Position numbers and translations under genes: made by a program | Shown here: piece by piece, positions 1 through 64,000 of the stretch | How the letters are laid out: each line of letters starts with the position of its first letter | Position numbering within the stretch: position 1 is the stretch's first letter | Source of the DNA: Polyangia bacterium | GTDB lineage: Bacteria > Myxococcota_A > Polyangia > Polyangiales > JAUICN01 | Length of the DNA stretch: 64,000 nt | Reading direction: 5' to 3' | Assembly (NCBI GenBank): GCA_030427835.1 | Contig: JAUICN010000002.1 | Coordinates: forward strand, 186,001 to 250,000 | The notes under the pieces: model-generated | Told to the model about the DNA's origin: nothing | The model's input: only the letters and a program-made list of their open reading frames with translations | Databases searched by the model: none

Positions 1-792
1 AATATTGATTACGGTGGTGTTTTGTTCTGGTCGCAGCCTTGTGACCTGGGCATGAAATGTGTGCAGCGGCGTATTGTCTGTACCGAGAATGAATAGAGCT
101 ACCGAGTCGAGTTCTGGGAAGTTCTGGAGTTTTCTATCCAGGGCTTCCATTTTTTCGTTGGCGTAGTCTGTGGCGGTCAACTCAATGCGGGAGATTTCGT
201 GAAAGAGAAAAGATTCTTTTGCAAATGAGCGGGTCATCCAAGAAGGAGTGCCGAGCAGAAGGCCCACCAACTCTGTTGGAACAACCTCCCAATGTTCTAG
301 TTGGTCCTGCGGGGAGTCTGTGGGGCTGTTGAAGTCTTTTCGTTGGAGTGGGAGGTGATGGAACTGGTTTAGGGTGGCGGTAAAGGCGTTGGCCCCGGGC
401 GTGGGCTCTGGAGTCACGGCCTTGGAGTTCCAATCGGCAAGGGTGAGCGCCGCAAATGGATCCTGTGAGGGATCTTGCTTTCGCAGGTACAAGGTATTGG
501 GGGTACTGAGACAGGTGAGCTGCACGGTTGCTTGAGTTGAAGAAACCCTGGTGATGCGCGTTGCGCAGGGCTGCTCGTTGATGGTTGTGCAGTCTGCCGC
601 GGTGCGTTGTTGGAACGCTGGTAAGTGGGTGTTGTGGTTTTCTTGGGCGGTTGTGGCCTCGGTGGCGGTGGGTTGGGTGATTTTCTGGATCCCAGTGTCG
701 GTGGCTGCGGAACATCCCGTGATTGCTGTTCCACCGCACAGGGTGGTGAGCATAAATGCGTAGATGGGTAAGGTGGCTCGACCGCTTGCCAT
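1..792 (-). CDS. lipoprotein, unknown function (3' end outside window)
   Basis: The minus strand is open from an ATG at 792 to the first base of the window, giving at least 264 residues with no stop. The translation starts MASGRATLPIYAFMLTTLCG and has a lipobox ending ITGC (Cys at about residue 27), so it should be an exported, lipid-anchored protein. The mature part is Thr/Gln/Pro-rich with a few Cys (for example AADCTT and QPCATR) and later contains LVGLLLGTPSWM and DSVALFILGTDNTP. I do not recognise the family. The reading frame is clean and has a coding-like composition, unlike the overlapping minus-strand frame at 182-928, which lacks both. The true C-terminus lies outside the window. 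It is divergent from the acyl-CoA synthetase gene at 1076. Confidence 0.75.
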   Translation of the reverse strand, partial: MASGRATLPIYAFMLTTLCGGTAITGCSAATDTGIQKITQPTATEATTAQENHNTHLPAFQQRTAADCTTINEQPCATRITRVSSTQATVQLTCLSTPNTLYLRKQDPSQDPFAALTLADWNSKAVTPEPTPGANAFTATLNQFHHLPLQRKDFNSPTDSPQDQLEHWEVVPTELVGLLLGTPSWMTRSFAKESFLFHEISRIELTATDYANEKMEALDRKLQNFPELDSVALFILGTDNTPLHTFHAQVTRLRPEQNTTVINI

Positions 793-1075
793 GGCGGGAG
801 TTTACCGGCTGGAGTGCGTTGTTACCTGTCGCGTTTTGTGAGTAGACCTCAAAACCTTCACGTGCGAAAATTAAAATTCTGCCGCGCATTTTTCGTGTGT
901 AAATTTCTAAATGTATGTGATTTATCATATTTTTTGGATTCTAATAGAATCTCCGAGGACCTTCTGTTGGGATAAATCACCGGCGTGGTTGTTTGGAATT
1001 GGGGTTTGGTCTAAACGGTAGCGGTTCGGTGTGGGTTCGTGTCTGCGCTGGCTGAGTCAATGAAAGGAACACTGC
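793..1075. promoter_or_regulatory. AT-rich divergent intergenic region with dyads
   Basis: This gap separates two divergent genes and must hold both promoters. Its middle (about 860-955) is distinctly AT-rich compared with the surroundings. A perfect 7+1+7 dyad, GATTCTA-A-TAGAATC, lies at 937-951, and a second imperfect dyad, TGATTTATCA, lies at about 918-927. These resemble operator sites. No confident -35/-10 pair could be assigned. A Shine-Dalgarno-like AAAGGA at about 1063-1068 precedes the plus-strand ATG at 1076 by a normal distance. Confidence 0.4.
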
Positions 1076-2866
1076 ATGTCGTATGAGCCCAAGTTTCGAA
1101 CCATGGTGGATATTTATCGCTACGCGACGCGGACGTTTGCAAAGCGGCCACTGTTTGGAACGAAACGGGGGGGCGAGTGGCAATGGTCGACCTACGCTGA
1201 GTTTGGGAAGACGGTGGATGCCCTGCGAGGTGCCTTTGACCACCTGGGCTTGAATCCCGGTGAGGGCGTCGCGGTTATTGCGAACAACCGACCTGAGTGG
1301 GCGGCTGCGGCCTACGCAACCTACGGCCTTGGGGGTTCCTACATTCCCATGTATGAAGCGCAGCTGGACAAGGACTGGGAATACATTCTTGAGGACTGCG
1401 GTGCGAAGATTTTGCTGGTAGCAAACGAGTCCATCTATCGGCGCATTACCTCGTTTCGTCACAGGATCCCGCGGCTTGAGCACATTGTGTTGCTGGACGG
1501 CAAGGGTGATGAAGGTTGTGTGACGTTTGCGGCGGCTCTTGAGCTGGGCAAGGAGCACCCGGCTGAGTTGCGGGACCCGGAACCTGATGAGGTGGCGGGC
1601 TTTATTTACACTTCTGGCACCACCGGAAATCCTAAGGGGGTGTTGTTGAGCCAGAGCAACCTTGCTTCCAATGTGAGTGCTGCCCAGGAAGTGTTTCCCA
1701 TGCAGCCTGACGATCGATCCCTATCATTTTTGCCCTGGGCCCATTCGTTTGGGCAAACCGCGGAGTTGCATTCCCTGTTCTCGTTGGGCGCTTCTATGGG
1801 CATTGCGGAATCGGTGACTGCGATAGTGGACAACCTGATGGAGATTCGTCCCACGTTGCTTTTTAGTGTGCCTCGGATTTTTAATAAGATTTACGACGGT
1901 ATTCATCGTCGCATGCGGGAAACCAGTGGGGTGAAAAAAGCCCTGTTCGATTCAGCCATGGCCAATGCGCAGATTCGCCGTGAGCTTTTGCTGCGCGGCA
2001 AGAAGAGCTTCACGGTGGAAGCCAAACACGCTGTGTTTGATAGGTTGGTATTCTCAAAGGTTCGAGATCGCTTTGGTGGTCGTTTGAAGAAAGCGTTTAG
2101 TGGAGGCGCTGCTATTTCGAAGGAGGTCGCCCAGTTCATCGATGATTTGGGGATCATGGTGTACGAGGGCTACGGGCTCACTGAGACCTCGCCCATTGCC
2201 ACTATGAACTACCCCGGGATGCGAAAGATTGGCTCGGTGGGTCGCGCTTTGCCGGGAGTGAAAATCAAACTGGACCACGAAATTACGGGAGATCCGGAGC
2301 AGGGAGAAATCCTTGTCTATGGGCACAACGTGATGAAGGGGTACCACAACTTGCCCGAAGAAAATGCCATGGTGTTTACGGAGGATGGCGGGTTTCGAAC
2401 GGGGGACATGGGCAAACTGGATAGCGATGGTTTCTTGTACATCACGGGGCGCATCAAGGAGCAGTACAAGCTTGAGAACGGGAAATACGTGGTTCCTTCG
2501 CCTCTGGAAGAGAAGCTGAAGCTATGCCCCTACATTACGAATGTGATGGTGTACGGGGATAACCGACCGTACAACGTTGCGATTGTGGTGCCTGATCCGG
2601 AAGTATTGGTGTCCTGGGGCAAGGAACATGGTGTGGATTGTAGCGATTTGAAGACTGCGTTTGAGAACGCCCAGGTACGTGCGCTCTACGAGCAACAGTT
2701 GGGCGAGTTTGGTGCAGGCTTCAAACAATACGAAAAAGTGCGTAAGTTCGAGTTGATCGAAGAGGACTTCACCATGGAAAACGATATGTTGACTCCTTCT
2801 TTGAAACTGAAGCGCCGGGTAGTGATTGAACGCTTTGGGAGTTTGATCGACGGTATGTACGCTTAG
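1076..2866 (+). CDS. long-chain fatty-acid--CoA ligase (FadD15-type)
   Basis: AMP-dependent synthetase of 596 residues, which activates long-chain fatty acids to acyl-CoA through an acyl-adenylate. The phosphate-binding motif YTSGTTGNPKGV is at residues 178-189, the adenylate motif GYGLTETSP near 365, and the hinge region FRTGDMGKLDSDGFLYITGR near 440, followed by KEQYKLENGKYVVP with the invariant C-terminal basic segment. Length and the long insert between core motifs fit the FadD15/long-chain ACSL group rather than acetyl-CoA synthetase. The ATG at 1076 has a good ribosome site (AAAGGA). The next gene overlaps its stop by one base (TAG/GTG), so the two are probably co-transcribed. The precise acyl substrate cannot be read from the sequence. 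Confidence 0.92.
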   Translation: MSYEPKFRTMVDIYRYATRTFAKRPLFGTKRGGEWQWSTYAEFGKTVDALRGAFDHLGLNPGEGVAVIANNRPEWAAAAYATYGLGGSYIPMYEAQLDKDWEYILEDCGAKILLVANESIYRRITSFRHRIPRLEHIVLLDGKGDEGCVTFAAALELGKEHPAELRDPEPDEVAGFIYTSGTTGNPKGVLLSQSNLASNVSAAQEVFPMQPDDRSLSFLPWAHSFGQTAELHSLFSLGASMGIAESVTAIVDNLMEIRPTLLFSVPRIFNKIYDGIHRRMRETSGVKKALFDSAMANAQIRRELLLRGKKSFTVEAKHAVFDRLVFSKVRDRFGGRLKKAFSGGAAISKEVAQFIDDLGIMVYEGYGLTETSPIATMNYPGMRKIGSVGRALPGVKIKLDHEITGDPEQGEILVYGHNVMKGYHNLPEENAMVFTEDGGFRTGDMGKLDSDGFLYITGRIKEQYKLENGKYVVPSPLEEKLKLCPYITNVMVYGDNRPYNVAIVVPDPEVLVSWGKEHGVDCSDLKTAFENAQVRALYEQQLGEFGAGFKQYEKVRKFELIEEDFTMENDMLTPSLKLKRRVVIERFGSLIDGMYA

Positions 2867-3348
2867 TGGCGCCTCAAGTGCAGGCGCTTGCACTTGTGTG
2901 TGCGGTCGTCCTCGTAGGGTGTGGCCGGCATCCTTTTTATCAAAGCAAAATGCCCCGGGTTGAGGCCAGTGCTGAGATCTCACGGGCTGATGCGAAGGTG
3001 TACCATTACGAGACGCATCTTTGGCTTAACCCACAGACGGGTTACTACGACGGCCGAGTTCGCATTCATTTGGACCTCCGTGTTCCGTTGACGGAGGTTC
3101 CGTTGTTGACGTTTGGCAATCATGTGGATTCGGTGACGGCAGTTCAAAAACGGGGACATCGCGATCGAGAAGTCGTTGTCCCTGGAGTCATGGACGGTTG
3201 CACCCACGTTGTTTTTGAATCCCCCTTGGATTCGGGCGTGGCTGTTGTGGAGATTGTGTATTCGGGAACGGATGAAGCTATTGGCTTTGCCCGGTTGGAT
3301 GTGTCAGATGCCGAGGCAACGTTGGATGTTGGGCAATTGCCACAGTGA
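2866..3348 (+). CDS. small lipoprotein with M1-aminopeptidase-N-domain-like sequence
   Basis: 160-residue protein whose GTG start overlaps the TAG stop of the preceding ligase gene by one base, a translational-coupling arrangement. A hydrophobic leader ends in the lipobox LVGC at about residues 16-19, so it should be a lipid-anchored envelope protein. The mature part (HYETHLWLNPQTGYYDGRVRIHLDL, given here only as a motif between about residues 46 and 70) resembles the beta-sandwich that opens M1-family aminopeptidases, but no catalytic gluzincin domain follows, so it would be only that domain. This resemblance is weak and by eye. The role is unknown; position suggests co-expression with the acyl-CoA ligase and possibly the downstream helicase (9-base gap). 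Confidence 0.7.
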   Translation: MAPQVQALALVCAVVLVGCGRHPFYQSKMPRVEASAEISRADAKVYHYETHLWLNPQTGYYDGRVRIHLDLRVPLTEVPLLTFGNHVDSVTAVQKRGHRDREVVVPGVMDGCTHVVFESPLDSGVAVVEIVYSGTDEAIGFARLDVSDAEATLDVGQLPQ

Positions 3349-3357
3349 AGTGAATCA

Positions 3358-4764
3358 ATGGTAATGGGGGAGATTCTTCATTCGCTACGGTTTGTGGCTG
3401 GCACCCTTGAGCTGCACGGTTTTCGGGAGTCCCAATCGTTGCCGGGGGAAATGGCTGGGGTGTTTCGGTGGGACGGGCGTACCTGCTGCTTTCGTGCGCC
3501 AGCCCATGCCTATGCCGCCGTGGTACGAGGCGCTCAGGAAGCTGGTTTGCGCCTGCAAGATGGTGCGCGGCACTACAACGTACTGGATTTGTCGGGAGCA
3601 ACCTTGATGCAGTCGCGCCCTTACCAGCGTGAGGCCGTGGAATCCTGGAGGGGGAATGACCTGAATCACGGGGGGCGAGGTGTGGTGGTGTTGCCCACGG
3701 GTTCTGGGAAGACTCATGTGGCTCTGTCCATTGTTCGCGGTGTGCAGCGGAGCACGCTTGTTGTGGCCCCTACTCTTGACCTGGTACGGCAATGGTATGA
3801 CCAGATTCGACGAACGTTTGATCGGCCTGTGGGTATTGTGGGTGGTGGAGAACACACGATTGAAGATCTTACGGTGACGACCTACGACTCGGCCCATATT
3901 CACACGCAAAACTTTGGGAATCGATTTGGCCTTGTGGTGTTCGATGAGTGCCACCATTTGCCGAGCGATGCCTATGCATTTGCGGCCCAGGGTTGTCTGG
4001 CTCCCTTTCGGCTTGGGCTTACGGCCACTCCAGATCGATCGGATGGCGGTGAGTTTCGTTACGAAGATCTTATTGGGCCGATTGTCTACCGCAAGGATAT
4101 TGTGGAACTGTCTGGGAAGTACCTTTCAGACTACGCGACACGGCGAATCGGGGTGCACTTGTCCCGGTTGGACCGGGAAGCGTACGAGGAGGCGCGCGCG
4201 GTGTATCTTGGATTCGTTCGCCGGGAGCGAATCCAGTTTGGAAGGCCGGATGGGTGGCAGCAGTTTATCTACAAGTCTGCCCAATCGGATCGGGGCCGTA
4301 GGGCGTTTGAGGCATACCGTAGGCAGCGGGAAATCGCGTTTGCGGCACCGGCCAAGTTACGCATGCTGCGCCATTTGCTATTTGAACACCGTCAGGATCG
4401 AACGATTGTGTTTACTCAGGACAATGCAACCGCGTATGAGATCTCGCGGCGGTTTTTGATTCCTATCATTACCCATCAAACCAGGGTGAGGGAGCGATCA
4501 GAGATTCTGGAACGGTTTAGGTCTGGGAGATACCGGTCGCTTGTGACGTCAAAGGTGCTCAACGAGGGTGTGGATGTACCCGAAGCCAATGTGGCTGTGG
4601 TGATCTCAGGGAGCGGTTCGGTGAGGGAGCATGTGCAGCGGCTGGGGCGAATTCTTCGGCCGAGTGAGGGAAAACAGGCCGTTCTTTATGAGTTGGTGAC
4701 GGTGGAAACAGCGGAGGCCCAGACGAGTGAACGGCGCCGGGAGCATAGTGCTTACCAGGCTTAG
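3358..4764 (+). CDS. XPB-like superfamily 2 DNA helicase
   Basis: 468-residue SF2 helicase. The order of motifs is RPYQREAVESW (Q-like, 87-97), Walker A PTGSGKT (113-119), Walker B DECHH (196-200), motif III-like LTATPDR (221-227), then the second RecA domain with IVFTQDN, a DVPEANV segment and the final arginine-finger motif QRLGRILRPSEGK. The short, DECH-type layout with an N-terminal damage-recognition-like region matches bacterial/archaeal XPB (SSL2/ERCC3) helicases, which open DNA at lesions. The decisive context is the next gene, a Bax1/DUF790 nuclease: XPB and Bax1 form a helicase-nuclease pair in archaea. A hairpin (4817-4837, ACAACG/CGTTGT) lies between the two genes. Confidence 0.9.
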   Translation: MVMGEILHSLRFVAGTLELHGFRESQSLPGEMAGVFRWDGRTCCFRAPAHAYAAVVRGAQEAGLRLQDGARHYNVLDLSGATLMQSRPYQREAVESWRGNDLNHGGRGVVVLPTGSGKTHVALSIVRGVQRSTLVVAPTLDLVRQWYDQIRRTFDRPVGIVGGGEHTIEDLTVTTYDSAHIHTQNFGNRFGLVVFDECHHLPSDAYAFAAQGCLAPFRLGLTATPDRSDGGEFRYEDLIGPIVYRKDIVELSGKYLSDYATRRIGVHLSRLDREAYEEARAVYLGFVRRERIQFGRPDGWQQFIYKSAQSDRGRRAFEAYRRQREIAFAAPAKLRMLRHLLFEHRQDRTIVFTQDNATAYEISRRFLIPIITHQTRVRERSEILERFRSGRYRSLVTSKVLNEGVDVPEANVAVVISGSGSVREHVQRLGRILRPSEGKQAVLYELVTVETAEAQTSERRREHSAYQA

Positions 4765-4816
4765 GAAGACGTTTGAGGGACAGGCTATTCTGGAAACACT
4801 AATGATTTCAGAGGCG

Positions 4817-4840
4817 ACAACGTCCCTGGGGCGTTGTTTG
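4817..4840 (+). terminator. possible weak terminator/attenuator hairpin
   Basis: ACAACG (4817-4822) can pair with CGTTGT (4832-4837) around a 9-base loop, followed by TTG. The T-tract is short, so this is at best a partial terminator between the helicase and Bax1 genes; it may instead stabilise the messenger between them. Confidence 0.25.
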
Positions 4841-4892
4841 CACGTTCTCTGTGAGGAGAAAATATTTTTGTGCACGGAAAGTATGGGCGGCG

Positions 4893-6104
4893 ATGCTGAC
4901 GAGTGATCTGGTTCGGGTTCGGGTCCGTGAGGGGCGGTTGAAGGCGGTGGAGATCCGTGGGGCTACCCGTGAGTTTGCATTGGAGTACGCGAGTCGTGTT
5001 CTTGCTACATCGCTGAATCACGAAGGTGCACGCCGGGTGGACTATGAACAGGCGTTGGGGCGGATTGCGGTCTCGGCACCACAACGGAAGTTGGCCTTGG
5101 GTTTGCAGAAAATGGTGGCGGACGGGTGTGAGTTTTCCTCGTCTGACGCGACTCGGGCGGTGGATGTTCGCCGCGCATTGTTCGAAACTTCAAGCGATGT
5201 CTGGGGAATGCTTGCATCGGCCGAGGATTTTGATGGCGGCCTTGTCTTGCAACGTGTGGCCTGTGAGATGGGTGCTCCGGCGGAGTCGTTAACGGAGGAA
5301 ATGTTTGGTGATACGCGGGATGCACAACGACTGGTTCGGGGTTGTGGTTTTACTGCTGAACAGATTTTGGAGCGGTACGAGTTTAGTCAGGTACAGGCCG
5401 TATTGTTGCGGGCGGTGAAGGTGGTTGCTGAGGTTAGCGGGAAGGATGTGGGTGCCGTGCGGAACCTTTTTCGTACGTTGAAGTTTCGTCGGTTGTTGTT
5501 TTTGATCCAGGAACTGGAAAACGGGAAGTTTCGTGTGGAGATAGAAGGCCCCATGGGCATGTTCACGGCGTCGCAGAAGTATGGCCTTGAGCTGGCGTTG
5601 GTGTACCCAGCGATTGCTGCCTGTGCCGACTGGAGCATGACCGCGGAGGTGCGGTGGGGAAAGGATCGTGCACCTGTGACGTTTGAGGTTGCAGGTCGAG
5701 GTGGTCGGAGTTCCGATCAAGAAGCATCCGTTCGCGATGAGGTTTCCCGTTTGATGGAAGACCTTGAATCGCGATTGCCGAAGGGGTGGTCTGTGGGGCC
5801 CGGCAGCGGGGTTTTGAACTTGCCCGGTGTGGGATTGTGCGTTCCTGATTTGATGCTTGTGGATGATAAGAAGCGTAAAGTGCAGATGGAGGTGTTGGGA
5901 TATTGGAGCCGCGATGCTGTGTGGAAACGGGTGGAGCTCGTGCAAGCGGGCCTCAAGGATCCTGTGCTCTTTCTCTACTCCCAAAAACTGCGCGTGAGCC
6001 AGGATGTACTACCGGACGATCTTCCTGGTGCGCTCATGCCTTACAAGGGCGTTATTTCCGCGAAAGTCGTGTTGGAGCGAGCCAAGGAGCTGTTGAACCG
6101 CTGA
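4893..6104 (+). CDS. Bax1/DUF790 family nuclease (XPB partner)
   Basis: 403-residue protein starting MLTSDLVRVRVREGRLKAVE, the usual opening of DUF790/Bax1 proteins. Longer reading from a GTG at 4851 adds 14 residues unlike the family, so the ATG at 4893 is preferred. The C-terminal part carries the PD-(D/E)XK nuclease-like signature: VCVPDLMLVDD near 320 and QMEVLGYWSRDAVWKRVE near 340, where D, E and the Q/K-type residue would bind metal. Known archaeal Bax1 is an endonuclease that works with XPB on bubble or damaged DNA. Here it directly follows an XPB-like helicase on the same strand and ends 4 bases before a convergent gene. Function as a repair pair is inferred from family and context. 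Confidence 0.88.
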   Translation: MLTSDLVRVRVREGRLKAVEIRGATREFALEYASRVLATSLNHEGARRVDYEQALGRIAVSAPQRKLALGLQKMVADGCEFSSSDATRAVDVRRALFETSSDVWGMLASAEDFDGGLVLQRVACEMGAPAESLTEEMFGDTRDAQRLVRGCGFTAEQILERYEFSQVQAVLLRAVKVVAEVSGKDVGAVRNLFRTLKFRRLLFLIQELENGKFRVEIEGPMGMFTASQKYGLELALVYPAIAACADWSMTAEVRWGKDRAPVTFEVAGRGGRSSDQEASVRDEVSRLMEDLESRLPKGWSVGPGSGVLNLPGVGLCVPDLMLVDDKKRKVQMEVLGYWSRDAVWKRVELVQAGLKDPVLFLYSQKLRVSQDVLPDDLPGALMPYKGVISAKVVLERAKELLNR

Positions 6105-6108
6105 ACGT

Positions 6109-6882
6109 TTACGTGGAGGCCTTGTGGGACGTCCTGTGGTGGTCGGCGATTCGGGCGATGATTTTTTGGCGTACGGTTTCGGCGAGCTGGTCCACTTCTT
6201 CGTCGGTGAGGCCTGCGGTTTCGATGGGGTCTTCGACGTAGACTGCGATGGGGCCAAAGGGGCGTAGGTGGTGGGAGAGGGCGTTCATCATCCAGTCGCT
6301 ACCGATGGTGGCGATGGGGACGATGGGAATACCTAGGTCGCGGGCGATGTGAAATATGCCGGTCTTGAACGGGCCGACTTCGCCCGTACGGGTGCGGGTG
6401 CCTTCGGGGAAGGCAAGTACGGAGCGACCTTTATCGGTTTCTCGTTTGACCTGGCGCTTGATGTCCTCACGGCGGTTTGGATCCCTGGGTTTGACGCCGA
6501 TTCCTCCGCGTTGTTTCATGACCCACCCGTAGAAGGGGTAGTCAAAGTGTTTGGCCAGTTCCATACCCTGCTTGAAGTGGGGAGTGGCCGGGTAGCTTAC
6601 GGCGTAGTCCAGGTGGTTGACGTGGTTTTGCATGAAGATGTAGGTGGCTTTGGGGTCCAACTTGGGGCTTCGGAATACGCGTTTTGGGGAAAACGTGAGT
6701 GCGATCTGGCCGCGGGCGTAGAGATGGGAAAGCCAGTCGAGTTTGTCGGGCGAGATGAAGGTTTGCAGCAGTAGAAGCAGCGTGAAGAAGAGCACGATCC
6801 AAAGAATGCCGAGCGTCCACAGAACCAGGCTAACTGGGGTGTCCCACCAGCGTGGGGATCGGTTGTAGGAACTTTGGGTCAT
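6109..6882 (-). CDS. 1-acyl-glycerol-3-phosphate acyltransferase (PlsC family)
   Basis: 257-residue membrane acyltransferase. A hydrophobic segment at about residues 17-40 is followed by the catalytic H-x4-D box in NHVNHLD (His87, Asp92), the substrate-binding FPEGTRTRTGEVGPFKTG (158-175) and PIVPIATIGSD, which together define the PlsC family. It would transfer an acyl group to a lysophospholipid or a related acceptor at the inner membrane. Its start overlaps the stop of the lipid-kinase-like gene by four bases (ATGA), so the two are translationally coupled and belong to the acyl carrier protein/ligase operon running from 9839 to 6109. Confidence 0.9.
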   Translation of the reverse strand: MTQSSYNRSPRWWDTPVSLVLWTLGILWIVLFFTLLLLLQTFISPDKLDWLSHLYARGQIALTFSPKRVFRSPKLDPKATYIFMQNHVNHLDYAVSYPATPHFKQGMELAKHFDYPFYGWVMKQRGGIGVKPRDPNRREDIKRQVKRETDKGRSVLAFPEGTRTRTGEVGPFKTGIFHIARDLGIPIVPIATIGSDWMMNALSHHLRPFGPIAVYVEDPIETAGLTDEEVDQLAETVRQKIIARIADHHRTSHKAST

Positions 6883-7877
6883 GGTTGAGGTGCTCCCACG
6901 ACAGGTGCTCCTACGACGGGGAGAACCTGGGGCAGTACCTGAAGTTGTTTGAGTTGTAGGGAAAGCACCTCTCCGTCCACGAGTACATCTTCTGGCTGGC
7001 TCATTTGAAACTGCACCAATTGTGCTTGGGTGTTCGAGACCCGTGCGTCCTCTGTATGGGTGCCCTTGAAGATTTTTGGAAATGTTTTGAGTAGACGAAG
7101 ACGACCCATGGGTGCCACGTGAATGATGTCCAACTTGCCATCCTGTACATCTGCCTCTGGTGCCATGAGCATTGTGCCACCTGTGTAGCGACTATTGGAG
7201 AAGGACACGAGGGTGAATGGGTTTTCACACCCTGTGGAAATTGAGCCTGACAGGTGTGGCGAAACTTCGTAGGGGGTGTGGTGAACGCGCATTTCAAGCA
7301 CGCCGGTGAGTACCGCTAACGTGTAGCCGGAAGCTCCAAAGCTCTTGAACCGTTTGTTGGTGAGGCTTCCCACCCGGGCGCTGAATCCTAGGCTCAGCAG
7401 GTTTGCGTAGTAGAGCGTGCCACTTGCATGGGTCACCTGGACCATGTCACAGGCACGGGTTTGACCAACCTTGGCTGCGGTGATCGCCGTTTTTAGATCA
7501 TGGATTCCCACGTCCCGTAGGAAGGAGTTTCCTGTGCCCAGGGGTAAGGATGCAAAACGTAGATCGCGGAAGCTTTGGTTCTCCTTAGGATTGGAACCTG
7601 TTGGTTCCGCCCCTTTTTGTCTCGTGCTGTGGAGAAGCCCGTTGATGACTTCGTGGGTGGACCCGTCGCCGCCGATGGTGAGAAAGTCGCGTGTGCCAGC
7701 CACAAATGCACTCTGTGCAATCTCGGTGGCGTGTCCTGGGTGGTTTGTGAACGAGACCGTTTCAATGCAACCGGTGCTCCGAAGTTCATCTAGGACAGGG
7801 CCTATGTGAGAGGCGCACCGTCCGCCACCTGCGGCTGGGTTGACGATTGCGTGGTAGTGAGGGGTTGAGGGCACCAA
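6879..7877 (-). CDS. diacylglycerol kinase / lipid kinase family protein (YegS-DagK fold)
   Basis: 332 residues with the nucleotide-binding signatures of the diacylglycerol/sphingosine kinase superfamily: NPAAGGGR (13-20), LTIGGDGSTHEVINGL (67-82) and SLPLGTGNSFLRDV (near 130), plus the C-terminal beta-sandwich segment ending DVLVDGEVL. It should phosphorylate a lipid hydroxyl with ATP. In this operon (ACP, acyl ligase, lipid kinase, PlsC), it could supply the phosphorylated backbone that PlsC acylates; the exact lipid is not evident. The gene is 25 bases downstream of the ligase stop and overlaps plsC by four bases. Confidence 0.88.
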   Translation of the reverse strand: MVPSTPHYHAIVNPAAGGGRCASHIGPVLDELRSTGCIETVSFTNHPGHATEIAQSAFVAGTRDFLTIGGDGSTHEVINGLLHSTRQKGAEPTGSNPKENQSFRDLRFASLPLGTGNSFLRDVGIHDLKTAITAAKVGQTRACDMVQVTHASGTLYYANLLSLGFSARVGSLTNKRFKSFGASGYTLAVLTGVLEMRVHHTPYEVSPHLSGSISTGCENPFTLVSFSNSRYTGGTMLMAPEADVQDGKLDIIHVAPMGRLRLLKTFPKIFKGTHTEDARVSNTQAQLVQFQMSQPEDVLVDGEVLSLQLKQLQVLPQVLPVVGAPVVGAPQP

Positions 7878-7902
7878 CGGGTTCTTAGGATCGTGAGGCG
7901 TA

Positions 7903-9606
7903 TTAAGCTAGGGGGCGTAGGGTTTGTCGCTTTGCTTTGTCCCGCAGTTGGCTGGCGAGCACTTGCCGCTTGACCTTAAGGGATGCGGTACGGGGGAACT
8001 CCTGGGGCCAGGGAAGAACCTCTGCCACCCGTTTGAAATCTGGAAGTGCTTTGTTCCTCTTCAGGAGATCTTGCCAGGCTAGGGCCTCTTTTTCTGGGTC
8101 GAACCGAACGACCGCTACGAGCTTTTCTTCTTCGAGTGGAGTGTCTGGCCAAATGTACGAAGACGAAAATACGGAAAAATCGCTTACGGGGGTGCCTTCG
8201 AAACTGAGTTCAATGTCTTCTGGATAGATGTTTTTTCCACCTGCAGTGACGATCATGTTTTTGGAACGGCCAACCAGGTGCAGGTGGCCCGAGGCATCGA
8301 TCCATCCGAGATCTCCGGTGTGTAGCCAACCGTCGCGAATGGATTCTGCTGTGAGTTCAGGTTCGTTTAAGTATCCCTTCATGACGGTACGCCCACGGAT
8401 GGTGACTTCACCGATTCCCTCTGGGTTTGGGTTGATGATATTGACTTCAATACCTGGGAGAGGCGCACCAACACTATCGGCACGGAAAGGGTGAAGGTCG
8501 TTGACCGTGGCTACCGTACAGACTTCGGTGAGGCCGTAGCCGATAGCTACTGGAATACCGATGCGGTAAAAGAACTCCGCGCGGTTCTTGTCGACGAAAG
8601 CTCCTCCACAGAATAGGTATTTTAGGGATCCGCCAAAGGCCTCGTGGATAGGTTTTAGGAGACGTTTGCTGATGGCATGGTTGGGGCGCTTTTGTGTGAG
8701 TGCGTAGTTGAGAGAGGAGAGCCCGTTAAAGGCTTTCCGTTTGAGTGGCTTCAGTTCATCTAGGCGCTGCTGAATCGCACGCTCGAAGGCTTCTAGTAGG
8801 AGCGGCACAAGGGCCATGTGCGTGACTTTGTATTCTTGCATGGTCCAACGCAGAAACTCTGGGCGAAGGGCACGTTGGTGTACGATCGTAGCGCCTCCGC
8901 AAAGCGGGCCGATAAAGCCCACCATGAAATCGATGGCGTGATTGGTGGGAAGTACAGAAAAGAACCGATCTCCTATTCCCATGGGGTAGAGATCGACGAG
9001 GCGGCCCAGCTGGTAGAGGTAGTTGTCGTGGGTCAGCATGCACCCTTTGGGTCGGCCGCCGGTGCCGCTTGAGTACACCAGGCAAGCAATGTCGTCTCGG
9101 GTGCGTTCAATGAAGGTGGGTTCCTGTTGTGGAACGGGCAAGGCTTCCCATCGCGTTGCGTTGTTTGGGAGTTCGGCGTTTTCGGGTGCTTCTGAGATCA
9201 GGAGTGTGATTCCCTTAGGGAGCGTTTCGTTCTTGAGTCGAGCCCATTGGCTGTATTCGACCAGGAGGACTTGCGGTTGCGCGTGTAGCAGAAGCGCGCT
9301 TTGTTCGTGGGGCTGAAGTTTGTAGTCAATGGGTACCAGAACTGCTCCCCTGTACATGGCGGCGTAGGCGCCAATGGGCCAACGGGATTGATTGGTCATG
9401 AGGATGGCGACGTGCGTACCGGCCTCGACACCTAGTGAAGCAAGGTGACTCGCAACGCGAAAACCCTCCTGGCGAGTGTGCAAGTAAGATAGGCGCTTGG
9501 TTTCGTTCTTGCGATTTACTTCGATAAGTGCCGTTTCAGACTTGTACTGGATGAGTGCGTCTCGCAGGAGTGCCCCAAGGCAGGGATAGTTGTCGGCGTG
9601 AACCAC
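7903..9606 (-). CDS. AMP-dependent acyl-CoA/acyl-ACP ligase
   Basis: 567-residue adenylate-forming enzyme with LVYSSGTGGRPKGCML (177-191, a variant of the usual SGTTGxPKG with Thr to Gly), GYGLTEVCTVATVND near 355, and GDLGWIDASGHLHLVGRSKNMIVTAGGKNIYPEDIE, which contains the hinge and the A8 motif. The GTG start at 9606 overlaps the TAG stop of the preceding acyl carrier protein gene by one base. That coupling suggests that the enzyme may load the adjacent ACP rather than only CoA. Family membership is clear; the acyl acceptor is inference. Confidence 0.88.
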   Translation of the reverse strand: MVHADNYPCLGALLRDALIQYKSETALIEVNRKNETKRLSYLHTRQEGFRVASHLASLGVEAGTHVAILMTNQSRWPIGAYAAMYRGAVLVPIDYKLQPHEQSALLLHAQPQVLLVEYSQWARLKNETLPKGITLLISEAPENAELPNNATRWEALPVPQQEPTFIERTRDDIACLVYSSGTGGRPKGCMLTHDNYLYQLGRLVDLYPMGIGDRFFSVLPTNHAIDFMVGFIGPLCGGATIVHQRALRPEFLRWTMQEYKVTHMALVPLLLEAFERAIQQRLDELKPLKRKAFNGLSSLNYALTQKRPNHAISKRLLKPIHEAFGGSLKYLFCGGAFVDKNRAEFFYRIGIPVAIGYGLTEVCTVATVNDLHPFRADSVGAPLPGIEVNIINPNPEGIGEVTIRGRTVMKGYLNEPELTAESIRDGWLHTGDLGWIDASGHLHLVGRSKNMIVTAGGKNIYPEDIELSFEGTPVSDFSVFSSSYIWPDTPLEEEKLVAVVRFDPEKEALAWQDLLKRNKALPDFKRVAEVLPWPQEFPRTASLKVKRQVLASQLRDKAKRQTLRPLA

Positions 9607-9839
9607 TAGAGCCTCCTCTGAATCACTTCCGCAAGGGCTTGGAAGGTGCGGATGTCTTGGATTTCGTAGTCTGGCACTTCAATCCCAAATTTTTCTTCAA
9701 TTTCAGTAAGTAGCTCCATGGCCTGAAAGCTGTCGATGGCGAGGGCTTGGAAGAGGTCACTTTCTGGGGTGAGTTCTTCTCGGGGCTTGTTGAATCGGGT
9801 GGAGGAAAGGTCGAATAGGGTGGCCAGTACGTCGGACAT
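9606..9839 (-). CDS. acyl carrier protein
   Basis: 77-residue carrier protein. The phosphopantetheine attachment serine is Ser37 in LAIDSFQAMELLTEIEEKFG, a DSF variant of the usual DSL. Four-helix length and acidic character are typical. It opens a four-gene minus-strand lipid operon with the AMP ligase (one-base overlap), the lipid kinase and the PlsC acyltransferase, which suggests a dedicated rather than housekeeping ACP. Confidence 0.9.
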   Translation of the reverse strand: MSDVLATLFDLSSTRFNKPREELTPESDLFQALAIDSFQAMELLTEIEEKFGIEVPDYEIQDIRTFQALAEVIQRRL

Positions 9840-10079
9840 GGAGTCGATCTAGCGCACTCTGGGGGCGACTCAATCGATTGTGAAATCCGTCCCAGGGTCG
9901 TGGAGGCGTATCCCTGGAAACGGGAAAAAGTGAGGTTGAGGTCAGAGAATATGCAAGCTGGTGTGGTTTCAGATGTTCCCGTGGAGCCGCCGGAACGTAG
10001 TCAGGCAGAAACGGGAGGTATCGCGCGCCCCATTCGATCTGATCGAGTTTTTACCCTGATCTTTGGCCCTGGAGCCGCG
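9840..10079. other. intergenic region between arsS and the ACP operon
   Basis: About 240 bases with no supported gene; it should hold the minus-strand promoter of the ACP operon. Visible structure: a perfect dyad TCGATC-T-GATCGA at 10034-10046, just beyond the arsS stop, and an inverted repeat CCAGGG (9892-9897) with CCCTGG (9912-9917). A plus-strand open frame at 9900-10217 runs across it into arsS antisense and is judged a shadow. Confidence 0.35.
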
Positions 10080-11165
10080 TCATGGGTGCTCGTCGTAGCT
10101 TCCGTTGGTGAGGGGATGTGGTTCGGTGGTGGAGCCGCCGCAGGAGGAGCCAGCGCCGGCGGTGCATCCGTAGCAGTGTTGGTCGATTTGGATATTGCGG
10201 TTGGCGAGGGCGTGTAGATTGAAGTTGTGGATGTGTAGGGGGGTGTTGTTGTGTACCGCTGGCATTTCCAGCATTTGGTTGAAGTCGCAGTCGTAGAGGG
10301 TGCCGTCCCAACCCACGGAAAGGGTGTTGCGGCACATGACACCTGCGGCGGCGCTAGGGTTGAAGCTCTGGACTAGCTTTTCCATGTAGTTGTTGAGGTT
10401 GTCGGTTTCTTCGAGCCATTCGAGATAGCGGCTGATGGGCATGTTGGTGATGGTGTAGAGGTTGTTGAACTGAATGCCGTGCCGGTTTTGCAGTTCCCGT
10501 TTCCACTCTTTTTCAAGGGAAGGTTGGCTGGCGGGGAGGAAAGCCCCCGTCGGGTTGGTGACCAGGTTGAGTTGAAGTTTTGGATTGCGGCCATAACCCA
10601 CGTGGTTCAGACGTTCGATCATGCGAATGCTTTTTTCAAATACCCCTTCACCCCGCTGAGCATCGGTTGCCAGGTTTCGGTAGTGGGGTAGGGAGCACAC
10701 CACTTCCACTTGGTTCTCCGCAAAGAACTCCGGTAGGTCCCGGTGGGATGGGGTGTCCATGATCGTAAGGTTGCATCGATCTAGGACGTGCAACCCAAGC
10801 GCGCGGCATTGCTGTACGAACCAACGGAAGTTCGGGTTCATTTCTGGAGCTCCGCCGGTAATGTCGACGGTGGGGATCCGTGTTTCCTCCAGGATGCGTA
10901 AGCATTGCTCCATGGTTTCACGGGACATGGATTCTCGCCGGTCGGGGCCGGCGTCCACGTGGCAATGGCGGCAAGTTTGATTGCACAGGCGGCCCACGTT
11001 CACTTGGAAGATTTCCAGGGGGGTGGGCGTGAGGGGCCAGAGGCCTGCGTTCTTCAGGTGATGGCCAAATGGAGTGAGATCGAGGCGTTGCAGGTGCTGG
11101 CGTTGCACCCTCGGAGATGCCAGCTCGGTACCACGGGCTTGGAGAGTGGGTAGTGGGGTAGGCAC
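10080..11165 (-). CDS. arsS: arsenosugar biosynthesis radical SAM protein ArsS
   Basis: 361 residues. The radical SAM cluster motif is CNQTCRHC (Cys61, Cys65, Cys68), preceded by LEIFQVNVGRL, as in the ArsS/DUF3641 family. The C-terminal Cys-rich box CYGCTAGAGSSCGG (Cys331, Cys334, Cys342) would hold an auxiliary iron-sulfur site. ArsS is known to transfer a 5'-deoxyadenosyl-type group to dimethylarsinous compounds on the way to arsenosugars. The following-strand neighbour upstream is the AhpD-like protein that usually accompanies arsS. The arsenite methyltransferase arsM, the normal partner, is not in this window, so it may be elsewhere in the genome. Confidence 0.92.
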   Translation of the reverse strand: MPTPLPTLQARGTELASPRVQRQHLQRLDLTPFGHHLKNAGLWPLTPTPLEIFQVNVGRLCNQTCRHCHVDAGPDRRESMSRETMEQCLRILEETRIPTVDITGGAPEMNPNFRWFVQQCRALGLHVLDRCNLTIMDTPSHRDLPEFFAENQVEVVCSLPHYRNLATDAQRGEGVFEKSIRMIERLNHVGYGRNPKLQLNLVTNPTGAFLPASQPSLEKEWKRELQNRHGIQFNNLYTITNMPISRYLEWLEETDNLNNYMEKLVQSFNPSAAAGVMCRNTLSVGWDGTLYDCDFNQMLEMPAVHNNTPLHIHNFNLHALANRNIQIDQHCYGCTAGAGSSCGGSTTEPHPLTNGSYDEHP

Positions 11166-11197
11166 GGCTTGTTTTCTGTGAACGTGTGGGTTGGGCC

Positions 11198-11533
11198 CTA
11201 CATGGAGATCTTTTTGGCGGTGTTGCGCATCTGGATGCCGTGTACGAGGGATGCGCCTCCTCGAATGGCCGCGGCCACGTGCACGGCCTCGGTCATTTGA
11301 TCCATGTCGGCTCCCTTTTCTAGGGCGTCGCTGGAGTAGGCGTCAATGCAGTAGGGGCATTGCACGGCGTGGGCCACTGCCAGGGCGATGAGTGACTTTT
11401 CCCGTTGGGACAGGGCGCCTTCGGCAAATACTGCCCCGTACCAATCAAAAAACTTTTTGGCGAGTTCGCCCGCATTGTTCCCAATTTCAGGAAACCGGCC
11501 CAGATCGTGGTTGTGGTAGTAGTGCTCGCTCAT
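11198..11533 (-). CDS. AhpD-like carboxymuconolactone decarboxylase family protein (arsenosugar-associated)
   Basis: 111 residues matching the small AhpD-like peroxidase-related proteins found next to arsS. The motif is SLIALAVAHAVQCPYCIDAYSSDA, given here as positions 47-70: Glu45, a His at 55 and the CxxC pair Cys59/Cys62, followed by the AVHVAAAIRGGASLVHG helix. In AhpD this CxxC/His/Glu set performs thiol-dependent peroxide reduction. It lies 32 bases upstream of arsS on the same strand, so an operon is likely. Redox activity is from family knowledge; its exact step in arsenosugar synthesis is unknown. Confidence 0.88.
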   Translation of the reverse strand: MSEHYYHNHDLGRFPEIGNNAGELAKKFFDWYGAVFAEGALSQREKSLIALAVAHAVQCPYCIDAYSSDALEKGADMDQMTEAVHVAAAIRGGASLVHGIQMRNTAKKISM

Positions 11534-11670
11534 GGCGCAGGAGTATGTCGGTCCAGGTGAGGCGTTACTGGGCGTGTACCGAAGCCACGACGCATGTGGG
11601 TTGGTGTATCCGTTATTTTTGTATTTTTTTGTGTTGATCGGATTTTTGAGTTGGGTTTAAATCGCCCGTC

Positions 11671-12279
11671 ATGGAGGTACGGCAGCTGCAACTCCCGGCT
11701 TGGATTCCGGCTTTTTTCTACCTGTTGGCCAGCGTTTTGCTGGTTGGCGTGTTGGTGGTGGGAAGCGGGGTCGTGCTTGCGGAGGTGGATTCTCGCGGCA
11801 ATCAACGCGAAGCCCAGGATCCGCCGCCAGGGTATTGGGGTTTTGTGGAGATTCCACCGGTTGCGCGTGCTTCCCAATCCATTTTGAGGCGCGGTGCGCC
11901 TGGGGCCATTTTGAGGGGCGGTGCGCCTGGGGCCATTTCGGTTCCTGGTCTTTCGCACCTGTCCAACAGGGGGATGATGTCCAACTTGCCCCAGGTGCAA
12001 GAAGGTCTACTCCCCGAGGAGGAGGCCCATTCCCTTTCCTTGCCTGGCGAGGGATGTGCCCAACATTGTGAACGTCGGGGGCTCCGCTGTGCGGGCGCCA
12101 GTGCGGTGGAGCAGTGCGGGGTCACCACGGATTTTCAAGGTTGCGGCAATAGCGACAGTTGGATCCTTCGCCAGCCCCCCTTCCACCGTTCCTATTGCAC
12201 CGCCGACTGGCACAGCAACGGCGCCTGCGGGAATAACCCCAACATTTACAACTCCTACTGCTGCCGCTGCGCCCCCTAA
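11671..12279 (+). CDS. membrane-anchored Cys-rich protein, unknown
   Basis: 202 residues. An N-terminal hydrophobic segment (about 11-37) serves as signal anchor. A low-complexity part follows, with two copies of a nine-residue unit ILRRGAPGA / ILRGGAPGA encoded by a 27-base tandem repeat (11881-11934). The C-terminal 80 residues hold about ten cysteines (GCAQHCERRGLRC ... QGCGNSD ... SYCTADWHSNGACGN ... SYCCRCAP), as in small disulfide-rich extracellular domains. No family recognised. The start ATG at 11671 lacks an obvious ribosome site. It is convergent with, and 8 bases from, the first of five lipoprotein paralogues. Confidence 0.62.
   Translation: MEVRQLQLPAWIPAFFYLLASVLLVGVLVVGSGVVLAEVDSRGNQREAQDPPPGYWGFVEIPPVARASQSILRRGAPGAILRGGAPGAISVPGLSHLSNRGMMSNLPQVQEGLLPEEEAHSLSLPGEGCAQHCERRGLRCAGASAVEQCGVTTDFQGCGNSDSWILRQPPFHRSYCTADWHSNGACGNNPNIYNSYCCRCAP
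11881..11934 (+). repeat. 27-bp tandem duplication inside coding sequence
   Basis: Two adjacent copies of a 27-base unit starting ATTTTGAGG and containing GCGGTGCGCCTGGGGCC; they differ at one position (C/G). It is in frame and gives the nine-residue repeat of the Cys-rich membrane protein. Confidence 0.8.
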
Positions 12280-12287
12280 ACGATCAT

Positions 12288-14138
12288 CTAGAGTAGGCGG
12301 GGGGTGCATCCTGTTTGGCTTACGCCGAAGGTGTGGAGCCTTGGTGTGGCGGATTGGGTGTCTAGACGTTCTAGGTCCACTTCGATTTCTAGGTATTGGG
12401 CCTGGGGGTCCAGGGGTGTACTGGATCCCAGGGGCCACGGTGACTCGGTGGGGGGTGAGGCTCCCAGGGGTATCCAGGGTTTTGTGGCGAGGTCTGCGCG
12501 GCTGGTGGAGGTTCGTACCCGAAAGGAGATGCGGGTGTGTTGGGGTAGGTTCGCGCTCCAGTGGAGTTCGCTCCAGGCGGCTCCGTCGCTAAGGCAAGAC
12601 TCGAAGGTGTGTCGGTAGTAGCCATGCGCATGGGAGGCCAGGGCCAGTTGCTGGCCGGTCATGTCAGAGTAGGTGTAGGGGCGATTGACGTAGTTCACTG
12701 AGGTGGTGTCGACTTTGTGTCGACCTCCGGTGCCAGGGGTTACCACGGCGGTATTCGTGTCCCGTGTGATGGACCACACTTTCCCTTGGGTATCCACCGC
12801 CACACCCTTGTTGAAGTTTCCTACGGTGTCCCTGAGATAGTTCTGTTTGGTGGCGGAATCCCCGTCGATCTCAAGGAGGCCTGAGGTTCCCGCTGCGGCC
12901 CAAATGCGGCCCTCGGAGTCCGCGGCAATACCGTGGGTTCTGGTGATGTTTTTCACGTAGGCAAAGCGGTTCTGCAGGGGGAGGCTTGGATCGTAGCGGG
13001 TCACGTGAGGGAACCCGCCCATCCATACCCGTTGTTTGTGATCCACGGTAATGCCGTAGGGGTTGCTGCTCGCCACGAGGATTTTTTCCATGATGCAAGC
13101 GTCGTTGCTTGCGCTGTTGTTGCCAGGTACTCCCGTTCCGCTGCAGATGTTGTCGTCGCAGGTGGTGTCGACGCATCTGTGTGTGTCCACGCGACCAAAA
13201 TAGGGTGCGCCCTCTTCTGCCATCCAAAGGTTCCCCTTCTTGTCGAGGGCAAGGCCGTAGGGCAATACGGGGGGGGTGACGGTAAGAAGGATCTTGCCGG
13301 TGTCGCCGTCTAGCTTGTGGAGCTTGCGCCCTCGGTAGTTGCCAACCCAAAGGACGCTGGTGTTTCCATCCAGCGTGGTGACGTGTTGGGCCGCGACGCT
13401 TCTGGAGCCGCCGCTGGAATCTGGAAGGGTGGTAGACCAGAGCACGCACTTGTCTCGCCCAAAGGGCAGGGGAGCGGTGCCCTTTTTGAATGTCTTGGTC
13501 TTCCCGTTGTGGTTCGGACAATCTTCACCAAGGGGAGATATTTTGGTGACGACCCTTGAGATCCCGCGGTGGCCCACGTAGGCGTTTCCGTACAAATCAA
13601 CGCTTGTGCGTGAGGGCTCAACCCCTCCCGTGTGGTAGCGGCCCTCCTCCTTCAGGGTTTTCGTATTGATCTTCGAGATGGTGTTTTCTGGGGTGTTTGT
13701 GATCCAAATGTACGAGTGGGTGGTTTTTGAGGTGTCGATGACCAGTGCGCCGTCCGAGGATGCAATGTTGACGTGATCGTTTGGGTTTCCACCAAGGTCG
13801 TAGGTATTGTTTGGAATGCAAGCGCCAACGGTGGTGATGCCGGGGCCGTTGGGGCACGTTAGTTCTGTGTCAGAAAAGCAGGTGCCTGCGATGCAGGCTC
13901 CGGTGGGGCAGGGTTTGATGTCACTGCAGGTGCTTGCGTTTGATCCGGTGTTGTCTGGATCCTGATCGCCCGTTCCGAATGGCGTGTGACTGGAACGCCC
14001 ACATTGCACAGAGGCCGCGACCAGGAGTAGCGGTGCAAGAATCACCCGTGTTGAAACAGGGCTGCCATGGGGGCTTCGGCAGGTGGATTTGGATGAACGA
14101 CGGGTAGAACTATTTTCGGCCGCTTGTACTGAATTCAC
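12288..14138 (-). CDS. surface lipoprotein, five-member paralogous family, copy 1
   Basis: 616 residues from the most distal start; a lipobox ASVQC (Cys46) follows a hydrophobic segment, so the true start may be internal. Layout shared by all five copies: a Cys stub (Cys71, 77, 82, 87, 95), then a beta-propeller-like body with SYIWITNTPENTISKINT, YGNAYVGHRG, KISPLGEDCP, LHKLDGDTGKILL, YGITVDHKQRVWMGG, VTRYDPS, HGIAADSEGRIWAA, GVAVDTQGKVWSI, and then a C-terminal domain starting at PYTYSDMTGQQLALASHA and ending RLHTFGVSQTGC. The repeats resemble NHL/SMP-30/Vgb-like propellers, but no catalytic set is evident. The most divergent copy in the C-terminal region. Probably outer-surface; function unknown. 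A small hairpin CCCGC/GCGGG (14147-14164) lies upstream. Confidence 0.85.
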   Translation of the reverse strand: MNSVQAAENSSTRRSSKSTCRSPHGSPVSTRVILAPLLLVAASVQCGRSSHTPFGTGDQDPDNTGSNASTCSDIKPCPTGACIAGTCFSDTELTCPNGPGITTVGACIPNNTYDLGGNPNDHVNIASSDGALVIDTSKTTHSYIWITNTPENTISKINTKTLKEEGRYHTGGVEPSRTSVDLYGNAYVGHRGISRVVTKISPLGEDCPNHNGKTKTFKKGTAPLPFGRDKCVLWSTTLPDSSGGSRSVAAQHVTTLDGNTSVLWVGNYRGRKLHKLDGDTGKILLTVTPPVLPYGLALDKKGNLWMAEEGAPYFGRVDTHRCVDTTCDDNICSGTGVPGNNSASNDACIMEKILVASSNPYGITVDHKQRVWMGGFPHVTRYDPSLPLQNRFAYVKNITRTHGIAADSEGRIWAAAGTSGLLEIDGDSATKQNYLRDTVGNFNKGVAVDTQGKVWSITRDTNTAVVTPGTGGRHKVDTTSVNYVNRPYTYSDMTGQQLALASHAHGYYRHTFESCLSDGAAWSELHWSANLPQHTRISFRVRTSTSRADLATKPWIPLGASPPTESPWPLGSSTPLDPQAQYLEIEVDLERLDTQSATPRLHTFGVSQTGCTPRLL

Positions 14139-14190
14139 GCGCGCCTCCCGCCTAGTCTAGCGGGTCACAGTTGCCCGTCGAGGCAGGTTG

Positions 14191-15954
14191 CTAGAGGACG
14201 GTATCTTCACAGCCGGTTTGGGTTACCCCGAACGTGTAGAGGCGTGGGGTAACGTCCTCTGAAGGGGCAGATTCTAGGCGTTGGAGTTTGGCTTCGATTT
14301 CGATGATGGCGGCGCTTGGGTCCTGGCTTGCGTCGGATAGGGCGGTGGCCAGGTCGCTTGGGGTTGTGAGGGTGGGGGTGGTTCCAAGGGTGACCCACGG
14401 GGCGCTGCTAAGTGCGCTTGCATCCGTTGCGGCACGGGCCCGAAAGCTTAGTTGGGTACCGGTGGGAACGTCGGCGCTCCAGGTAAGGTTTTCCCAGGCG
14501 GTGTTGGTGCCTGTGCACGTGTCGAAGGTGTGTCGGTAGTAGCCGTTCACTTGGGATGCCAATGCCAGTTGCTGCCCGGTCATGTCGGAATAGGTGTATG
14601 GGCCGTTGAGGAATCGTACGGATGTGTTGTCCACGGTGTAGTTGTTTTGAATGCCATCTTCCGTGGGTTCAACAACGGTTGCGAAAACAGACTGTTGGCT
14701 TATCGACCAAACTTTTCCTTGCGGATCGATGCCGATGCCCTTGTTTCCTCCTCCACCTGGTGTTCCTGGTACGTAGCCCACCGCGGTGGCGGTGTCCGCG
14801 TCGATTTCCAATAGCCCGTGGTGGGTGGCTGCCCCCCAGATACGACCCGCGCTGTCGGCGGCGATACCGTGCACAAAATCGGTGGTGATCGTGGTAAATC
14901 GACTGCCCATGGCAGCATTCGGATCGTAGCGAGTCACGTCTTCCCCACCGAGCCAAACCCTTTGTGCTTCGTCGACGGTGATGCCGTAGCTGGTAACGCC
15001 GGAAAGGGTGATCCGTTCCATAATGGCGCTGTCGTCATCGGTCAGGATGTTGTCGTCACAGGTGGTATCTGTACACATGTGGGTGTCGACCCTTCCAAAG
15101 ACGTTGGGTTCGCGAGTCGCGATCCAAAGGGTGCCGTTTTTGTCCAGTGCGAACCCGTAGGGGTCTACTGGCGAGTTGATTTCCAGAAGCTCTGTGCCGT
15201 CTTCTCCGTCGAGCTTGTGGAGGGTGCCGTCTTCCAGACAGCCGACCCAGACATAGGTGGCGATCTCTCCGTCCAGGCCTGTTACGTGTTGTACCGCCAT
15301 GGCGCGGGAGGTGCCGCCCGTCGTGGAAATGACGGTGCTCCAGAGCAAGCATTTGTCTTGGCCGTTGGGTAGGGGGATGTTGCTGTCGGAGGTCAATGTG
15401 CGCCCGCTGTGTTCTGGGCAGTCTTCTCCCAAGGGCGAGAACTTGCTGACGCTACGCGCTGTGCGATGGCCCACGTAGGCGTTTCCGTAGAGGTCAATGG
15501 TGGTTCGCGAAGGCGAAGTGCCTCCGGTTCTGTAGCGAGCCAACTCTTGCTTGGAGATGGTATCGACTTTGGAGATCGTGTGCTCGTTTGTGTTGGCGAT
15601 CCAAATGTAGCTGTGGGCCTGTTTGGTGGTGTCGAGTACGAGGGCGCCGTCGTCCGGGTCCACGTTGACACGATCGGTGGGGTTGTTGTCCAGGTCGTAG
15701 GTGTTGCCCAGGTCACAGGCGCCGATGGTGGTTGAAGTGTGGTCGCCGGCGCAGGTGGTTTCCACGGGCGTGGTGCAGGTGCCCGCCATACAGACGTTGC
15801 TTGCACATTGGTCATTGGAGGTGCAGGCCGATCCACCCGGCCCTCCGTCTGGGATCCCTCCGTCGCCGTCAGTTCCAGATTTTTGGGTGGACGGGCTGCC
15901 TCCGCAGGCGAGCAGCAGGGCGGTGAGTAAAACCGGAAACGACTTGGAGAACAT
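14191..15954 (-). CDS. surface lipoprotein, five-member paralogous family, copy 2
   Basis: 587 residues from the ATG at 15954 (the frame extends to a TTG at 15972, which is less likely). Signal peptide MFSKSFPVLLTALLLACGG with lipobox Cys. A short Gly/Ser linker leads to the Cys stub (CTSNDQCASNVCMAGTC) and then the propeller-like body: SYIWIANTNEHTISKVDT, YGNAYVGHRT, KFSPLGEDCP, YGITVDEAQRVWLGGEDVTRYDP, HGIAADSAGRIWGAATHHGLLEIDAD, GIGIDPQGKVWSISQQ, and the C-terminal module PYTYSDMTGQQLALASQVNGYYRHTF through LYTFGVTQTGC. An inverted repeat TTGGAA/TTCCAA (15982-16015) lies just upstream and may end transcription from copy 3. Confidence 0.87.
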   Translation of the reverse strand: MFSKSFPVLLTALLLACGGSPSTQKSGTDGDGGIPDGGPGGSACTSNDQCASNVCMAGTCTTPVETTCAGDHTSTTIGACDLGNTYDLDNNPTDRVNVDPDDGALVLDTTKQAHSYIWIANTNEHTISKVDTISKQELARYRTGGTSPSRTTIDLYGNAYVGHRTARSVSKFSPLGEDCPEHSGRTLTSDSNIPLPNGQDKCLLWSTVISTTGGTSRAMAVQHVTGLDGEIATYVWVGCLEDGTLHKLDGEDGTELLEINSPVDPYGFALDKNGTLWIATREPNVFGRVDTHMCTDTTCDDNILTDDDSAIMERITLSGVTSYGITVDEAQRVWLGGEDVTRYDPNAAMGSRFTTITTDFVHGIAADSAGRIWGAATHHGLLEIDADTATAVGYVPGTPGGGGNKGIGIDPQGKVWSISQQSVFATVVEPTEDGIQNNYTVDNTSVRFLNGPYTYSDMTGQQLALASQVNGYYRHTFDTCTGTNTAWENLTWSADVPTGTQLSFRARAATDASALSSAPWVTLGTTPTLTTPSDLATALSDASQDPSAAIIEIEAKLQRLESAPSEDVTPRLYTFGVTQTGCEDTVL

Positions 15955-16023
15955 ACCCAGGTATTCTACCAATTGATTGGGTTGGAATGCTGAGTTTTCG
16001 GCCGGCCGGTTCCAAATTTGTGG

Positions 16024-17901
16024 CTAGAGGACGAGTTGTTGGCAGCCGGATTGGGATATGCCGAAGGTGTAGAGTCTTGGCGTGACCTCCTGGGAGGGCG
16101 CCCCCTGGAGGCGTTCGAGGCGGGCTTCCAGTTCCAGGTGGGTTTGGGCAGGGTCTCCTCCGGCGTCCTGGATGAGGGTGTAGAGGTCTTCAGGTGACGC
16201 CAGGTTTGGGGTGGCGCCTACGGTGATCCAGGGCGCCGAGCTGAGTTCTGATGCGTCGTTGCCTAGCCGAATGCGGAAGCTCAGGCGTGTTCCATCGGGC
16301 ACATCGGCGGTCCATGAGAGGTTGGACCAGGCAGGGTCGCTTCCATCGCAGGAATCGAAGGTTTGGCGGTAGTAGCCCACCGCATGGGAGGCCAGTGCCA
16401 GCTGTTGGCCGGTCATGTCGGAGTAGGTGTAGGGCGCGTTGAGGTAGTTCACGGTTGTGGTGTCGGCCACGTGCATGCCCATGGCATCGGGTTCGATGAC
16501 AATGGCAGAGGTTTGTTGACTGATGGACCAGATTTTTCCCTGGGCGTCCACGGCGACGCCCTTGTTGGCTTTTCCGATCGTATCGGTGACGTAGCCTGTG
16601 TCGGTGGCGGTGTCTGCGTCGATTTCCATGATCCCGTTGGTGCCGTCCGCGGCCCATACACGGCCTTCGCTATCGGCCGCGATCCCGTGGACAAAACTGA
16701 TGCTCGAGATCTGGGTGATACGGCTGCCCAGTGCGGCACTGGGGTCGTAGCGGGTGACTGCGGGGTTGCCGCCAAACCATACCCGTTGTTTGCTGTCCAC
16801 CGTGACCCCGTAGGTGACGGTATTGGGCAGTGTGATAATTTCTTTGACGGCGGTGTCGTCGTCCGTTTTCACGACTTCTGCATCGCAGAGAGTGTCGTCG
16901 GTGCAAAGGTTGGTGTCTAGCCTGCCAAACTTGTTGGTCTCACGGGTGGCGATCCAAAGGGTACCGGAGTTGTCGAGTGCCAGTCCGTAGGGTTCCACGG
17001 GAGATTGGGTGTGTAGGATTTCTTCACCCGTGTCTGCGTTGATTTTGTACAGGCCCTTGTCTCCGTAGGTGCCCACCCATACGTAGGAATAGACGTCCCC
17101 GTCCAACCCGAACTCGTGCTGGGCGGCTACGCCCCGAACCACGCCTGTGTACTGAAAATCGTGGCGCCAAAGCACGCAGTCGTCCTCACCCCAGGCAAGA
17201 ACGTCCGCCTTTCCTGTGGAGGTGGTGATCATTCCGTCCTCGTTGGTGTCTGGGCAATTTTCTCCCTGGGGGGAAATCTTGGTAAGCGATGTGCCGCTTC
17301 GGTTCCCCACGTAGGCGTAGCCGAAGAGATCGATACTTGTTCTTGAGGGATCGTTGTATTCGTTGGCTGGTCCCGTACGGTAGCGGGCCAGTTCGAGCTT
17401 GGTTTCCGTGTCAATTTTGGAAATGGTGCTCTGTGCGGTGTTCGCGATCCAAATGTAGGTATCGGTTTGTTCGGTCACATCGAGCACCAGGGCCCCATCC
17501 TCGGGGTTCACCGCGACCTTGTCGGAGGGTTGGGTTGCGGTGTCAAAGGTGTTGCCCTCGTCACATTCACCCACGGTCGTGTGTTCGTCGTCATTGAGGC
17601 ACGTAGGATCCGCCGGTGCGGTGCAGACGCCCGCCATGCACTCGCCGCTGGCGCACTGGTCTCCGGTTTCGCATGAGGAGTCGGTGCCGCCACCGCCGGT
17701 TCCGCCACCACCCCCACCCCCACCACCGGTTCCGCCACCGCCACCGCCGCCCGTTCCGTCGGTATTGTTGGAGGCCGTGGTTGGGGATCCGCCGCCACAG
17801 GCACCGCTACCTAGGGTGAGAAGCCCACATGTAAGTACGATGCCGAACCGTTCCAGTCGTGTGTTTCGGAGGGGGATTGTTGGAAGAGTGGCGAGGGTCA
17901 T
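16024..17901 (-). CDS. surface lipoprotein, five-member paralogous family, copy 3
   Basis: 625 residues from the ATG at 17901. The open frame extends to 18012, but that part is occupied by two strong hairpins (17962-18005), so the internal start, which gives a normal lipoprotein leader ending GSGAC (Cys35), is preferred. A striking Gly-rich linker (encoded at about 17690-17765, long runs of glycine) separates the anchor from the Cys stub CETGDQCASGECMAGVC. The body and C-terminal module follow copy 2 closely: TYIWIANTAQSTISKIDT, FGYAYVGNRSG, KINADTGEEIL, YGVTVDSKQRVWFGG, HGIAADSEGRVWAADGTNGIMEIDAD, GVAVDAQGKIWSISQ, PYTYSDMTGQQLALASHAVGYYRQTF, LYTFGISQSGC. Confidence 0.87.
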   Translation of the reverse strand: MTLATLPTIPLRNTRLERFGIVLTCGLLTLGSGACGGGSPTTASNNTDGTGGGGGGGTGGGGGGGGGTGGGGTDSSCETGDQCASGECMAGVCTAPADPTCLNDDEHTTVGECDEGNTFDTATQPSDKVAVNPEDGALVLDVTEQTDTYIWIANTAQSTISKIDTETKLELARYRTGPANEYNDPSRTSIDLFGYAYVGNRSGTSLTKISPQGENCPDTNEDGMITTSTGKADVLAWGEDDCVLWRHDFQYTGVVRGVAAQHEFGLDGDVYSYVWVGTYGDKGLYKINADTGEEILHTQSPVEPYGLALDNSGTLWIATRETNKFGRLDTNLCTDDTLCDAEVVKTDDDTAVKEIITLPNTVTYGVTVDSKQRVWFGGNPAVTRYDPSAALGSRITQISSISFVHGIAADSEGRVWAADGTNGIMEIDADTATDTGYVTDTIGKANKGVAVDAQGKIWSISQQTSAIVIEPDAMGMHVADTTTVNYLNAPYTYSDMTGQQLALASHAVGYYRQTFDSCDGSDPAWSNLSWTADVPDGTRLSFRIRLGNDASELSSAPWITVGATPNLASPEDLYTLIQDAGGDPAQTHLELEARLERLQGAPSQEVTPRLYTFGISQSGCQQLVL

Positions 17902-17961
17902 GGGGAGATATGGAGCAAGTTCTGTGCCTTCGATTTCTGGTCTCATGGGTCGGTATGGGAT

Positions 17962-18005
17962 CCCATTTTTTCGGAAAAATGGGAACGGGGAGCGCTCTGC
18001 GTTCC
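17962..18005 (-). terminator. double hairpin, probable terminator of copy 4
   Basis: Read on the minus strand, a hairpin GGAACG-[CAGAGCGCTCCC]-CGTTCC (18005-17982) is followed by CATTTTT, a U-tract, and then a second 9-bp stem CCCATTTTT/AAAAATGGG (17962-17983) around a TCGG-type loop. It lies about 105 bases after the stop of copy 4. A related hairpin with a swapped C-G pair ends the ATPase/thioesterase operon (20050-20075). Confidence 0.55.
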
Positions 18006-18110
18006 AAACCATGGAACATGAAATGCTCTCAGGTCATCACTTGTGATGCGCTCCGGGTAGGCCCGTGTGTGTTTCCGTGTGCGCTTCTGTATTGGATCCT
18101 TGGGGAGGAG

Positions 18111-19979
18111 CTAGAGCACGATCTCACCACATCCCGTTTGTTGTACACCAAAGGTGTAGAGGCGTGGTGTGGTGTTGTTGTCCGTAGCTTCGGGGAGACG
18201 CTCGAGGCGTGCTTCAAGTTGGAGTAGGGCTTTGGTTGGGTCGAGGCCTGCGTCCGCCAGGGCGGTGGCCACGTCGGTGGGGGAGGCCAGGGTGGGCGTG
18301 GCCCCAACCGCAATCCATGGTGCAATGGAGAGGTCGCTTGCGTCGGTTCCCACCCGAATCCGAAAACTCAGGCGGGTTCCCACGGGTACGTCTGCGGTCC
18401 AGGTGAGGTTGTCCCAGGTGGCGTTCTCTTTCTCACAGGTAGAGAAGGTGTGTCGGTAGTATCCCTGCGCGTGGGAGGCGAAGGCCAGCTGCTGGCCGGT
18501 CATGTCCGAATAGGTGTAGGGGCCATGCAGATCTTTCACGGCCTTGTATTTGTACCCGTGATTTCCGTCGGCGGAGGGAGTCACCACGGCGGCGGAGTTT
18601 CGGGTGCCGATGGACCACACTTTTCCCTGGGCGTCGATTCCAATGCCCTTGTTTGTGGTGCTGTCTCCTAGGGCCCCCACGATTTGTGTGACTGTCATGG
18701 AGTCCGCGTCCACTTCCACGAGCCCGTATTCCTTTGCAGCCCCCCAGATGCGTCCTTCGGCATCTGCGGCGATGCCGTGGATCATCCCGTCGATGCTTGC
18801 CACAAGCCTTTCTTCGTAGGGGATGTCGTTCTTGTCGATATACTCGATTCGGTCGTTGATGGGAGCTGCCGGGTCGTAACGTGTGATGGAATCTCCCCCA
18901 AGCCACACCCGCTGTTTGTAGTCCACCGTAATGCCGTAGGTCTTTCTGGGCATGGTGATCGCTTCCATGGCACAGCCGTCTTCGGCGGAGCATTTCTTGT
19001 TGTCACAGGTTTTGTCCACACACAGTCGGGTGTCGACGCGCCCAAGCTGAAGCACTTTGGCGCTCGCAATCCAGAGAGTACCGGACTGATCCATGGCAAA
19101 CCCATAGGTGGATACCGGTGCATTGACCTTGAGCAGTTCTACGCCCGTGTCTCCATTGATTTTGTGGATGGTTCCGTTCTCCAGGTTGCCCACCCAAACG
19201 TCCGAGGTGAGCGCGCCGTCCAGGCCCCACTCATTGAAGGTCGCGATGGCCCGGGAACTACCCCCTTGGCCCTTGATCTTGACCGACCAGAGCATGCATT
19301 CGTCGTCTCCAAAGGGAAGCACTCCGTTTTCTTCAGAATAGGTCTCGATCTCTCCGTTTGAGTTTTTGTCGACGCACTGGTCGAGGGAGGGCGCAAACTT
19401 GGTGACGTGTCTGGAATACCGGTGCCCGACGACAGCCTCTCCGAGTAGGTTCACGCTTGTGCGCGAGGGTGCGGTGCCGCCTGTTTTGTAACGTGCGACT
19501 TCTTCGTAGGTTTCGGTGTCAATTTTGGAGATGGTATTTTCGCCGGTGTTGGCGATCCAAATGTAGCTGTGGGTTTGCTGGGTGGTGTCCAACACAAGTG
19601 CACCGTCTGAGGGATGAACAGAGAGTTTGTCCGAGGGGTTGCTGTCGGGAGCAAAGGTATTGCCGTTGTCGCAGGCGCCCACAGTGGTAGTGGTGTCATC
19701 GTTGGGGCAGTTGAGGTCTGCCGGTGCAGTACAAAGCCCTGCAATGCATTCGTGGCTTGCACATTCGCTGTCTGCTGCGCATTGGGTCTGTTCAGGCGGA
19801 GCGGTGCCTCCTGGCGGGGTGATGTTGTCTGGGGTTGTGGAGGTGCTCGTGTTTGTTCCGGTGGGCCCGGTACCGGCGCAGGCCACCAACACCGTAGGGA
19901 GCATGAACGCCCACATGCAAGCCTGTGTGAGGCCAGGTCGTCGTGGGTGGGAAATGGGAGGAAATGAACGATCTCGCAC
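18111..19979 (-). CDS. surface lipoprotein, five-member paralogous family, copy 4
   Basis: 622 residues from a GTG at 19979; an internal ATG at 19916 (MWAFMLPTVLVAC) is an equally good start. Lipobox LVAC (Cys34). The Cys stub CAADSECASHECIAGLC precedes the propeller-like body: SYIWIANTGENTISKIDT, LGEAVVGHRYSRHVTKFAPS, IHKINGDTGVELL, YGITVDYKQRVWLGGDSITRYDP, HGIAADAEGRIWGAAKEYGLVEVDAD, GIGIDAQGKVWSIG, and the module PYTYSDMTGQQLAFASHAQGYYRHTF to LYTFGVQQTGC. Compared with the other copies it has an insertion near residue 345 (NDIPYEERLVASIDG). Function unknown; very likely surface exposed. Confidence 0.87.
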   Translation of the reverse strand: MRDRSFPPISHPRRPGLTQACMWAFMLPTVLVACAGTGPTGTNTSTSTTPDNITPPGGTAPPEQTQCAADSECASHECIAGLCTAPADLNCPNDDTTTTVGACDNGNTFAPDSNPSDKLSVHPSDGALVLDTTQQTHSYIWIANTGENTISKIDTETYEEVARYKTGGTAPSRTSVNLLGEAVVGHRYSRHVTKFAPSLDQCVDKNSNGEIETYSEENGVLPFGDDECMLWSVKIKGQGGSSRAIATFNEWGLDGALTSDVWVGNLENGTIHKINGDTGVELLKVNAPVSTYGFAMDQSGTLWIASAKVLQLGRVDTRLCVDKTCDNKKCSAEDGCAMEAITMPRKTYGITVDYKQRVWLGGDSITRYDPAAPINDRIEYIDKNDIPYEERLVASIDGMIHGIAADAEGRIWGAAKEYGLVEVDADSMTVTQIVGALGDSTTNKGIGIDAQGKVWSIGTRNSAAVVTPSADGNHGYKYKAVKDLHGPYTYSDMTGQQLAFASHAQGYYRHTFSTCEKENATWDNLTWTADVPVGTRLSFRIRVGTDASDLSIAPWIAVGATPTLASPTDVATALADAGLDPTKALLQLEARLERLPEATDNNTTPRLYTFGVQQTGCGEIVL

Positions 19980-20049
19980 GGGTGTAGGACAGGCAATTCA
20001 TGTGCCGTTCTACTTTCCCGAGGGAACTGGGCTGGAGTTGCTCCTCAAA

Positions 20050-20075
20050 CGGAACCTGGAGCGCTCTGGGTTCCG
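20050..20075 (-). terminator. hairpin ending the ATPase/thioesterase transcript
   Basis: CGGAACC (20050-20056) pairs with GGTTCCG (20069-20075) around a loop containing the self-complementary AGCGCT. It is 33 bases after the thioesterase stop. On the minus strand it is followed by TTTGAGG, a weak U-tract; on the plus strand by TTTTGG. Confidence 0.45.
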
Positions 20076-20107
20076 TTTTGGAGCATTTTTGGTTCCGATG
20101 GGCTCGG

Positions 20108-20536
20108 CTAGCCGTCGAGTACGGCGAGAGTGAAGGTCCCCTTGGCGGCGAGTTTTGACTCTCCGTTTCGAATTGCGAAGACCTCAGACTCGGCGATGGT
20201 TAACGTGCGACCTGCCTTCAACACCGTTCCGTTGCAACGCAGTTCGGTGGCCGCTGCGGGTCGCAGGTAGTTCATCTTGAACTCCACGGAGAGCACTCTT
20301 TGCCCTTTGCGAAGGAGGGTGCCGGCGGAGCCTCCGGCCGTGTGATCTGCCATGGTGGCGATGACTCCTGCGTGGACCACTCCGTCCTGCTGTGCATGTT
20401 CGGCGCGAACCGTAAGCCGAGTACCACAGGTGCCGGCCTCGATGTCGGTGAGTTCAATGCCGAGGTGAGAGATGAAGCGCGCGCTCTCAAAGATTTTTCT
20501 GACGTATTCACGGAACTCAGGATTCTGTGCCTGCAT
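20108..20536 (-). CDS. PaaI-family acyl-CoA thioesterase (hotdog fold)
   Basis: 142 residues from the ATG at 20536 (MQAQNPEFREYVRKIFE). The frame is open up to 20608, but that part would overlap the upstream ATPase gene, which stops at 20547, so the shorter start with an 11-base gap is preferred. The hotdog signature DGVVHAGVIATMADHTAGGSAGTL holds the catalytic-type Asp/His region of PaaI thioesterases, followed by SVEFKMNYLRPA and KAGRTLTIAESEVF. It should hydrolyse a short or aromatic acyl-CoA in the cytoplasm; the substrate is unknown. It is probably co-transcribed with the AAA/DUF4143 ATPase gene. Confidence 0.87.
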   Translation of the reverse strand: MQAQNPEFREYVRKIFESARFISHLGIELTDIEAGTCGTRLTVRAEHAQQDGVVHAGVIATMADHTAGGSAGTLLRKGQRVLSVEFKMNYLRPAAATELRCNGTVLKAGRTLTIAESEVFAIRNGESKLAAKGTFTLAVLDG

Positions 20537-20546
20537 GGATTGCACG

Positions 20547-21728
20547 CTAGCACACGCCCGCGATTTCCTCGGGGAGAGTACGTCGAAGAAAATGGGGAAT
20601 TGGAACACATCGTACGTCTCCTATTTTGAGACTCTTTTTTCCTCCGTAGAGACAAAACAATTGGGCGGGTGGGAACTCCTCCTTAAAGATGCTCAGGCTC
20701 TTGAGATCCTTCTTTTGCAGATTGTTCTTACGCTTCACTTCAAACGCGAATAGGCCCGATTCTCCGTAGAGAACAAAATCTATTTCGTGGCCCTGATGCG
20801 TACGCCAGTAGTTGAGGCTGTGATCAGGAAGTGCGTAGTCCCTCCATGCGCGGAGTTCTTGAAATATCAGTGTTTCCAAGGCTGCTCCTTCTATCTCTTG
20901 GGTGCTGTCTAGTGGGCCCCTGGGCCGAAGTGCTCGAAAGACTCCTGTATCAAAGAAGAAAAACTTGGGGTGGACCACTGTTTTTCTCTTTGCTCGACGT
21001 GTGAATGGAGTGAGACGGGTGGCTAGCAGAATGTCTTCCAATATTTGAAAGTATCCTTCTGCGGTTTTGCGGTTTACGCTGGAGTCCCTCGCGACTTCCG
21101 AGAGGTTGAGTGTGCTGCCCTGGGAGAAACTGGCGGTTTCCAGGAAACGGTGAAAGTCCCCTAGGTTTCGCACAAGCCCTTCGCGAGCCACTTCTTCTTG
21201 AATGTACGTATGGACGTAGCTGGAAATAAAATCCCTGGGATCGTTGTCCAGGTAGACGCTTGGTAGTTGGCCAAACCTCAGGGAGTGTTTGAGGCTATGC
21301 ATTTCTCCTAGCTCACGGGCAGTGAGTGGGTGCATATGGTGAGTTCGGGCGCGCCCCGCCAGCAGGTTTGCATCCGTGGTTTTTAGTTTTCGGGCGCTTG
21401 AGCCTGACATGGCGAACCTTACCTGTTTGGTTTCGATGAGTCGGTGAACTTCGTTGAGTAGGGCAGGTACCCGTTGTATTTCGTCGATGACTATCCAGGG
21501 AGAAGGTTCTTTGTGTGGGGCGGCCCCTTCTAGAATCGATTCAAGTCGTTCGGGTGCGGCGTTGAGTGTCCGATAGGTGTCCGACTCAAGAAGGTCGATG
21601 AATGGAGCGTTTTTGAACGTGTGTCTCAACCAATGGGATTTTCCAGTGCCGCGGGGGCCGAACAGGAAGAAGCTGTGATCACCGGCTTTCCGTAGTCGCT
21701 CAAGATTATCTGGAAAAATGGAGTTCAT
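20547..21728 (-). CDS. AAA ATPase with DUF4143 domain
   Basis: 393 residues. Walker A FLFGPRGTGKSHWL (22-35), Walker B WIVIDEIQRVPALLNEVHRLIE (76-99 region), sensor-type FAMSGSSARKL, and the DUF4143 C-terminal half (RTHHMHPLTARELGE ... FFFDTGVFRALRPRGPLDS ... LETLIFQELRAW ... NYWRTHQGHEIDFVLYGE) with a PD-(D/E)XK-like E-I-D-F ... FEVKRKN set. Proteins of this kind are widespread, mobile-looking ATPases of uncertain role. Its start codon lies inside a 51-base direct repeat (see separate entry), so the 5' end was once duplicated. Confidence 0.9.
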   Translation of the reverse strand: MNSIFPDNLERLRKAGDHSFFLFGPRGTGKSHWLRHTFKNAPFIDLLESDTYRTLNAAPERLESILEGAAPHKEPSPWIVIDEIQRVPALLNEVHRLIETKQVRFAMSGSSARKLKTTDANLLAGRARTHHMHPLTARELGEMHSLKHSLRFGQLPSVYLDNDPRDFISSYVHTYIQEEVAREGLVRNLGDFHRFLETASFSQGSTLNLSEVARDSSVNRKTAEGYFQILEDILLATRLTPFTRRAKRKTVVHPKFFFFDTGVFRALRPRGPLDSTQEIEGAALETLIFQELRAWRDYALPDHSLNYWRTHQGHEIDFVLYGESGLFAFEVKRKNNLQKKDLKSLSIFKEEFPPAQLFCLYGGKKSLKIGDVRCVPIPHFLRRTLPEEIAGVC

Positions 21729-21819
21729 TTCGCCAATTTTCCATGAAAAATGGCATTTGAGAACGAATATCTAGAAAAATGGAGTTCACTTCGCCAATTT
21801 TCCATGAAAAATGGTATTT
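21708..21819. repeat. 51-bp direct repeat spanning the ATPase start codon
   Basis: Copies at 21708-21758 and 21769-21819 match at 48 of 51 positions and start 61 bases apart. The copy nearest the gene carries the real ATG and first codons of the ATPase (minus strand). In the distal copy the start is GTG, in another frame. Each copy contains a quasi-palindrome, CCATTTTTC-ATG-GAAAATTGG, and another CCATTTTT half-site, so the repeat also doubles a possible operator. Confidence 0.8.
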
Positions 21820-21870
21820 TATGGTGCGTTTATTTGGGTTTTGAAACCAACCTGGGTCGATATCTTGAGG

Positions 21871-23895
21871 TCAGAGGACGGTGGGGTCGCAGTGGGCCAT
21901 GCTGACGCCGAAGGTGTAGAGGCGGGGGGTGGTGTTGGGGTCGGGGGCGCCGCGGAGGCGTTCTAGGCGGGCTTCGATTTGCAGTTTGCTTTGGCCCGGG
22001 TCGATGCCGGCGTCGTTGAGTAGGGTGGCGATGTCCACGGGTGCGCCGAGGTTGGGTGTGGCGCCGATGGTGGTCCAGGGAGCGCCGTTGAGGGCGGTGG
22101 TGTCGTTTGCGGTGCGCATTCGAAAGCTTAGGCGGGTTTGGGGTGGGGTGTCCGCGGTCCAGGTGAGATCTGCCCAGGCAGGATCCGATTCGGCCTGTTC
22201 GCAGAGATCAAAGGTGTGGCGGAAAAAACCCATGGCGTGGGAGGCCAGCGCCAACTGTTGGCCTGTCATGTCAGAATAGGTGTAGGGGTCGGTGAAGAAG
22301 TTAACGGAGGTGGTGTCCAGTGTGCCGTTCAAGCCGTCATCACCTTCGGAAGGTTCGTACACGAGCGCATTGCTGGATTGTGTGACGGACCAGATTTTCC
22401 CCTGGGCATCCACGGCCATGCCCTTGTTGAAGATGCCATTGGTGCGGGGCACTCGGGTGCCGATGAGAGATACGGTTTCGGGGTCAATTTGAAGAATTCC
22501 GGCGTTTCCTCCGGCACCCCAGATACGGCCCTGGGCGTCTGCTGCGATGCCGTGGATCCACGGGTAGGTGTAGTCGTTTTCCCATTGGGGGGTACTGACC
22601 TGTGTGATGCGAAGCCCTGCGGGTTGGCTGGGGTCGTACCGGGTGACTCGGTTGCCTGCCAACCAGACTCGCTGTTTGGAATCGACGGTGATGCCGTAGT
22701 TCCGTTGAAACGGCGTCGACCCGCCGTGACCTGGCATGGTGATGCGTTCCTTGACGCAGCTGTCGTTGTTGGTGCACACGGTGCTAGGGCACAGGGTTTC
22801 CGTGCATCGGGTGGTGTCGATGCGTCCAAAAATGTCATCTTGGCGGCTGGAAATCCAAAGGGTGCCGTCCTGATCCATGGCAAACCCGTAGGGCTGAACA
22901 GGGGAGTTGGTGCTCAGTAGAATCGCGCCAGTGTCGCCATCCAGTTTGAAGACCTTGCTGTCGAAACGTGACCCCACCCAGACGTAGGAATGGACTTCGC
23001 CGTCTAGACCAAACTCGTCGTAGGCCGCCATGCCCCGGACACCTCCAGTTGCCGGTAGTGGGGTGTGCCAAAGAACGCATTCGTCGCCCTGGTATCCGTC
23101 GGTAAGATCGTCATCCCAGGGAATGATCGCGATGTTTTCTGCGCTGTGGGTGGTGACGATGCCGTCGCCGTTTCTGTCAGGACAGTTCGGCCCTAGGGGC
23201 GAGAATTTGGTCACGCTGTTGCCATCACGGTTTCCTACGTAGGCTTCACCAAAGAGGTTGACGGTGGTGCGAGAGGGATCGTCTCCCCGGGTGTGGTTGT
23301 CGATCCACTTGCCCAGGGGCCCCGTTCTGTAGCGGGCGACTTCCTGCTTTGTCAGGGTGTCGATTTTGGAGACCGTGCCTTCGCCCTTGTCGGTGATCCA
23401 AATGTAGGTGTTGTTTTGGTGATTGGAATCGAGCACGAGCGCACCGTCGTTTGGATCAACGCTGACCTTGTCGTTGTTCGTTCCGCCGCTGCCACTGCCA
23501 CTGCCATTACCGTTGCCGTTGCCATTACCGTTGCCGGTTCCGCCGAGGTCGAAGGTGTTCTCGCTGTCGCATTGTCCAATGGTCGTATTGTACTTGTCGT
23601 TGGCGCACAGACTGTCGTCCGGGGGGGCGCACTTTCCCTGCAGGCAATTCTTGCTTGCGCACTGATCGTTACTGACGCATTCCGGGGTGGTTGTTGTGGT
23701 GGTGTTCGTGTCTGTGGTTGTGCTTTCTGTGTTCACACCGTCCGGGTTTTCAGAACCACTGCAGGCCATGGCCCACGTGGCAAGCCAGGCGAAGGATAGG
23801 ATGCGTAGTTGAGAAAAATGTGAGCGATTTCTTTGTAAGGTGGCTTTTGTTTTCTGTGGGTTCGCCCAGGCGTTACCCTTAACGTGGTGGTCCAT
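21871..23895 (-). CDS. surface lipoprotein, five-member paralogous family, copy 5
   Basis: 674 residues from the ATG at 23895, which overlaps the start of the divergent transglycosylase gene (ATG at 23894). The frame is open to 24129, but that extension is antisense to the transglycosylase and unlike a leader. Lipobox WAMAC (Cys45). Cys stub CVSNDQCASKNCLQGKC, then a low-complexity (Gly-Asn)n/(Gly-Ser)n stretch encoded at about 23490-23540. The body has SYIWITDKGEGTVSKIDT-like (here TYIWITDKGEG), FGEAYVGNRDG, KFSPLGPNCPDRNGDG, VFKLDGDTGAILL, YGITVDSKQRVWLAGNRVTRYDP, HGIAADAQGRIWGAGGNAGILQIDPE, GMAVDAQGKIWSV, and the module PYTYSDMTGQQLALASHAMGFFRHTF to LYTFGVSMAHC. It is the longest copy and is 2 kb from the other four. 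Confidence 0.85.
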   Translation of the reverse strand: MDHHVKGNAWANPQKTKATLQRNRSHFSQLRILSFAWLATWAMACSGSENPDGVNTESTTTDTNTTTTTTPECVSNDQCASKNCLQGKCAPPDDSLCANDKYNTTIGQCDSENTFDLGGTGNGNGNGNGNGSGSGSGGTNNDKVSVDPNDGALVLDSNHQNNTYIWITDKGEGTVSKIDTLTKQEVARYRTGPLGKWIDNHTRGDDPSRTTVNLFGEAYVGNRDGNSVTKFSPLGPNCPDRNGDGIVTTHSAENIAIIPWDDDLTDGYQGDECVLWHTPLPATGGVRGMAAYDEFGLDGEVHSYVWVGSRFDSKVFKLDGDTGAILLSTNSPVQPYGFAMDQDGTLWISSRQDDIFGRIDTTRCTETLCPSTVCTNNDSCVKERITMPGHGGSTPFQRNYGITVDSKQRVWLAGNRVTRYDPSQPAGLRITQVSTPQWENDYTYPWIHGIAADAQGRIWGAGGNAGILQIDPETVSLIGTRVPRTNGIFNKGMAVDAQGKIWSVTQSSNALVYEPSEGDDGLNGTLDTTSVNFFTDPYTYSDMTGQQLALASHAMGFFRHTFDLCEQAESDPAWADLTWTADTPPQTRLSFRMRTANDTTALNGAPWTTIGATPNLGAPVDIATLLNDAGIDPGQSKLQIEARLERLRGAPDPNTTPRLYTFGVSMAHCDPTVL

Positions 23896-26353
23896 GGGTA
23901 CGGGTAAAAAGCGTTGGCTGGCGGTGCGGTGGGTGGTCATCGTGGGTATTGCGCTTTTGATTTTAGGGTGGTTTTTAGCCCCTTGGTTTTTGCGACCGTC
24001 TGTGCAGCGGGAGCTTGCCCGCGCCTGGGGGGCGCCCGTGTCCGTGGGATCCATGATGCCAGGAGCACATCCTATTGTGTTACAAAATGTGAGCCTTGGC
24101 GAACGGGCGGGTGTGCGTGTTGCTGCCACACGTGTGGAAGTGCAGGTGTCCGCCTGGGAATGTTGGAAGGGTTGGCACGGCTGTGTGGCCGGTGTGCTTA
24201 TCTCCGGCGTGGAGGTTCACGTGAAGCTTCCTACCGGAGATGGAACTCGTTTGGGTGGGCTGTCCGGCCGGGGGCTTGGCTCCCGTTCCCTGGGGGAGGG
24301 GGCATTCGGAAGACGCATGCTTGGCCAGTTGCCCAAGACCCTGGAGTTGGATGGGGTGTCGGTGCTGGTTTCGGGTGGGCCTGGGGGAGTGGGAATGCGT
24401 GTGACAGGGGGTGAGGTGGCGCTTTCGCGAGTGTCCCAGGAGAAGCACCGGCTCCGCCTGCAGGCGCGTCAGGTCATGCTCACGGGCGCGGATGGAACGG
24501 GGGCTGCCGTTCCGAACCCGGTGGTTCGTGCGGTGGCGGACCGTGGCCGTTGGGAACTGACATCGGTGGGTGGAGCAGGTGGGCACCTGGATGTGAGTCG
24601 TGCCCTGGGCATGTGGTCGAATGTGCAATCCGGCGCGGTGGATTCCGATGCTGTGGGTTCCGATGCGGAGGCTACGGGCACTGACGGTGATGCCCCGAAG
24701 GGCACGGGTACCGGGGGGGAACCGTCGGGTCTGAGCTTCTGGACGGCGAAGGTGTTGGCCAAGATGTCGGAACGGTTTGTATTGGAGTGGGACGGGTTGG
24801 GCGTGCAAGGCCTTGGCAACCTTTCGGCTGCGGGTCCCACAACTGCAGGTCCCACCACTTCCAGGGGCCACTCGGTGAATGGGGAACTGTCGTTTCGGTT
24901 TGAGAAGGAAGGCTCCTGTGGCGTGTTTTCCGGTCACGGAAAAATGTCGCCTGAGGGTGTGGCGGATGGTTTTCTCAAGGTTTGTCCCAGCACAGGCGCG
25001 CTTACGGGCAAGGTCCATGTGCAGGAGTTGCCGTTGTCGTTTTTGACGTTGCTTGCTCCGGATCTTCCCTGGAAGTCCCCTGAACGTGGGCGTGCCAGTG
25101 GGGTTCTGGAACTGGAGGAAGTGCCGCGGGTGTCCCTGGCCCATCCGGTGCGGGTGGGTGTGGGCGGCCGACTGCGGTTGGAGCATGTGGCGTTTCAGGA
25201 GCCCCATGTGGCCGAGTCCACCGTGTTGCTGCCCCGGGTGGAGTTGCGCGGGGAGGCGTTGTGGACGCCAGAACAACGGGTGTTGGAGGTCCACCGGGGG
25301 AAGATCGGTTTGGGTGATCTAGGGAGAGATGGTGTACCCGTGCACTTTGAGGGTGCGGTGCAACTTGCGGGAGAGGATGTGGGGTTGGATGTGCGCGCCT
25401 GGTTGGAACCCTCCCGTTGTGCGGCCCTGGCCGCCGCGGTTCCCGAGGGGTTGCTGGGTGATTTGCGCCATGGGGTGTGGGAAGGGGAGATGTCTGGAAG
25501 TGCGCGGTTGCGTTTGCCCTGGCGCCGTTTGGACGACACGGAACTTGATTTGAAGGTGCGGTCCACCTGCGAGACTGTGGGTGATTCGGGATTTCCTTCC
25601 CCCGGAGTCTACAGGCGCCCGTTTTTGCACGCGGTACCCATGCCAGGGGGGGAGTTTCAGGAAGTTCGAGTGGGCCCCGGGACCCGGCATTGGGTGGAGT
25701 TGGGATCCATGAGCCCCTGGTTTGTGCACGCCGTGTTGAGCCGTGAGGATGCCCGGTTCTTTACCCACAGTGGGTTTGCACCCTGGGCGATTCGGGACGC
25801 CCTGGTGAAGGACTTGAAGCAGGGGCGATTCGTGTTTGGGGCAAGCACCATCACCATGCAGCTGGCGAAGAACCTGTTTTTGTCCCGGGTGAAAACCCTG
25901 TCGCGCAAGTTGCGTGAGGCCCTGTGGACGCAATGGTTGGAGGGCAACTTTACCAAGACCGAACTGCTGGCACTGTACTTCAATGCGATCGAATATGGCC
26001 CAGGGCTGTATGGGATTGGCCCTGCCGCGCTTCACTACTTTGGAAGGCCGCCCGGGGATTTGAATCTGGCGGAGTCCACGTTTTTGGCGCTTGTGTTGCC
26101 CAGCCCCACGCGCATGTACAGCTACCGGGACCGGGGCCTCACACCGCACATGAAACACAAGATGATGCAGGCCATGGTGCACATGTTGGACAAGGGCCGC
26201 ATTGACGGGGTGGCCCTTGAGGCGGGAAGGGCCCAGCTGGAGTCTTTTTCGTTCACGGGGGTCGACGGATCGGGCCTGGTCCCACGGGATGGGTTTGAGG
26301 GTAAGTACAACGGGCTACCCGTGCGCTTCACAACCCTGCACGAGTCGTTGTAG
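23894..26353 (+). CDS. monofunctional GT51 peptidoglycan transglycosylase with long N-terminal extension
   Basis: 819 residues from the ATG at 23894. One N-terminal membrane segment (about 8-33) is followed by some 540 residues resembling the AsmA/DUF3971-type periplasmic repeats (many short V-x-L-x-G strands such as LELDGVSVLVSGG), and only then by a GT51 domain: SREDARFFTHSGF with catalytic Glu618, GASTITMQLAKNLFL, RKLREALWTQWLEGNFTKTELLALYFN, EYGPGLYGIGPAALHYFG, LAESTFLALVLPSPTRMY. No transpeptidase domain follows. It should polymerise lipid II into glycan strands at the inner membrane. The extension could span the periplasm; its role is inferred. Followed by a MATE gene on the same strand after a 67-base gap. 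Confidence 0.88.
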   Translation: MGTGKKRWLAVRWVVIVGIALLILGWFLAPWFLRPSVQRELARAWGAPVSVGSMMPGAHPIVLQNVSLGERAGVRVAATRVEVQVSAWECWKGWHGCVAGVLISGVEVHVKLPTGDGTRLGGLSGRGLGSRSLGEGAFGRRMLGQLPKTLELDGVSVLVSGGPGGVGMRVTGGEVALSRVSQEKHRLRLQARQVMLTGADGTGAAVPNPVVRAVADRGRWELTSVGGAGGHLDVSRALGMWSNVQSGAVDSDAVGSDAEATGTDGDAPKGTGTGGEPSGLSFWTAKVLAKMSERFVLEWDGLGVQGLGNLSAAGPTTAGPTTSRGHSVNGELSFRFEKEGSCGVFSGHGKMSPEGVADGFLKVCPSTGALTGKVHVQELPLSFLTLLAPDLPWKSPERGRASGVLELEEVPRVSLAHPVRVGVGGRLRLEHVAFQEPHVAESTVLLPRVELRGEALWTPEQRVLEVHRGKIGLGDLGRDGVPVHFEGAVQLAGEDVGLDVRAWLEPSRCAALAAAVPEGLLGDLRHGVWEGEMSGSARLRLPWRRLDDTELDLKVRSTCETVGDSGFPSPGVYRRPFLHAVPMPGGEFQEVRVGPGTRHWVELGSMSPWFVHAVLSREDARFFTHSGFAPWAIRDALVKDLKQGRFVFGASTITMQLAKNLFLSRVKTLSRKLREALWTQWLEGNFTKTELLALYFNAIEYGPGLYGIGPAALHYFGRPPGDLNLAESTFLALVLPSPTRMYSYRDRGLTPHMKHKMMQAMVHMLDKGRIDGVALEAGRAQLESFSFTGVDGSGLVPRDGFEGKYNGLPVRFTTLHESL

Positions 26354-26420
26354 GTTCGGTGGAGGGTGGCCCTGTCTATGGTCGCACGGTCGAGGGTGGC
26401 CTGGTAGGGTGCGCGCCTTG

Positions 26421-27881
26421 ATGCGCAACGTTGTCACACACTGGCTTGGATCGAAGGTGCAACGGCGTGAGGTGTTGGGGCTTGCGTTTCCGAACATCTT
26501 GAGTGGGTTGACGGTGCCCATGGTGGGTGCGGTGGACACGGCGCTACTGGGCCATTCGGACCACGGTGCCCGGGATGTGCACCTGGCGGCCTTGGCGGTG
26601 GGTACGGCCCTGTTCAACGTGGTGTACTGGACCTTTGGTTTTCTGAGGATGGGCACCACGGGCCTTACGGCCCAGGCGTTTGGGGCCGAGGACCATCGCG
26701 CAGAGGCCCAGGTGTTGCTCCGTGCGTTGATGATTGGCCTTGGGGTGGGTGTGGTGCTTCAGGTGTTTTCTGTGCCGTTCACCATGGCGGGCCTGTGGAT
26801 CATGCAGGGGGAGGCCGACGTGGAGTGGTTGGCCGGGGACTACTTTCAGATCCGTCTGTGGGCGGCGCCTGCGGCTCTGATGAGCTTTGCCCTCCAGGGG
26901 TGGTTGCTTGGCATGCAGAACGCGCGGGCGGTGTTGCTGCTGTCACTCGTAGTGAACCTTTGCAATGTGGGGTTGGATCTTTGGTTTGTGCGGGGCATGG
27001 GCATGGATGTGGCCGGCGTGGCCTGGGGTACGGTGTGGGCCCAGTACATTGGCCTGGCTGTGGGTGGTGTGGTGCTGTGGGTATCCCACCGTCGGGTGGT
27101 GGGGGGCTGTTTTCGTGTGATGTTGACCGCGGGGGGGCTGCGTTCGCTCTTTGAGGGGGAAGCCTTTCGCAGGTTTGGGTCGCTCAGTGTGGATATTGTG
27201 CTGCGCACCATGGTGTTGGTGGTGACGTTTGCGGCGTTTACTTCGGAGTGTGCACGGTTGGGAACGGTGATTGCGGGTGCCAACCAGGTGTTGCTGCAGT
27301 ACGTGGGCATCATGGTGTTTGCGGTGGATGGGGTGGCGTTCGCGGCAGAGGCCCTGGTGGGCAAACACAAGGGAATGGATGATCGCCAACGGGCAGACGG
27401 CAAACGTGCTGTGACAACCAAGGACGGAAGCCCCCAAGGAAACCCAGGAGGGGGGCTCCAAGGCATGGTGCGGGTGCTACTGGGGTGGAGCATGCTCGCA
27501 GGCGCCATTTTTGCGCTGGGCTTTGCCGTGGCCGGGCGGGTGTTGCTGCGGGTGATTACCGATGAGCCGGATGTGTTGGCGGTGGCGGATTCCACGGTGA
27601 TCTGGATGGTGCCTTTTTCATTGTTCGGCGCCTGGGCGTTTTTGTGGGATGGCGTGTACCTGGGGGCCACCCGGGTGCGGGCACTCCGCAACGTGGTGTT
27701 GGGTTCGTCGGCCCTGGTGATGGCTCCGGTACTGTTGTTCTCTCACTTCTTTGGCGGCCGTGCGTTCCTTGGGATGCATGTGGACGTGATGGTCGCCAAC
27801 CATTTGCTCTGGTTGGGCCTTGTATTGTTCATGGTGCTCCGCGGCGCAGTATTGCACCGCGGCTGGGTTCGAGGGGCCTAA
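26421..27881 (+). CDS. MATE family multidrug/toxin efflux transporter (DinF-like)
   Basis: 486 residues from the ATG at 26421 (MRNVVTHWLGSKVQRREVLG); the frame is open upstream to 26202, but that part overlaps the transglycosylase gene and is not MATE-like. About 12 hydrophobic segments in two halves. Family motifs: LGLAFPNILSGLTVPMVGAVDTALLGH at the N-terminus, GLTAQAFGAEDHRAE, WLLGMQNARAVLLLS, and in the second half QVLLQYVGIMVFAVDGVAFAAEALVGKH. This is the DinF branch. It would export cationic compounds using a sodium or proton gradient. An insertion between TM8 and TM9 (about 325-350) is hydrophilic and charged. Confidence 0.9.
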   Translation: MRNVVTHWLGSKVQRREVLGLAFPNILSGLTVPMVGAVDTALLGHSDHGARDVHLAALAVGTALFNVVYWTFGFLRMGTTGLTAQAFGAEDHRAEAQVLLRALMIGLGVGVVLQVFSVPFTMAGLWIMQGEADVEWLAGDYFQIRLWAAPAALMSFALQGWLLGMQNARAVLLLSLVVNLCNVGLDLWFVRGMGMDVAGVAWGTVWAQYIGLAVGGVVLWVSHRRVVGGCFRVMLTAGGLRSLFEGEAFRRFGSLSVDIVLRTMVLVVTFAAFTSECARLGTVIAGANQVLLQYVGIMVFAVDGVAFAAEALVGKHKGMDDRQRADGKRAVTTKDGSPQGNPGGGLQGMVRVLLGWSMLAGAIFALGFAVAGRVLLRVITDEPDVLAVADSTVIWMVPFSLFGAWAFLWDGVYLGATRVRALRNVVLGSSALVMAPVLLFSHFFGGRAFLGMHVDVMVANHLLWLGLVLFMVLRGAVLHRGWVRGA

Positions 27882-27926
27882 CTGAGTAAGACCCAGCTGA
27901 GTAAAACCCAGCTGAGTAAAATCTAG
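27882..27926. repeat. 15-bp tandem repeat, 3 copies
   Basis: Three consecutive units of CTGAGTAARACCCAG type at 27882-27896, 27897-27911 and 27912-27926 (last unit CTGAGTAAAATCTAG). The array begins directly after the TAA stop of the MATE gene and ends 48 bases before the acetyl-CoA synthetase start. Each unit is itself partly self-complementary (CTGAG/CCCAG). Confidence 0.85.
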
Positions 27927-27974
27927 CGGGCCCACGGGGTCGACAGGTTGGGTGGGTCGTGGTTGTCTTTGGGC

Positions 27975-29981
27975 ATGTCGAACGAGCAGGGTAGGGATCT
28001 GGGGCAGGGCGGGAGCTTGGGGATTGAAAGTGTTTCCCGGGAGGACCGGGTGTTTGATCCACCGGTTGGCTTTTCGGAGGCTGCCCGGGTGGGGTCCATG
28101 GCAGACTACGAGGCGGAGTATGGGCGCAGCCTGAGTGACCCTGAGGGCTTTTGGCTAGGGCAGGCATCGGCACTGCACTGGTACAGAAAGCCAACCAAGG
28201 CCCAGGGCAAGGGGTTTCCCCACGCAACGTGGTTTGAGGACGGCGTGACCAACGTTTCCTACAATGCGTTGGACAGGCACGTGGCCTCCGGTGCAGGTGA
28301 ACGTTGCGCGATTCTTTGGGAGGGCGAAGACGGTGCGGTTCGACGAATCTCTTACCGGGAGCTGATGGAAGACGTGGGCCGTTGCGCCGGTGCCCTTTCG
28401 GCGTTGGGTGTGAAAGCCGGAGATCGTGTGGCGGTGTACATGGGCATGGTTCCGGAGGCTGTGATCACCATGCTTGCCTGTGCGCGCATGGGGGCGGTGC
28501 ACACGGTGATTTTTGGGGGCTTTGCGCCGGAGGCCATTGCGGATCGGGTACAGGATGCGGGGGTGAAGGCGATCGTCACCCAGGATGGGGCCTGGCGCCG
28601 GGGGTCTGTGGTTCCGTTGAAGGCGAATGTGGACCGTGCCCTGGAGCGGGAGGGGACCGATTCTGTTGAAAAAGTATTGGTGTTGCGCCGGGCGGGAAAC
28701 GACATTGAAATGGTTCCCGGAAGGGATGTGCAGTGGTCCCAGGCGGTGCAAGGGGCGGCACCGATTGAATCTGTACCCTTGGATGCGGAACACCCCCTGT
28801 TTGTGTTGTACACGTCAGGCACCACGGGAAAACCCAAGGGCGTTTTGCACACCACGGGTGGGTACATGGTGGGAACCTGGTTGACCACGCGGACGGTGTT
28901 TGATGTACGTCCGGATGACGTTTACTGGTGTACGGCGGATGTGGGTTGGGTGACGGGTCACAGTTACTTGACCTATGGCCCGTTGTTGAATGGCACGACC
29001 GTGTTCATGTATGAGGGGGCTCCCAATCACCCTGGCCCGAACAGCTCTGGGGCCGACGATTGTGGAAAAGGCAGGTTTTGGGAGATGGTGGCGCGACACA
29101 GGGTCACTACGCTTTACACGGCACCTACGGCGATTCGTGCGTTCATGGCCTGGGGTGATGAACATGTCACAAGGCATGACCTTTCAAGTTTGCGTTTGTT
29201 GGGCACCGTGGGGGAGCCCATCAATCCCGAGGCGTGGATGTGGTACCGACGGGTGATCGGGGGGGACCGTTGCCCCGTGGTGGACACCTGGTGGCAAACG
29301 GAGACGGGGGCCATCATGATGTCGCCACTGCCCGGCGCCACGCCCACCAAGCCGGGCTCGTGCACGCTGCCCCTGTTCGGTGTGGAGCCGGATGTGTTGC
29401 AGGAGGATGGCACACAGGTGCCTCCTGGGGGAGGGGGGTTGCTTGTGGTGCGGCGCCCCTGGCCTTCCATGGCCCGTACGGTGTGGGGAGATGATGCCCG
29501 GTTTCGTGAAACCTATTTTTCAAGGTTTGACGGATTGTACTTCACGGGTGATGGCGCCCGGCGCGACAGGGACGGTTACTTTTGGGTCATGGGAAGGGTG
29601 GACGATGTGGTGAACGTGGCCGGGCACCGACTGGGAACGGCCGAAATTGAAAGCGCGCTTGTGGCTCACCCCACGGTGGCGGAAGCTGCGGTGGTAGGCA
29701 AACCTGATCCCATCAAGGGCCAGGCCCTGGAGGCGTTTGTGACCTTGCTTCAGGGCGCGGAGGTGGCCGTGGAGACACTGCGTGATTGGGTGGCCCAGGA
29801 GATCGGCAAGTTTGCGAGGCCGGACGCCGTGCACGTGGTGCGGGGGCTACCCAAGACCCGTAGTGGAAAGATCATGCGCCGGCTGTTGCGTGACATCGCT
29901 GCAGGAAAGATCGTGGGTGACGTGACCACGCTGGAGGACAACGCTGTGCTGGACGAACTACGCCACACCTATGATGAGTAG
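27975..29981 (+). CDS. acs: acetyl-CoA synthetase (AMP-forming)
   Basis: 668 residues from the ATG at 27975 (MSNEQGRDL); a nine-residue longer start at 27948 is possible. Acs signatures in order: the N-terminal [16 protein letters not shown], the [42 protein letters not shown] region typical of Acs, [93 protein letters not shown], and [19 protein letters not shown] with the lysine that is acetylated in regulated Acs enzymes. It converts acetate, ATP and CoA to acetyl-CoA. No phosphotransacetylase/acetate kinase neighbour is seen. Confidence 0.95.
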
Positions 29982-30006
29982 GCGGGCGCCCCTCACCGGT
30001 TGAGTT

Positions 30007-30864
30007 CTAGACGGCGGTGGCGAGATCTTCGTCCAGCAGTTGTTGGTTGAGGTGTTCGCCGTTTTGCAGGATTTGGGCGAAGTCGGTACTCCCTTTCATG
30101 GAGTCCGAGGGGTAGAATACATGGCCAATGTAGCGGCCGTAGCGGTCGGTGCGCTTGGTGAGAATGCACAGGGGCTTGGACGGATTGCTCGCATCGTCGG
30201 CACCCAGTGCAGTGCGAACGAAGTCGGTGGCCTTCTGGCCCTCTGGGGTTTTGGCGGCGGGAGTGTCCACGCCTGCCAGGCGAATGCGTTCATTTTTGTG
30301 CACGCCGAAGCCCAGGTCCAGGGTCACGATGAGCGTGTCGCCGTCCACCACACGGTCCAGGGTGGCACGGTAGACGTAACGTGGATCCGACGGCTTTTTG
30401 AGAATGTGATGTGCCTTGCGGGTCTTCGTTTTGGGCTTGCTTTCCAGGTCTCCGTGGCGGTTGGATTGAATTGCTTCTGCCAGGCGTGCGACCGTAAGTT
30501 TCTTTTCTGATGCAAGGTCCGCGTACCAGGTTCGGGCTTGACCGTCGTGGACGCGCAGCAGGGCTCGGTAGTGGGACCAACTGAGTTTGGGGTAGTTCTT
30601 GGGAGAATCGAAGTTGCGCGCGAAGGCCACCGATTGGTACAGGGTGGAGGACGGAATGACGAGATCCTGGGCCAGGGACATGAGCATGGCTTCTCCCCGT
30701 TCGGCGTTTTCCATGGCGCTGGCAATGCGTTTGCCCAGCTGCCAGTAGGTTTCCACCAGCACCTGGCCCGCTGCTGTGCCCGCACGGAGCTGGCCATCGT
30801 CAATGAGGGTTTTGAGTTCCTTGAGCAGGTTCTTGTAGGTGGTTTTTGTGGTGATCTTTGCCAT
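30007..30864 (-). CDS. fusion of DUF1016-like N-terminal domain with staphylococcal-nuclease-like domain
   Basis: 285 residues from the ATG at 30864 (a start three codons earlier is possible). Residues 1-135 resemble the DUF1016 (YhcG) N-terminal DNA-binding helical domain: YWQLGKRIASAMENAERGE, LAQDLVIPSSTLYQSVAFARNF, YPKLSWSHYRALLRVHD. The usual C-terminal PDDEXK nuclease of YhcG is absent. Instead residues 160-280 form a thermonuclease/SNase domain: RATLDRVVDGDTLIVTLDLGF, RIRLAGVDTPAAKTPEGQKATDFV and KRTDRYGRYIGHVFY, containing the Arg/Glu/Arg catalytic set of that family. A nuclease directed by the DUF1016 module is the likely idea; function is not known. It has an unusual direct repeat upstream (30880-30937). 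Confidence 0.85.
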   Translation of the reverse strand: MAKITTKTTYKNLLKELKTLIDDGQLRAGTAAGQVLVETYWQLGKRIASAMENAERGEAMLMSLAQDLVIPSSTLYQSVAFARNFDSPKNYPKLSWSHYRALLRVHDGQARTWYADLASEKKLTVARLAEAIQSNRHGDLESKPKTKTRKAHHILKKPSDPRYVYRATLDRVVDGDTLIVTLDLGFGVHKNERIRLAGVDTPAAKTPEGQKATDFVRTALGADDASNPSKPLCILTKRTDRYGRYIGHVFYPSDSMKGSTDFAQILQNGEHLNQQLLDEDLATAV

Positions 30865-30879
30865 GGCCCGCACTTAAGC

Positions 30880-30937
30880 AAATTATCTGCGCGGTGAAAA
30901 GTCTTTTTTCGCATAAAATTATCTGTGCGGCAGAAAA
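30880..30937 (-). promoter_or_regulatory. paired operator-like direct repeats upstream of the nuclease fusion
   Basis: AAATTATCTGYGCGG occurs at 30880-30894 and again at 30916-30930, 36 bases apart, each followed by a GAAAA run. This is an AT-rich island directly before the start at 30864. Two identical sites in the same orientation, just upstream of a gene, suggest binding of a regulator, possibly the gene's own N-terminal domain. Inference only. Confidence 0.5.
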
Positions 30938-31026
30938 TTAGATTCTGCACTCTTCTAGGCAAGCACTAGGGTGTTTGGCGGTGGGTGGGGGCTGGACTAT
31001 GTTGTGCCGGGATTGGGAGGCCGCGA

Positions 31027-33084
31027 ATGGCAATGGGGATAAGAACGGGTTTGTTTGGCACAGTGTGTGGCGCGTTGGCGCTCATGGGAGTGGTGGTGAG
31101 TGCCTCTGTGGCGCAGGCTCAATCGTCTACGATTCCTGTGAACATCCAGAGTGATCCTGCGGGGGCGGCGGTGTACTTGGATACCTTGAGCAGTGTGTCC
31201 CTGGGTGTGACGCCCATGGAGCGGGTGCGCCTGCCCCGTGGATCCCACCAGTTGATCTTTGTGCTGGATGAGTATGCCCACTTCACACTGCCCATTCGTG
31301 TGGTGCGCTACCGGGAAACCTTTCGTGCGACGTTGCAACGCCTGGCTGCCATTGAAGTGAACGCCGCGGGGGAGAGTGCCACGGGTGCCGTGGTGAGTGT
31401 GAACGGCGAGCTGTTGGGGCCTGTTCCTGTGCGCAAAACCCTGGACGCGGGCCGCTACCTTGTGGAGGTCAAACGTGAGGGTTACGGGACGTTCTCCCAG
31501 TGGATGGATGTGCGTTTGGGCCAAACAGTGACCTTGCCTGTGATTCTTGAAAAGGTGGCCGAGGACAAGGGCTCGGTTCTTGTGTCTGGGGCCTACCAAG
31601 GGACCCCGGTGTTTTTGGATGGGGCTTCCCATGGCGTTGCTCCCACCGTGATCGACGGCGTGGCCCCTGGTCCCCACGTCGTGGAATTGCGCCCCTTGGA
31701 CGGCATGATGATTCGGCAGGAGGTGTTTGTGACGCCGGGCCAACGTGCGACGGCCCATTTCGGGACCGCAGAGCCCCAAGCCCAGGAGGGAAAGATCCGT
31801 GTGCTTTGCAATGTGGCGGCCGATGTTTTGATCGACGGTGTCATTCACGGGGGTACTCCGCTTGAGTTGGATGGCCTTGAGGTGGGTGAACACATCGTGG
31901 AGCTGCGCGCGGAGGGGTACGCTTCCAAGCAACAGCGTATTCGTATTGAGCAGGGGGAGCGTACGTTGGTTTCCATGCAGTTGGTGGCCGCGGTCGAAGG
32001 GCTGGCGGGTGGTCCTGTGGGTGGCCCGATGGCAGCTCCAGTGGACACTGCAGCGGGGGTGGCTGGCACAGCCCAGGTGGCGGATGTTGCGGTTTTGGAC
32101 TCCGATGGGGCAGCTTCCCAGGAGGTGCCGTCGCGCACCGCCATTTCGGTGACCGTGGATGTGGGCGGAGCGGAGCTCTGGCTCAATGGTAGGTACCTTG
32201 GCCCTGTGCCCTATGAGGGCGTGCTGCCTACTGGGCCCCATCGTTTGGAAGTGCGTCGTGAGGGGTACCGTACCCATGTGCGTCAGGTTCAGCTGACCTA
32301 TTCTGAGGTGCCACGGGAGTTCCAGGTGGAGTTGATCCGTGAGGGTGAGCTTTCCTCCGAGGAGGCCGAGCGGGGTGAAATTCGCCGGTTTCGACAGAGC
32401 CGTGCGGCCGTGAGCCACGCCGCTGCGGCGATTCCCCAGGATCAGGCGGTGTTGGATATGTCCCTGGGTTGGCCCTACGCGGCCGAGGCTCGGCTTGGGG
32501 TCGGTATTTTTGACAACCTTGAGGGTGGTTTTGCGGTGCGTTCGCTCTTTCGACTTACGGAGTTTGAGGCCCGTGCCAAGCTTGCCGCGCGACCGATTCG
32601 CCAGGTGTCCGGGGCGGTGCAAGCTCGAATCGGTGGGGGGCTTGGCCCTAGCCGAGATGCCACCCGCACTGAGGTGATGTTGGCACCCATGGGGGAGGAC
32701 CCAAGCGAGCACAACGTCAACAGTTTCTTCGCATCCCTCGAGTTGCTCGGTTCCTTGCATTTTAGTGAAGAGGGCGCGTTTACCCTGTGGATTGCGGAGG
32801 ACTTTTCCACCGACCGCTACGACTGGGCGGAAGACGATGCCAAGACCCTGGTGGTGAGTGACGTTTCAGGTGCGGGGACGGGCGGGCGTGATGGGCGACA
32901 GAATCTTGCCCGCGTGCGCTTTGGCGGCGCCCTTGAACTTGTGATCAACCGGCATTGGAATGCCTGGGGTGTGCTCGAGGGGATTCTTCTGGGCAAGGGC
33001 CGCGCCATTTACGGCGATGCGTTCCGGTTGGGGTTGGGCGATTCGGAGCTTTACTACCGGGCCGGCCTCACCTACAAGTTTTGA
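31027..33084 (+). CDS. PEGA-repeat protein with C-terminal outer-membrane beta-barrel
   Basis: 685 residues from the ATG at 31027, chosen because GGGAGG (about 31014) precedes it at normal spacing and it gives a signal peptide MAMGIRTGLFGTVCGALALM ending VAQAQ; the frame is open back to 30985. Five PEGA-type beta repeats follow (for example PVNIQSDPAGAAVYLDTLSS, VLCNVAADVLIDGVIHGG, ISVTVDVGGAELWLNGRYLG, each ending in a R-x-E-GY unit). A linker (about 440-490) leads to about 200 residues of alternating strands that end in YYRAGLTYKF, the terminal aromatic signature of outer-membrane barrels. Role: surface-anchored adhesion or wall-binding is plausible but unproven. Its stop codon overlaps the first arm of a structured repeat. 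Confidence 0.82.
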   Translation: MAMGIRTGLFGTVCGALALMGVVVSASVAQAQSSTIPVNIQSDPAGAAVYLDTLSSVSLGVTPMERVRLPRGSHQLIFVLDEYAHFTLPIRVVRYRETFRATLQRLAAIEVNAAGESATGAVVSVNGELLGPVPVRKTLDAGRYLVEVKREGYGTFSQWMDVRLGQTVTLPVILEKVAEDKGSVLVSGAYQGTPVFLDGASHGVAPTVIDGVAPGPHVVELRPLDGMMIRQEVFVTPGQRATAHFGTAEPQAQEGKIRVLCNVAADVLIDGVIHGGTPLELDGLEVGEHIVELRAEGYASKQQRIRIEQGERTLVSMQLVAAVEGLAGGPVGGPMAAPVDTAAGVAGTAQVADVAVLDSDGAASQEVPSRTAISVTVDVGGAELWLNGRYLGPVPYEGVLPTGPHRLEVRREGYRTHVRQVQLTYSEVPREFQVELIREGELSSEEAERGEIRRFRQSRAAVSHAAAAIPQDQAVLDMSLGWPYAAEARLGVGIFDNLEGGFAVRSLFRLTEFEARAKLAARPIRQVSGAVQARIGGGLGPSRDATRTEVMLAPMGEDPSEHNVNSFFASLELLGSLHFSEEGAFTLWIAEDFSTDRYDWAEDDAKTLVVSDVSGAGTGGRDGRQNLARVRFGGALELVINRHWNAWGVLEGILLGKGRAIYGDAFRLGLGDSELYYRAGLTYKF

Positions 33085-33206
33085 GGCTGGGGCGAGGGCA
33101 CCTCATCTGGTGCCATCCCCGCACCTCAACGATGCTGGGCATCGCCTCGGCCCTGTCGTCTTCTGCTAGGCGGACACGAAATCTACGGCACCCTCGCCCC
33201 AGCCTC
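33083..33206 (+). repeat. structured intergenic repeat, copy A1
   Basis: About 124 bases starting on the stop codon of the PEGA gene. The outer arms 33083-33102 and 33187-33206 are complementary at 18 of 20 positions (the first 16 perfect). Inside: hairpin GGCACC/GGTGCC (33097-33114), the conserved ACCTCAA, a second hairpin CGATGC-TGG-GCATCG, the conserved CCTCGGCCC, a third helix (TGTC/GACA), and CGAAATCTACGGCA. The 41 bases from CCCTGTCG to GGCAC are identical in A2 while the arms are not, which points to selection for pairing. Strand of action unknown; the plus-strand core orientation is given. Confidence 0.8.
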
Positions 33207-33213
33207 TATGTTG

Positions 33214-33334
33214 AGGTGGAGTGAGAGTACCGCATCTTCCGTCGTCCCCTCACCTCAACGATATTTACATATCGCCTCGACCCTGTCGTCTTCTGCTAGG
33301 CGGACACGAAATCTACGGCACTCTCCCACCACCT
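33214..33334 (+). repeat. structured intergenic repeat, copy A2
   Basis: Second copy, 7 bases after A1, same orientation. Arms 33214-33231 and 33317-33334 pair at 15 of 18 positions with a sequence different from the A1 arms. The core hairpin is CGATAT-TTAC-ATATCG, covarying with A1 (GC to AT on both sides). The third-helix region is identical to A1. Ends 26 bases before the stop of the convergent gene at 33361. Confidence 0.8.
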
Positions 33335-33360
33335 AAAGGGTTGAGTTCCAAGTGGAGGTG

Positions 33361-34260
33361 CTATTCGTTGGTCGCTACGGTAAGGTTGGGGTACTTGATC
33401 TTGAGTTCGTTGCCCTCAGGGAGCTCGTTCCACCAGTTGGCCACTTCACTGCCGCTCCCTTCTGCGGGTACGATGATGTTTGTCAATAATGGAAAGGTAC
33501 CGTCGGTGAGGAGGTTGTTGAGACGTTCTGTGAGCTCTACTGGAGATGTTTCGCTCACGTTTACACCGGTGGGGTGAGGCGTGATTTGGAGTGTGGCTAG
33601 GCGGTTGAGCCCCAGCAGGTGTCCGAAATGCTGTTCTGTTGTGACTATCCCCAGGGATACCTTGGCTACCGTTTCCATGGATTTGGCAGATGCGCCTGTC
33701 ATGGCTCCGTAGATAGGCAGGTTGAACCCGTTGCCCAGGATTCCTGTGCCACCAGCGTTGTTGTTGGTGCAACTGGTCACTTGGTTTTCGGAAAGGAAGC
33801 CTACGTTGGCTACTTGGGTAAACTCCAGGAGGGACCAGGTGCCTTCTTCTTGGCTGGGCATCCGGAAGATGATGCCCTGGAGTGTTTGTGGATTTTCACT
33901 GATGAACTCGAGATCGAAGGTGTTGTCGATGGGTGTGGCATAGGTGTGGTAGGCGCGACCTGCCAGAGGTTGCTCCAACTCTTGGTCTAGTTTCCCGGTG
34001 GTACTTGCGTTCCATAGCTGTTCCCAGAAGGTCTCGAGACTGAGTTCCTGATCCTGGCTTGCGGCCTTTTTTGCTACGTTTGCCAACTCGACGCCTAGCT
34101 TCTGGCAATCGTTTAGGGATGGAGCGTACTCAGTGGTTTTTGCGCTTGAGTCCTCTGTGGAGGGGCTTGCGCAGGCTTGGGTGAGGGTGAGTAAGGATGT
34201 TGCGAGTCCGAGGAGGGTTGCTGCTGCCCAGCGAGTGTAGTCTGTGTGGTTCAAAGTCAT
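33361..34260 (-). CDS. lipoprotein, unknown function
   Basis: 299 residues. The leader MTLNHTDYTRWAAATLLGLA continues to a lipobox LTQAC (Cys30). The mature protein starts with Ser/Thr-rich sequence, then a helical part (SLNDCQKLGVELANVAKKAA), and later shows TWSLLEFTQVANVGFLSENQVTSC and ITPHPTGVNVSETSPVELTERLNNLL. Two cysteines (52 and about 167) may form a disulfide. No family recognised. Base composition looks less GC-rich than its neighbours. It is convergent with the PEGA gene; structured repeats lie between them. Confidence 0.75.
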   Translation of the reverse strand: MTLNHTDYTRWAAATLLGLATSLLTLTQACASPSTEDSSAKTTEYAPSLNDCQKLGVELANVAKKAASQDQELSLETFWEQLWNASTTGKLDQELEQPLAGRAYHTYATPIDNTFDLEFISENPQTLQGIIFRMPSQEEGTWSLLEFTQVANVGFLSENQVTSCTNNNAGGTGILGNGFNLPIYGAMTGASAKSMETVAKVSLGIVTTEQHFGHLLGLNRLATLQITPHPTGVNVSETSPVELTERLNNLLTDGTFPLLTNIIVPAEGSGSEVANWWNELPEGNELKIKYPNLTVATNE

Positions 34261-34453
34261 TCTGTTTTCCTTGGTTTTGGGGGGACCATTGTGAAGACGG
34301 AGTGCACAACCTGTGCCATGCCATCGAGACGCCAGAGACGGTTGCTATTCTCCCAGAATGGTGGTGTTTGACGCTCGGGAGTCCCCACTGGATGGAGTCT
34401 TTTAGCCCCAGAAAGGGAGCGTTGGTTTACACGCTTGGCTGTGGTGGATTTAG

Positions 34454-36295
34454 TTAGTGGGAGGTGCGGAGGCTGGTGAGTAGGTCTCGGAGTTCTTGGA
34501 TGTCTTTTTGGTATTGGGGAGCGGCGTTTTGTTCTGCCGTGGGGTGGATGGTTTGCTCGATGAGCGTGATGGCTTTTTCAACGGCAGAGTTGAAGTGGGG
34601 GTGTTTGCATGGGCAGTCGTCCAGGAGTGGTGGCTCGCATTCGCACAGGGGCATACGAGATGGGCATTGTGGCACCTTTACACTGGAGGGAACGACTGCA
34701 AACGAGGCCGTTGTCACCATGGATTGACCCATGGAGGACTGGGAGGTGCTGTTCCCGAAGTTGAGCATGATGGTGGGTGGGCGAACCCATTGGGCCAGCA
34801 GTTTGTATTTGGCGAAGGGGCCCTCTTGCCATGCAGGGGTGCCGGTGGGGGGATCGTAGGACTGTTGTGGATCAATCCATATGTCCCGCGATTGGATTCT
34901 AGGTTGTGATCCGTAGCTGAAGTCTTCACAGGTAACAGACTTCCATGGGCTGAGATGAACGGTGGTACCGGTCAAACGTACGGTGCTACTTCCCAGCCCG
35001 TAGGGCTCCCCATGGGAGAGTTCGTGGGCTTTTCCTGGCAACGGAGGCGGCTCCGGATGGGTGGGCGCTCCGAGGTGCAGTGTTTTTCCAGGGGTTGGGG
35101 TGACCCCCCTTGCCCGTTTCAGGGCATGGGAAAGCAACCAACGGCTGGCGGTGAGATTGGCTGCCACCTCTTCACCTAACCCCCAGAAGCGGTCGTATTG
35201 ATGGTAGCCGTGAAGCACCGCCCACACTGTTTCGCTGTTGTCTGCAAAGGCAGCCCCGCTGTCTGAGGTGAGGGTCATATCCTGGCCGCCCAGCGCAAGG
35301 TGCTCCCGGTAACGTGTGTAGCCCTGCACGGCGTGGGAGGAGGGTGAGCCGTCCCGGGGGCGACCCCAGCCAGTGAACGTAAGGCCCTGGTTGATGAGGT
35401 GCTCATCTTCCTTTGGCCATTTGAGGCGTGGTGTTGAGGGTGGAAACGTTCCGTGCACAAAAAGCAGCGCAAGGTCAGCTTCGATCGCTCCGTCGTGTTC
35501 GTATTCTTCGTTGCCGTAGAACGGGTGGGGAATGGTGATGGCCACGGGGAGAGCTTTTTCATCCCTCACGTGTCCAACCCCAATTCGAAGGTCGTGGTTT
35601 TCATCCAGGCAATGGCCTGCCGTGAGAACCACCTCTCCGAGTTTAAAATCAGGATTTCCTGTCGGATGCTGGAACGCTTCCATGTCGATCAATGCACCGG
35701 AACAGGTAAGTACTGAAGTCTCGTCGTGATCTTCCAGCAGGTACACCCCTGGGCCTTCACTGTTGTTGGGGGTTCGGCCCTGCAAACCCACCTGTTGGTG
35801 CAAGATCTTCCAGATCTCGTCCGCCGCCCAACCTAGTCTCATGGCGATGCTCTCGTCCATGAAGGTGAGTTCCTCTTCCATCCGTTGATCGGCGCGATCG
35901 TGCTGCCATTTTCTGAACTGGGCTTCTGCTGACGCGGCGTCGTTTCTAAAGTCCTTGCAGGCGGGCCAACGGTGTTCCTCCCCCTCCCAAACGGCGTACT
36001 TCTGGGTGCCGGGATCCCAATGGATGCCCAGGCTATGCTGTTTTCCTTTGGCGTGTTTCAGGGTCCATTGCATGGCCCGTACCCAGGTGGCATTGGGGCA
36101 GTTGGCGTAGGTGTGGAGTGAGTGATGGTTGTTGTAGGCCCCGCGCCACCCTCCCCCGAAGTCCACGATGGTGCGTGGATTGCTCCCGCTGCTCTTCGGT
36201 TGCCCAGGCGCCCTGAGCGGAGGCGTACACGCTGCGACGGAGAGCGCTCCGGCTGCCAGCAAACCTAGACGTTGGATCCATGGGTGGATGGACAT
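34454..36295 (-). CDS. trypsin-like serine protease lipoprotein
   Basis: 613 residues from the ATG at 36295; the frame is open to 36379, but only the internal start gives a normal leader MSIHPWIQRLGLLAAGALS with lipobox SVAAC (Cys23). A unique N-terminal domain (about 40-180) is followed by a chymotrypsin-fold region: VVLTAGHCLDE (His228), EADLALLFVHG (Asp274), GWGRPRDG, TLTSDSGAAF (Ser346, an SDSGAA variant of GDSGGP). A further C-terminal domain (about 400-585) ends with a Cys-rich patch LCECEPPLLDDCPC and the tail QELRDLLTSLRTSH. All three catalytic residues are present, so it should be an active, lipid-anchored endopeptidase. The next gene is a full-length paralogue lacking the triad. Confidence 0.88.
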   Translation of the reverse strand: MSIHPWIQRLGLLAAGALSVAACTPPLRAPGQPKSSGSNPRTIVDFGGGWRGAYNNHHSLHTYANCPNATWVRAMQWTLKHAKGKQHSLGIHWDPGTQKYAVWEGEEHRWPACKDFRNDAASAEAQFRKWQHDRADQRMEEELTFMDESIAMRLGWAADEIWKILHQQVGLQGRTPNNSEGPGVYLLEDHDETSVLTCSGALIDMEAFQHPTGNPDFKLGEVVLTAGHCLDENHDLRIGVGHVRDEKALPVAITIPHPFYGNEEYEHDGAIEADLALLFVHGTFPPSTPRLKWPKEDEHLINQGLTFTGWGRPRDGSPSSHAVQGYTRYREHLALGGQDMTLTSDSGAAFADNSETVWAVLHGYHQYDRFWGLGEEVAANLTASRWLLSHALKRARGVTPTPGKTLHLGAPTHPEPPPLPGKAHELSHGEPYGLGSSTVRLTGTTVHLSPWKSVTCEDFSYGSQPRIQSRDIWIDPQQSYDPPTGTPAWQEGPFAKYKLLAQWVRPPTIMLNFGNSTSQSSMGQSMVTTASFAVVPSSVKVPQCPSRMPLCECEPPLLDDCPCKHPHFNSAVEKAITLIEQTIHPTAEQNAAPQYQKDIQELRDLLTSLRTSH

Positions 36296-36427
36296 GGCTG
36301 CCGACAAGCATGCTCTGTGCCACTTGAACTTGCGCTGGAAACATACCCTCGCGCTAACCCGTGAGGGTGCGATTCTCAATCGTGGTGACAGGTGGAGTTG
36401 CAGGTCAATCGTCCTGTTTTTCTTGTC

Positions 36428-38272
36428 TCAATTCTGTTTGGGCACATGCCTGAGGCTTGTGAGTAGGTCCTGCAGTTGGCTGCGTTGTGTTTGGGAGATT
36501 GGAGTGATTCCATTCGTTGCATAGGCCTCAATGAGCATAAGAACTTCGTTGACGGCCTGCTCCATGCAGCCGTACTTGCACGCACAGGGGTTATGGGATC
36601 CGCGGTCGAAAATGTTTTCGTGTTCGTTGCACTCAGCCAGCTGAGTGATGCACTGACTGCCTGGGGTTCTACCGATGCGAACGGTAAAGAGATCGTGACC
36701 TTGGCCTGTGGGCTGGTTGATGCTTTCAAAGAAGGGCAGTGGTGGGCGGGCAAACTGTGCCTGTAGGAGAATGGACAGCGGGGGTATGCGTGTCAGTCCA
36801 GGAACGAGGCTAATTTGCTTGTAGAATGCTGTGACTGTGGAGGCTGCTGATGTTGGTTTGCACTGGTGGGGAGTCCATGGGCTGACCGTCACCTGCTGTT
36901 TTCCAACGGTGATGGCGTGGGTACCGAGGGGCCAGAACTCGGCATCCCTGTCGTTCATCTGTGGTGAACCCGGTGGGGTGTTTTCTGGAAGGCTGGCGAG
37001 AGTGAGGAACTGGGTGTAATTTTTGTTCTGGGATTCGGAGCTCGCTATTTCGGCCACCTGTCGAAGGGCGTGGCGTAGGAATAGTTGGTTGAACCGTAGG
37101 GGCACAAAGGCTTGGCCGGGCCAGGTGGCGGCACTGTAGATTCCCCAGAGCACGTGGTTCTCATCACCGAGGGGTGCGCCGCGATCCCAGGTGGAAAGTG
37201 CTGCGCCGTAGGTGTCTAGGGAAATGACCTCTCGGAATGCGGTGTGGTAGGCAACCCTCCAGGAGGATAGGAGTCCGTTTTCAGGAAAGCCGTAGCCTGC
37301 GCCGCGGAGGGTTTCTCCCTCAGTGTCCCGCTGTTCGGGCCAATGGTAGCCGGTGGCTTTGGGGACGGTGGCATTCTTTGTGAGTAGTAGGGCAACGTTT
37401 TCCCCGTGATTCGCTCTGTATTTGAGAGATTCGGTTCCTTTCCAATGGGGGTGAGTCACCGCCACCTCTACGGGAGTGGCGGGGTGGTTCAGCATGGGGC
37501 CCAGCCCGATTTGGAAACGAGCGGTGCCTTCCTGTTCGCTGTCCGTTTCCAAGCATTGCGCTGTGGTGACCGCGGCCTGCGCAAACGGAGGCGGTGGAAC
37601 CATGTTGAGGAAACTCACTGTGCACCGCAGTCGGTTGACGGTGTCTTCTTTCGTTGCTCCCGTAAACGTTTGGGCCAGGTAGCCCATATGCCCGTTTGCG
37701 GACTCGAGCCTTCTCCCTTCGGTTTGAACGGGGCGTGTGAGATCAAGCCAGACTTGTTCTACCGCAGCGTTCCAATCCTGCATTACAAGGACCGGGCGCG
37801 CGCCGCCTAATTCTGCATGGGCGTCTCCTAGCTGGGCGTGCAGGAGGCTGCCGAGCAGGTTCTTGGCGTGTTCGCTCGACAACCGCATTTGCTGACATTT
37901 GGCCGTGTGCCCGGAGAGAGACGTGGTCACTGCGAAGCCGATTGTCGATCCGTCAGTAAGCACACCTCGATGCACCGCCACGCGGAAACGGTGCGTGTGT
38001 AGTTGTGGGTGTCGCACCGTGAAGCGCACGGTGCGGGCCAATTTCCCGCGTTCACAGTAGGGGTAGGCGTCGATGAGAAAACGGGCATCGTACTGGATAG
38101 ACCAGCCCTGACCGAGTGGGATCTTCCCGATGGGGTTTTCTCCCTTGGTAGGAAGCGCCGATGTTGTGGGTTGGGGCGTCGCCTGGCGAGGGGAGGCGAT
38201 GCACCCCAGGGCGAGGGTACCGGCGAGTACAATAGGGGCAAACGGAGATGTCTTGAAGAACGGGGTGGGCAC
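36428..38272 (-). CDS. pseudoprotease paralogue of the trypsin-like lipoprotein
   Basis: 614 residues, lipobox ALGC (Cys24). Aligned by eye along its whole length with the neighbouring protease: N-terminal GGW/QGW...WTLKH/RFTVRH, the core, the SPW-x3-C segment (HLSPWKSVTC versus TVSPWTPHQC), and the tail RSQLQDLLTSLRHVPKQN versus QELRDLLTSLRTSH. At the three catalytic positions it has Gln239 for His (AVTTAQCLE), Asn292 for Asp (ENVALLLTK) and Arg364 for Ser (TWDRGAPLG). It is therefore a catalytically dead homologue that is otherwise intact and under no sign of decay, suggesting a binding, inhibitory or partner role. Gap to the protease gene 132 bases; same strand. Confidence 0.85.
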   Translation of the reverse strand: MPTPFFKTSPFAPIVLAGTLALGCIASPRQATPQPTTSALPTKGENPIGKIPLGQGWSIQYDARFLIDAYPYCERGKLARTVRFTVRHPQLHTHRFRVAVHRGVLTDGSTIGFAVTTSLSGHTAKCQQMRLSSEHAKNLLGSLLHAQLGDAHAELGGARPVLVMQDWNAAVEQVWLDLTRPVQTEGRRLESANGHMGYLAQTFTGATKEDTVNRLRCTVSFLNMVPPPPFAQAAVTTAQCLETDSEQEGTARFQIGLGPMLNHPATPVEVAVTHPHWKGTESLKYRANHGENVALLLTKNATVPKATGYHWPEQRDTEGETLRGAGYGFPENGLLSSWRVAYHTAFREVISLDTYGAALSTWDRGAPLGDENHVLWGIYSAATWPGQAFVPLRFNQLFLRHALRQVAEIASSESQNKNYTQFLTLASLPENTPPGSPQMNDRDAEFWPLGTHAITVGKQQVTVSPWTPHQCKPTSAASTVTAFYKQISLVPGLTRIPPLSILLQAQFARPPLPFFESINQPTGQGHDLFTVRIGRTPGSQCITQLAECNEHENIFDRGSHNPCACKYGCMEQAVNEVLMLIEAYATNGITPISQTQRSQLQDLLTSLRHVPKQN

Positions 38273-38367
38273 TACGTGAGCCCTAGTAGCAAAAGTTGGA
38301 CCAGGGGGTCGGCCTTTGGGAGCACGTCCTGTGCTTGCGGGTTGTCTGGATCGGTTCGATGCCGCAA

Positions 38368-39603
38368 CTACAGGGGTTCGATGAAGGCGCCCACGTCTTC
38401 GCCGCTTTGTACAAAGAAGGCCTGGCCAAAGGTGTCGAGCAGCTCCAGGGTTTTGTCCAGGTCTTCGCGGGTGTGGCCGCGGGTTACGTTGAGTCGCAGT
38501 CGTTCCTGGCCCTCTTTGACGCTCGGGTAGGTAAGCGGTACCAGGTGCACACCGCTTTCTAGTAGCGCCAGGTGCATGAACAATGCCTTGCGTTCATCGC
38601 GGCACATGATTGGCATGATGTGGCTGTTGCTGTCGCCGAGATCAAATCCAAGTTCGACCAGGGAAGAGCGCATGTAGTGCGCGTTGTCGTGCAGTTCGCC
38701 AACCAGGGTTTCCCCGTCCTTCTCTAGCATGTCGAGAATGGTAGACGCGGCTGCGACTATCGGTACGGGTAGGCTTGCGCTGAACAAAAAGGAACGGGCC
38801 CGGTGCTTGATGTGATCGACGACATCCTTGTTCCCAAAAAGCAGGCCGCCAATACCGCCAAGGGATTTGGAGAAGGTGCTGATGACAATGGGGATGCGGC
38901 CTTGCAGCCCGTACTTCTCGATGATCCCGGTGCCGCGCTTTCCGAGCGTGCCCGTGCCGTGGGCGTCGTCGCAAATGATCGGGGCGTCGTAGCGATCCGC
39001 CACTTCTAGCAGTTCTTGGATGTTGGCTTCGTCGCCATCCAGGGAATAGATGCCCTCCAGTAGAACGATGGCGTTCTTGCGCTGCTTGCTTTTGAGGCAA
39101 CGCTCAAGGGATCGGGCGCTGTTGTGGTTAAAGAACCGTACCTCTGGTGCCTGGCCGGGTGTGCCTGCGGCGAGAAAGGTGCCGTCCAAAATGCAGGCGT
39201 GGGAGAGGTTGTCGAGAATGAGGGTGGTGTCCTTGTCGGCCAGGGACATGAGTGTTCCCACCATGGCTTGGTAGCCCGTGGTGAAAATGGCGCAGGCCTC
39301 GAACCCCATCCAGTTTGCCAGGCGTTCTTCCAGCTCGATGTGGGCGACGGTGGTGGCCTGCACCCGCGAGGAAGAAAGCCCACAGGCGTATTGGTCCACG
39401 GCCTTCTTGGACGCTTCTTTCACGAGGGGGTGGGTGGTGAGGCCCAGGTAGTCGTTGGAGCTAAAGTTTACAATGGGCTTGCCAGCAATGCTGGTGTGAA
39501 GCCCGCCGGACTCAAAGGCGTGAAAGTAGGGGTACACCTGCTTTTCCTTCGCCTTACGTACGCGATCCAGTTCCTGGTACGCCTTGTCGTCGATCCAACT
39601 CAT
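38368..39603 (-). CDS. alpha-oxoamine synthase, serine-palmitoyltransferase-like
   Basis: 411-residue PLP enzyme of the alpha-oxoamine synthase family, which condenses an amino acid with an acyl thioester and releases CO2. The PLP lysine is Lys246 in STFSKSLGGIGG; the TFSK form is typical of serine palmitoyltransferase rather than BioF or KBL (TLGKAxG). CDDAHGTG (211-218) and DNLSHACILDG (His135) supply the other PLP contacts. It is immediately 3' of a dead ketosynthase and an active ketosynthase on the same strand, and two ACP genes lie divergently, so the acyl donor may be an ACP-bound chain, as described for bacterial sphingolipid synthesis. The amino acid substrate cannot be told. Confidence 0.88.
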   Translation of the reverse strand: MSWIDDKAYQELDRVRKAKEKQVYPYFHAFESGGLHTSIAGKPIVNFSSNDYLGLTTHPLVKEASKKAVDQYACGLSSSRVQATTVAHIELEERLANWMGFEACAIFTTGYQAMVGTLMSLADKDTTLILDNLSHACILDGTFLAAGTPGQAPEVRFFNHNSARSLERCLKSKQRKNAIVLLEGIYSLDGDEANIQELLEVADRYDAPIICDDAHGTGTLGKRGTGIIEKYGLQGRIPIVISTFSKSLGGIGGLLFGNKDVVDHIKHRARSFLFSASLPVPIVAAASTILDMLEKDGETLVGELHDNAHYMRSSLVELGFDLGDSNSHIMPIMCRDERKALFMHLALLESGVHLVPLTYPSVKEGQERLRLNVTRGHTREDLDKTLELLDTFGQAFFVQSGEDVGAFIEPL

Positions 39604-39716
39604 GGGGCCGCTGTTCTGTCCCCCGAACGCCCCCTTGTCGAGCTCCCAGCATGGTGGCTGGGGGCCTGTGACAACCGGTCACATGTGAGCTCAAATCACA
39701 GTAAGGAAGGGCGTTC

Positions 39717-40883
39717 CTAGGCGCTGCGGGTCTGCATCACGATGGCGCTGGTGTTGCCGTAGAAACCGGTGGAGAGAATGAGGGCGTTGCAGCCCCTAGG
39801 GGGGCTGGCGCTCAGGTGGGCGAGTGCGGTGGCCATGGCCAGGGCGCCGGAGGCTCCGAAGGTTTCTCCCAGGTGATCCTTGGGTGAAATACGGGTTGTG
39901 GGGCAAACCCCTAGAAGTTGGTCCAGGGCCTGATCTTCGGCTTGATCAATGTAGTTGAGGCCACTTTTGGAGGTGCACACGAGATCGAGCTGGTCTGGCG
40001 TGATGCCCGCCTCGCAAAGTGCGGCGCGTGCTGCGCGAAGCACCGTGTCCGCGGAGGCAAACACGAGGGGGTTTGGGCTGTGGGTGAGGGCTGGCCCCAG
40101 GGCGGTTCCGTAGCCGGTAATCCACGCCAGGGGGGGCCTGTTGTTGGCGTGGTTGCCTGTGTCGGCGTCCACAAAGAAGAGTGCGATCCCTTCTCCTAGG
40201 GTGAGGCCTTCGCCTGGGGTGGATGTTCGCAGGATTCCAGTGGCCTGGGCTGCGCCCTCTAGGGCTTCCCCAAGGACTTCTGCTCCTCCCACAAGGAACG
40301 CCCGCGCGCGGCCCTGGGCGATGTGTGTGCGGGCGTTGAGCACGGCGTCGAGGGCACCCGGGTTGCCGCTCACCACCGTGGTGTTGGGCCCACGCAGGGC
40401 ATGGCGAATGCTGACGTAGCCTGCGGGTGTGGTGATGATCGTGTTGGGGAAGCGTGCGGGGTTGAGGTGGCGTGGGTTTTCCTCGCAGGTTCTGCTGGCC
40501 CCTGCGATCACATCCTGGGATCCGTAACTGGTGGAAATGCTCACACCCACCTGTTCTGGTGTCCAGGGGTGGGTCCATTGAAATGCCACAGCACCTTGTG
40601 CGGGGTTGGTGCCGTGGGTTTGCACTCCCGATCCGACCATGGCCTGCTCGGCACCGACCAGCAGCAGTTGTGTAAGGCGATCAAAGTTGCGGTTGCCCTT
40701 TTTTCCCAAATAGGGAGTGACGTCGAAGTCCTCAATGACCTTCTTCTCGATGGTGGGGGGTGGCAGTTCTGTGGATGCCCCACGTTGGCTCCAGTGTGCA
40801 TTCCAGGACTGCACGGTGATGCCCACCGGGCTCACCACACCGTAGCTGCGAATGGCAAGGGGAGTGGTTGTACTAGCCCACAT
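39717..40883 (-). CDS. chain-length-factor-like ketosynthase partner, catalytically inactive
   Basis: 388 residues from the ATG at 40883, supported by GGAGATC upstream; the open frame extends to 40994 but that part is antisense-type sequence overlapping the ketosynthase. It has the thiolase fold of ketosynthases (SYGVVSPVGITVQSW, GVSISTSYGSQDVIAGA, PAGYVSIRHALRGPNTTVVSG, GASGALAMATALAHL), but the catalytic Cys position is Asn174 (SGNPGALDAV), the first His is replaced (CTSKSGLN) and the second is Glu (DHLGETFG). This is the pattern of a KS-beta/chain length factor that pairs with an active KS. Its start overlaps the stop of the ketosynthase by 11 bases. Confidence 0.85.
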   Translation of the reverse strand: MWASTTTPLAIRSYGVVSPVGITVQSWNAHWSQRGASTELPPPTIEKKVIEDFDVTPYLGKKGNRNFDRLTQLLLVGAEQAMVGSGVQTHGTNPAQGAVAFQWTHPWTPEQVGVSISTSYGSQDVIAGASRTCEENPRHLNPARFPNTIITTPAGYVSIRHALRGPNTTVVSGNPGALDAVLNARTHIAQGRARAFLVGGAEVLGEALEGAAQATGILRTSTPGEGLTLGEGIALFFVDADTGNHANNRPPLAWITGYGTALGPALTHSPNPLVFASADTVLRAARAALCEAGITPDQLDLVCTSKSGLNYIDQAEDQALDQLLGVCPTTRISPKDHLGETFGASGALAMATALAHLSASPPRGCNALILSTGFYGNTSAIVMQTRSA

Positions 40884-42183
40884 GATGATCTCCCCTTGGG
40901 TGGTTTTCCTTGGGGTGATTGTCCTCGGGGTGATCGTCACCGAAGGTGGCCAGGGGGCGATCTGAAACGGGGGGGAGAACATCGGGCGCCGCAAAGGTCA
41001 CCACGGCGTTGTAGCCCCCAAAGGCAAGGGCGTTGTTGAGGACGACTTTGGGGTGGAGCCGTTGCGCTTGGTTGGCGATCACACGCACGTCGCACTCTGG
41101 GCCCTTTTGCCCGTGGTTGATGGTGGGTGGAACCCAGCCCGTGCGCACCGACTGTACACAGGCGACCGCTTCGAGCGCACTTGCCGCACCCATGCAATGC
41201 CCGATCATGCTCTTGACGCTTGTGACCGCCACGTCGTGTGCACCAAAGACCTTGCGAATCACTTGGCTCTCCACCGGGTCGTTGGTGGGTGTGCCTGTAC
41301 CGTGTGCGTTGACATGATCCACGTCGCTGGGTGTGAGCCCACTGGTGCGAATGGCGTTTCCCATGGCGCGGGCATTGCCTGCACCTTCGGGGTTCGGGTG
41401 GGTCACGTGGTGGCCGTCGCAGGCCAGGCCGTACCCCCCCACTTCAGCCAGGGGCTCTGCCCCGCGGGCGCGCATGTGGGATTCGCTTTCGAGCACAAGA
41501 ATGGCGGCCCCTTCTCCCACAAGAATACCGTCCCGGTCCTTGTCGAAGGGGCGGCAGGTGTTCTTCGCGACCGCACCAAGCCTTGCAAAGCCCGCCAGTT
41601 CGGCCCGCTCCAATACCTCGGCCGCTCCGGTGATGGCCATGTCGACCATTCCCTGGCGGATTTGGTCGGCGGAGTACCCGATGGCGTAGTTTCCGGCGGC
41701 GCATGCCGCGGGCAGGGTCATGGCGGGGCCCTGGGCGCCCACGGTGCGAGCCGCGTGAATGGAAAGTAGGCTTCCCCCGTATTGGAGGATCTTTTGGGGT
41801 GCGACGGCCTGGGCGCCCTCTGTGATCCATGCGGTATGCAGCTGTGCAAGTAGGTTGCCCTCACCCATGGTGGTGCCGAGAAACGCGGCCGTTCGCTCGG
41901 GTGAGGGCAGGGACTTGAGGCGGGCCATGTCGGCGGCCATGCGCGTGGCGGCAACCACCATGGCGGAGGCGCGCCCCATGGTTCGGGCTTCGGTGCCCCT
42001 GAGATGGTCCCGAACGTGGAATCCCTTGGCTTCACAGCCGATGTCACGGCCAATCCCGGTGGTATCAAATGCGGTGATGGGTGCGGCCCCGCTTTCACCG
42101 CCCTTGAGGCCGCTCCAATAGGTGGAAAGCCCGGTGCCCAGGGGCGAAACGACCCCCATGCCGGTTATGAACACCCGTTGCAT
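40873..42183 (-). CDS. beta-ketoacyl-ACP synthase (FabF-like KS-alpha)
   Basis: 436 residues from the ATG at 42183 (MQRVFITGMGVVSPLGTGLS); the frame is open upstream to 42267 but not KS-like there. Active-site triad complete: Cys161 in TLPAACAAGNYAIG, His294 in VNAHGTGTP, His329 in SVKSMIGHCMGAA with Lys324. It catalyses decarboxylative condensation of malonyl-ACP with an acyl chain. The C-terminus carries an odd His/Asp-rich tail (DHPEDNHPKENHPRGDHHVG) that lies in the overlap with the next gene's start. It forms a KS-alpha/KS-beta pair with the following gene, next to two ACPs and an oxoamine synthase. Confidence 0.9.
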   Translation of the reverse strand: MQRVFITGMGVVSPLGTGLSTYWSGLKGGESGAAPITAFDTTGIGRDIGCEAKGFHVRDHLRGTEARTMGRASAMVVAATRMAADMARLKSLPSPERTAAFLGTTMGEGNLLAQLHTAWITEGAQAVAPQKILQYGGSLLSIHAARTVGAQGPAMTLPAACAAGNYAIGYSADQIRQGMVDMAITGAAEVLERAELAGFARLGAVAKNTCRPFDKDRDGILVGEGAAILVLESESHMRARGAEPLAEVGGYGLACDGHHVTHPNPEGAGNARAMGNAIRTSGLTPSDVDHVNAHGTGTPTNDPVESQVIRKVFGAHDVAVTSVKSMIGHCMGAASALEAVACVQSVRTGWVPPTINHGQKGPECDVRVIANQAQRLHPKVVLNNALAFGGYNAVVTFAAPDVLPPVSDRPLATFGDDHPEDNHPKENHPRGDHHVG

Positions 42184-42379
42184 GGCTCCGGAGTAGCGCG
42201 GAACCCCCAGTCGGCAAGGGCAGTGGCCTGGGGTTTTAGGCCATATTACTGTGACCTGGCGGCACACCTTGACACTACCGTAGGCCGACCTTAACTTTGG
42301 CCGCTCACACGCACGGGGTGGATATGGGCTTTGTTGTCGGCCACCCCAGCCGTCCCTTACCTCAAAGGTCTTTCACCCC

Positions 42380-42652
42380 ATGTCCCGTTCAGAATTGGTT
42401 CAGACGTTCCGCAGGCTTGCCGAAGAGATCGCCGAGCGCGACTTTTCTTCCTTGGAAGAAAGCAGCCCCATCACGGATCTGGGGTTGGATTCCCTGGGCA
42501 CCATGGAGTTGGTGGGCGCCCTGGAGCAGGAAGTGGATGTGGAGATTCCAGACGAGGATCTGGCCAAAATTCATAGGATTTCAGACCTGTTGGCCATCGT
42601 GGAACGGTTGGTTGCTTCTGGTGGTGGAGCGGCTGCTGGTGAGAAGGAGTAA
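42380..42652 (+). CDS. acyl carrier protein 1 of the oxoamine synthase cluster
   Basis: 90 residues with phosphopantetheine site Ser38 in LGLDSLGTMELVGALEQE, then VDVEIPDEDLAKIHRISDLL. A short Gly/Ala-rich tail follows. It is the first of two tandem ACP genes reading away from the ketosynthase gene, with a 196-base divergent promoter region between them. Two carrier proteins together with KS/KS-beta suggest dedicated chain building. Confidence 0.9.
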   Translation: MSRSELVQTFRRLAEEIAERDFSSLEESSPITDLGLDSLGTMELVGALEQEVDVEIPDEDLAKIHRISDLLAIVERLVASGGGAAAGEKE

Positions 42653-42654
42653 CC

Positions 42655-42912
42655 ATGTCCAAGGAAGCCCTTGACTACACCCAGGTAAAGGAACGCTTGC
42701 GGGAGATCATCTCCGAGGTTTCCGAGGTGGACGAAATTCCTGACGGCGCTTCGTTCAAGGATTTGGGCATCGACAGCATGATGGCCATGGAGATCGTCAG
42801 CGAAGTGGAGCGGGAATACAGCATGTCCATTCCCGAGGAGGAGCTCCAGGAGCTTACGGACCTTGAAAAAGTGTTCGAAAAGGTTCGCGCGAGCCTGAGC
42901 GCTGCTGCGTAG
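42655..42912 (+). CDS. acyl carrier protein 2 of the oxoamine synthase cluster
   Basis: 85 residues; Ser41 in FKDLGIDSMMAMEIVSEVER is the prosthetic-group site (DSM variant). It begins two bases after the stop of ACP 1 and the two are clearly diverged, so they probably carry different chains or partners. The GGAG-type ribosome site (GAAGGAGTAACC) lies inside the end of the first ACP gene, supporting coupled translation. Confidence 0.9.
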   Translation: MSKEALDYTQVKERLREIISEVSEVDEIPDGASFKDLGIDSMMAMEIVSEVEREYSMSIPEEELQELTDLEKVFEKVRASLSAAA

Positions 42913-43138
42913 GGCGTACGGCTTGAGGTTTGCGGCTTTGGGGCTTGCGGCTTTAGGGCTTGCTGCAGGGCTTTTTTGCCATGGGTCTTTCGTACCAGCG
43001 CGGTTGAAGTTGGTCTTTTCGGGGTTGATGTGAGGGTGCGCCCTGGGTGACACTCCTACGCGTTGCTTTTTTTTTTCGCCGGGTTAGACACCGGCAACTG
43101 TTTGGCGGGCCGGTTGGCCCCCCGTAGATGAGGACATC
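42913..43138. other. intergenic region between ACP 2 and E2 genes
   Basis: About 226 bases. It begins with short imperfect direct repeats of GCGGCTTTRGGGCTT (42935-42965 region), includes a T-rich stretch GGGCTTTTTTGCC and a run of ten T at 43067-43076 preceded by TACGCGTTGC. One or both may end transcription of the ACP pair. A ribosome site GAGGA (43128-43132) precedes the E2 start. No gene is supported. Confidence 0.4.
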
Positions 43139-44425
43139 ATGAGTACGATTGTCATGCCTTCCCTTGGGGAAAGTGTTTCCGAGGGCGAAATTGGGAAATG
43201 GTTGGTCACGGAAGGCCAGCGGGTGGAGAAGGATCAGCCCCTCGTGGAGGTGTTGACCGACAAGGCCGACAGCGAGATTCCTGCCACGGAAGGTGGTGTG
43301 GTGACCAAGATTTTTGCCGCCGAAGGTGATGTCATCGCCGTGGGCGACAACCTTTGCGAGCTAGATCCTGCAGGCGAGGCCACCGCGGGTGCCCCGGCGG
43401 AGGCCGCGGGCGATTCGGCCACTGCAGATACTTCTACCGGGTCCGGAGCTGCGGATTCGGACGTGGTGAGCTCCCCTTCGGTACGCAAGTTGGCCCGGGA
43501 AGAGGGCGTGGATCTTGGAAAAGTTCAGGGCAGTGGCTCCTCGGGCCGTGTCACCCAGGATGACGTCCGTCGCGCGGCGGATGGTGGAGCCTCCCCCGCA
43601 GCGATTCCACCGGTTCCCCCTGCGGCCATTCCTGCATCATCATCCGCGTCGGCTTCTACGGCCGTAGGCGGTGTTGCTCCCCAACCTGCCAAGAGTGCCT
43701 TTAAGGTGCCCCCCTACAAGCCATCTCCTGGGGATGAGGTGATCCCTTACAACCGTCGTCGACGGATCATCGCCGATCACATGGTTTACTCCAAGCTCAC
43801 CGCTCCCCACGTGGTGACCTTTGCCGAGTGTGATCTCCATGCCGCAGCAAAGGTGCGTGAGGCCCATAAGAAGGCCTTCAAGGCCGATGGGCTGAACCTC
43901 ACCTACCTTTCCTTTGTGGCCGCCGCGACCTGCCGTGCCCTTCGTGAGGTGCGTGCTGTGAACGCCCGCGTGCTTGACGACGCCTACGTGATCTTCCGGG
44001 ACATTAACCTAGGCGTGGCCGTGGATACCCCAGACGGCTTGGTTGTTCCCGTCATTCGCAACGCCGATGAGCTTTCCGTTCGCGGCATTGCCCGGGCCAT
44101 CGATGACATCGCTACCCGCGCCCGCAACGGCGACCTCACCCCGGACGACTTGGCCAACAAAACGTTCACCATTTCCAACCCGGGCCGTAAGGGCAACCTG
44201 GTCGGCGGAGCCATCATCTCCCAACCCAACGTGGGGATTCTGCGCATCGGCGAAATCAAAAAGCGTGTGGTGGTGGTGGAAAAGGACGGCGAGGATCTCA
44301 TGGCCATCCACCCCGTCATGCAAATGGCCCTGTCCTACGACCATCGTATTGTGGATGGTGTGGCGGCGAATGGGTTTTTGTGGACTGTGAACGATATTCT
44401 CCAACGCGCCGACTTCGAACTGTAG
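43139..44425 (+). CDS. 2-oxoacid dehydrogenase complex E2 (dihydrolipoyllysine acyltransferase)
   Basis: 428 residues with all E2 domains. Lipoyl domain at 1-76 with the lipoylated Lys42 in LTDKADSEIPA; Ala/Pro/Thr-rich linker; E3/E1-binding domain at about 116-152 (SPSVRKLAREEGVDLGKVQG, GRVTQDDVRRA); another Ala/Pro linker; catalytic acetyltransferase core ending SYDHRIVDG (His402, Asp406). The start has a strong GAGGA ribosome site. It could serve pyruvate, 2-oxoglutarate or branched-chain oxoacid dehydrogenase; E1 and E3 genes are not in the window, so which complex it joins cannot be decided. Its TAG stop is the first three bases of a structured repeat. Confidence 0.92.
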   Translation: MSTIVMPSLGESVSEGEIGKWLVTEGQRVEKDQPLVEVLTDKADSEIPATEGGVVTKIFAAEGDVIAVGDNLCELDPAGEATAGAPAEAAGDSATADTSTGSGAADSDVVSSPSVRKLAREEGVDLGKVQGSGSSGRVTQDDVRRAADGGASPAAIPPVPPAAIPASSSASASTAVGGVAPQPAKSAFKVPPYKPSPGDEVIPYNRRRRIIADHMVYSKLTAPHVVTFAECDLHAAAKVREAHKKAFKADGLNLTYLSFVAAATCRALREVRAVNARVLDDAYVIFRDINLGVAVDTPDGLVVPVIRNADELSVRGIARAIDDIATRARNGDLTPDDLANKTFTISNPGRKGNLVGGAIISQPNVGILRIGEIKKRVVVVEKDGEDLMAIHPVMQMALSYDHRIVDGVAANGFLWTVNDILQRADFEL

Positions 44426-44543
44426 TCGCCGGAGGTTGCCCAGACCGCGGCTTACCGCTTCGGTCGGGACCTCAACGTATGTTGAATACGCCTCGGCCCC
44501 TCCCTGCAGGGGCGCTCGCGGTCTGAACAACCTCCGGCGACTA
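44423..44543 (+). repeat. structured intergenic repeat, copy B1
   Basis: Starts on the TAG stop of the E2 gene. Arm 44423-44449 pairs with 44517-44543 (25 of 27; a CC/AA internal mismatch). Between the arms: hairpin ACCG-CTT-CGGT, conserved ACCTCAA, hairpin CGTAT-GTTGA-ATACG, conserved CGCCTCGGCCC, and hairpin GCCCCT-CCCTGC-AGGGGC. Same core as the A copies at 33083-33334. Confidence 0.82.
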
Positions 44544-44549
44544 CGTGCG

Positions 44550-44658
44550 TTGTGGTGGGCGTGGCTTACCGCTTCGGTCGGAACCTCAACGTATGTTGAA
44601 TACGCCTCGGCCCCTCCCTGCAGGGGCGCTCGTGGTCTGGGCAACCTCCGGCGACTAC
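44550..44658 (+). repeat. structured intergenic repeat, copy B2
   Basis: Direct repeat of B1 at an offset of 114 bases; the core 44564-44634 is nearly identical to 44450-44520. Its own left arm is degenerate (44546-44563), but its right arm 44634-44657 is a perfect 24-bp inverted match of the B1 left arm 44423-44446. B1+B2 thus form one 235-base element with perfect terminal inverted repeats. The right arm contains the TAG stop of the convergent sctQ-like gene. Confidence 0.82.
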
Positions 44659-46103
44659 GGGGTGGGTTGGTGGACTTGGAAGCCTACTTCGCCGTCTATG
44701 CTTACGATTTCGCCTTGGGCGATGGGGTGGTCGCCTACTCGGAGGGTGGCTTGTACGCCTAGGGTTTGCCCGGTGGCCACGACCTGGCCTGGTTTTAGGG
44801 CGGAGAGTTCGCCTACGGTCATGGAGAAGCGGGCGATTTCTATGGAGACCTCCAGGGGGGCGGCCTGAACTTGCATGACGGGGTCACCCTCCGTGGGGGC
44901 GAGCCATTGGGCCACCACCGGGGTGACGGGTTCGGTGCCGGGGGGGGTGGGAGAGGTGCTTTCGTCTGGGTTTTCTTTGCTGCTGACCACGTGGCCCTCC
45001 TTTGTTTTCGGTGGCCCCTGTGTTGTGGCCGCCAGTCGCAGTTGTTCTGCCGATCGTTGCGCATTGTTGGAATCGTGTTGGGGTGCCATGGCCACGCGGA
45101 CTTCGGTTTCACCTGGAGCAGTTCCAGGTGCCAGCTCGCAGAGCCATGTGGGTACGTGATCGGCGTTTGCTGTGCGTACGTTCAAACGCACAGTCCCGAA
45201 ACATATCGAACGGGAACGATCTGGATCGGGTGCAAGGCCCATCCATTGGGGGATCACCACATCTCCGGGCTTTAGGCCCGCCAGCTGATGGACCTGTAGG
45301 GATCCTCGCCCGGCTTCGATGGAGACGGGCATGGACACCTGTTCAAGACCGCTACCGATGGGGAAGGGCTGGCTGTTTGGCGGAGGTGGTTTTGAGGGGT
45401 TTTGTTTTGATTGGTCTGTTTTAGTTTGGGGCCACACCACGCCATCCGGCATCCATACGCGCACCCTCCCTTGAATGTCTTTGCCGGTGACCTCGATGGT
45501 CATGGCACAGTGGGCCTGGCTGCTTGCTTCCGGTTGGGTAGCTAGGGGTTCGAGCTCCGATGGTCGCGTGTGGATTTGTTCGATCAACAGACCCGCATGG
45601 AGGGCCTGGAGAACATGCCCCATGCCAAGCGCCAGCACACCCCGCTCCACTTCCAGAAGCTCAGCGGGGCTTGCTGGAGGAATGTCCGCATCCGAACCCA
45701 GCAGTGTGTGCACCAGGTACCGTGCCAGTACGGGATCCAACTCGATGTACCCGCAGCGGGCGCCCCCCGTGGGCCAGCTCACCAGGCCGACCACAAAGGG
45801 GGCCGACCAGGCACGGAGCATCTCTGCCATGGAACGTACCCTGTGGGCATGCACAACTCGGGCCTTTAGCTCCGTGCCCCACAGGGCCTGCGCCCGTTGT
45901 ACAAGCTGGTGGTGGTTGGGTTCCACTAGGGAGAAAAACTCCCGTACGGCAGCGGTTACGGTGGCGGCCTGCACGCCTTCCAAGGATCGCAGGATTTCCA
46001 TCGGAAAGGGTTGCACCCGTGGTTCCTCAAACATCCTTCGGTGGTCAAACACCACGGGGCGCGTCACTTCGCTGGAAGGGGGCTCTGAGCTCACCCCCAC
46101 CAT
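44655..46103 (-). CDS. type III secretion cytoplasmic-ring protein, SctQ/FliM-N-like
   Basis: 482 residues. The N-terminal 220 residues have a FliM/SctQ-type alpha/beta domain (RRMFEEPRVQPFPMEILRSLEGVQ, YIELDPVLARYLVHTLLG). Two SpoA (FliMN C-terminal) domains follow: about 245-320 (VSIEAGRGSLQVHQLAGLKPGDVV) and about 405-480 (APLEVSIEIARFSMTVGELS, LKPGQVVATGQTLGVQATLR). Pro/Gln-rich linkers lie between. Such proteins form the sorting platform of the injectisome or the flagellar C-ring. The next same-strand gene upstream (47102-47785) is a SctP/FliK-like ruler, but no other secretion gene is in the window; SctQ is favoured over FliM, with moderate certainty. Confidence 0.8.
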   Translation of the reverse strand: MVGVSSEPPSSEVTRPVVFDHRRMFEEPRVQPFPMEILRSLEGVQAATVTAAVREFFSLVEPNHHQLVQRAQALWGTELKARVVHAHRVRSMAEMLRAWSAPFVVGLVSWPTGGARCGYIELDPVLARYLVHTLLGSDADIPPASPAELLEVERGVLALGMGHVLQALHAGLLIEQIHTRPSELEPLATQPEASSQAHCAMTIEVTGKDIQGRVRVWMPDGVVWPQTKTDQSKQNPSKPPPPNSQPFPIGSGLEQVSMPVSIEAGRGSLQVHQLAGLKPGDVVIPQWMGLAPDPDRSRSICFGTVRLNVRTANADHVPTWLCELAPGTAPGETEVRVAMAPQHDSNNAQRSAEQLRLAATTQGPPKTKEGHVVSSKENPDESTSPTPPGTEPVTPVVAQWLAPTEGDPVMQVQAAPLEVSIEIARFSMTVGELSALKPGQVVATGQTLGVQATLRVGDHPIAQGEIVSIDGEVGFQVHQPTP

Positions 46104-46167
46104 GTAGCAAATCCCTGGGCGGAGGGTGTGCTTTTTTGTTGGGGGGCGCTAAGTGCGGGGGTGAAAT

Positions 46168-47157
46168 ATGAATCACTCGGCTTCCACAGCTTCTGGCCCG
46201 GATCGATCGCGCGCGCTTGCAATCTATTGGAGTGTCTTTCTGGCCTACACTGTGTTGGTCATTCTGTGGGGCGCATTTGTTCGGGCAACCGGGTCCGGTG
46301 CGGGTTGCGGTGATCACTGGCCCCTGTGCAACGGTCAGGTAATTCCCCGCTCGGATTCCTTGCAAACATTGATCGAGTTTGGCCACCGTGTCACTTCTGG
46401 GTTTGCTTGGTTGGGTGCCCTTGCGGGGTGGCTGTGGACCCGGAGGGCGTACCGTGATGGGGTTCGCCCTGTGCGTAGGTGGGCTTTTTTGGTGTGGGTA
46501 CTCATGTCCACGGAAGCTCTTGTGGGTGCGGGCCTGGTGGTTTTTGAGATGGTTGCCCAGAACACTTCGGTGGCGCGCGGGGTGTGGGTGAGCGCGCACC
46601 TCACCAACACGTTTTTGTTGGTTGCGGCCATGACGCACACCACCTGGTGTGCGTGGAATCCGGTGACCGCCCTTGGCATTTCCCCGGGGCGCCGGGTAGC
46701 CCGTTGGATCCCGTGGTTGATGGCGGTGTGGCTTGTGGCCGGGATTACCGGTGCGATTGCGGCCCTGGGAGACACGCTTTTTCCAGCCACTTCCCTTGCT
46801 CATGGGCTGCAACAGGATGTGGACTCCGCCTCCCACCTGTTCCTTCGCCTTCGTCTCTCCCACCCTGTGTTTGCGATCCTTGCAGCGCTGTTGACCCTGG
46901 GTTGGTGTGCCTGGTTGCAGTTGAGGGAACACCTGGCTCCGAAACAGCGCCTGCTTGCCCTGGGTGTGTGTGCGCTTGTGACCTTGCAGATCGGCCTTGG
47001 GTTCTTGAACGTGATTCTTCTGGCTCCGATTTGGCTGCAGCTTGTTCATTTGGCCCTGGCCGACGGGATTTGGATCGCCACGCTCTGGCTTGGGGCTTCC
47101 CTCAGGTTACCTCCACCGATTCCAGCACAAGCCCCCGTGCGTCCATGGCCTGCTTGA
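46168..47157 (+). CDS. ctaA: heme A synthase
   Basis: 329-residue polytopic protein with about eight membrane segments. CtaA signatures: ILWGAFVRATGSGAGCGDHWPLCNG near the first helix pair, with the paired cysteines, EFGHRVTSGFAWLGALAG, TEALVGAGLVVF, VSAHLTNTFLLVAAM, and in the second half FLRLRLSHPVFAILAAL and QLVHLALADGIW, which provide the heme-binding histidines. It converts heme O to heme A for cytochrome oxidase; CtaB and SCO genes are 2-3 kb downstream. It lies antisense between two type III secretion genes and overlaps the sctP-like stop region by 56 bases. Confidence 0.9.
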   Translation: MNHSASTASGPDRSRALAIYWSVFLAYTVLVILWGAFVRATGSGAGCGDHWPLCNGQVIPRSDSLQTLIEFGHRVTSGFAWLGALAGWLWTRRAYRDGVRPVRRWAFLVWVLMSTEALVGAGLVVFEMVAQNTSVARGVWVSAHLTNTFLLVAAMTHTTWCAWNPVTALGISPGRRVARWIPWLMAVWLVAGITGAIAALGDTLFPATSLAHGLQQDVDSASHLFLRLRLSHPVFAILAALLTLGWCAWLQLREHLAPKQRLLALGVCALVTLQIGLGFLNVILLAPIWLQLVHLALADGIWIATLWLGASLRLPPPIPAQAPVRPWPA

Positions 47158-47785
47158 GAGCGTCGGCGAGTCGGTGGGCTCCGCGCACGTCGCCTGACTC
47201 ACTTTCGAACTCCGCAGAGACGCCGTTGTCGTCTGCCAGCAACTGCACTTTGAGCGGCTCGCCGTCTACCGTGAGTTCCATGTGCGCCACGTGGTGTGCG
47301 GTGCTCCCCACCTGCGCTTTTCCGATTCGGAAGGAGTGCAGTACCTTGTCTGCCATGGCCTGAACTTCAGCCTGGGTGTGGGCCGTGTGGGAAGTCATTT
47401 CTGCAGTGGCAGCGGCGGTGGGTTCTGCAACGGCGGGCAGCCACCAGGGGGCAGATTCGAGGGGCAGGCTTGATTTGAGACCCTCCGCCTTGTCTTCCAT
47501 CTGGAGTTCCTGTTCCCGGGGGGATCCGTTTTCCGAACCTGTGCCCGATCGATCACGCCCGCCGGTTGGGCGCCCGCCGGCCATGAGGTGGGCTGCGAAG
47601 TTTCCGCCCTTGGATGCCTTGGATGATCGATCTCCCTTGGAAGACCGTTTTCGATCGGATTCCCTGGTTTTTTCCAGCCGGGAGCGATCCCGTGACCCGG
47701 CCTGGCGGTCGGCCTCCAGGGAGTGATTTCGGCTTGGATCGGAAGAAGACGGGTTTGGCCCGGAAGATGCACTGGTGGTTTGCAT
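47102..47785 (-). CDS. SctP/FliK-like needle or hook length-control protein
   Basis: 227 residues. The N-terminal half is hydrophilic, Ser/Arg/Lys-rich and probably disordered (SRDRSRLEKTRESDRKRSSK). The C-terminal 85 residues resemble the conserved FliK/SctP C-terminal domain: HMELTVDGEPLKVQLLADDN, GVSAEFESESGDVRGAH, LADALKQAMDARGLVLESVEV. Together with the SctQ-like gene on the same strand a type III secretion context is likely. The assignment is by eye and short. The last 56 bases overlap ctaA on the other strand. Confidence 0.65.
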   Translation of the reverse strand: MQTTSASSGPNPSSSDPSRNHSLEADRQAGSRDRSRLEKTRESDRKRSSKGDRSSKASKGGNFAAHLMAGGRPTGGRDRSGTGSENGSPREQELQMEDKAEGLKSSLPLESAPWWLPAVAEPTAAATAEMTSHTAHTQAEVQAMADKVLHSFRIGKAQVGSTAHHVAHMELTVDGEPLKVQLLADDNGVSAEFESESGDVRGAHRLADALKQAMDARGLVLESVEVT

Positions 47786-47926
47786 GCCCCCTTATCGGTC
47801 CAGGGGGGCACCAGTTGTGTGGGAACGGTAAAAAAAGGCCACGAAACCACAAAAACACAGCTTTTTGAGCACATTTTGAACTGTCCCGAGGCTACTTTTT
47901 TTTACAACTCTGCTAGAGTCGGCCCC

Positions 47927-49042
47927 GTGACCGACCCCTACATCGGCAAAGAGGTTGCGGGCCAGTTCCGGATTCTGGAGCGTATTGGCGCGGGGGGCAT
48001 GGGTGCCGTCTACAAGGCGTCCCAGCCCCAAATGAATCGCATGGTGGCCATCAAGATCCTCCATGCGAAGTTCCTTTCCCGCACGGACCTCGTGAGTCGC
48101 TTCCGGCGGGAAGCGCGGGCGATGAGCCACCTTTCCCACCCGAACACCGCACGGGTGTTTCTTTACGATCAGCTGGAGGACGGCTCCTGCTACTTCGTGA
48201 TGGAGTACATGGAGGGCAAGAACCTGGCCCGGGCCGTTCGTTCCGAGGGTCCCATGGCCCCCCAGCGGGCGCTCGATGTGTTGATTCAGGTGTGTGGCGC
48301 CCTGGAAGAGGCCCATCAGGTGGGTATTGTTCATCGGGATTTGAAGCCCGAGAACATTTTCCTGACGACCCAGGGCGGTATCGAGGACTTTCCAAAAGTG
48401 TTGGACTTTGGATTGGCCAAGGTGACGGAACGGCAGATGCGGCCTGGATCCATGGCCCTGACCCAAAAGGGCATGGTGTTTGGCACGCCCGAGTTTATGA
48501 GCCCTGAGCAGGCCCGCGGTGAAATTCTGGATGCGGCCACGGATATCTACTCGTTGGGTGTCATTCTATTTGAGCTGGTCACAGGAAAGCTTCCGTTCGA
48601 CGCCCAGAACCCCATGGAGTTTCTGAAACACCACATTAAGGGTACGCCGTTGACGCTTGAGCAACGGGCTCCGGATCGAACGTTTCCCGTGGGTTTGCAG
48701 GAGGCGTTGGACTGCGCTCTGGCAAAGAAAAAGGGGGAACGCTTTGCCACGGCAAAGGCGTTTGCCGCAGCGCTGGAGGAGGTGAAGCGGGGAAGTAAGC
48801 CTTCCCAGATACCCGAAGCCCTCCCGGACGATGCGCCGGAGGATGCTTCGGATCTCCCCACAAAGTCTGCGAAGACCCGTAGGAAGGGATTGTTGCAAAA
48901 CGCGCCAAGTTTGCCTGTGGACGGGGTGCACACGCCGACGCGGGTTCGAACTTCTGTGCCCCTGTCCTCCTGGATTGTGCTCGGGGCCGGCCTGCTCTTG
49001 GCACTTGGTGGGGTGGCCGCTATGTTTCTGGCCTCGAACTAA
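47927..49042 (+). CDS. eukaryote-like Ser/Thr protein kinase, membrane anchored
   Basis: 371 residues from a GTG at 47927; the frame is open back to 47723 but that overlaps the divergent sctP-like gene and lacks kinase-like sequence. Catalytic motifs: Gly loop GAGGMGAVYK (21-30), Lys43 (VAIKIL), HRDLKPEN (137-144, Asp138), DFGLAK (160-165), and GTPEFMSPEQARG. After the kinase domain an acidic linker leads to one C-terminal membrane helix (SSWIVLGAGLLLALGGVAAMF), so the kinase faces the cytoplasm without an extracellular sensor. It is 18 bases before ctaB; regulation of oxidase biogenesis is possible but inferred. Confidence 0.92.
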   Translation: MTDPYIGKEVAGQFRILERIGAGGMGAVYKASQPQMNRMVAIKILHAKFLSRTDLVSRFRREARAMSHLSHPNTARVFLYDQLEDGSCYFVMEYMEGKNLARAVRSEGPMAPQRALDVLIQVCGALEEAHQVGIVHRDLKPENIFLTTQGGIEDFPKVLDFGLAKVTERQMRPGSMALTQKGMVFGTPEFMSPEQARGEILDAATDIYSLGVILFELVTGKLPFDAQNPMEFLKHHIKGTPLTLEQRAPDRTFPVGLQEALDCALAKKKGERFATAKAFAAALEEVKRGSKPSQIPEALPDDAPEDASDLPTKSAKTRRKGLLQNAPSLPVDGVHTPTRVRTSVPLSSWIVLGAGLLLALGGVAAMFLASN

Positions 49043-49060
49043 TTTGGTGCGCTGAAGATC

Positions 49061-49975
49061 ATGTCCCCATCCTTACATACTGCGGCTTCCCTGGAGACCT
49101 CGGACCCGGTGCCATCCCCCGTAGGGATGTTGCAGACCGCGCGCGACTACGCCGCCCTTACGAAACCGCGCATTACCGTGATGGTGGTGCTCACCGCGGC
49201 AAGTGGCATGTGGCTATCCTCTAATCGAATGGCCTGGTCGGAAGTGATCGTGGCCTTGGGTTCGATTGCGCTCATCGTGGGTGCTGCCAATACGTTTAAC
49301 TGTTGGATCGAGCGCGACAGCGATCGGCTCATGGCCCGAACCCGAAAACGCCCCCTGCCGGATCAGCGGCTCAAGCCCCGGCCCGCGTTTTGGTTTGGGC
49401 TTGTACTGGCCCTTGTGGCGGTTCCGTTGATGGCCTGGGCGGTCAACCCGCTCACGGCGATTCTTGCGGCGGGCTCGACGCTTATTTATGTGGTGGCTTA
49501 CACCCCCATGAAACGGATGACGCCGATTGCTTTGGTGGTGGGAGCGATCCCGGGTGCCATCCCACCCTTGCTTGGTTGGACTGCGGCCACCGGTGAGATT
49601 GGGGCTCCTGGGTTGATCCTTTTTGGCATTCTTTTCATTTGGCAAATCCCGCACTTCATAGCCATTTCCATTTTTCGGCAGAAGGAATACGCAAAGGCAG
49701 GGCTTAAGGTTTTGCCTGAGTTGCATGGCCGTAAGTTTTCTCTTGGCTATGCCATTGTGTGGGCAGCGTCTTTGATCCCGTTGTCCATGATGCTTCCACT
49801 CACCGGAACAGTGGGTGTGGTCTACAGCGTGGTCGCGCTTGTGGGTGGCCTTGCGTACCTTGGGGCCACAGTCCGAGCGTTTCTTGATAGCGACAACATC
49901 AAGCGTGCTCGCCAGCTTTTTGTGGTTTCGCTTTTGTATCTTCCGGCTGTTTTTGCTGTTGTTGTGTTGCGGTGA
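49061..49975 (+). CDS. ctaB: protoheme IX farnesyltransferase (heme O synthase)
   Basis: 304-residue UbiA-family prenyltransferase with about nine membrane segments. The Asp-rich substrate motif NCWIERDSDRLMARTRKRPLP (given by positions 83-103) holds the N-x3-D-x3-D set; YVVAYTPMKRMTPIALVVGAIPGAIPPLLGW is the second conserved loop; FIWQIPHFIAISIFRQKEY is also typical. It adds a farnesyl group to heme B, giving heme O for CtaA. The GTG start of the SCO gene overlaps its stop by four bases. Confidence 0.94.
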   Translation: MSPSLHTAASLETSDPVPSPVGMLQTARDYAALTKPRITVMVVLTAASGMWLSSNRMAWSEVIVALGSIALIVGAANTFNCWIERDSDRLMARTRKRPLPDQRLKPRPAFWFGLVLALVAVPLMAWAVNPLTAILAAGSTLIYVVAYTPMKRMTPIALVVGAIPGAIPPLLGWTAATGEIGAPGLILFGILFIWQIPHFIAISIFRQKEYAKAGLKVLPELHGRKFSLGYAIVWAASLIPLSMMLPLTGTVGVVYSVVALVGGLAYLGATVRAFLDSDNIKRARQLFVVSLLYLPAVFAVVVLR

Positions 49976-50571
49976 ACGTACGGGTGCTGTTTGGGAGGGT
50001 GTTGGGGCTCGGGCTGCTGGTCGTTTTTCTGGCTCTGGTGGCCTGCACGCCGCCCACGCCGCTTCCGATTCTTGGAGAGGTGCCTGAGTTTCATCTTCAG
50101 GATCAATCCGGGCAACCCTACTCGCGGGCGCGTCTATTGGGAAAGGTAACCGCAGTGGGGTTTATCTTTACCCGGTGCCCCACCATTTGCCCGTTGCTTT
50201 CCAAGCGCATGTCTGAAATTCAATCCCAAACTGCAGGTTTGGATTCCGTTCAGCTGTTGTCCATTACGGTGGATCCGAAGCATGACAAGCCCCAGGAGCT
50301 CACTCGCCACGGAAAGAGCTACAAGGCGGATTTCAAACGTTGGTCGTTGGTGACGGGGGCCCCGGAGGAGATTCGCCGGCTGACTGTCCAGGGGTTCAAA
50401 ACCGCGATTGGCGACCGCCAGGATCAAAGCGATGGCGCCTACGATATTCTCCATTCCACCCATGTGGTGTTGGTGGACAAGAAGGCGCGCATTCGCGGTT
50501 ACGTGGGCCTGGCAGACGGAATCCCAAAAGAGTTGTTCGGCCAACTCAAGCAACTTTCAAAAGAGCGCTAG
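49972..50571 (+). CDS. SCO1/SenC copper chaperone lipoprotein
   Basis: 199 residues. Lipobox ALVAC (Cys25). The thioredoxin-fold SCO motif FIFTRCPTICPLL holds the copper/thiol pair Cys69 and Cys73, and the third ligand is His161 in ILHSTHVVLVD. SCO proteins deliver copper to the CuA centre of cytochrome oxidase on the periplasmic side. GTG start overlapping ctaB by four bases, so the three genes kinase-ctaB-sco are likely one transcript, with ctaA separately upstream. A hairpin follows at 50584-50598. Confidence 0.93.
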   Translation: MNVRVLFGRVLGLGLLVVFLALVACTPPTPLPILGEVPEFHLQDQSGQPYSRARLLGKVTAVGFIFTRCPTICPLLSKRMSEIQSQTAGLDSVQLLSITVDPKHDKPQELTRHGKSYKADFKRWSLVTGAPEEIRRLTVQGFKTAIGDRQDQSDGAYDILHSTHVVLVDKKARIRGYVGLADGIPKELFGQLKQLSKER

Positions 50572-50583
50572 ACCGCTTCGGGA

Positions 50584-50598
50584 CCTATTTTCGATAGG
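50584..50598. terminator. small hairpin between convergent genes
   Basis: CCTAT-TTTCG-ATAGG lies in the 39-base gap between the SCO and lipoprotein stop codons. Short stem and no long T-tract, so a weak bidirectional terminator at best. Confidence 0.3.
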
Positions 50599-50610
50599 GT
50601 TTGATGGTGG

Positions 50611-52602
50611 CTACTTTTTGAAGGTGTTGGCTTCGTTCCAGAAGGCCTTCTTTGCCGCACTTTCGCAAACGTTTTGATTCTCCTGTTCCCACATGCAGGA
50701 CTCGTAGGTGGCAAACATGTGGAGCAGCGCTTGGGTTACCCTAGGGTCAGGCTCCTTGCGAGCCTGTTCACGACCTGCGGGTATCTTTTCTGGATCAAGG
50801 TAGTGCAAATAGTTCGATGCGATGCCGCGTAGTTCAGCCCATTCCATGGGCTTCAGGGACTTGACGGGCGTAGCTGAGCTGGTTCCGGTGATAAACCGAT
50901 GACATCGATCTGCCACCGCAGCCTGTATTTGTTCAAACTCTGTGGGCTGGTTGGAACCCCACTGGGTGTAGCGTTCCTTGCAGTGCGTGTTGTGTGAGCC
51001 CCAGTCTACGATGGACGGGAGCAAGCTGTGGCCGGCGTGGCAAGCGACGACGTAGGGTATGTGTAGTGTTTCGCATGAGAGGGGGTGCCCCGATTGTAGA
51101 TAGACGAGATCATCTTCAATTAGAAATCCCATCAACTTCTCGGAAGTTTCCCAATATTCCTTCCACAGGCCACGGTCGGATTTTGAGCTGTAGGACTTTT
51201 TCTTTAGGAGCTTCAGAAAATGGTCGATGAGGCCTGCACGGAGCCATAGGTGAATGTCGAATACCCAGGCCTGTGCCATGTCTTGAGCGTGGGCTTGAAT
51301 TTCCCCACGACCCGTGGATTCCAGTAGTGAGAGGGAACGCGGAAGAGATTGCAACAGCGCAACAATGGTTTGATGAAAGGCAGGTTGGGTGAGCTCCTCT
51401 GGGAAACTTCCAAGGTAGTCCCCGGGGGGCTTTGCAGGGAACCGACTGCGGAGAACTTTCTCTCGTAGCAGGCGGAGTATGGCCCGTGTTCCCGACTCAA
51501 AATCTGAAATGCCGTGCTGAAGGAGCCCACCACAGGGTTGGTTTTCGTTGGGCAGCGTGTTCCAAAAAAAGCCAAGGGATGGTGAGGTGCGGGAACGGGC
51601 GCCGTTGAAACGGGTGAGGTATGCGGTGGCGGTCTGGATTTCCCTTTTTTGCCTGCGGTAGGTCACCTTGAAGGGGACGGCCACGTAGGCGTAGGTGCGC
51701 CCCCCTTTGGTGTTCCCATTGGTTTCGGAGATGCAGTTCCCGCCCGCAATATCCCCTGTGGTGACCGTTAGGATGGGGCTGGCCGCCCCAAACGTGTATT
51801 TCTCCTTCAGTTGATGGCAGTAGTTTTGTACCGCTATTACCGCAGGGCGTAGATCACTTTTGTGGGTGTTCAGGACCTCTTTTTCAATGGCCTTGGCGAG
51901 GCTATCTGCGGTTTGGTAGCCCACTGCAACGCAACTGCCACCCCACCATTTTAACGCGCTCGCTACGGCCTGCTCCCGATCTTCGTGGGCAACTGTGGAA
52001 ACGTTGGGGGAATCGTGACGAAGCAATCCGACTCCCAACTCGGCAAGGGAAGTGCGGCGGATCATGTCTTCTAGGCCCTGAACGAGCTTCTCTCGGTAAA
52101 TGGATTTATTTCCCACGGAAAAGGAACTGTTGGCATTCCATTGGGCTGTGGCGCCCTGAACTGCGCTGGTCCACCGTTGGGAGGGTACACCGCCAAGACC
52201 CTGTGTTTGCCTTGTAATCATGGAACCGAGCTGCCAGGCAAAGGAGTCGGCTCCTTCGGCGTAGTCGTCTACGCAGGAATCGCCGTTTTCGGGTGGGTCC
52301 GTGTGGTGAATGCCGAGGCCAAAACCTTCCTTGTTTGAAGCGTGGGGGAACTTGGATAAACCGACGTGGACTTCTCGAATACGATTCTTTCCACGAACCT
52401 GAAATGTCCAGCGGGTCAATGATGCGTTGACGAAGGGGCCTCTTGGGATGCGACATCGAACTGTCGTGGATGACTTTACTGCGAGCCCTTGCACTACCGG
52501 TCGGTAGAGATCTTCTACGCGCTTTGTGTTCGCGGGTATGCCCCCTCTTGAAGCACAGGACCCGAGAGTTAGCGCAAGAAACATAAAGAGTATTCTAGAC
52601 AC
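50611..52602 (-). CDS. large lipoprotein, unknown; tandem paralogue 1
   Basis: 663 residues. Leader MSRILFMFLALTLGSCASRG with lipobox LGSC (Cys16). No catalytic motif seen. It contains several Cys spread along the chain (TVRCRI, GDSCVDD, QNYCHQL, ESCMWEQENQNVCESAAKKA). The C-terminus ends KKAFWNEANTFKK, similar to KQVFWSFKK of the next gene, and both have a central Cys-bearing mixed alpha/beta region (for example ILTVTTGDIAGGNC), so they are distant tandem paralogues. The following gene starts 8 bases upstream on the same strand, so co-transcription is likely. Function unknown. Confidence 0.78.
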   Translation of the reverse strand: MSRILFMFLALTLGSCASRGGIPANTKRVEDLYRPVVQGLAVKSSTTVRCRIPRGPFVNASLTRWTFQVRGKNRIREVHVGLSKFPHASNKEGFGLGIHHTDPPENGDSCVDDYAEGADSFAWQLGSMITRQTQGLGGVPSQRWTSAVQGATAQWNANSSFSVGNKSIYREKLVQGLEDMIRRTSLAELGVGLLRHDSPNVSTVAHEDREQAVASALKWWGGSCVAVGYQTADSLAKAIEKEVLNTHKSDLRPAVIAVQNYCHQLKEKYTFGAASPILTVTTGDIAGGNCISETNGNTKGGRTYAYVAVPFKVTYRRQKREIQTATAYLTRFNGARSRTSPSLGFFWNTLPNENQPCGGLLQHGISDFESGTRAILRLLREKVLRSRFPAKPPGDYLGSFPEELTQPAFHQTIVALLQSLPRSLSLLESTGRGEIQAHAQDMAQAWVFDIHLWLRAGLIDHFLKLLKKKSYSSKSDRGLWKEYWETSEKLMGFLIEDDLVYLQSGHPLSCETLHIPYVVACHAGHSLLPSIVDWGSHNTHCKERYTQWGSNQPTEFEQIQAAVADRCHRFITGTSSATPVKSLKPMEWAELRGIASNYLHYLDPEKIPAGREQARKEPDPRVTQALLHMFATYESCMWEQENQNVCESAAKKAFWNEANTFKK

Positions 52603-52610
52603 CTGCGTGG

Positions 52611-54818
52611 CTATTTCTTAAAGGACCAGAACACTTGTTTTGCCTGTTGAACGCAGACGGTGTGGTTGGAATTTAGGGACAAGCATGTGTGGTAGCTGCC
52701 TACGGCTTGACGTGCTGCGGTTTTCGCACTGGTGGTGTTCAGGGTTTCTACCCAGGTGTCTAGGGTAGTCTTCCAGTTGTCATCTTGGGGGTTCAGTAGG
52801 GGTTCCAGGTCGGACCACAGCAGTGAGAGGGTGAACCCGGAGAGTTCGATGGGTTTTTGCACAGGAGGAGAGGCGCGTGTTTCAGAGGTGCTTAGGCAGC
52901 GGCGTTCGATGGTGCGCATGACGGGATGTAAAAGATTTCTCCAGGATCCTGCGACACCGTAGATCGTGTTGTTTTTTCCCAGTTGATCGTAGGCGGACAT
53001 GCAGAACTCGGCGAAGTCTTCCCGTTCAATCGTGTGAGCCGCCACGTATCTGTTGGCCCCCACGCCGCAGGATTGCGCGTAGATCCAGGGTAGCTGGGAA
53101 CATCCCATGGGGCCCTGTCCACCTAGGTATTCCAGGTCGGCTTCTACAGTGTACGCTGTTGTGCTTTCCGCCTCGGACCAGGCGAGGTCCAGGCGAGGCC
53201 CTGTGTCATTGACCAAACGATCTTCTCGGACCGCGCGGAAAAATTGCTTCAGGGTATGACTTCGCAGGAGGAGGTGGAATGCGTCTGGAAACTCCAGGGC
53301 GGCCATGGTGTTGAGTTCCGCTATCTTGGGTTCTTGGATCAAGGCACCTCGACCCTTGGAAGGCCCCCGTGCCGTTGGGAGCCACTGGAAGGCCTCTCGG
53401 ATTACCTTTCCAGGTTTGGGTGCGAGGGGGATCCGGTCGACGTTGAGTACTCCCTCCCAGGTCACCCCCCATTCTCGCAGTGTGCGCGTTAGAATGTAGT
53501 TTACGGCCGCACGTACCACGGGGTTGTTTAGGTTCGAGTTCACAGGGATGTCGCCCCGATCGCAGGGGCTCCCGTCTGGGTCGGCGAGCTTTAGGTGCCA
53601 GGTCCATGCACTCTCTGGTGTGTTCCCTGGCACGGCAAAGAGTACAAGAAAGAATGTACTCTGGTTTCCCTCACGGTGGCGGTGGGTTACTCGAATACGC
53701 ACACCCTTGCCTCCGATGCGCTGGGGGGGTCCTTGGGTATCTTTGGTGCAATACATGTCGCGCCGTTGCTCGAACGTCAGCTGCAGCAAAGAACGCCCGT
53801 CGCTCACCGGTTGTTGCTCGTCGGAGAGAAGGTCTCTGCAATAGGTGGCGGCTGCATCGCGCAGGGATGTTCGCCCTAGGGTTGAACCGTGTTTTGTGTC
53901 TAGCCATTCTGTGGATGCCTGAGTCAGCCGCGTGCGGAGCTTTTTCTCCATGGATATGAAGCGGTGAGCGAACACATCGCATCGTTGGGAGTTCCACCGG
54001 AGGTCCTTCGGAATGACTGTGGGCGCGCGACTGTCTTTGATCGCCTGCAACGGAGTCATGCCTGCTGCGCTACCGTTCGCGGCTTCTTGGAATACTCCGG
54101 CTAGTTCCGATAGCCGGACGGATTCTTCCAACGCCCATTGGATCTCCGTGGCCAAGACGGCGCGAGTATCGTTCGATGGGGACCAGGTGTTGGGTGCTTT
54201 CCAGTCGGTGATCGAGGATTCCATGGGTGACAGGAAACTCCGGATACCTGCAATGAGCTCGGTGGCCACCACCACTGGGATGTGCCGTTGTTCCAAGTGG
54301 TTTCCGGTGATCTCGACCATGGAATGGCTGATGGATGAAATGTCGCCGGGGATAAAGTCTACGTCGGAGCGGCAAGCGATGGGGCGGCTGTTGTGTTGTG
54401 TGCTTTCCGGGAGAAAAGCGTACCAGGTACGTTCTTTCTCGATGGGTGTGTTGCTCTCGGCAATGCGACGTTCGGTGCGTGAGCGCACCGCGTAGAATGA
54501 ATAACGTTTTATTTCTGTCCCGCCGACAGCAGGAACCATGGCGTCCATGTTGAGGGTGATGTCCCAACGTGACCAAAGAGCTTCCCAGACCTTCCAGGGT
54601 GAGATGTCCCCGCCGGTGTCTTGCTCGAGACAGTTCACGTATTGAACTGGCCCTATGGTTACGGATTGTATCACTGGAGAGTACTGCAGAAGCACTCGCT
54701 TTTCCTGGGCGTGCCGTTGCGCGGGAGCGATTTCAGCGGTGCAACTCCCGAGGAGGAATAGGCAATACAGTAGGCACCTTGGGCCGGCCAAGGTGTTGGG
54801 GAGGATTCTGTGGGTCAT
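52611..54818 (-). CDS. large lipoprotein, unknown; tandem paralogue 2
   Basis: 735 residues from the ATG at 54818 (MTHRILPNTLAGPRCLLYCL), which gives a usable leader with lipobox LGSC; a 13-residue longer form is possible. Large, with motifs not recognised from any family; features include RDAAATYCRDLLSDEQQPVS, RIGGKGVRIRVTHRHREGN, and a Cys pair near the end (YHTCLSLNSNHTVCVQQAK). It shares the C-terminal VC-x5-A-x5-FW-FKK pattern and overall length with the next gene. Upstream lies a 16-base tandem repeat (54941-54996). Confidence 0.78.
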   Translation of the reverse strand: MTHRILPNTLAGPRCLLYCLFLLGSCTAEIAPAQRHAQEKRVLLQYSPVIQSVTIGPVQYVNCLEQDTGGDISPWKVWEALWSRWDITLNMDAMVPAVGGTEIKRYSFYAVRSRTERRIAESNTPIEKERTWYAFLPESTQHNSRPIACRSDVDFIPGDISSISHSMVEITGNHLEQRHIPVVVATELIAGIRSFLSPMESSITDWKAPNTWSPSNDTRAVLATEIQWALEESVRLSELAGVFQEAANGSAAGMTPLQAIKDSRAPTVIPKDLRWNSQRCDVFAHRFISMEKKLRTRLTQASTEWLDTKHGSTLGRTSLRDAAATYCRDLLSDEQQPVSDGRSLLQLTFEQRRDMYCTKDTQGPPQRIGGKGVRIRVTHRHREGNQSTFFLVLFAVPGNTPESAWTWHLKLADPDGSPCDRGDIPVNSNLNNPVVRAAVNYILTRTLREWGVTWEGVLNVDRIPLAPKPGKVIREAFQWLPTARGPSKGRGALIQEPKIAELNTMAALEFPDAFHLLLRSHTLKQFFRAVREDRLVNDTGPRLDLAWSEAESTTAYTVEADLEYLGGQGPMGCSQLPWIYAQSCGVGANRYVAAHTIEREDFAEFCMSAYDQLGKNNTIYGVAGSWRNLLHPVMRTIERRCLSTSETRASPPVQKPIELSGFTLSLLWSDLEPLLNPQDDNWKTTLDTWVETLNTTSAKTAARQAVGSYHTCLSLNSNHTVCVQQAKQVFWSFKK

Positions 54819-54940
54819 AGGCGTTCCGGGAAACCGGTTCCAGAACCCGTCCAGCAAGGGTAGTGCCAGGTCAGTGATCCCTAGAAAACAGCGTGAAATA
54901 GAGATTTTGGGGCAAGAGGCTAGGTGAGACGCCAGCTAGT

Positions 54941-54996
54941 CGAACCGCCAGCCAGACGAACCGCCAGCCAGACGAACCACCAGCCAGACGAGCCAG
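54941..54996. repeat. 16-bp tandem repeat, 3.5 copies
   Basis: CGAACCGCCAGCCAGA at 54941-54956, 54957-54972 and (one change, CCGCC to CCACC) 54973-54988, then the partial unit CGAGCCAG. It lies 14 bases from the cpoB-like stop, between that gene and the large lipoprotein gene. Confidence 0.88.
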
Positions 54997-55009
54997 CTTG
55001 GCCGCCGGT

Positions 55010-55879
55010 CTATTGGCAGCGGCTGGAGGGGCGTCGGTCCAGCTCCCGGAGTTGGGTCTGTGCACGGGATACGAGCGGGGAATCCGCATGGGCGTGGAGT
55101 AGGGCCGTCCAGGCATCCCGGGCGTCGCCACAGGCTTTTAGCGTTAGGAATGCGTGACCCATGTCAAGCAGGGCCTCGTCGGCCGCATCCCCGGCGGCGT
55201 AGTCGGTGATAATCGTACGGAAGGAAGCCAGGGCCTTGGATGGGTTGTTCTGGATGAGGTAGCTTTTTCCAATCCAGTAGTGGGCGTTGTCGGCCTGTTC
55301 GTCCCGGGGATACCGTTGGACGTACTCACGGAATAGCCCCCGGGATTTTGAGTAGGCCTTGGCCTGCAGGGCCTTGTACCCCTCTGTGAAATGTTCGGCT
55401 TGATCGTCTGGGATTTCGCCCGGATCAATGGGAAGGTCCAGGCCCGCCTGATCGGCGATGCGGACCAGCCGGTGGGAGAATTCCCCAAGGCGGGTGTTTA
55501 GTTGTGCCTGTACGTTGCTCAGTTCGGCAATGGTGCCTTCGATCCGTGCAAGCTCGTTTCGGAGGTTTTGGACTTCCAAGCCGAGATCGGCGCTGTTTCG
55601 TGTGACTACTTGGGTGGCCTGTTGGAGTACGTTTTCCAACTCCCGCATTTTTTCTTCTGCCCGGTCCACCTCACGCCGTACGTCCAGGACGAGCTCCTGC
55701 CTCTGGGCTTCAATGCTGGCTTCTATGGTTGCAAGCCTTTCGTCCTGCTGGCTGATTTGCCCCTGGAGGTCGCTCCCCTGGCCACGGGTGGTCCATAGGC
55801 ACCCCCCCATCCACAGGATGCCTGCGAACAGAAGGACAAGGTTTTGCCCTCGTGCGAAAGATGGTTGCGAGCTGGTCAT
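55010..55879 (-). CDS. CpoB/YbgF-like Tol-Pal associated protein
   Basis: 289 residues with lipobox WMGGC (Cys27), so it is lipid-anchored, unlike soluble E. coli CpoB. A coiled coil (about 40-130; many heptad-like QDERLATIEASIEAQRQELV, RAEEKMRELENVLQQAT) leads to TPR repeats near 165-285: GYKALQAKAYSKSRGLFREY, NAHYWIGKSYLIQNNPSKAL, EALLDMGHAFLTLKACGDAR. CpoB coordinates peptidoglycan synthesis with outer-membrane constriction. It is followed upstream by a Pal-like gene on the same strand (48-base gap), consistent with the Tol-Pal system; tolQRAB genes are outside the window. Confidence 0.85.
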   Translation of the reverse strand: MTSSQPSFARGQNLVLLFAGILWMGGCLWTTRGQGSDLQGQISQQDERLATIEASIEAQRQELVLDVRREVDRAEEKMRELENVLQQATQVVTRNSADLGLEVQNLRNELARIEGTIAELSNVQAQLNTRLGEFSHRLVRIADQAGLDLPIDPGEIPDDQAEHFTEGYKALQAKAYSKSRGLFREYVQRYPRDEQADNAHYWIGKSYLIQNNPSKALASFRTIITDYAAGDAADEALLDMGHAFLTLKACGDARDAWTALLHAHADSPLVSRAQTQLRELDRRPSSRCQ

Positions 55880-55927
55880 GGGGCAGTCCTACCCCAGGTC
55901 TAGGGTGCGTTCATCCGAAAAGCGGTT

Positions 55928-56581
55928 CTACTGGGGAATCACCTCAACCCGTCGTTCTTTCGCAAAATGTTCTTCGTGTTCGCCCGAGCTCATCTCTTCT
56001 CCCATGGAGGAGAGGGAAACCGCGTCAGATGCTGCTCCCAGGGAAATCAGGTATTGCTTGACCGCGCGGGCCCGGCGTTCGCCCAGGGCAAGGTTGTACT
56101 CTTCGGTGCCCCTAGGATCGGCGTGCCCGGTGAGGTGCAGGCGCTGCACTTTTTTCTCACGCATGCATTGCAGGTTGGACTGGATGTGGTCGCGCGCACC
56201 CCCATCCAGTTGGTCTGCGTCGTAGGCGAAGAAGATGGTATTAAAGGCACATTCTGACTTTGCTGGGGTTTCGGTTCCTGTGGTATCCGTGGCGATGGGT
56301 GCCGCGGTGGCTACTGCGGTACATCGGTTGTTTGTGCATGTTTCGCCTTCTGCGCAGTCCGGGTCGTTTGCGCAATATCCCAGGATGGCTTCGCAGGCCC
56401 CATCGCTGCATACCTGGCCTTCGCTGCAGTCCGTGTCGTCGCGGCATTGTTGGCATTGCCCCTGCACGCAGAATTCGCCCTGTTCGCAGTGCTTGTCCTT
56501 TTTGCAGTTCGGGTATTTGGGTGTGCAACCCATGGCCACAACGCCCAATAACCCCATGAAAATTCCAGCTTTTACATCCAT
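55928..56581 (-). CDS. Pal-like OmpA-domain lipoprotein with Cys-rich repeats
   Basis: 217 residues. Lipobox VAMGC (Cys19). Three Cys-rich repeats of about 22 residues follow (CKKDKHCEQGEFCVQGQCQQC, CRDDTDCSEGQVCSDGACE, CANDPDCAEGETCTNNRC), a type common in myxobacterial surface proteins. The C-terminal 110 residues are an OmpA/Pal peptidoglycan-binding domain: FFAYDADQLDGGARDHIQSN, LTGHADPRGTEEYNLALGERRA, SMGEEM. The Asp/Arg pair for diaminopimelate binding is in GHADPRG and ERR. It would link outer membrane and peptidoglycan. The Cys repeats are an addition to ordinary Pal. Confidence 0.87.
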   Translation of the reverse strand: MDVKAGIFMGLLGVVAMGCTPKYPNCKKDKHCEQGEFCVQGQCQQCRDDTDCSEGQVCSDGACEAILGYCANDPDCAEGETCTNNRCTAVATAAPIATDTTGTETPAKSECAFNTIFFAYDADQLDGGARDHIQSNLQCMREKKVQRLHLTGHADPRGTEEYNLALGERRARAVKQYLISLGAASDAVSLSSMGEEMSSGEHEEHFAKERRVEVIPQ

Positions 56582-56640
56582 TTCGACACCTTCCAGGGGG
56601 GTAGCCTAGCAGAATCTTTGCGGGGCTCTAGACTGGGGCC

Positions 56641-57168
56641 ATGACGCCTTCCATGTCGGACCGGGTATTTTACGCAGCGAACGGGACGGTTTCGTTTGCG
56701 GCTGTGGGATTTCTCACATGGCTTCTATTGCTGCATTCAGGTTCATCTCAGGACGGGTTGGATCTCTCGTTTATGCCGGCGGTCAATGCCTGCTTGAACG
56801 CCACCGCGGCGGTATTGTTGGTTCTCGGCTATCGCGCGATTCGTAAGGGGCAGCGAAACTTGCACCGGACCCTCATGATTTCAGCCTTCCTGGCGTCCAC
56901 GGTGTTTTTGGTGGGCTATGTGCTTTACCACTCTGTTCATGGGGATACGCCTTACCAGGGTACGGGGGCACTCCGTGTGGTTTATTTCACGGTTCTGATC
57001 AGTCATATTCTGCTTTCAATCACCGTGGTTCCGCTGGCTCTCACCACGTTCTATTTCGCGTTTCGAAAACGGTATTCCACTCATAGGAAAGTGGCTCGGG
57101 TGACTTTACCAATCTGGCTTTATGTCTCTGTGACCGGTGTTTTGATCTATTTCATGCTGGACGCGTGA
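56641..57168 (+). CDS. DUF420 membrane protein (CtaM-like oxidase assembly)
   Basis: 175 residues with four or more membrane helices. DUF420 signature: NACLNATAAVLLVLGYRAIRKG, LHRTLMISAFLASTVFLVGYVLYHSVHG, VVYFTVLISHILLSITVVPLALTT and STHRKVARVTLPIWLYVSVTGVLIY, with conserved His near helix ends. The Bacillus homologue CtaM is needed for aa3 oxidase maturation. The ctaA/ctaB/sco genes are 6-10 kb upstream. It is divergent from the Pal-like gene. Confidence 0.88.
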   Translation: MTPSMSDRVFYAANGTVSFAAVGFLTWLLLLHSGSSQDGLDLSFMPAVNACLNATAAVLLVLGYRAIRKGQRNLHRTLMISAFLASTVFLVGYVLYHSVHGDTPYQGTGALRVVYFTVLISHILLSITVVPLALTTFYFAFRKRYSTHRKVARVTLPIWLYVSVTGVLIYFMLDA

Positions 57169-57231
57169 TAGGCGTTGTTTCCTTGTTATCGGTACCTTTC
57201 CTCGCCATGCATTGTGCGCTAACACCGGCGC

Positions 57232-58434
57232 ATGCCTGGTTTTGCGCAACGCCTTAGCCGCATCCAACCCTCTGCCACTGTTGCTGTGTCCCAACGGGCC
57301 AAGGAGCTGAAGTCTCAGGGTGTGGATGTTCTTTCCTTCAGTGTCGGGGAACCCGACTTTGAGCCACCTGAGCACATCCTGGAGGCTGCGGTCACTGCGA
57401 CTCGCAAGGGTTGCTCCAAGTATACGATTGCCAGGGGGATTCCCGCACTGCGTGATGCCATTTGTGCTGATTCCAAGGCCCGTCGCGGTGGTCACGGGCA
57501 CGATCCTTCTGAGGTGGTGGTTTCCGTGGGTGCGAAGCACTCCCTTTTCAATTTGGCCACATGCCTTTTTGAGGAGGGTGACGAGGTTGTGATTCCCGCC
57601 CCCTACTGGGTGAGCTACCCGGCCCAGGTGGAGCTCATGGGTGCGAAGGCTGTGATTGTGGATTCCTCGGAGGAAAACGGTTTTTGTGTGGAGCCTGCGG
57701 CCTTGGAGAAAGCCATCACGGAGAAGACGAAAGCGGTGGTGCTGTGTTCTCCCAGCAACCCCACAGGTGCGGCTTACGATGCGCAAGCCTTGACTGAAAT
57801 CGCAGAGGTGCTGTTACGTCATGACGTTTGGGTGATCACCGACGAGATTTACGCTCGCCTCACCTATGGTGATTTTGTTCAGAAGTCTCTTTTGGAGGTG
57901 GCTCCAGATCTCCGTCGCCGATTGATTATCGTGGATGGGGTCAGCAAGACCTTTGCCATGACCGGTTGGCGGATTGGCTGGATTCTCGCGCCTGAGCCTG
58001 TGGCAAAGGCCTGTGACAAGATTCAGAGCCAGTCCACCACGAACCCTGCGGCGGTGGCTCAGTACGCTGCGATCGCAGCGCTTACCGGCCCCCAGGAGCC
58101 GATGGAAGCCATGCGGCAAGCCTTTCAGGGGCGTCGCACCCAGATCGTGGATGGGCTGAACGGGATTGAGGGAATTTCATGTCGGGTTCCCGAGGGGGCG
58201 TTTTATGCGTTTCCCAACGTGGGCGGTTTGATTGGGAAGACTACGCCTTCAGGCACTGTGCTTACGGACGATCTTCAGGTGGCCCAGTGGCTGCTTGAGG
58301 ATGCGCGCTGTGCGCTTGTGCCGGGTTCAGCGTTTGGTGCACCGGGCTACTTGCGAATGTCCTACGCCACTGCAAATGCCACGATCGATCAGGGCCTTGC
58401 CCGCATCGCTACCGCCGTTGCTAGTTTGACTTAG
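57232..58434 (+). CDS. aspartate aminotransferase (class I, PLP-dependent)
   Basis: 400 residues. The PLP lysine is Lys239 in VDGVSKTFAMTGWRIGW. Other fold-type I landmarks are SFSVGEPDFEPPEHI near 38-52, the CSPSNPTGAAYDAQAL region with the conserved Asn/Pro, TDEIYARLTYGD, and the C-terminal FGAPGYLRMSYAT with the substrate carboxylate Arg. The sequence type fits prokaryotic aspartate/prephenate aminotransferases (subgroup Ib/Igamma). It transfers the amino group between aspartate and 2-oxoglutarate. Its stop overlaps the convergent membrane-protein gene by four bases. Confidence 0.92.
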   Translation: MPGFAQRLSRIQPSATVAVSQRAKELKSQGVDVLSFSVGEPDFEPPEHILEAAVTATRKGCSKYTIARGIPALRDAICADSKARRGGHGHDPSEVVVSVGAKHSLFNLATCLFEEGDEVVIPAPYWVSYPAQVELMGAKAVIVDSSEENGFCVEPAALEKAITEKTKAVVLCSPSNPTGAAYDAQALTEIAEVLLRHDVWVITDEIYARLTYGDFVQKSLLEVAPDLRRRLIIVDGVSKTFAMTGWRIGWILAPEPVAKACDKIQSQSTTNPAAVAQYAAIAALTGPQEPMEAMRQAFQGRRTQIVDGLNGIEGISCRVPEGAFYAFPNVGGLIGKTTPSGTVLTDDLQVAQWLLEDARCALVPGSAFGAPGYLRMSYATANATIDQGLARIATAVASLT

Positions 58435-59654
58435 ACCGCGGTTTGATTTGAGGCCTGGGGCGTTGGTGTTGTTGGGTCTGGCGTTGTTGGGTCTGGCGTC
58501 GCTGGGTCTGGCGTCGCTGGGTCCGTGCAGCCTACGGTTCCACGGACCATGAGCAGCATGCTGAGGGTGAGCATGAGCCAGCGGATGGGTGTGCTTGGGG
58601 CGAAACCTGCCATGGCAAATAGGGCGATCCCGGTTCCAATTTGTCGGATGCCTACGCCGTCGACCCGTAGGCCACGTACTGCGCGACCGCGAAACCCGGA
58701 GGCGATCCAGCAACCGCACGCAGCGAATACGCTCATGGCGAGCGGAAGGAGATACACAAGTGGCCACCAACCACGCCAATCGGCGAATAGTTGTAGATGT
58801 TGCACCGCGTAGAGCGAAATCGCGTGAAACGATGTATTCAGGGATTGCCCTTCTGTGCGGTACACGATCCAACCAAAAATGGCGGTGACCGCGAGGGCGG
58901 TACCGCCTGCGATTCGTCGCGAGGGCCAGGAAAGTACTGTGAACACCCAGATGGACCATCCTACCAGGGAGCATAGGTAGCCGAGCTCACCGACGTTTAG
59001 AAGAGTTTCCCTATCCAATGCCCATTGCACGCCTCGCAGGGAGCTCACGAGTGCGGCAAAGGCAAACATTCCCGAGACTGCCATCATGACGAAGATCCAC
59101 CGGTGTAGCCGGAACCGGGTGTGCCGCACTCCGACGAAGGCGAGCAATACTGCAAGCACGTAGGAGATACCCGCGCCTGTGAGCAGCAGGCGGACCACCC
59201 GGGAGACGTTTTGGGCATGTACTGACGGGAGCCACCCGAACCAGAGGATGATTGGGATAAGGATGACTGTGAAAACCGCGAGCCCCCAACGGCGTGCCCG
59301 GTAGACGGGTGCGTGGATCAGGCCCCACATACCGTGGGCAAGTGCGACCACGCCAGCGGCGACGACAAGGTTTCGGCCAAATTCTGCGAGCCGTACCCAC
59401 TGCAGGGCTGTTCCATGGGTTACCCATCCCTGCCAATGGGGCACGAGTAGGCGTGTGAGTACGAACTCCACGATGGCTGCACCCAGGGCAAGCCCGCTCA
59501 GTGCGGGCATGGCACGGATATCGTTTTGACTGCCGCGGAAAGGAACTGCATGCGCCGAAGAGGACATTGGGGTGCGGGGTGGAGATTTCTGTCTCGGCGT
59601 TTGCGGCGTGTGCATCGACTGGGCCATTCGAGCATCGCTTGCGCCTGGAGTCAC
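58431..59654 (-). CDS. multi-pass membrane protein, unknown
   Basis: 407 residues with about nine hydrophobic segments (for example LGAAIVEFVLTRLLV, LAVFTVILIPIILWFGWLPSV, ISYVLAVLLAFVGV, WIFVMMAVSGMFAFAALV, WWPLVYLLPLAMSVFAACG). No family recognised. The start is uncertain: an ATG at 59567 (MSSSAHAVPFRG) is an alternative to the GTG at 59654. The C-terminus ends in a Pro/Thr/Asp tail of four five-residue units, DPATP/DPTTP, encoded by a 15-base tandem repeat (about 58466-58525). Confidence 0.72.
   Translation of the reverse strand: MTPGASDARMAQSMHTPQTPRQKSPPRTPMSSSAHAVPFRGSQNDIRAMPALSGLALGAAIVEFVLTRLLVPHWQGWVTHGTALQWVRLAEFGRNLVVAAGVVALAHGMWGLIHAPVYRARRWGLAVFTVILIPIILWFGWLPSVHAQNVSRVVRLLLTGAGISYVLAVLLAFVGVRHTRFRLHRWIFVMMAVSGMFAFAALVSSLRGVQWALDRETLLNVGELGYLCSLVGWSIWVFTVLSWPSRRIAGGTALAVTAIFGWIVYRTEGQSLNTSFHAISLYAVQHLQLFADWRGWWPLVYLLPLAMSVFAACGCWIASGFRGRAVRGLRVDGVGIRQIGTGIALFAMAGFAPSTPIRWLMLTLSMLLMVRGTVGCTDPATPDPATPDPTTPDPTTPTPQASNQTAV
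58466..58525. repeat. 15-bp tandem repeat, 4 copies, coding
   Basis: Four units of GTTGTTGGGTCTGGC type (with T/C changes: GTCGCTGGGTCTGGC) in the 3' end of the membrane protein gene, giving DPATP/DPTTP on the minus strand. In-frame length of 15 means expansion or loss keeps the frame. Confidence 0.75.
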
Positions 59655-59772
59655 GCCTTTTGAACGGGTTTCTGGCTTGGGAACCGTTGTTTAAAGAACG
59701 CTTGGCTTTTGAGACTTTGGTTCAAAGATGCTCTGGGTTGCAATTTGTGAGCAACATGGAAAGCCTCTGATC

Positions 59773-60843
59773 GTGTCCACTGACCAAGATGCCGGGAATC
59801 GAACCTGGTCCCTGCGCGAGGTTCGCGCGGTTTACGACCTACCCATTCCGGAGCTTCTGTTTCGGGCACAGACCGTGCACCGGGCTCATCATGCGCCCGA
59901 TCGTGTTCAGTTGTGTTCGTTGCTTTCGGTAAAAACGGGCGGGTGCCCTGAGGATTGCTCCTATTGCCCCCAGTCGTCCAAGCACAACACGGATGTGGAA
60001 CCGGAGCGGTTTATGTCGGTGGACGAAGTGATGGAGAAGGCGCGGGCCGCCCGGAGTCACGGGGCAACACGGTTTTGTATGGGTGCTGCCTGGCGTGATG
60101 CCTTGGACGGACCGGCATTTGAACGGGTGCTTTCTATGGTGCGTGGTGTGCGAGCGCTTGGAATGGAAGCCTGCACAACGCTTGGTATGTTGACCGACGA
60201 TCAGGCGCGCCGTTTGGGTGAGGCTGGGCTAACGGCCTACAACCACAACCTGGATACATCCCAGTCTTTCTACGGGGAGATCATTTCTACCCGTACCTAC
60301 CAGGAACGGTTGGCCACGTTGGAGCGGGTATCGAACGCGGGGGTGCAGGTGTGTTCCGGTGGCATTATCGGTATGGGTGAGTCTGTGGATGATCGGTGCG
60401 GCATGCTTGCAACGTTGGCCAACCTCAAGCCGCAGCCCTCCAGTGTTCCCGTGAACGCCCTGGTACCGGTGCAAGGAACACCCCTTGGGGATCAACCACC
60501 GATTGATCCCCTTGAGCTCGTGCGCATGTGCGCCACAGCACGTATTACCATGCCCAAGTCCGTGGTGCGGTTGAGTGCAGGTAGGACGGAGCTGAGCCGA
60601 GAAGCCCAGGTGTTGTGTTTCACTGCCGGTGCAAACAGCATTTTCTACGGGGATAAACTTCTGACCACGGGCAACCCTGACGTGCAGGATGACCTGGATT
60701 TGCTTCGGGACGCGGGACTCCGGCCGCTCGGTGACGGGCAGCCGGCGGGTGATGGGCCGCCGTTGGGTTTGGAGCCGTCGCCGGCTGATAAGCCACGGGA
60801 AGCCCCATCTCTGGCGACAGCTGTGACCACTTCTACCCTTTAG
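59773..60843 (+). CDS. bioB: biotin synthase
   Basis: 356 residues from the GTG at 59773 ([17 protein letters not shown]), preferred because GGAAAG precedes it at normal spacing; an ATG at 59728 would add 15 residues. Radical SAM motif [11 protein letters not shown] (Cys58, Cys62, Cys65), preceded by LLSVKTGG and VQLCSLLS as in all BioB, then [94 protein letters not shown]. It inserts sulfur into dethiobiotin. The C-terminal about 40 residues ([20 protein letters not shown]) are a low-complexity extension. No other bio gene is adjacent. Confidence 0.95.
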
Positions 60844-60959
60844 TTGGGGGTTGGCGGCTCAAAACGTGGGGGAAATCCACTTGGCATGAAAGGTGCTGCG
60901 TGGAAGGGTACTGCCGCACGTAGTCTCTCTGAGACCTACATGTGGGTAAATATCCTACC

Positions 60960-61979
60960 ATGAACCGCTCTCAACCATTTCTATCACCCTCACTCACGCA
61001 TCTTTCTGCGATGCAGGTTTGGTTTGCTCTTGGTCTTGGATGTGTGCTGGGTGCTGGATGCGCCGCAGATACTGGGCGCTCGAATACTTCCAAGGGGCTC
61101 GATGCTAGTTCGGCAGTCGTGGCAGCCCTTCAATCCGTCAAAGAGGTGGTGAAAGGTAACAATGTGCAAGGCGGCTGGTTTGAGATGCCCGAGTGTATTG
61201 ATGGGCGCTCGAACAACCCTAGCGCAGCCGATACAGTGGATTGGGTCATCGGACAGATCGAACGTGGTGTGATCCCGGCAACCGTGCCTGCGTCGATGCC
61301 AGCTGGAGTCGACGCTCTTATGGCCTTTGATAGGGCTAGCAATGTTCGTATGGAGTTTTCCCAGGATCTTCTCTTTGCCCAGCCGCATCTGGCGTGGATA
61401 GTCTTGCATGAAGCCCAGCATGCAAGTCAGTTGGCGTGCCTAGGTCCGAAGGGTTTTGTAGAACGTGGTGTTCTTCTAAATGAGGCAGACGCTTGGGAAG
61501 TGACCTACCGTTATTTGCTTGCGACCCGACAGCCTGGGCAGTTGGGTCTTGCGTTCTTGAATCGTATCGGGAGGCACCCCACTGATGGTGCCTTACGAAG
61601 TGCCATCGAGAAGTTTGTCATCCATGAGTACGGGAACCCAGAGTTGTATGACGCGTTTGCAATACTCACTTACGATGTCCCGGTGCTTGAACTAAGTCAG
61701 ATGAAGGTTCGCATACTCGCTTTGTTGAGCGAGCTGCCAGATCCAAAGAATGCCACCAAGGAAGACTCCAGGGCGATCGTTTTTGCTGGAAGTTATTTCC
61801 TGAAGACCCGTGGTCCGCTTTTGGAATTGATGGCCGATGAGGCACTTACGAAGCTTCACGTGGCGGTTGAACAGGTCGTTGAGCAGGCAAAGGTAGCCAC
61901 GTCAGGAGCACAGGCCCTTAGCGCAGATCCTCACAACAATGTTCCTCGGTTGGTTCCAGGACTAGTAGGCCCATCCTAG
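60960..61979 (+). CDS. putative zinc-metallopeptidase lipoprotein, unknown family
   Basis: 339 residues from the ATG at 60960 (a shorter form from 61011 also works). Lipobox VLGAGC. The central sequence WIVLHEAQHASQLACLGP has the HExxH zinc motif (His150, Glu151, His154), and NEADAWEVTYRY about 20 residues further offers a third acidic ligand, the gluzincin pattern. The remaining sequence is helical without a recognised family. Base composition appears lower in GC than the neighbours. The last 18 bases overlap the convergent TPR/PEGA gene. Confidence 0.7.
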   Translation: MNRSQPFLSPSLTHLSAMQVWFALGLGCVLGAGCAADTGRSNTSKGLDASSAVVAALQSVKEVVKGNNVQGGWFEMPECIDGRSNNPSAADTVDWVIGQIERGVIPATVPASMPAGVDALMAFDRASNVRMEFSQDLLFAQPHLAWIVLHEAQHASQLACLGPKGFVERGVLLNEADAWEVTYRYLLATRQPGQLGLAFLNRIGRHPTDGALRSAIEKFVIHEYGNPELYDAFAILTYDVPVLELSQMKVRILALLSELPDPKNATKEDSRAIVFAGSYFLKTRGPLLELMADEALTKLHVAVEQVVEQAKVATSGAQALSADPHNNVPRLVPGLVGPS

Positions 61980-63095
61980 GGTAATGGCAGCGCCTTGCCT
62001 TAGGGGTATGAACTGAGTTTTTAGCGCGGACATGCCTCGTCCTTCTTGGGAGGATGTATCTGACTTTCTCTTTGATCCAACCACGTGCAATAGGATTGCG
62101 CTAACAGCAAAAGCGGCTCCCGAGATCCAAAGTATGTCTGTTGTGCGCGCAAGGCGGTCCGCCCGGTCAGCGGCCTGTTCCCCATCGGATTGCAGTTGAA
62201 GCCTTTCCGCGGAGGTTGGGGTAGGGTCATCGAGTTGATCGAGCACATTTTCGAAATCGTTTTCTGCGGATAGGGCTAACACTCCCGTTATTACTGCAGA
62301 TAGCAATGCGGCACCCGAGACCCCTGCGCTCACCACAACGGGCCACCATACCTGGTTTGCTTCGGCGGAAGATGGCTTGTTGGAGTCGGTAGCTTTCAGA
62401 TTTGACGGTTGTTGTGTTGCGTCCGTGTCCTCGGCTGAATCGAGATTGGCGGCTAGGGGCTCTATGGGTTGAGCCGGGCGTGTCGCCACTTGGGTTTTGG
62501 GTACCGTGGGAGTGAGTAGATTTGTGCGCTGTAGTGTAACCTGCTCTTGGGTCGGGGTGCCTCCCCATATCATCACTTGTTTTTCTGCCGTGACATACCC
62601 GTTGTGTCGGACACTCACGTGGTGCACGCCCACCGCAAGGCGAATGGCTTCATGAATAGGGGCGGTGCGCTTTTCGATACCGTCAATGACGACTTCGGAT
62701 CCGTCGGGGCTCACGTCAAGAACCAGGGTACCTACCTTCGTTTCGAGTGCGTCGATGCTGGCTTCGATGTTGACTCTCTGCTCTTGGGTGGTTTCAGTTT
62801 CTGACAAATAGGATTCGTAGTGAAATATGGCTGGTATTGGATTGTTAAGGGCCTCGTAGCAATGGGCCATGTTCAACCGTACGCTGGGATGGGGAGCCAG
62901 GCGGTATGCTTCTTGGAAAGCCGCCAGGGCTTCTTCGTACTTCGTTTGTTGAACATAGCTTACGCCACTGGAGAACAGCTCCCGGGCTCGAGCTCGGTTG
63001 AGATCGGCGTCTTGGGCTCCCACGGTGGTTGCAACGAATACTGCCAGCGCGGGTATCCATCCGAACCGAGAAGCTAGCCGACGACACCTACTCAC
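61962..63095 (-). CDS. TPR and PEGA domain membrane protein
   Basis: 377 residues from the GTG at 63095; the frame continues to 63176, but that part overlaps the tRNA-Leu gene. Signal peptide VSRCRRLASRFGWIPALAVF ending TVGAQ. TPR-type helices at about 30-110 (RARELFSSGVSYVQQTKYEEALAAFQEAY, RLAPHPSVRLNMAHCYEALN, PAIFHYESYLSETE) are followed by a PEGA-like module (VGTLVLDVSPDGSEVVIDGI, VGVHHVSVRHNGYVTAEK). A Pro/Thr-rich linker leads to a C-terminal pair of hydrophobic segments (WWPVVVSAGVSGAALLSAVITG and DILWISGAAFAVSAILLHVVG). Such proteins are common in Myxococcota; function unknown. Confidence 0.8.
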   Translation of the reverse strand: MSRCRRLASRFGWIPALAVFVATTVGAQDADLNRARARELFSSGVSYVQQTKYEEALAAFQEAYRLAPHPSVRLNMAHCYEALNNPIPAIFHYESYLSETETTQEQRVNIEASIDALETKVGTLVLDVSPDGSEVVIDGIEKRTAPIHEAIRLAVGVHHVSVRHNGYVTAEKQVMIWGGTPTQEQVTLQRTNLLTPTVPKTQVATRPAQPIEPLAANLDSAEDTDATQQPSNLKATDSNKPSSAEANQVWWPVVVSAGVSGAALLSAVITGVLALSAENDFENVLDQLDDPTPTSAERLQLQSDGEQAADRADRLARTTDILWISGAAFAVSAILLHVVGSKRKSDTSSQEGRGMSALKTQFIPLRQGAAITLGWAY

Positions 63096-63149
63096 ATACA
63101 GGTTGTGAACGCAACCTGTTGTCCGTTCAACCCCAAAAAAGTGGGGTAG

Positions 63150-63231
63150 TGCGAGAGGCGGGACTCGAACCCGCACATCCTAGGACACTGGAACCTAAAT
63201 CCAGCGCGTCTACCAGTTCCGCCACCCTCGC
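63150..63231 (-). tRNA. tRNA-Leu (anticodon UAG)
   Basis: Minus strand: acceptor GCGAGGG pairs with CTCTCGC (one G-U), discriminator A; D-arm GGCGGAACTGGTAGACGCG as in leucine tRNAs; anticodon stem CTGGA/TCCAG with loop TTTAGGT, so anticodon TAG (reads CUN); long variable arm TGTCCTAGGATGT; T-arm GCGGGTTCGAGTCCCGC. No CCA is encoded. A candidate -35 (TTGACT, minus strand, 63269-63274) lies upstream without a clear -10. Confidence 0.95.
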
Positions 63232-63606
63232 TTAGGTGAGACGTAAGGGTTTATGGGGTTTGGGTTCCAGTCAAGGCGCAACGTTCGTTCTTGTGGTTTG
63301 AGAACTATGAAATCCTTTCCACAGTGACTTTTTGGGGCTTTGTTTTTTCTCAAACTGTCCCTCCCACCCCTTTTTGTGGCGGCCCCACCCGATTGGGTTT
63401 CTACCCAGGGTAGAAAAAAGGGGAATAGAAACATGGGTTGGGATAGGTCTGGGTAGAAAATGGGGTGGTAGACGCAACGGGTGGGGAGGATGGTCCGATA
63501 CCCGGGCATGGGTCCTCCACGTCGTATTGTTGCTGCCCAAACCGTCTGCACTGTCCCTTCCCGAGGGGCCGGCAAGAGGTGGTGGTATGGATGACCCTTG
63601 AGGGGG
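63232..63606. other. intergenic region upstream of tRNA-Leu
   Basis: About 375 bases with no supported gene. It contains a perfect 9+1+9 dyad TTTCTACCCAGGGTAGAAA at 63398-63416, a third half-site GGGTAGAAA at 63451-63459, and should include the tRNA promoter. The remainder is G/T-rich and holds only short shadow frames. Confidence 0.5.
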
Positions 63607-64000
63607 TTAGGGGAGGTAGGGGTGGGGGGTGTTGTTGTTGGTGAACTTTTGGAGGGCTTTTTTTAGGGCGGGGCGTTGGGCCAGGTTTAGGAAGGTTTGT
63701 TTTTCTTGGTGGAGGCGTTCCTTGGGGTGGGGTTTGGCGAAGTGTTTGGATTGGGCGATGGTTTCTCGGTCGAACTTGGCGGACTGAAGGGCGAGGCGAC
63801 GGGCGGTGGTTAGGCCTTGGCCGTTGTTGACGAGTTGGGCGACCCAGCCCAGTTCATGTGCCCGGCTGGCACGGATGCTGCGGCCGGAGAAGAGAAGGTC
63901 TCGGATGACTGCGTTTGGGACTTCCCGTTCCAGGCGGGGGATGCCCCCGAAGCCGGGGATCAAGCCCAAACGGGATTCGGGAAATGCGAAGCGTGCACTC
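63607..64000 (-). CDS. enoyl-CoA hydratase/isomerase (crotonase) family, 5' end outside window
   Basis: Partial gene, at least 130 residues, reading from beyond 64000. The visible part starts at ARFAFPESRLGLIPGFGG, the classic crotonase oxyanion/CoA-binding segment with the Glu of the PE pair, followed by RLEREVPNAVIRDLLFSGRS, the SIRASRAHELGWVAQLV helix with the second catalytic region, and a C-terminal helical end TFLNLAQRPALKKALQKFT. It would hydrate or isomerise enoyl-CoA esters. The stop at 63607 is certain; the true start is not in the window. Confidence 0.88.
   Translation of the reverse strand, partial: SARFAFPESRLGLIPGFGGIPRLEREVPNAVIRDLLFSGRSIRASRAHELGWVAQLVNNGQGLTTARRLALQSAKFDRETIAQSKHFAKPHPKERLHQEKQTFLNLAQRPALKKALQKFTNNNTPHPYLP

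Follow-up and report, generated by a model that had tools for sequence, protein, structure and literature searches.

Tandem hairpin doublets beside stop codons in a Polyangia genome: probable copies of a mobile repeat that is patchy across phyla and a likely relative of ERIC

The window, by which we mean the whole 64,000-nucleotide stretch of Polyangia DNA that was analysed, contains two tandem doublets of long hairpins, one at 33 kb (A1 and A2) and one at 44 kb (B1 and B2). The explanation that we favour, and hold to be probable, is that both doublets belong to a non-autonomous mobile hairpin repeat with a patchy distribution over several bacterial phyla, probably wider kin of the enterobacterial ERIC/IRU. 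The repeat would be MITE-like and about 120 nt long, with each copy forming one long imperfect hairpin. Its tip carries a tandem GA/GA internal loop beside a G.U pair, to which many relatives would add a conserved outer internal loop. The arms drift fast yet stay paired, so that lineages, and even neighbours, come to have different but self-complementary arms. Relative to the better-folding strand (the GAGG strand), copies would land or survive right after the stop codon of an opposite-strand gene. Many are flanked by convergent genes, and some form tandem doublets with a spacing of 114-130 nt. The two loci comprise:

30985-33084, plus strand: gene with a PEGA domain, its stop codon adjoining A1
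33083-33206, minus strand (the RNA strand): element A1, a hairpin, from arm pairing and the minus-strand fold
33124-33149, minus strand: A1 tip, reading CCTCAACG-stem-CGCCTCG on the plus strand, a pattern present in 4 of 4 copies
33151-33191, plus strand: identical 41-mer in A1, an exact match to that in A2
33212-33334, minus strand: element A2, a tandem copy about 129 nt on from A1, from alignment, fold and arm pairing
33253-33279, minus strand: A2 tip, with an apical stem unlike that of A1 yet paired, from motif and fold
33281-33321, plus strand: identical 41-mer in A2, an exact match to that in A1
33361-34260, minus strand: convergent gene without a Pfam match
43139-44425, plus strand: 2-oxoacid dehydrogenase E2 acyltransferase gene, whose stop codon abuts B1
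44422-44544, minus strand: element B1, arms 44422-44449 and 44517-44544, starting on the E2 stop codon
44470-44495, minus strand: B1 tip, CCTCAACGTATGTTGAATACGCCTCG on the plus strand, also found in other genomes
44546-44658, minus strand: element B2, a tandem copy with its right arm at 44631-44658
44584-44609, minus strand: B2 tip
44655-46103, minus strand: convergent gene with a FliM/FliN C-terminal domain (FliN-like), whose stop lies inside the B2 right arm

At 33 kb, the stop codons of the convergent PEGA gene and the gene without a Pfam match enclose the doublet. A preliminary description had placed the start of the A1 left arm on the PEGA stop codon, as at the 44 kb locus, and the open reading frames do end at 33084 and 44425. 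It was also right that A1 and A2 share an exact 41-base block; at up to three mismatches this block has two matches in the window against a chance expectation of 0.00. The A1 arms (33083-33102 and 33187-33206) form 18 of 20 Watson-Crick pairs, as described, a level reached by 0 of 20,000 shuffles, and 20 of 20 when G.U pairs on the minus strand are counted. On that strand the A1 tip has tandem GA/GA beside G.U pairs, and the fold is more stable (-76.3 kcal/mol, compared with -65.4 kcal/mol on the plus strand). Pairing of the A2 arms had been put at 15/18; they do pair, at 14/20 in the ungapped register (equalled by 28 of 20,000 shuffles), more weakly than those of A1. The arms had further been called unrelated, and this does not hold. 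Without gaps, the left halves of the two elements (33088-33133 and 33217-33262) agree at 76% of positions, and in register the 5' arms do so at 13/18 and the 3' arms at 12/18. Among the 18 arm pairs, 12 are unchanged, one differs on one side, three are compensatory and two are broken in A2. Since the arms are homologous and three changes are compensatory, their divergence is ordinary covariation. The identical 41-mer beside sequence that is 24% diverged is best read as a tract of local conversion or partial duplication between neighbours.

The B1 arms are 93% complementary over 28 nt, and the element folds to -93.8 on the minus strand compared with -78.7 on the plus strand. The right arm of B2 is 96% complementary to the left arm of B1, compared with 93% for B1's own right arm. 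The preliminary description had held that arms without complementarity would speak against it; such a copy exists in part, as B2 shows no pairing with its own left flank. A further loop, ..GUAAGCC.., is common to B-type copies.

How widely does the tip occur in this genome? The pattern CCTCAACG-stem-CGCCTCG has four matches genome-wide, every one in the two doublets, against a chance expectation of 0.00 in the window. Further copies, whose existence the preliminary description had left to be looked for, are present. A model made from the four A/B tips only (R2) finds a third tandem doublet (C9:67770 and 67890, E 2.6e-5) and a match at C15:20721 (E 0.013); its weaker matches take in family C, a fixed-arm family of about 165 nt with the same tip. 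The doublet spacings in this genome are 129, 114 and 120 nt. The training set of a second model (R3) leaves out L156, which is identical to L145 over 53 nt, together with A1/A2 and one copy of family C, these last three for having been aligned out of register. R3 gives A1 a weak score of 16.2 bits (E 1 in 844 kb) and A2 is absent from its listed matches, so the 33 kb pair is tied to the family only through the tip that it shares with B.

Family C is itself MITE-like, with fixed ends CTAGACCGC.. and the same tandem-GA tip. Copies stand at L058 1247, L060 8492, L061 18295, L065 15413, L075 17907 and L084 8668, and one at L138 folds to -90.0 and -51.7 kcal/mol on its two strands. A further repeat subfamily has a tip like GCAGGCGTAG..CTACGGCGAGC (L053 8231, L055 17918 and L085 4770, all on the minus strand).

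Copies also occur under the names of distant bacteria. One scan of genome contigs for the tip of the 44 kb B type (CCTCNNCGTATGTTSAATACGSC), with one genome per species and 84,980 species, gave 14 contig loci with names from several phyla: Bacillota, Acidobacteria, Syntrophaceae, Desulfovibrio, Deltaproteobacteria, Smithella, Oxalobacter, Kaiserbacteria, Campbellbacteria and unnamed bacteria. Nearly all of these names belong to metagenome bins, so host labels of single loci may be wrong. The search fixed the tip letters and left the hairpin and outer loops free. Most of the loci form one long hairpin with differing arms and internal loops in common (L146 does so in part and L154 does not), and the GAGG strand gives the better fold in 13 of the 14, with L154 the exception.

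In other genomes R2 finds matches at E 0.003-0.05, and R3 at E<=0.5 finds at least 93 copies in genome G104 and at least 73 in G098; these are lower bounds because 150 first-look candidates were scored per genome, they include training copies that match by construction, and chance may account for about 0.5 in each genome. The distribution of the family is patchy across phyla. At E<=1e-4 and reduced sensitivity, the one match among 282 genomes of this phylum is the genome itself, and two other phyla give 3 of 118 and 2 of 286, the centre genome being counted in each. Among 96 genomes (this one and relatives in its order), four match R2 at E<=0.01, with this genome among them; R2 matches in G023, G080 and G032 were rejected as members after folding. 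A short-motif pattern search of the 96 genomes was uninformative because coding matches in large genomes swamp it. Viral contigs gave seven matches to the longer motif, about the chance expectation, with the full hairpin absent, and none to the B tip or family C. A motif search of plasmids was without a match, no Rfam family scored above its gathering threshold, and among the papers listed by literature searches there was no description of such hairpins beyond enterobacteria.

The wider set argues for mobility. We took 670 kb around matches, which yielded 68 copies; comparisons of flanks, of folds without the tip and of ERIC words, and the full-length profile HMM, cover the elements that lie far enough from a contig end and do not have long tips. 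Relatives in G098 and G104 include pairs up to 96% identical whose 80-nt flanks align at background level. Because some hosts hold dozens of copies that are up to 96% alike with unrelated flanks, the element is taken to be mobile. These relatives resemble MITEs in being dispersed, with unrelated flanks and no coding capacity; the window itself has two doublets only. Six tandem doublets occur among the 68 copies, with a spacing of 118-130 nt. By eye, a few G104 copies showed no clear target-site duplication. Neither an empty site nor a transposase was seen for the hairpin family, and we count this against our explanation.

Contact with a stop codon is a general feature of the family and not a coincidence. 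Read on the GAGG strand, the hairpin has its 3' edge against the stop codon of an opposite-strand open reading frame. With frames called mechanically and a range of 54-76 nt from the tip that was picked after the distances were seen, 24 of 68 copies have an opposite-strand stop there, compared with 3 of 68 in the flipped orientation and with a mean of 2.3 (largest 13) for random intergenic points in 500 rounds. The tip-to-stop distances in the window are 52 and 57. Convergent genes are the commonest context (22/72), and other contexts and overlaps with open reading frames are also common.

The arms covary, a point that the preliminary description had raised, both between A1 and A2 and in two larger sets. 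In 17 aligned G104 copies, 94.3% of cells are paired, and in 15 of 36 pairs both partners have changed. The covariation score, equalled by 0 of 500 shuffles, is 0.33 compared with 0.05-0.08 for slid structures. Ten copies of a separate hairpin family in the own genome, family D, are 95.8% paired, with covariation at 22 of 29 pairs and 0 of 500 shuffles as good. The hairpin family is also asymmetric between strands. The GAGG strand is the better fold in 60 of 72 cases, and in 47 of 68 once the tip is cut out (p 0.001). Consensus energies differ between the two strands, at -61.1 compared with -36.0 and at -58.2 compared with -46.2. Counts of G.U to A.C depend on which strand serves to infer the structure, being 40:4 and 31:3 with the GAGG strand and 17:12 and 8:14 with its complement. 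Because of this bias we rely only on the pairs common to both, where the counts are 15:4 and 8:3. We infer that an RNA hairpin of the GAGG strand would be the object of selection. It may act at mRNA 3' ends, in stability or termination, by analogy with what has been reported for Yersinia, where ERIC is described as destabilising upstream mRNA in an orientation-dependent manner through an RNase E site (PMC2229807).

Several other histories could give paired arms beside stop codons. In the one proposed by the preliminary description, the core was copied and the arms were replaced as pairs. The 41 identical bases next to diverged arms suggest as much, but arms that are homologous in register and carry compensatory changes refute the idea for A1 and A2 as worded, and we give it next to no credence. 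Alternatively, the hairpins could be bidirectional transcription terminators that arose on the spot between convergent genes and multiplied by local copying, with no mobile family behind them. Both doublets do begin on a stop codon and are flanked by convergent genes, and the convergent context is the commonest elsewhere. Against terminators stand the near-identical copies at unrelated sites, the same tip under the names of several phyla, the frequency of other contexts and of overlaps with open reading frames, and the lack of a T run behind the A1 arms, which make this history quite improbable. Somewhat less improbable, though still unlikely, is that DNA template switching corrects imperfect palindromes and so keeps the arms paired with no function in RNA. 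Arms are often perfectly Watson-Crick, as in family D, and covariation alone cannot separate RNA from DNA. What speaks for RNA is strand: the fold asymmetry persists without the tip, the consensus energies differ between strands, and G.U exceeds A.C at the pairs inferred from both.

If the doublets are copies of a mobile hairpin repeat, is ERIC related to it? ERIC is a long-standing typing target. We fetched E. coli ERIC by its primer sequence; it is a 127-nt hairpin with the tip CCCCAG-GA-GCUUAC..GUAAGU-GA-CUGGGG. A1 (124 nt), B1 (123 nt) and many family hairpins (117-128 nt by fold) are of the size of ERIC/IRU/RU-1 (about 120-127 bp), and both kinds are single long imperfect hairpins, dispersed and intergenic. 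By our own reading of ERIC, the tandem GA/GA tip loop beside G.U is common to ERIC, A, B and most members. Many cross-phylum members may also have its outer loop, AAGGC/AACGCAG; AAGGC and AACGCAGC occur in 44 of 80 at up to 2+1 mismatches, and the 8-mer AACGCAGC stands 3' of the tip in 5 of 12 family lineages. Unlike ERIC and these members, A and B are, by eye, without the outer loop AAGGC/AACGCAGC. Five ERIC loci entered the word count, the script having found no tip in the sixth (L249); AAGGC is exact on the 5' side in 5/5, and AACGCAGC is exact in 1/5 and has one mismatch in 4/5. A descriptor with both words exact matches one ERIC locus (L240) and nothing in 1.6 Mb of shuffled sequence on both strands; it was written after ERIC had been seen, and 13 of 80 family members pass at this exact level. 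In ERIC, too, the stop of an opposite-strand gene can lie at the hairpin's 3' edge: at 3 of 6 distinct E. coli loci, those of ybhI, cusC and a DUF6708 gene, the gene's end lies 0, 5 or 17 nt beyond this edge. The differences are in the hosts, the apical stem and the arms; a 2024 review gives the range of ERIC as Enterobacteriaceae and Vibrionaceae (PMC10969869).

We regard ERIC as likely kin of the cross-phylum hairpin family, a kinship that is not proven. That the cross-phylum hairpins are real and ERIC a mere look-alike is the less favoured reading, unlikely in our view yet the strongest of the alternatives. It is favoured by the failure of three models (R3, R2 and a full-length profile HMM) to recover ERIC, and it has to set aside the match in size and in the tandem-GA tip with G.U, the exact AAGGC in all five ERIC loci with a tip, AACGCAGC at 0-1 mismatches and the same stop-codon polarity. 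Granted kinship, we tentatively suggest, as a bolder claim that we would not yet back, that ERIC could represent, in enterobacteria, the local branch of an old superfamily of mobile RNA hairpins that has spread horizontally and whose hosts include Patescibacteria, Acidobacteria and Desulfobacterota. Placement directed by stop codons and a constraint on one RNA strand would then point to movement or upkeep via a structured transcript. A cross-phylum set of relatives with conserved loops would offer comparative data for finding the mover and a loop-binding partner, and would also let placement behind stop codons be tested.

Other known elements are less close. The hairpins resemble REP/REPIN as high-copy extragenic palindromes that are often paired, but the units here are about 120 nt, whereas one account puts REP/REPIN units at 20-40 bp (PMC3733652). 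By eye, no T run of an intrinsic terminator follows the A1 or B1 arms on either strand. Integron attC sites end in the boxes RYYYAAC and GTTRRRY, which the A1 and B1 ends, again by eye, do not fit, and attC was rejected. A retron reading was dropped, as were ideas from presumed likenesses to self-cleaving ribozymes and group II intron domain V. Rickettsia palindromic elements are mobile palindromes that can lie in frame within genes, as family D does in a dnaE2-like gene; the window copies differ from them in being intergenic, and the likeness drawn here is one of description.

Family D has a conserved core; its long arms, of 13-26 perfect base pairs among listed copies, differ from copy to copy. 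Its sites are L084 10727-10807, 13173-13253, 15244-15324 and 8574-8640, L085 11335-11413 and L060 412-503, and in the own genome also C27:42074, 149150 and 149316 and C29:44134. Two of its hairpins lie in frame inside a DNA polymerase III alpha (dnaE2-like) open reading frame (L084 9976-13644, minus strand) that adjoins ImuB- and RecA-like genes, and one of these hairpins sits in an insertion inside the PHP domain match.

Elsewhere in the window, an A+T-rich 55-nt direct repeat (21704-21819; two copies 61 nt apart, 93% identical) lies at the 5' end of an AAA/DUF4143 gene. Between 12288 and 24129, about five long paralogous open reading frames follow one another on the minus strand, with repeated segments at a spacing of about 1.8-3.8 kb.

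Follow-up and report, generated by a model that had tools for sequence, protein, structure and literature searches.

The 64,000-nucleotide stretch of contig JAUICN010000002.1 analysed here (the window) carries two neighbouring genes, A and B, for large predicted lipoproteins, one with an intact and one with a degenerate trypsin-like core. The genes and domains, numbered from the first letter of the window, are as follows.

34454-36295, minus strand: protein A, predicted lipoprotein of 613 amino acids, S1 (trypsin-like) protease with His/Asp/Ser intact (open reading frame, lipobox start, Pfam Trypsin match, triad)
35096-35749, minus strand: trypsin-like core of A, about residues 183-400 (profile matching chymotrypsin 1eq9 at E 1.5e-10, over profile positions 227-378)
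34457-35002, minus strand: Cys-rich C-terminal domain of A, found in its own genome only (domain searches)
36428-38272, minus strand: protein B, predicted lipoprotein of 614 amino acids, full-length pseudoprotease paralogue (open reading frame, BLASTP to A, leave-two-out profile)
37040-37690, minus strand: degenerate trypsin-like core of B, about residues 195-411 (aligned family columns; profile of the 15 catalytically dead members against granzyme M, E 3.6e-6)
36431-36934, minus strand: Cys-rich C-terminal domain of B (domain searches)

Both frames are open at these coordinates, as the initial annotation had stated. The frame of A is open as far as 36379, and the ATG at 36295 is the better start, which makes the lipobox cysteine residue 23. 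The two genes lie on the same strand 132 bp apart, with A downstream of B, and scans for promoters and terminators over positions 34200-38500 revealed nothing of note above chance. The further claim that the lipoproteins align over their whole lengths was borne out by BLASTP (633 columns end to end, about 23% identity, 124 bits, E 5e-34), and searches of the genome with A and with B returned each as the other's best paralogous match. Pfam Trypsin (PF00089) matches A at 36.5 bits, the cut-off being 20.6, and no Pfam family, PF00089 included, exceeded its cut-off on B. AlphaFold2 models of A and B, each computed from a two-row alignment with the other only, were too low in confidence to show a fold (mean pLDDT 36.6 and 36.1, respectively).

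The catalytic positions, in chymotrypsin numbering and assigned from the family alignment and a leave-two-out profile, are encoded as follows.

35612-35614, minus strand: codon of A His228 (His57)
35474-35476, minus strand: codon of A Asp274 (Asp102)
35258-35260, minus strand: codon of A Ser346 (Ser195)
37556-37558, minus strand: codon of B Gln239, at the His57 position
37397-37399, minus strand: codon of B Asn292, at the Asp102 position
37181-37183, minus strand: codon of B Arg364, at the Ser195 position (WDRGAP)

These are the residues that had been named initially, and their numbering is exact with the start at ATG 36295. The leave-two-out profile was built from the other 16 members of the family described below, with neither A nor B included. 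It scored A at 275 bits and B at 224 bits, where shuffled sequences reached at most 2.6 bits, and it placed the triad on H228/D274/S346 and Q239/N292/R364. Since a profile lacking both proteins selects the same residues, the assignment is independent of their pairwise alignment. No other GxSxG, [GDN]SG or SGG motif was found in B. Full activity of A is itself uncertain, because the Gly193 position is occupied by Ser344 and the motif is altered to SDSGAA, compared with the regular GDSG of a related pair on C17. The proteolytic activity of A is thus a prediction, the weakest among the three triad-intact family members, and the protein may be weak or inactive.

The genome from which the window derives (3.32 Mb, 98.3% complete, 30 contigs) was searched using A, B and a 12-row profile as queries, and it encodes at least 18 full-length paralogous lipoproteins, each consisting of an N-domain, a trypsin-like core and a Cys-rich C-domain. 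Fourteen of the 18 adjoin another member: A and B, a pair on C17, six on C15 interrupted by a single unrelated gene, a pair on C18 (366-370 kb) and a pair on C1. All 18 carry a cysteine at the lipobox column, and only three score above the Pfam trypsin cut-off (PF00089). The His/Asp/Ser triad is complete in A and in the tandem pair C17_1 and C17_2, and the nucleophilic serine has been lost from the other 15, with His57 present in 5/18 and Asp102 in 8/18. By the sequence comparison, then, B and 14 further members are protease homologues without catalytic residues. The initial annotation dealt with A and B only; its observation of an inactive B beside a triad-intact A stands, and its scope does not, B being one of 15 pseudoproteases in a family of 18.

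Other parts of the barrel have largely been retained: 17 of the 18 members, A and B included, still have the Cys42-Cys58 pair, and 16 have Asp194. Across the 15 dead members, variability at the Ser195 position exceeds that of 92% of the 188 core columns, with ten different residues present, while the glycine following it is present in 15/15 and Asp194 preceding it in 13/15. The variability of the His57 and Asp102 columns in the same members is not unusual (shares of 0.41 and 0.27).

As a control on these columns, the family profile was aligned to S1 proteins from relatives among the search matches, with the HMMER filters off and a looser limit, giving 31 rows. When repeats of one gene and two L029 rows, which are family members, were left out, there remained 23 distinct proteins of relatives and two ordinary trypsins of the own genome; four of the six ordinary S1 loci of that genome (L023, L024, L026 and L028) were unmatched by the profile and lie outside the count. 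His, Asp and Ser occupy the triad columns in 22/23 of the relatives' proteins, the exception, L084, having Glu for Ser, and in both matched trypsins of the own genome. An intact triad in 3/18 family members against 22/23 in the relatives gives a Fisher p of 1.8e-7. A profile restricted to the 15 dead members matches solved trypsin folds, with granzyme M at E 3.6e-6 and MamO at E 4.9e-4, and the profile of the whole family matches MamO (5hm9) at E 0.0024. The column control and the dead-only profile together demonstrate, at the sequence level, that the dead members share ancestry with S1 proteases and that the losses are real; the possibility that these are alignment slips was rejected on the strength of the control and the leave-out profiles.

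Several features argue for B being constrained like A and evolving no faster, as judged from paralogues. Its frame of 614 codons is unbroken, whereas its bases, once shuffled, carry on average 18.6 in-frame stops and never fewer than seven (n=2000), and it retains 10 of the 11 cysteines of A, the missing one not being common to half of the family. The identities at the three codon positions are 0.378/0.459/0.328 between A and B, against 0.393/0.432/0.330 for the active pair A and C17_1, with the second-position value for A and B lying above that of unrelated codons (0.26-0.28). In relative-rate tests 693 changes were unique to A and 754 to B, summed over 14 outgroups that are not independent of one another, and 13 of the 14 outgroups fell below the 5% limit, C1_2 exceeding it (chi2 4.97). 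The proposal that catalysis was lost while the protein was retained is supported, as regards the kind of role, by this intact frame, the cysteines, the codon-position pattern and the rate, and there is good support for reading B as a pseudoprotease retained in a presumably non-catalytic capacity.

The main tree was built without the three catalytic columns; it is unrooted, and long branches limit the trust that can be placed in it. In this tree B groups with the C17 pair (94/88), A comes next (95/90) and then C2 (95/96); trees of the N- and C-domains (81/72) and of the core only (78/52) recover the same grouping of B at lower support. That the three active members form one clade was not rejected (AU p 0.105). 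Independently of the tree, B is grouped with the active members by the lack of a cysteine pair that is missing from A, B, C17_1 and C17_2 alone and present in the other 14. The best reading of these relationships is that catalysis was probably lost at least twice, a single loss being the less likely alternative.

Outside the genome, searches of 182 further genomes of the order (best seven candidates per genome) and of 376 further genomes sampled from the phylum (best three candidates per genome) turned up no full-length member, matches being confined to the core at most; with so few candidates scored per genome, a faint match along the whole length may have escaped. No orthologues of A or B that would allow a dN/dS comparison were found, a contig search with A included. 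The C-terminal domain occurs at 25 places in its own genome and in 0/316 other genomes of the class (best 11 candidates per genome). It also occurs in a separate, second set of lipoproteins, where no trypsin core was seen and no Pfam family matched (hhalign probability 98.5%, E 2.6e-15). The family looks confined to its own family-level lineage, of which this genome was the only one among the relatives compared.

We consider it probable, on balance, that the locus belongs to a family which expanded within one lineage and whose surface protease fold was converted into a binding scaffold, and that B is a binding protein in its own right and not a dedicated regulator of A. The founder would have been a lipid-anchored protease in an uncultured myxococcote, Polyangia-like to judge from the closest relatives of a helicase encoded in the window, and repeated tandem duplication would have given rise to the at least 18 full-length copies. 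In 15 of these the catalytic residues were replaced while the barrel disulfide and the frame of the oxyanion loop were kept. B may descend from an active ancestor common to A and the C17 pair, and A and that pair are presumed to be still proteolytic. The lipoboxes suggest surface display of the family, and the combination of a constant shell, a lipid anchor and a dead barrel leads us to propose that the dead barrels, B included, serve as non-catalytic binding modules displayed at the cell surface. By analogy with MamO and with the inactivated paralogues of mites, a binding function of this kind is a plausible outcome of such losses.

The initial annotation suggested a role for B tied to the neighbouring protease, and the strongest rival of the scaffold reading has B as a dedicated partner of A at the membrane, kept as its inhibitor, activator or scaffold. 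The two genes are adjacent, on one strand and 132 bp apart, their products are both predicted lipoproteins and each is the other's best paralogous match. There are precedents in the pseudoprotease CspC (PMC6636752) and in MamE/MamO, where MamO promotes MamE-dependent proteolysis (PMC4794232). However, when three active labels were placed at random on the arrays, counting as neighbours the two C15 genes that have one other gene between them, an active member adjoined a dead one in 97.5% of placings (P 0.975), and since such neighbours are expected by chance, the adjacency of A and B tells us little. Theirs is the only active/dead neighbour pair; the C17 locus is active/active, without a dead neighbour, and no active member occurs in the C15, C18b or C1 arrays, so that the recurrent pairing of active and inactive members, as in MamE/MamO, is not seen in the family. 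The tree, moreover, places B nearer the C17 pair than A. A role tied to the neighbour is thus not borne out, and we regard a dedicated partnership as rather unlikely. Ordinary S1 proteins near three of the family loci were also considered as partners and rejected, being HtrA-type or Cys-rich by eye and about 10 kb or more away. As to a shared neighbour gene that might hint at function, nothing was seen to recur at the family loci beyond kinase-like genes and a small number of pairs of other paralogues.

A more specific version of the scaffold reading holds that what was once the active site now serves as a recognition pocket that has diversified, such that the genome would encode at least 15 surface receptors or decoys for recognition of prey, kin or inhibitors. 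The frame around the pocket is conserved as D-x-G in the oxyanion loop and T-x-A-x-C in the His loop, and the residues presented differ between most copies. We advance this as speculation and would not expect it to hold in this form.

The dead members could also be altered enzymes, with another catalytic residue at the site or with another enzymatic activity, given that the Ser195 position is Thr in 2/15, Cys in 1/15 and Asp or Glu in 4/15. For the Cys case, C15_1, the leave-one-out profile places Gly at this position instead. His57 is kept in only two of the 15, both of which have Asn in place of Asp102 and an acidic residue, Asp or Glu, in place of Ser195, and the ten different residues filling the Ser195 position, together with Arg, Gln and Asn at the three catalytic positions of B, make altered catalysis a distinctly improbable explanation. 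Least probable of all is functionless decay, with B and the majority of its relatives in the family being recent pseudogenes still open, for although truncated copies at C25 8922-9473 and C18b 10266-10862, among the stretches examined, indicate that birth and death of copies continue, the frame is open over its full length in each of the 15 dead members and B, at about 22% identity to A, keeps the family cysteines, the second-position conservation and the rate of A.

Single bacterial pseudoproteases and families of inactivated proteases in mites are known already. MamO is a trypsin-like pseudoprotease repurposed for metal binding, and such pseudoproteases are reported to have non-catalytic roles and to have arisen repeatedly and independently (PMC4794232). 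MamO, and LimO, of magnetotactic bacteria resemble the present family in their bacterial trypsin-like fold, the loss of catalysis and the presence of an active paralogue alongside. They differ in that MamO is HtrA-type, carries a transporter domain and occurs in few copies within a defined magnetosome island, whereas the proteins described here are lipoproteins, their flanking domains are different and the dead copies number 15.

The SMIPPs of mites, which we take to be a multicopy family, offer a second parallel. Like them the present family, with 15 of its 18 members inactivated, is a multicopy set of mostly inactivated protease paralogues; the likeness is of kind and not of descent. SMIPPs are eukaryotic and act on a host, whereas the proteins described here are bacterial lipoproteins with additional N- and C-domains and no known target. 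Complement inhibition in vitro is reported for SMIPPs (PMC5553898).

CspC of Clostridioides difficile is, like B, a bacterial pseudoprotease. It is subtilisin-like and not trypsin-like, occurs in few copies and acts in spores, which sets it apart from the family described here. A function in signalling has been proposed for it (PMC6636752).

The nearest quantitative comparison is a survey from 2008 which counted 42 inactive proteins among 966 prokaryotic serine proteases from 91 genomes (PMC2605481). Those homologues (SPHs) also lack catalytic residues, and they are distributed over 91 genomes and five families, whereas here 15/18 occur in one family of one genome, a proportion that is unusual against 42/966. 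We found no report in the open-licence literature of a bacterial protease family in which inactivation is the rule. As judged from its sequences, what is new here is an S1 lipoprotein family of a bacterium, apparently specific to one lineage, in which most members have been inactivated. With inactivation as the rule (15/18) and none found beyond its own lineage, it may serve as a natural experiment in the passage from an enzyme fold to a binding scaffold, one in which the presumed active relatives in the same genome allow comparison with the dead members.

A second group of lipoproteins shares with the trypsin-like lipoprotein A and its pseudoprotease paralogue B the Cys-rich C-terminal domain, and carries an unrelated middle region that lacks the trypsin core. 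The following members were found in loci retrieved by the searches:

L057, 1420-3171, second-group lipoprotein
L059, 274-2094, second-group lipoprotein
L060, 250-2127, second-group lipoprotein
L062, 1447-3099, second-group lipoprotein

The A/B family and this second group would represent one shell carrying two different inserts. One member of the second group is seemingly divided over the ends of two contigs of the genome that carries A and B (C26, 7606-8874, and C13, 14545-15147), and this division appears to be an assembly break.

Within the window itself, the minus strand at 12288-19979 encodes four predicted lipoproteins in tandem, each about 600 aa long. They look alike by eye, sharing the sequence TYSDMTGQQLA, stretches of the form IWIANT..ISKID and a tail that resembles PRLYTFG..QTGC, and they are a candidate further paralogue array. 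Upstream of A and B, on the same strand, the region 38368-42267 encodes, by eye, a putative KAPA-synthase-type aminotransferase together with two putative ketoacyl synthases, possibly a lipid or polyketide cluster.

Two paralogous genes encoding 496 and 474 aa (L011, 3974-5464, and L032, 11465-12889; 23% identity, E 8e-10) lie within and beside the six-member family array on contig C15, on the opposite strand.

Among other S1-like proteins, a 501-aa lipoprotein without the C-domain (L199, 6064-7569; motifs LTAAHV and NDSG) may be an outlying active relative. An S1 protein from another genome of the same order (L084) retains His and Asp and carries Glu at the Ser195 position; its sequence points to a single, independent pseudoprotease.

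Follow-up and report, generated by a model that had tools for sequence, protein, structure and literature searches.

A ketosynthase/chain-length-factor-like pair beside an SPT-like oxoamine synthase in one myxobacterial order: a candidate route to long-chain bases

The chains of sphingolipids usually come from ordinary fatty-acid synthesis. In the DNA analysed here (the window, a 64,000-nucleotide stretch of a Polyangia bacterium genome), an SPT-like alpha-oxoamine synthase (AOS) is encoded beside two ketosynthases (KSs) and two acyl carrier proteins (ACPs), and the question is what supplies the chain to such an enzyme. Judging from gene content, residues and phylogeny, we favour with moderate confidence the reading that the genes are devoted to making long-chain bases of the sphingolipid type, an ACP-dependent SPT-like enzyme having here been joined by a KS/chain-length-factor pair of the type II polyketide kind. 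The initial annotation had put forward a dedicated sphingolipid-like pathway with such a pair, and this idea is well supported: the set is conserved, its members co-occur, and CerS- and CerR-like genes are present on another contig of the same genome.

Layout of the locus and its two ketosynthases

Three genes are read on the minus strand. KSα (40873-42183, 436 aa from its ATG) is an active-type ketosynthase on the evidence of residues C161, H294, K324 and H329 and of its tree position; KSβ (39717-40883, 388 aa from its ATG; PF00109/PF02801) is a dead, chain-length-factor-like ketosynthase; and AOS (38368-39603, 411 aa), a PLP enzyme recognised by Pfam PF00155, tree and fold, follows after a gap of 113 bp. 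Counted from the ATG starts, KSα and KSβ share 11 bp; the overlapping frames described earlier are real, but shorter than in the open reading frame list, where the longer overlap resulted from an upstream TTG start. A divergent intergenic region of 196 bp (42184-42379; start codons at 42183(-) and 42380(+)) separates KSα from ACP1 (42380-42652, plus strand, 90 aa) and ACP2 (42655-42912, plus strand, 85 aa), both of which match PF00550, are PP-binding and carry the DSL/DSM serine for the arm. The two ACP genes had been called divergent, which holds with respect to the KS operon; relative to each other they form a tandem pair. Among the cluster genes, none was recognised as a ketoreductase, dehydratase or enoyl reductase. 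The flanking trypsin-like secreted genes (34454-38272), an E2 gene (43139-44425) and a SctQ-like gene (44655-46103) were excluded from it, none of them being found in the clusters of relatives.

The catalytic triad first read from the window was recovered with identical numbering, as C161, H294 and H329 of KSα, and these residues together with K324 are unchanged in all 27 aligned sequences (27 of 38 extracted, the window included, after fragments and near-duplicates were dropped). In a tree of 45 rows covering KSα and KSβ, KSα falls among the ketosynthases that partner actinomycete chain-length factors (CLFs), away from FabF/FabB; its best PDB match is 9s5h chain B, followed by the ishigamide KS 6kxd_A. 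A housekeeping FabF identity was rejected for KSα, given this tree and a separate fabG-acpP-fabF set on contig C22.

In KSβ all three catalytic residues are changed, to Asn174, Ser305 and Glu340, again as the initial annotation had it. The tree groups KSβ with actinomycete CLFs and not with FabF, and its best PDB sequence match is 9s5h chain C. Its frame is open and G173, K335, G339 and E340 are invariant in 31 of 31 aligned sequences (31 of 39 extracted, the window included, fragments and near-duplicates dropped), on which grounds a pseudogene was rejected. The place of the catalytic Cys is occupied by Asn in 27, Pro in 3 and His in 1 of the 31. Gln is expected there in the CLF of an aromatic type II polyketide synthase and occurs in none of the 31 aligned sequences, which sets KSβ apart from that type. 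Glu at the second-His place (E340) is found also in 9s5h chain C and in 6 of the 7 actinomycete CLFs in the tree. A full-triad KS adjoining a KS-like partner without the catalytic Cys is the arrangement of a type II KS/CLF pair, and among eight listed homologues on Streptomyces plasmids, one bears the annotation 'ketosynthase chain-length factor'. In a fold search with the KSβ model, FabF chains and KS chains scored almost alike (Z 45.9 to 43.3), leaving CLF and FabF unseparated, and 9s5h was absent among the matches listed. By residues and tree, then, KSα has a complete Cys-His-His site, whereas KSβ has none and sorts with the chain-length factors of the family. The branch length of the window's KSβ is 1.44, against 0.30-0.76 in its relatives, so this copy of KSβ may be evolving or weakening.

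The oxoamine synthase and sphingolipid genes elsewhere in the genome

The TFSK lysine previously ascribed to the SPT-like enzyme is present as K246 of AOS, and H135, D212, H215, K246 and R370 are invariant in 26 of 26 aligned sequences (26 of 48 extracted, the window included; fragments, near-duplicates and rows under 59% were dropped). We take the His, Asp and Arg residues and the PLP lysine in its TFSK context to be those expected of an SPT-type enzyme. The best NCBIfam score of AOS is to SPT_CFB (318 bits, cut-off 640), for which reason it is named SPT-like and not filed as SPT; it lies below the cut-off of every NCBIfam model, so that its amino acid is not fixed by sequence. The ordinary SPT of genome G006 likewise falls under the NCBIfam SPT cut-off (462 vs 640 bits). 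In a tree of 46 rows (E. coli kbl entered without its first residues, the ordinary SPT of G021 left out), the AOS clade is sister, with support 100/99, to a clade that unites E. coli SPT with six ordinary SPTs from the same order; it lies outside that clade rather than within it, and the grouping depends on long branches. The same tree sets AOS apart from KBL and BioF, and both identities were rejected, KBL being the other AOS of the genome. The predicted AOS model is nearest to the SPT 3a2b (Z 48.6, rmsd 1.8, 388 aligned); cysteate acyltransferases are also among the relatives, namely 28eh and 7u7h (Z 43.0, rmsd 2.6, 385 aligned). On sequence and predicted fold, AOS belongs beside SPT.

A search of the window's genome at E<=1e-40 brought up a single further AOS, a KBL (645 bits, cut-off 460), and no second SPT candidate. 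The genome does contain adjoining CerR- and CerS-like genes, on another contig than the cluster (L097:8044-9030 and 9112-10242, respectively). The CerS-like gene matches E. coli YghO at 39% over 374 aa and the CerR-like gene reaches 32% over 318 aa; yghO and its neighbours are counted among ceramide genes in the excerpts of PMC9386255 used here. A CerS-like gene is present in 54 of 56 same-order genomes, and in genome G008 it lies beside AOS (L082). Among the nine genomes without this AOS, seven carry an SPT-like enzyme instead (36-39% identity); six of these were included in the tree, where all cluster with E. coli SPT. Neither this AOS nor KSβ occurs in the genomes that have an ordinary SPT. 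In genome G037, CerS- and CerR-like genes come after the ordinary SPT, and a CerS-like gene was found near the ordinary SPT at three of five SPT loci compared (L089, L090, L091).

A fatty acyl-AMP ligase (FAAL), which matches E. coli AasR at 34.7% over 504 aa, belongs to the cluster in 19 of 40 relatives' loci. This AasR-type ligase is absent from the window's cluster and genome (G000), which has only a paralogous FAAL on contig C9. That the latter might be the relocated cluster ligase was rejected, since a tree of 42 rows puts it among paralogues which, in G002 and G039, are present alongside the cluster ligase.

Conservation of the gene set

The gene set is conserved across one order, with public relatives in the Sandaracinaceae and Polyangiaceae. 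Of 56 same-order genomes, 42 have KSβ, 46 have AOS and 41 have both; five, all of one genus (g4), have AOS only, nine have neither, and in one KSβ is present and AOS is truncated by a contig end. A sample of 94 genomes from elsewhere in the phylum yielded neither gene. The neighbourhood comparison recommended in the initial annotation, run on these relatives, revealed a widely kept KSα/KSβ/AOS order: KSα adjoins KSβ in 36 of 40 testable loci of orthologues, and AOS follows KSβ, codirectional and no more than 3 kb away, in 28 of 39, with a median gap of 96 bp where the two are adjacent. KSα-KSβ-AOS reads as a single operon in most families and gene order is preserved in many genera; as the KS adjacency and the position of AOS are kept in orthologous loci, a chance gene cluster is ruled out. 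In the other 11 of 39 loci (f9, some f5 and some f2 genomes) AOS is away from the KS pair. To this extent the pair does occur in other contexts, which had been named as a finding against the proposal; yet AOS accompanies KSβ in 41 of 42 genomes and is contig-cut in the other.

In genus g4, KSβ is absent from 5 of 5 genomes and AOS is retained. All four loci examined (L076-L079) keep ACP2, divergent beside AOS, and no ACP1 was found beside these KS-free AOS loci; in relatives, ACP1 adjoins the KS pair. From this distribution, ACP1 is probably the partner of the KS pair and ACP2 probably that of AOS. No cluster-type FAAL was detected at E<=1e-100 in three g4 genomes, and two have only 41-42% matches.

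Proposed route, alternatives and known systems

In the proposed route, KSα and KSβ would form a putative heterodimer that lengthens a chain on ACP1 with the help of housekeeping reductases and dehydratase. The chain would move from ACP1 to ACP2, AOS would join the acyl-ACP2 to an amino acid, most likely serine, to give a 3-keto sphingoid base, and the CerR- and CerS-like proteins would convert this base to a ceramide-like lipid. Many relatives have further enzymes for which roles can be proposed: priming of the carrier for the cluster fatty acyl-AMP ligase and removal of stalled chains for a hotdog thioesterase. An acyl-ACP desaturase, present in a few, would introduce a double bond. We infer the supply of AOS by the KS pair, as we do the acyl flow and the product. 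Against the route count the NCBIfam scores of AOS, the absence of the cluster-type ligase from the window's genome, the lack of a recognised reductase or dehydratase in the cluster, and the long branches of the window's KSβ and of the SPT grouping. The occurrence of the KSα/KSβ pair beside AOS, the probable first enzyme of sphingolipid synthesis, in many genomes suggests that these bacteria make part of their sphingolipids by a route absent from the papers searched. A wider version is offered tentatively: in most of this myxobacterial order, KSα/KSβ might set the length and unsaturation of the sphingoid-base chain on ACP1 and pass it via ACP2 to the SPT-like enzyme, polyketide-derived sphingolipids thus replacing the ordinary SPT route.

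Since AOS is unlinked from the KS pair in 11 of 39 loci and persists without KSβ in g4, the pair could build an N-acyl chain or another lipid. AOS and ACP2 would then make an ordinary sphingoid base from housekeeping acyl groups, and KSα/KSβ with ACP1 (and FAAL where present) a different chain, such as the N-acyl chain of a ceramide or that of a separate polyene-like lipid. The existence of two separate ACPs and the retention of ACP2 with AOS in g4 agree with such a division, but no KSβ genome was found to lack AOS (41 of 42, the remaining AOS being contig-cut), the three genes read as one operon in most families with the short median gap given above, and the CerS-like gene, the would-be user of an N-acyl chain, lies outside the window's cluster; we regard this division as rather unlikely. 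It is improbable that AOS makes a non-sphingolipid amino ketone (a capnine-like sulfonolipid, signal molecule or pyrrole precursor) whose chain is set by the KS pair. The score under the SPT cut-off (318 vs 640), the cysteate acyltransferases among its relatives and an amino acid that is not predictable here would fit this product, but the same genome has CerS- and CerR-like genes and yielded no further SPT candidate, tree and fold put AOS nearest SPT, and AOS and ordinary SPT are mutually exclusive among genomes. That KSβ is a decaying FabF copy, and that common fatty-acid and AOS genes have come together here by chance, is hardly credible, for although the window's KSβ is on a long branch and the genome is small (3.3 Mb), the KSβ frame is open with four residues invariant in 31 of 31, orthologues occur in 42 of 56 genomes, KSβ groups with CLFs and not FabF, and a separate housekeeping fabG-acpP-fabF set exists.

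The preferred reading, a dedicated long-chain-base pathway with a KS/CLF-like pair, resembles the AcpR-AasR-SPT ceramide pathway of Caulobacter crescentus and E. coli BL21, as described in the excerpts of PMC9386255, in having an SPT-type AOS adjoined by a dedicated ACP, CerR- and CerS-like genes in the window's genome and a fatty acyl-AMP ligase in many relatives; the gene order of that pathway was inspected in the E. coli BL21 genome. It differs from the pathway of these excerpts in the addition of KSα, KSβ and a second ACP, in an AOS from another clade, in the lack of a ligase in the window's cluster and in the location of CerS/CerR on another contig. According to the same excerpts, aasR is distant in Sphingomonadaceae. 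In Pseudomonas fluorescens MYb115, the excerpts of PMC12134224 describe SgaAB, where a type I polyketide synthase supplies an SPT-active oxoamine synthase and SgaA is an iterative type I enzyme. Polyketide-type machinery is likewise proposed here to supply the chain to an SPT-like oxoamine synthase, but as separate single-domain type II proteins conserved through most of an order, with no multidomain type I enzyme. The initial annotation was right that an SPT with its own ACP is already known from bacterial sphingolipid loci (excerpts of PMC9386255), and its suggestion of new chemistry has to be narrowed: a polyketide synthase feeding an oxoamine synthase also has a precedent (excerpts of PMC12134224), and it is for a type II KS/CLF pair in that role that no report was found in the open-access literature searched.

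Highly reducing type II KS/CLF pairs (ishigamide 6kxd; actinomycete L179, L182-L187; 9s5h) also combine an active KS with a dead partner, and fall in the same clades as KSα and KSβ. Unlike the actinomycete CLFs, which have Gln or Arg, KSβ has Asn at the catalytic-Cys place in 27 of 31; unlike those pairs, KSα/KSβ is linked to AOS and sphingolipid-type genes, with no dedicated reductase or dehydratase recognised. The ordinary SPTs of the same order (L087-L092) belong to the same protein family as AOS and share 36-38% identity with the window's AOS; no KSβ is present in those genomes. If the proposal is true, it is polyketide machinery that determines, in most of an order, how long and how unsaturated the chains of a membrane lipid are. 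The parts of the cluster are small separate proteins that could be rebuilt in E. coli, and the order itself offers a natural experiment, its genomes carrying either an ordinary SPT or the KSα/KSβ/AOS set, and genus g4 AOS and ACP2 without KSβ.

Organization of the cluster and identity of the ketosynthase pair

Three consecutive genes were found on the minus strand of the window, encoding the ketosynthase with a full Cys-His-His site (KSα, 40873-42183), its catalytically dead, chain-length-factor (CLF)-like partner (KSβ, 39717-40883) and the SPT-like alpha-oxoamine synthase (AOS, 38368-39603) in that order, with an 11 bp overlap between KSα and KSβ and 113 bp between KSβ and AOS. The two acyl carrier proteins are encoded on the plus strand, ACP1 (42380-42652) lying 196 bp from KSα and ACP2 (42655-42912) two bases beyond ACP1, so that the overlapping frames and divergent ACP genes described in the initial annotation were confirmed. 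The Cys161/His294/His329 triad claimed there for KSα was present as numbered, C161, H294, K324 and H329 each being invariant in 27/27 aligned sequences, and the claimed loss of all three catalytic residues in KSβ was borne out by Asn174, Ser305 and Glu340 at these places. Among 31 aligned KSβ sequences, the catalytic-Cys place was occupied by Asn (27), Pro (3) or His (1), while Glu340 and Lys335 were invariant. The C terminus of KSα forms a His- and Pro-rich tail in the stretch overlapping KSβ (40873-40940, minus strand). The host genome (3.3 Mb, 30 contigs, 98% complete) carries a separate fabG-acpP-fabF set elsewhere, and thus the KS and ACP parts of the cluster are extra.

In a tree of 45 sequences, KSα fell into a group (100/98) with the KS partners from actinomycete and Omnitrophota pairs, separate from FabF and FabB of E. 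coli and from the FabF of this genome. KSβ grouped with actinomycete chain-length factors (99/93). The solved structures nearest by sequence were 9s5h, whose chain B matched KSα at 350 bits and whose chain C matched KSβ at 95 bits (237 when a profile was used), and the ishigamide pair 6kxd. Judged by these clades and structures, KSα and KSβ are predicted to be a KS/CLF pair of the highly reducing kind rather than a recent FabF duplication. Fold comparison of KSβ did not tell CLF and FabF apart, and the long branch of the window's KSβ in the tree is a warning about this genome.

Affiliation of AOS and ceramide-type genes

AOS scored similarly against the SPT, BioF and KBL models and passed none. 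In a tree of 46 sequences with long branches, it was sister (100/99) to an SPT clade made up of the E. coli enzyme and six ordinary SPTs from the order, and apart from KBL and BioF, with one or the other of which 20 lower-scoring AOS paralogues grouped. Its structural model was closest to Sphingobacterium SPT 3a2b (Z 48.6, rmsd 1.8, 388 aligned), ranking ahead of KBL and BioF entries, and the only other AOS of the genome at E<=1e-40 was a KBL.

The genes yghO, aasR, cerR, acpR and spt, listed as ceramide genes in PMC9386255, lie side by side in E. coli BL21. Contig C30 of the window's genome encodes a protein resembling YghO/CerS (39% over 374 aa) and, after it, one resembling CerR (32% over 318 aa). 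The CerS-like gene was present in 54/56 same-order genomes, near an ordinary SPT in three of five loci compared (L089, L090 and L091; not L087 and L088) and adjoining a cluster-type AOS in G008 (L082).

Distribution and neighbourhood in relatives

Among 56 same-order genomes, KSβ (E<=1e-20) was found in 42 and AOS (at least 60% identity) in 46; both occurred in 41 and neither in 9. In G016, which has KSβ, the contig ends within AOS (L075), and the five genomes with AOS and no KSβ all belong to genus g4. In an even sample of 112 genomes across the phylum, KSβ (10) and AOS (12) were confined to the order, neither being found in the 94 sampled genomes outside it. A scan of named genomes retained 80 of 93 related loci: 72 from Myxococcota or other bins (including Sandaracinaceae, Polyangiaceae and Labilithrix), seven from actinomycetes, which carry KS/CLF pairs, and one from an Omnitrophota bin (L170). 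The names among the 72 make Polyangiales the most likely identity of the order. The Omnitrophota locus has a KS, a CLF-like KS and an ACP together, with Phe at the catalytic place of the dead KS and no AOS within its 11 kb.

An SPT-like enzyme of 36-39% identity was detected in seven genomes, all devoid of AOS and KSβ, and the 46 AOS genomes had no second enzyme of that kind save a 46% copy in G048; on this pattern, ordinary SPT and cluster AOS are taken to replace each other between genomes. The G048 copy lies near a KS in a second locus (contig C139, about 26-41 kb; L093, L106) with genes for an HMG-CoA-synthase-like protein, an enoyl-CoA hydratase, an SDR, a glycosyltransferase and a second CerS-like protein; this locus may make a different sphingoid base by a polyketide route with beta-branching.

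Gene order was counted in two sets sharing genomes, the window plus 40 relatives' loci and the 72 named loci. KSα adjoined KSβ in 36/40 and 60/62 testable loci, respectively, AOS lay on the same strand within 3 kb downstream in 28/39 and 56/68, and an ACP was divergent upstream in 25/31 and 41/45; non-adjacent AOS was still found elsewhere in the same genome. A fatty acyl-AMP ligase (19/40 relatives' loci), a YbgC-like thioesterase (14/40) and, between the ACPs of a few loci (L060, L063, L147), an acyl-ACP desaturase were also present, all three being absent from the window. The cluster ligase forms a separate clade, was relocated or lost in several lineages and is represented in the window's genome by a paralogue only, which indicates that it is dispensable for the core.

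Proposed pathway and precedents

In g4, KSβ was absent from 5/5 genomes and AOS was kept; a search for the cluster-type ligase at E<=1e-100 gave nothing in three of them and only 41-42% matches in the other two. Since four g4 loci (L076-L079) retain a divergent ACP2 adjoining AOS, with no ACP1 or KS seen, ACP2 probably works with AOS, and ACP1 with the KS pair. Catalytic residues, clades, co-occurrence, gene order and the CerS/CerR-like genes were established by the sequence work; for the chemistry, KSα and KSβ would form a heterodimer elongating a chain on ACP1 with the help of housekeeping reductases, the chain would be transferred to ACP2 and condensed with serine by AOS, and the product would later be reduced and N-acylated. 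The main alternative is that the KS pair builds a different chain of this lipid or serves a separate lipid pathway; the order KSα-KSβ-AOS and the finding of no KSβ without AOS favour chain supply to AOS, although short of proof.

KS/CLF pairs are already known. An SPT accompanied by a dedicated ACP and ligase has been described (PMC9386255); the dedicated ACP is common to both systems, whereas the type II KS/CLF pair and two ACPs belong to the window cluster. A type I polyketide synthase supplies an SPT-active oxoamine synthase in the system of PMC12134224, in contrast to the type II pair here. What appears new is that an SPT-like enzyme is combined with two ACPs and a KS/CLF pair of type II, an arrangement not found in one open-access library from which most subscription papers are missing.

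Directly downstream of AOS (34454-38272, minus strand) lie genes for two large proteins that look secreted, one of which has a trypsin domain; no counterpart was found in the relatives' clusters. A SctQ/FliN-like protein (44655-46103, minus strand; FliMN_C 75 bits, SctQ model 80 bits against a cut-off of 100.8) is possibly a type III secretion part, and three of four large proteins scanned at 12288-24129 (minus strand) gave weak two-component-regulator-propeller (beta-propeller) matches.

Follow-up and report, generated by a model that had tools for sequence, protein, structure and literature searches.

The element at 44423-44657 of the window (the whole 64,000-nt stretch of DNA analysed, from a Polyangia bacterium) is very probably a tandem dimer of a non-autonomous mobile hairpin repeat, MITE- or REP-like, whose family has spread through the Myxococcota. 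The family is real and apparently unnamed, made up of stop-codon-associated mobile hairpin repeats of the MITE/REP-like type; no description of it was found in the open-licence literature. Polymorphic occupancy of sites and target duplications show the family to be mobile, and from this behaviour of the family we infer how the window copy came to be inserted.

The window element and its neighbours

An earlier note on this DNA had described a single 235-bp element bounded by perfect 24-bp terminal inverted repeats and holding two direct copies of a structured core. The inverted repeat is exact, 44423-44446 being the reverse complement of 44634-44657, and the arms extend further, to 28 nt with 27 pairs; the direct copies are also as described, 95% identical over 100 nt at an offset of 114. 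What was taken for one element is actually a tandem dimer, with a 114-nt unit, of a hairpin repeat of about 120 nt. Repeat comparison within the window brings out the right-arm sequence a third time, at 44517-44544, and the order of parts is left arm, core A, right arm, 14-nt spacer, core B, right arm (Table 1). The apparent terminal inverted repeat thus exists because one ~120-nt hairpin unit is tandemly doubled and unit B, which would stem from a tandem duplication, has no left arm of its own; the single left arm is able to pair with the right arm of either unit. The feature is not due to chance: the fold of unit A has a z of -10.0, and the genome holds homologous copies elsewhere.

Each end of the dimer supplies the stop of the adjoining gene, as the note had also claimed: TAG closes the E2 ORF on the left, and CTA on the plus strand is the TAG stop of the SctQ-like ORF on the right. 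Both C-termini are complete by Pfam, with 2-oxoacid_dh reaching residue 423 of 428 in the E2 protein and FliMN_C reaching 479 of 482 in the SctQ/FliN-like protein. The core of unit A starts 23 nt past the E2 stop, like that of most family copies. The flanks read CTG-TA-G...C-TA-CGG, giving at best a 2-bp TA repeat. Beyond the SctQ/FliN-like gene lies another ORF on the same strand (47102-47785); this neighbourhood could belong to a type III secretion or flagellar cluster.

Table 1. Parts of the window element and the genes on either side of it
Feature	Position	Strand	Basis or remark
2-oxo acid dehydrogenase E2 (dihydrolipoyl acyltransferase)	43139..44425	+	Pfam PF00198, PF00364, PF02817
Left arm, outer stem, 28 nt	44422..44449	+	repeat search, folding
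TAG, E2 stop and first bases of outer stem	44423..44425	+	
Unit A	44431..44537	+	covariance-model match, R1 102.8 bits
Unit A core GGCTTACC	44449-44456	+	then inner stem, CTCAACGTATGTTGAATACGCC apical part, CTGCAGGGGCGCTC
Right arm of unit A	44517..44544	+	93% complementary to 44422-44449
Unit B, second tandem copy	44545..44651	+	R1 71.0 bits; 95% identical to unit A over 100 nt
14-nt spacer between units	44546..44559	+	sequence, repeat register
Unit B core GGCTTACC	44563-44570	+	
Right arm of unit B	44631..44658	+	repeat search
TAG stop (CTA on +) of SctQ/FliN-like gene, opposite dimer end	44655..44657	-	
SctQ/FliN-like C-ring protein, 482 aa	44655..46103	-	Pfam PF01052

Copies of the repeat and their common hairpin

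The earlier note had proposed a search for copies in the genome and its relatives, and had set a lone copy without relatives against its own reading; the repeat is multi-copy in both. A DNA search of the organism's own genome (G000, 3.32 Mb in 30 contigs) returned divergent copies of the window unit, among them a second tandem pair at C9:67754/67874. Seven copies were aligned (A1), with double changes in 19 of 36 predicted pairs. In the own genome covariance model R1 gives 16 copies at E<=1; the own-genome total is 15-16. Searched across the order, R1 found copies in 11 of 18 genomes, with a maximum of 58 in one (counts include 13 in G003, 6 in G005, 58 in G009 and 44 in G015). A second model, R2, built from 98 sequences, had hits in 21 of the 141 genomes of a phylum-wide sample. 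The JADGRG MAG G154 carries about 70 copies, an estimate based on its arm matches, 76 forward and 68 reverse.

A scan of GTDB contigs by sequence pattern gave at least 119 matching stretches; among the matches listed, the usable names were Myxococcales, Sandaracinaceae and 'Deltaproteobacteria' MAGs, and the other records bear no label beyond Proteobacteria or uncultured bacterium. A phage origin was rejected, the exact core pattern having zero matches in viral contigs, and plasmids gave weak partial matches only. Identity with a known structured RNA was likewise rejected, since the window element and ten loci from other lineages had no match in Rfam 15 above the gathering score.

Several variants deserve mention. 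The own genome holds a divergent subfamily with inner stems CTCCCCTGCTCG...CCTGCGCTGCCGGGG (C30:10581, C30:136432, C19:16244, C9:70857 and C9:95607). In several G007 copies (L034, L053, L269, L271, L273) the motif GGGGACGCGTGGTTGCTTAATTGTCTT, which may be another repeat, lies 20-50 nt past the right arm. A G003-like subfamily (L073, L079, L094, L147) has a 20-28-nt tail after the hairpin that closes with the terminal motif once more, GGATCNCACACTAG, which hints at right ends that are nested or alternative.

The family core, GGCTTWCSTCCTC...CTGCGGGSGCGCTC, is nearly invariant, and the stems vary by lineage yet remain paired. The outer stem is lineage-specific in sequence and in many subfamilies contains a mismatch, usually C.A, nine pairs outside the core. 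Inward of it come GGCTTW / GCGCTC, where the internal loop is small and asymmetric, and then CSTCC / GGGSG, whose S-S pair alternates between C-G and G-C (63 vs 33 of 97); the innermost parts are another variable stem and, at the apex, a GTAC-type hairpin. In a set of 97 distinct sequences the paired cells amount to 90.2%, as against 62.9% after shuffling, and double-change cells number 924 as against 313; in slid controls the covariation signal collapses. Wobble pairs are scarce, and among single-step departures within subfamilies, read on the gene strand, A.C outnumbers G.U (62 vs 27). Covariation was for this reason rejected as sole proof of an RNA, the more so as perfect double changes may also come from template-switch repair of palindromes; the covariation may also stem from a hairpin in DNA, from selection acting on the opposite strand or from correction of the palindrome by template switching. 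The conserved core probably serves protein recognition, or else makes the RNA or DNA hairpin useful or tolerated.

Stop codons, empty sites and target duplications

The position of stop codons at the element's ends proved to be a family-wide trait and not a peculiarity of the window locus. With ORFs of at least 100 codons considered, 111 of 191 distinct copies with flanks have a same-strand stop that precedes the GGCTT core by 20-36 nt, the distance peaking at 24-32 nt, and the same placement recurs in additional lineages. Against these 111 stand 20 of the 191 with a mirror-image stop on the other side, and 4.0% of random positions in the same loci. Counted by orientation, 112 copies adjoin a left stop at 20-40 nt, with 70 left-only vs 25 right-only, and the right side often carries a tail of 20-60 nt. 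The idea that the element always follows a stop in the sense direction was rejected, as such right tails are common and the G154 copies at in-frame stops lie both ways round, 8 sense and 7 antisense; the orientation bias is real but dependent on lineage. A simple coding model placed 9 copies within predicted genes and classified the surroundings of 101 as 51 convergent, 36 tandem sense, 11 tandem antisense and 3 divergent.

Mobility is seen among congeners. The empty sites and target duplications that the earlier note had suggested looking for are both there, the former between congeners G003, G012 and G144, the latter as 3 bp in G154, 8-9 bp in a G009 subclass and CTAG in G003. At L050 the element is present in G003 and absent from G012 and G144, where a single CTAG is the common stop of both convergent genes, with one TAG per strand; the G003 insert has CTAG at either end, leaving each gene with its own stop. 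At L058, empty in G012, the G003 element has the stop codon on one side and, on the other, a T-rich hairpin with the look of a resident terminator. For L042 the syntenic site in G012 is not empty and holds an internally deleted remnant. Internally deleted hairpin remnants, which are expected of long palindromes, were seen in G012 at C7:220918 and C4:93741.

Clean duplications are seen in G154, whose element, AGAGCTGTC...GACAGCTCT, is 119-122 nt long. A perfect 3-bp direct repeat flanks 21 of 25 copies (TGA 14, TCA 6, TTA 1). A TNA triplet is always a stop codon on one strand, and is therefore by itself no evidence of stop targeting. However, in-frame stops that end ORFs at least 80 codons long account for 15 of the 25 insertions, whereas in these loci stops make up only 10-15% of the TNA sites outside genes, a figure that rests on rough gene calls and assumes that insertion is tolerated at all non-coding sites. 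The stop preference thus exceeds what is expected from TNA plus purifying selection. The G009 subclass is longer (177-196 nt), with ends GTAACYGTTCA...TGAACRGTTAC and perfect 8-9-bp direct repeats (L032, L043, L171, L248, L250, L251 and L252, mostly in G009), and most of its copies keep the hairpin core. Ends and duplication lengths so different between lineages indicate that one core travels with varied ends. Clean duplications are confined to some lineages; own-genome flanks read TA...TA or inverted stops (CTAA...TTAG). Among the features that define MITEs, the family is short, non-coding and multi-copy (15-70), and has terminal inverted repeats and target-site duplication.

Origin of the repeat and competing explanations

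In the preferred reading, a mobile hairpin repeat, the hairpin is most likely inserted by a putative transposase acting in trans. Its targets would be TA/TNA triplets, which in G154 mostly have the form C-TNA-G, and the mobilising transposases perhaps differ between lineages. Stop codons are triplets of this kind, and duplicating one would spare both neighbouring genes, so that the insertion survives. Insertion at a stop triplet would be nearly harmless because the triplet is duplicated, and the same duplication would explain why both window genes end at the element's ends, the E2 and SctQ-like genes each finishing at a TA(G), one per dimer end. A symmetric target does not account for the orientation bias. 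In G154, arms of the form GTCCAG...CTGGAC go only with TGA in sense (16/16), and arms with the compensated triplet GTCGAA...TTCGAC go with TCA/TTA in 9 of 14 (Fisher p = 0.00014 between subfamilies), a correlation that could be a guide-like link, for example through pairing of the folded strand with the target. The excess stop preference, the orientation bias and this arm-triplet link could reflect either retention for an effect in the 3' UTR or directional targeting. The stronger idea, a stop-codon-homing element in which the hairpin itself sets place and orientation of insertion, we consider unlikely.

The search for a mobilising enzyme covered several known types, and RAYT, IS630 and integron integrase are each absent or fail to track copy number. 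An IS630-type mobiliser was rejected, DDE_3 being missing from several copy-rich genomes (G000, G003, G134, G007), with the incompleteness of the MAGs as a caveat. An IS630/Tc1 type, with TA duplication and a preference for CTAG, would suit the CTAG at both ends in G003, but G154 has TNA; the CTAG/TA case presumably resembles IS630 or other IS5 subgroups. The 3-bp TNA duplication, a trait of the IS5/IS1031 type, is present in the G154 subfamily only. An all-against-all comparison of ORFs at 230 loci found no transposase-like recurrent family beside the copies, the few recurrent neighbours being orthologous or housekeeping genes such as nrdJ, and no longer element was found between G154 arms at the loci examined. 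RAYTs and integron integrases are excluded as a general partner, again with MAG incompleteness as a caveat.

Could the copies instead be kept for what they do in the transcript? A putative cis-acting RNA of the 3' UTR, which would protect the mRNA 3' end or slow ribosomes at the stop, with spread copies retained for that function, is a tenable explanation though not the one we favour. It fits the strongly stable hairpin, its fixed site just past stops, mostly in sense, and the three copies that lie directly after tRNA genes, at 14-21 nt (L085, L135, L288). It also fits the repeated finding of the element behind nrdJ, which encodes the B12-dependent ribonucleotide reductase (C-terminus ...CYKCLNCGNSMGCS*) and has a copy 24-29 nt past its stop in seven genomes (L078, L081, L115, L155, L158, L245, L263); genes upstream of copies are otherwise unrelated. 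There is a precedent in E. coli, where 3'-end protection or ribosome slowing has been proposed for REPs within 15 nt of the stop, and where nrdAB likewise has a stop-proximal REP (PMC12306157). The intermediates, however, run contrary to the expectation for a gene-strand RNA (27 G.U to 62 A.C), occupancy is patchy, with sites lost or decayed in congeners, and the TGA orientation in G154 holds away from in-frame stops too. One copy (L259, 1001-1107) lies between tRNA-Ile and tRNA-Ala genes, a layout typical of an rRNA operon spacer, where a terminator would be harmful. That the element is an ordinary intrinsic terminator serving two convergent genes in both directions is improbable in spite of the stable hairpin and the enrichment of convergent over divergent pairs (51 and 3 of the 101 classified copies). 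The stem carries a T-rich stretch at its 3' end in 1.8% of copies vs 2.1% of background, none is called as a terminator at the window element, T runs, if any, are on the 5' arm, a separate T-rich hairpin persists beyond the inserted element in G003, and the core is conserved across families, unlike terminators. The earlier note was accordingly right to call the element unlike an ordinary terminator, and its alternative of a bidirectional 3'-end element lacks support in so far as an intrinsic terminator was meant.

The note's MITE/REPIN comparison holds for the MITE/REP type, given the many copies, empty sites and duplications, but is not supported for a REPIN mobilised by RAYT. A RAYT (Y1 transposase) origin would agree with the palindromic, dimeric, 3'-proximal structure and with a window end that reads GTAG; nevertheless it is very improbable, for Y1_Tnp is absent from G003, G005, G009 and G015, all of which have copies, GTAG is not kept among copies whose outer ends vary by lineage, the unit is ~120 nt instead of 20-40, and direct 3-bp and 8-9-bp duplications are no RAYT hallmark. 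Scarcely credible is an integron attC-like site, that is, a recombination site that acts as a folded single strand behind the stop codon of a cassette: its variable hairpin, conserved unpaired positions, location right after stops and strand asymmetry are all matched here, but none of the 18 genomes encodes a protein at the integron-integrase cut-off (TIGR02249), the copies are scattered after unrelated chromosomal genes and not in cassette arrays, and they have flanking direct duplications.

Among known systems, Correia/NEMIS and RUP are bacterial MITEs of the same general kind. The MITEs RU-1, RU-2 and ERIC are also ~100-200 bp, non-coding and bounded by inverted repeats, with target duplications, transcribable hairpins and high copy number (PMC2759123, PMC2229807). 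Measured against these MITEs, the present family differs in having a conserved core with termini and duplication length dependent on lineage (TA/TAG, TNA, 8-9 bp), in abutting stop codons exactly and in being confined, as far as tested, to Myxococcota. REPs of the GTAG and CGTC superfamilies are similarly palindromic, often dimeric and stop-proximal, with conserved departures from pairing, and CGTC REPs, as here, have no dedicated transposase; they are, however, 20-40 bp long, and our family has neither a conserved GTAG tag nor a RAYT link (PMC3733652). The Bordetella BRE (Beta-proteobacterial repeat element), compared by description only, is likewise a dispersed GC-rich repeat, ~90 bp long, with tandem arrays and several host genera, but belongs to a different phylum and lies partly inside coding sequences (PMC3110155). 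The IS1031 subgroup of the IS5 family makes 3-bp TNA duplications (PMC12016507) like those of 21 of the 25 G154 copies, whereas other lineages of the family show TA/CTAG or 8-9-bp duplications. The mobile repeat described here is a marker of recent mobility in the Myxococcota, where few such repeats seem to have been described. Short palindromic repeats near gene ends are common in bacteria, and how they reach stops, whether by targeting or by selection, has so far been hard to test. With natural replicates in many genomes, clean stop-triplet duplications, empty sites and a strictly conserved core, this family makes the choice between targeting and selection at stops directly testable.
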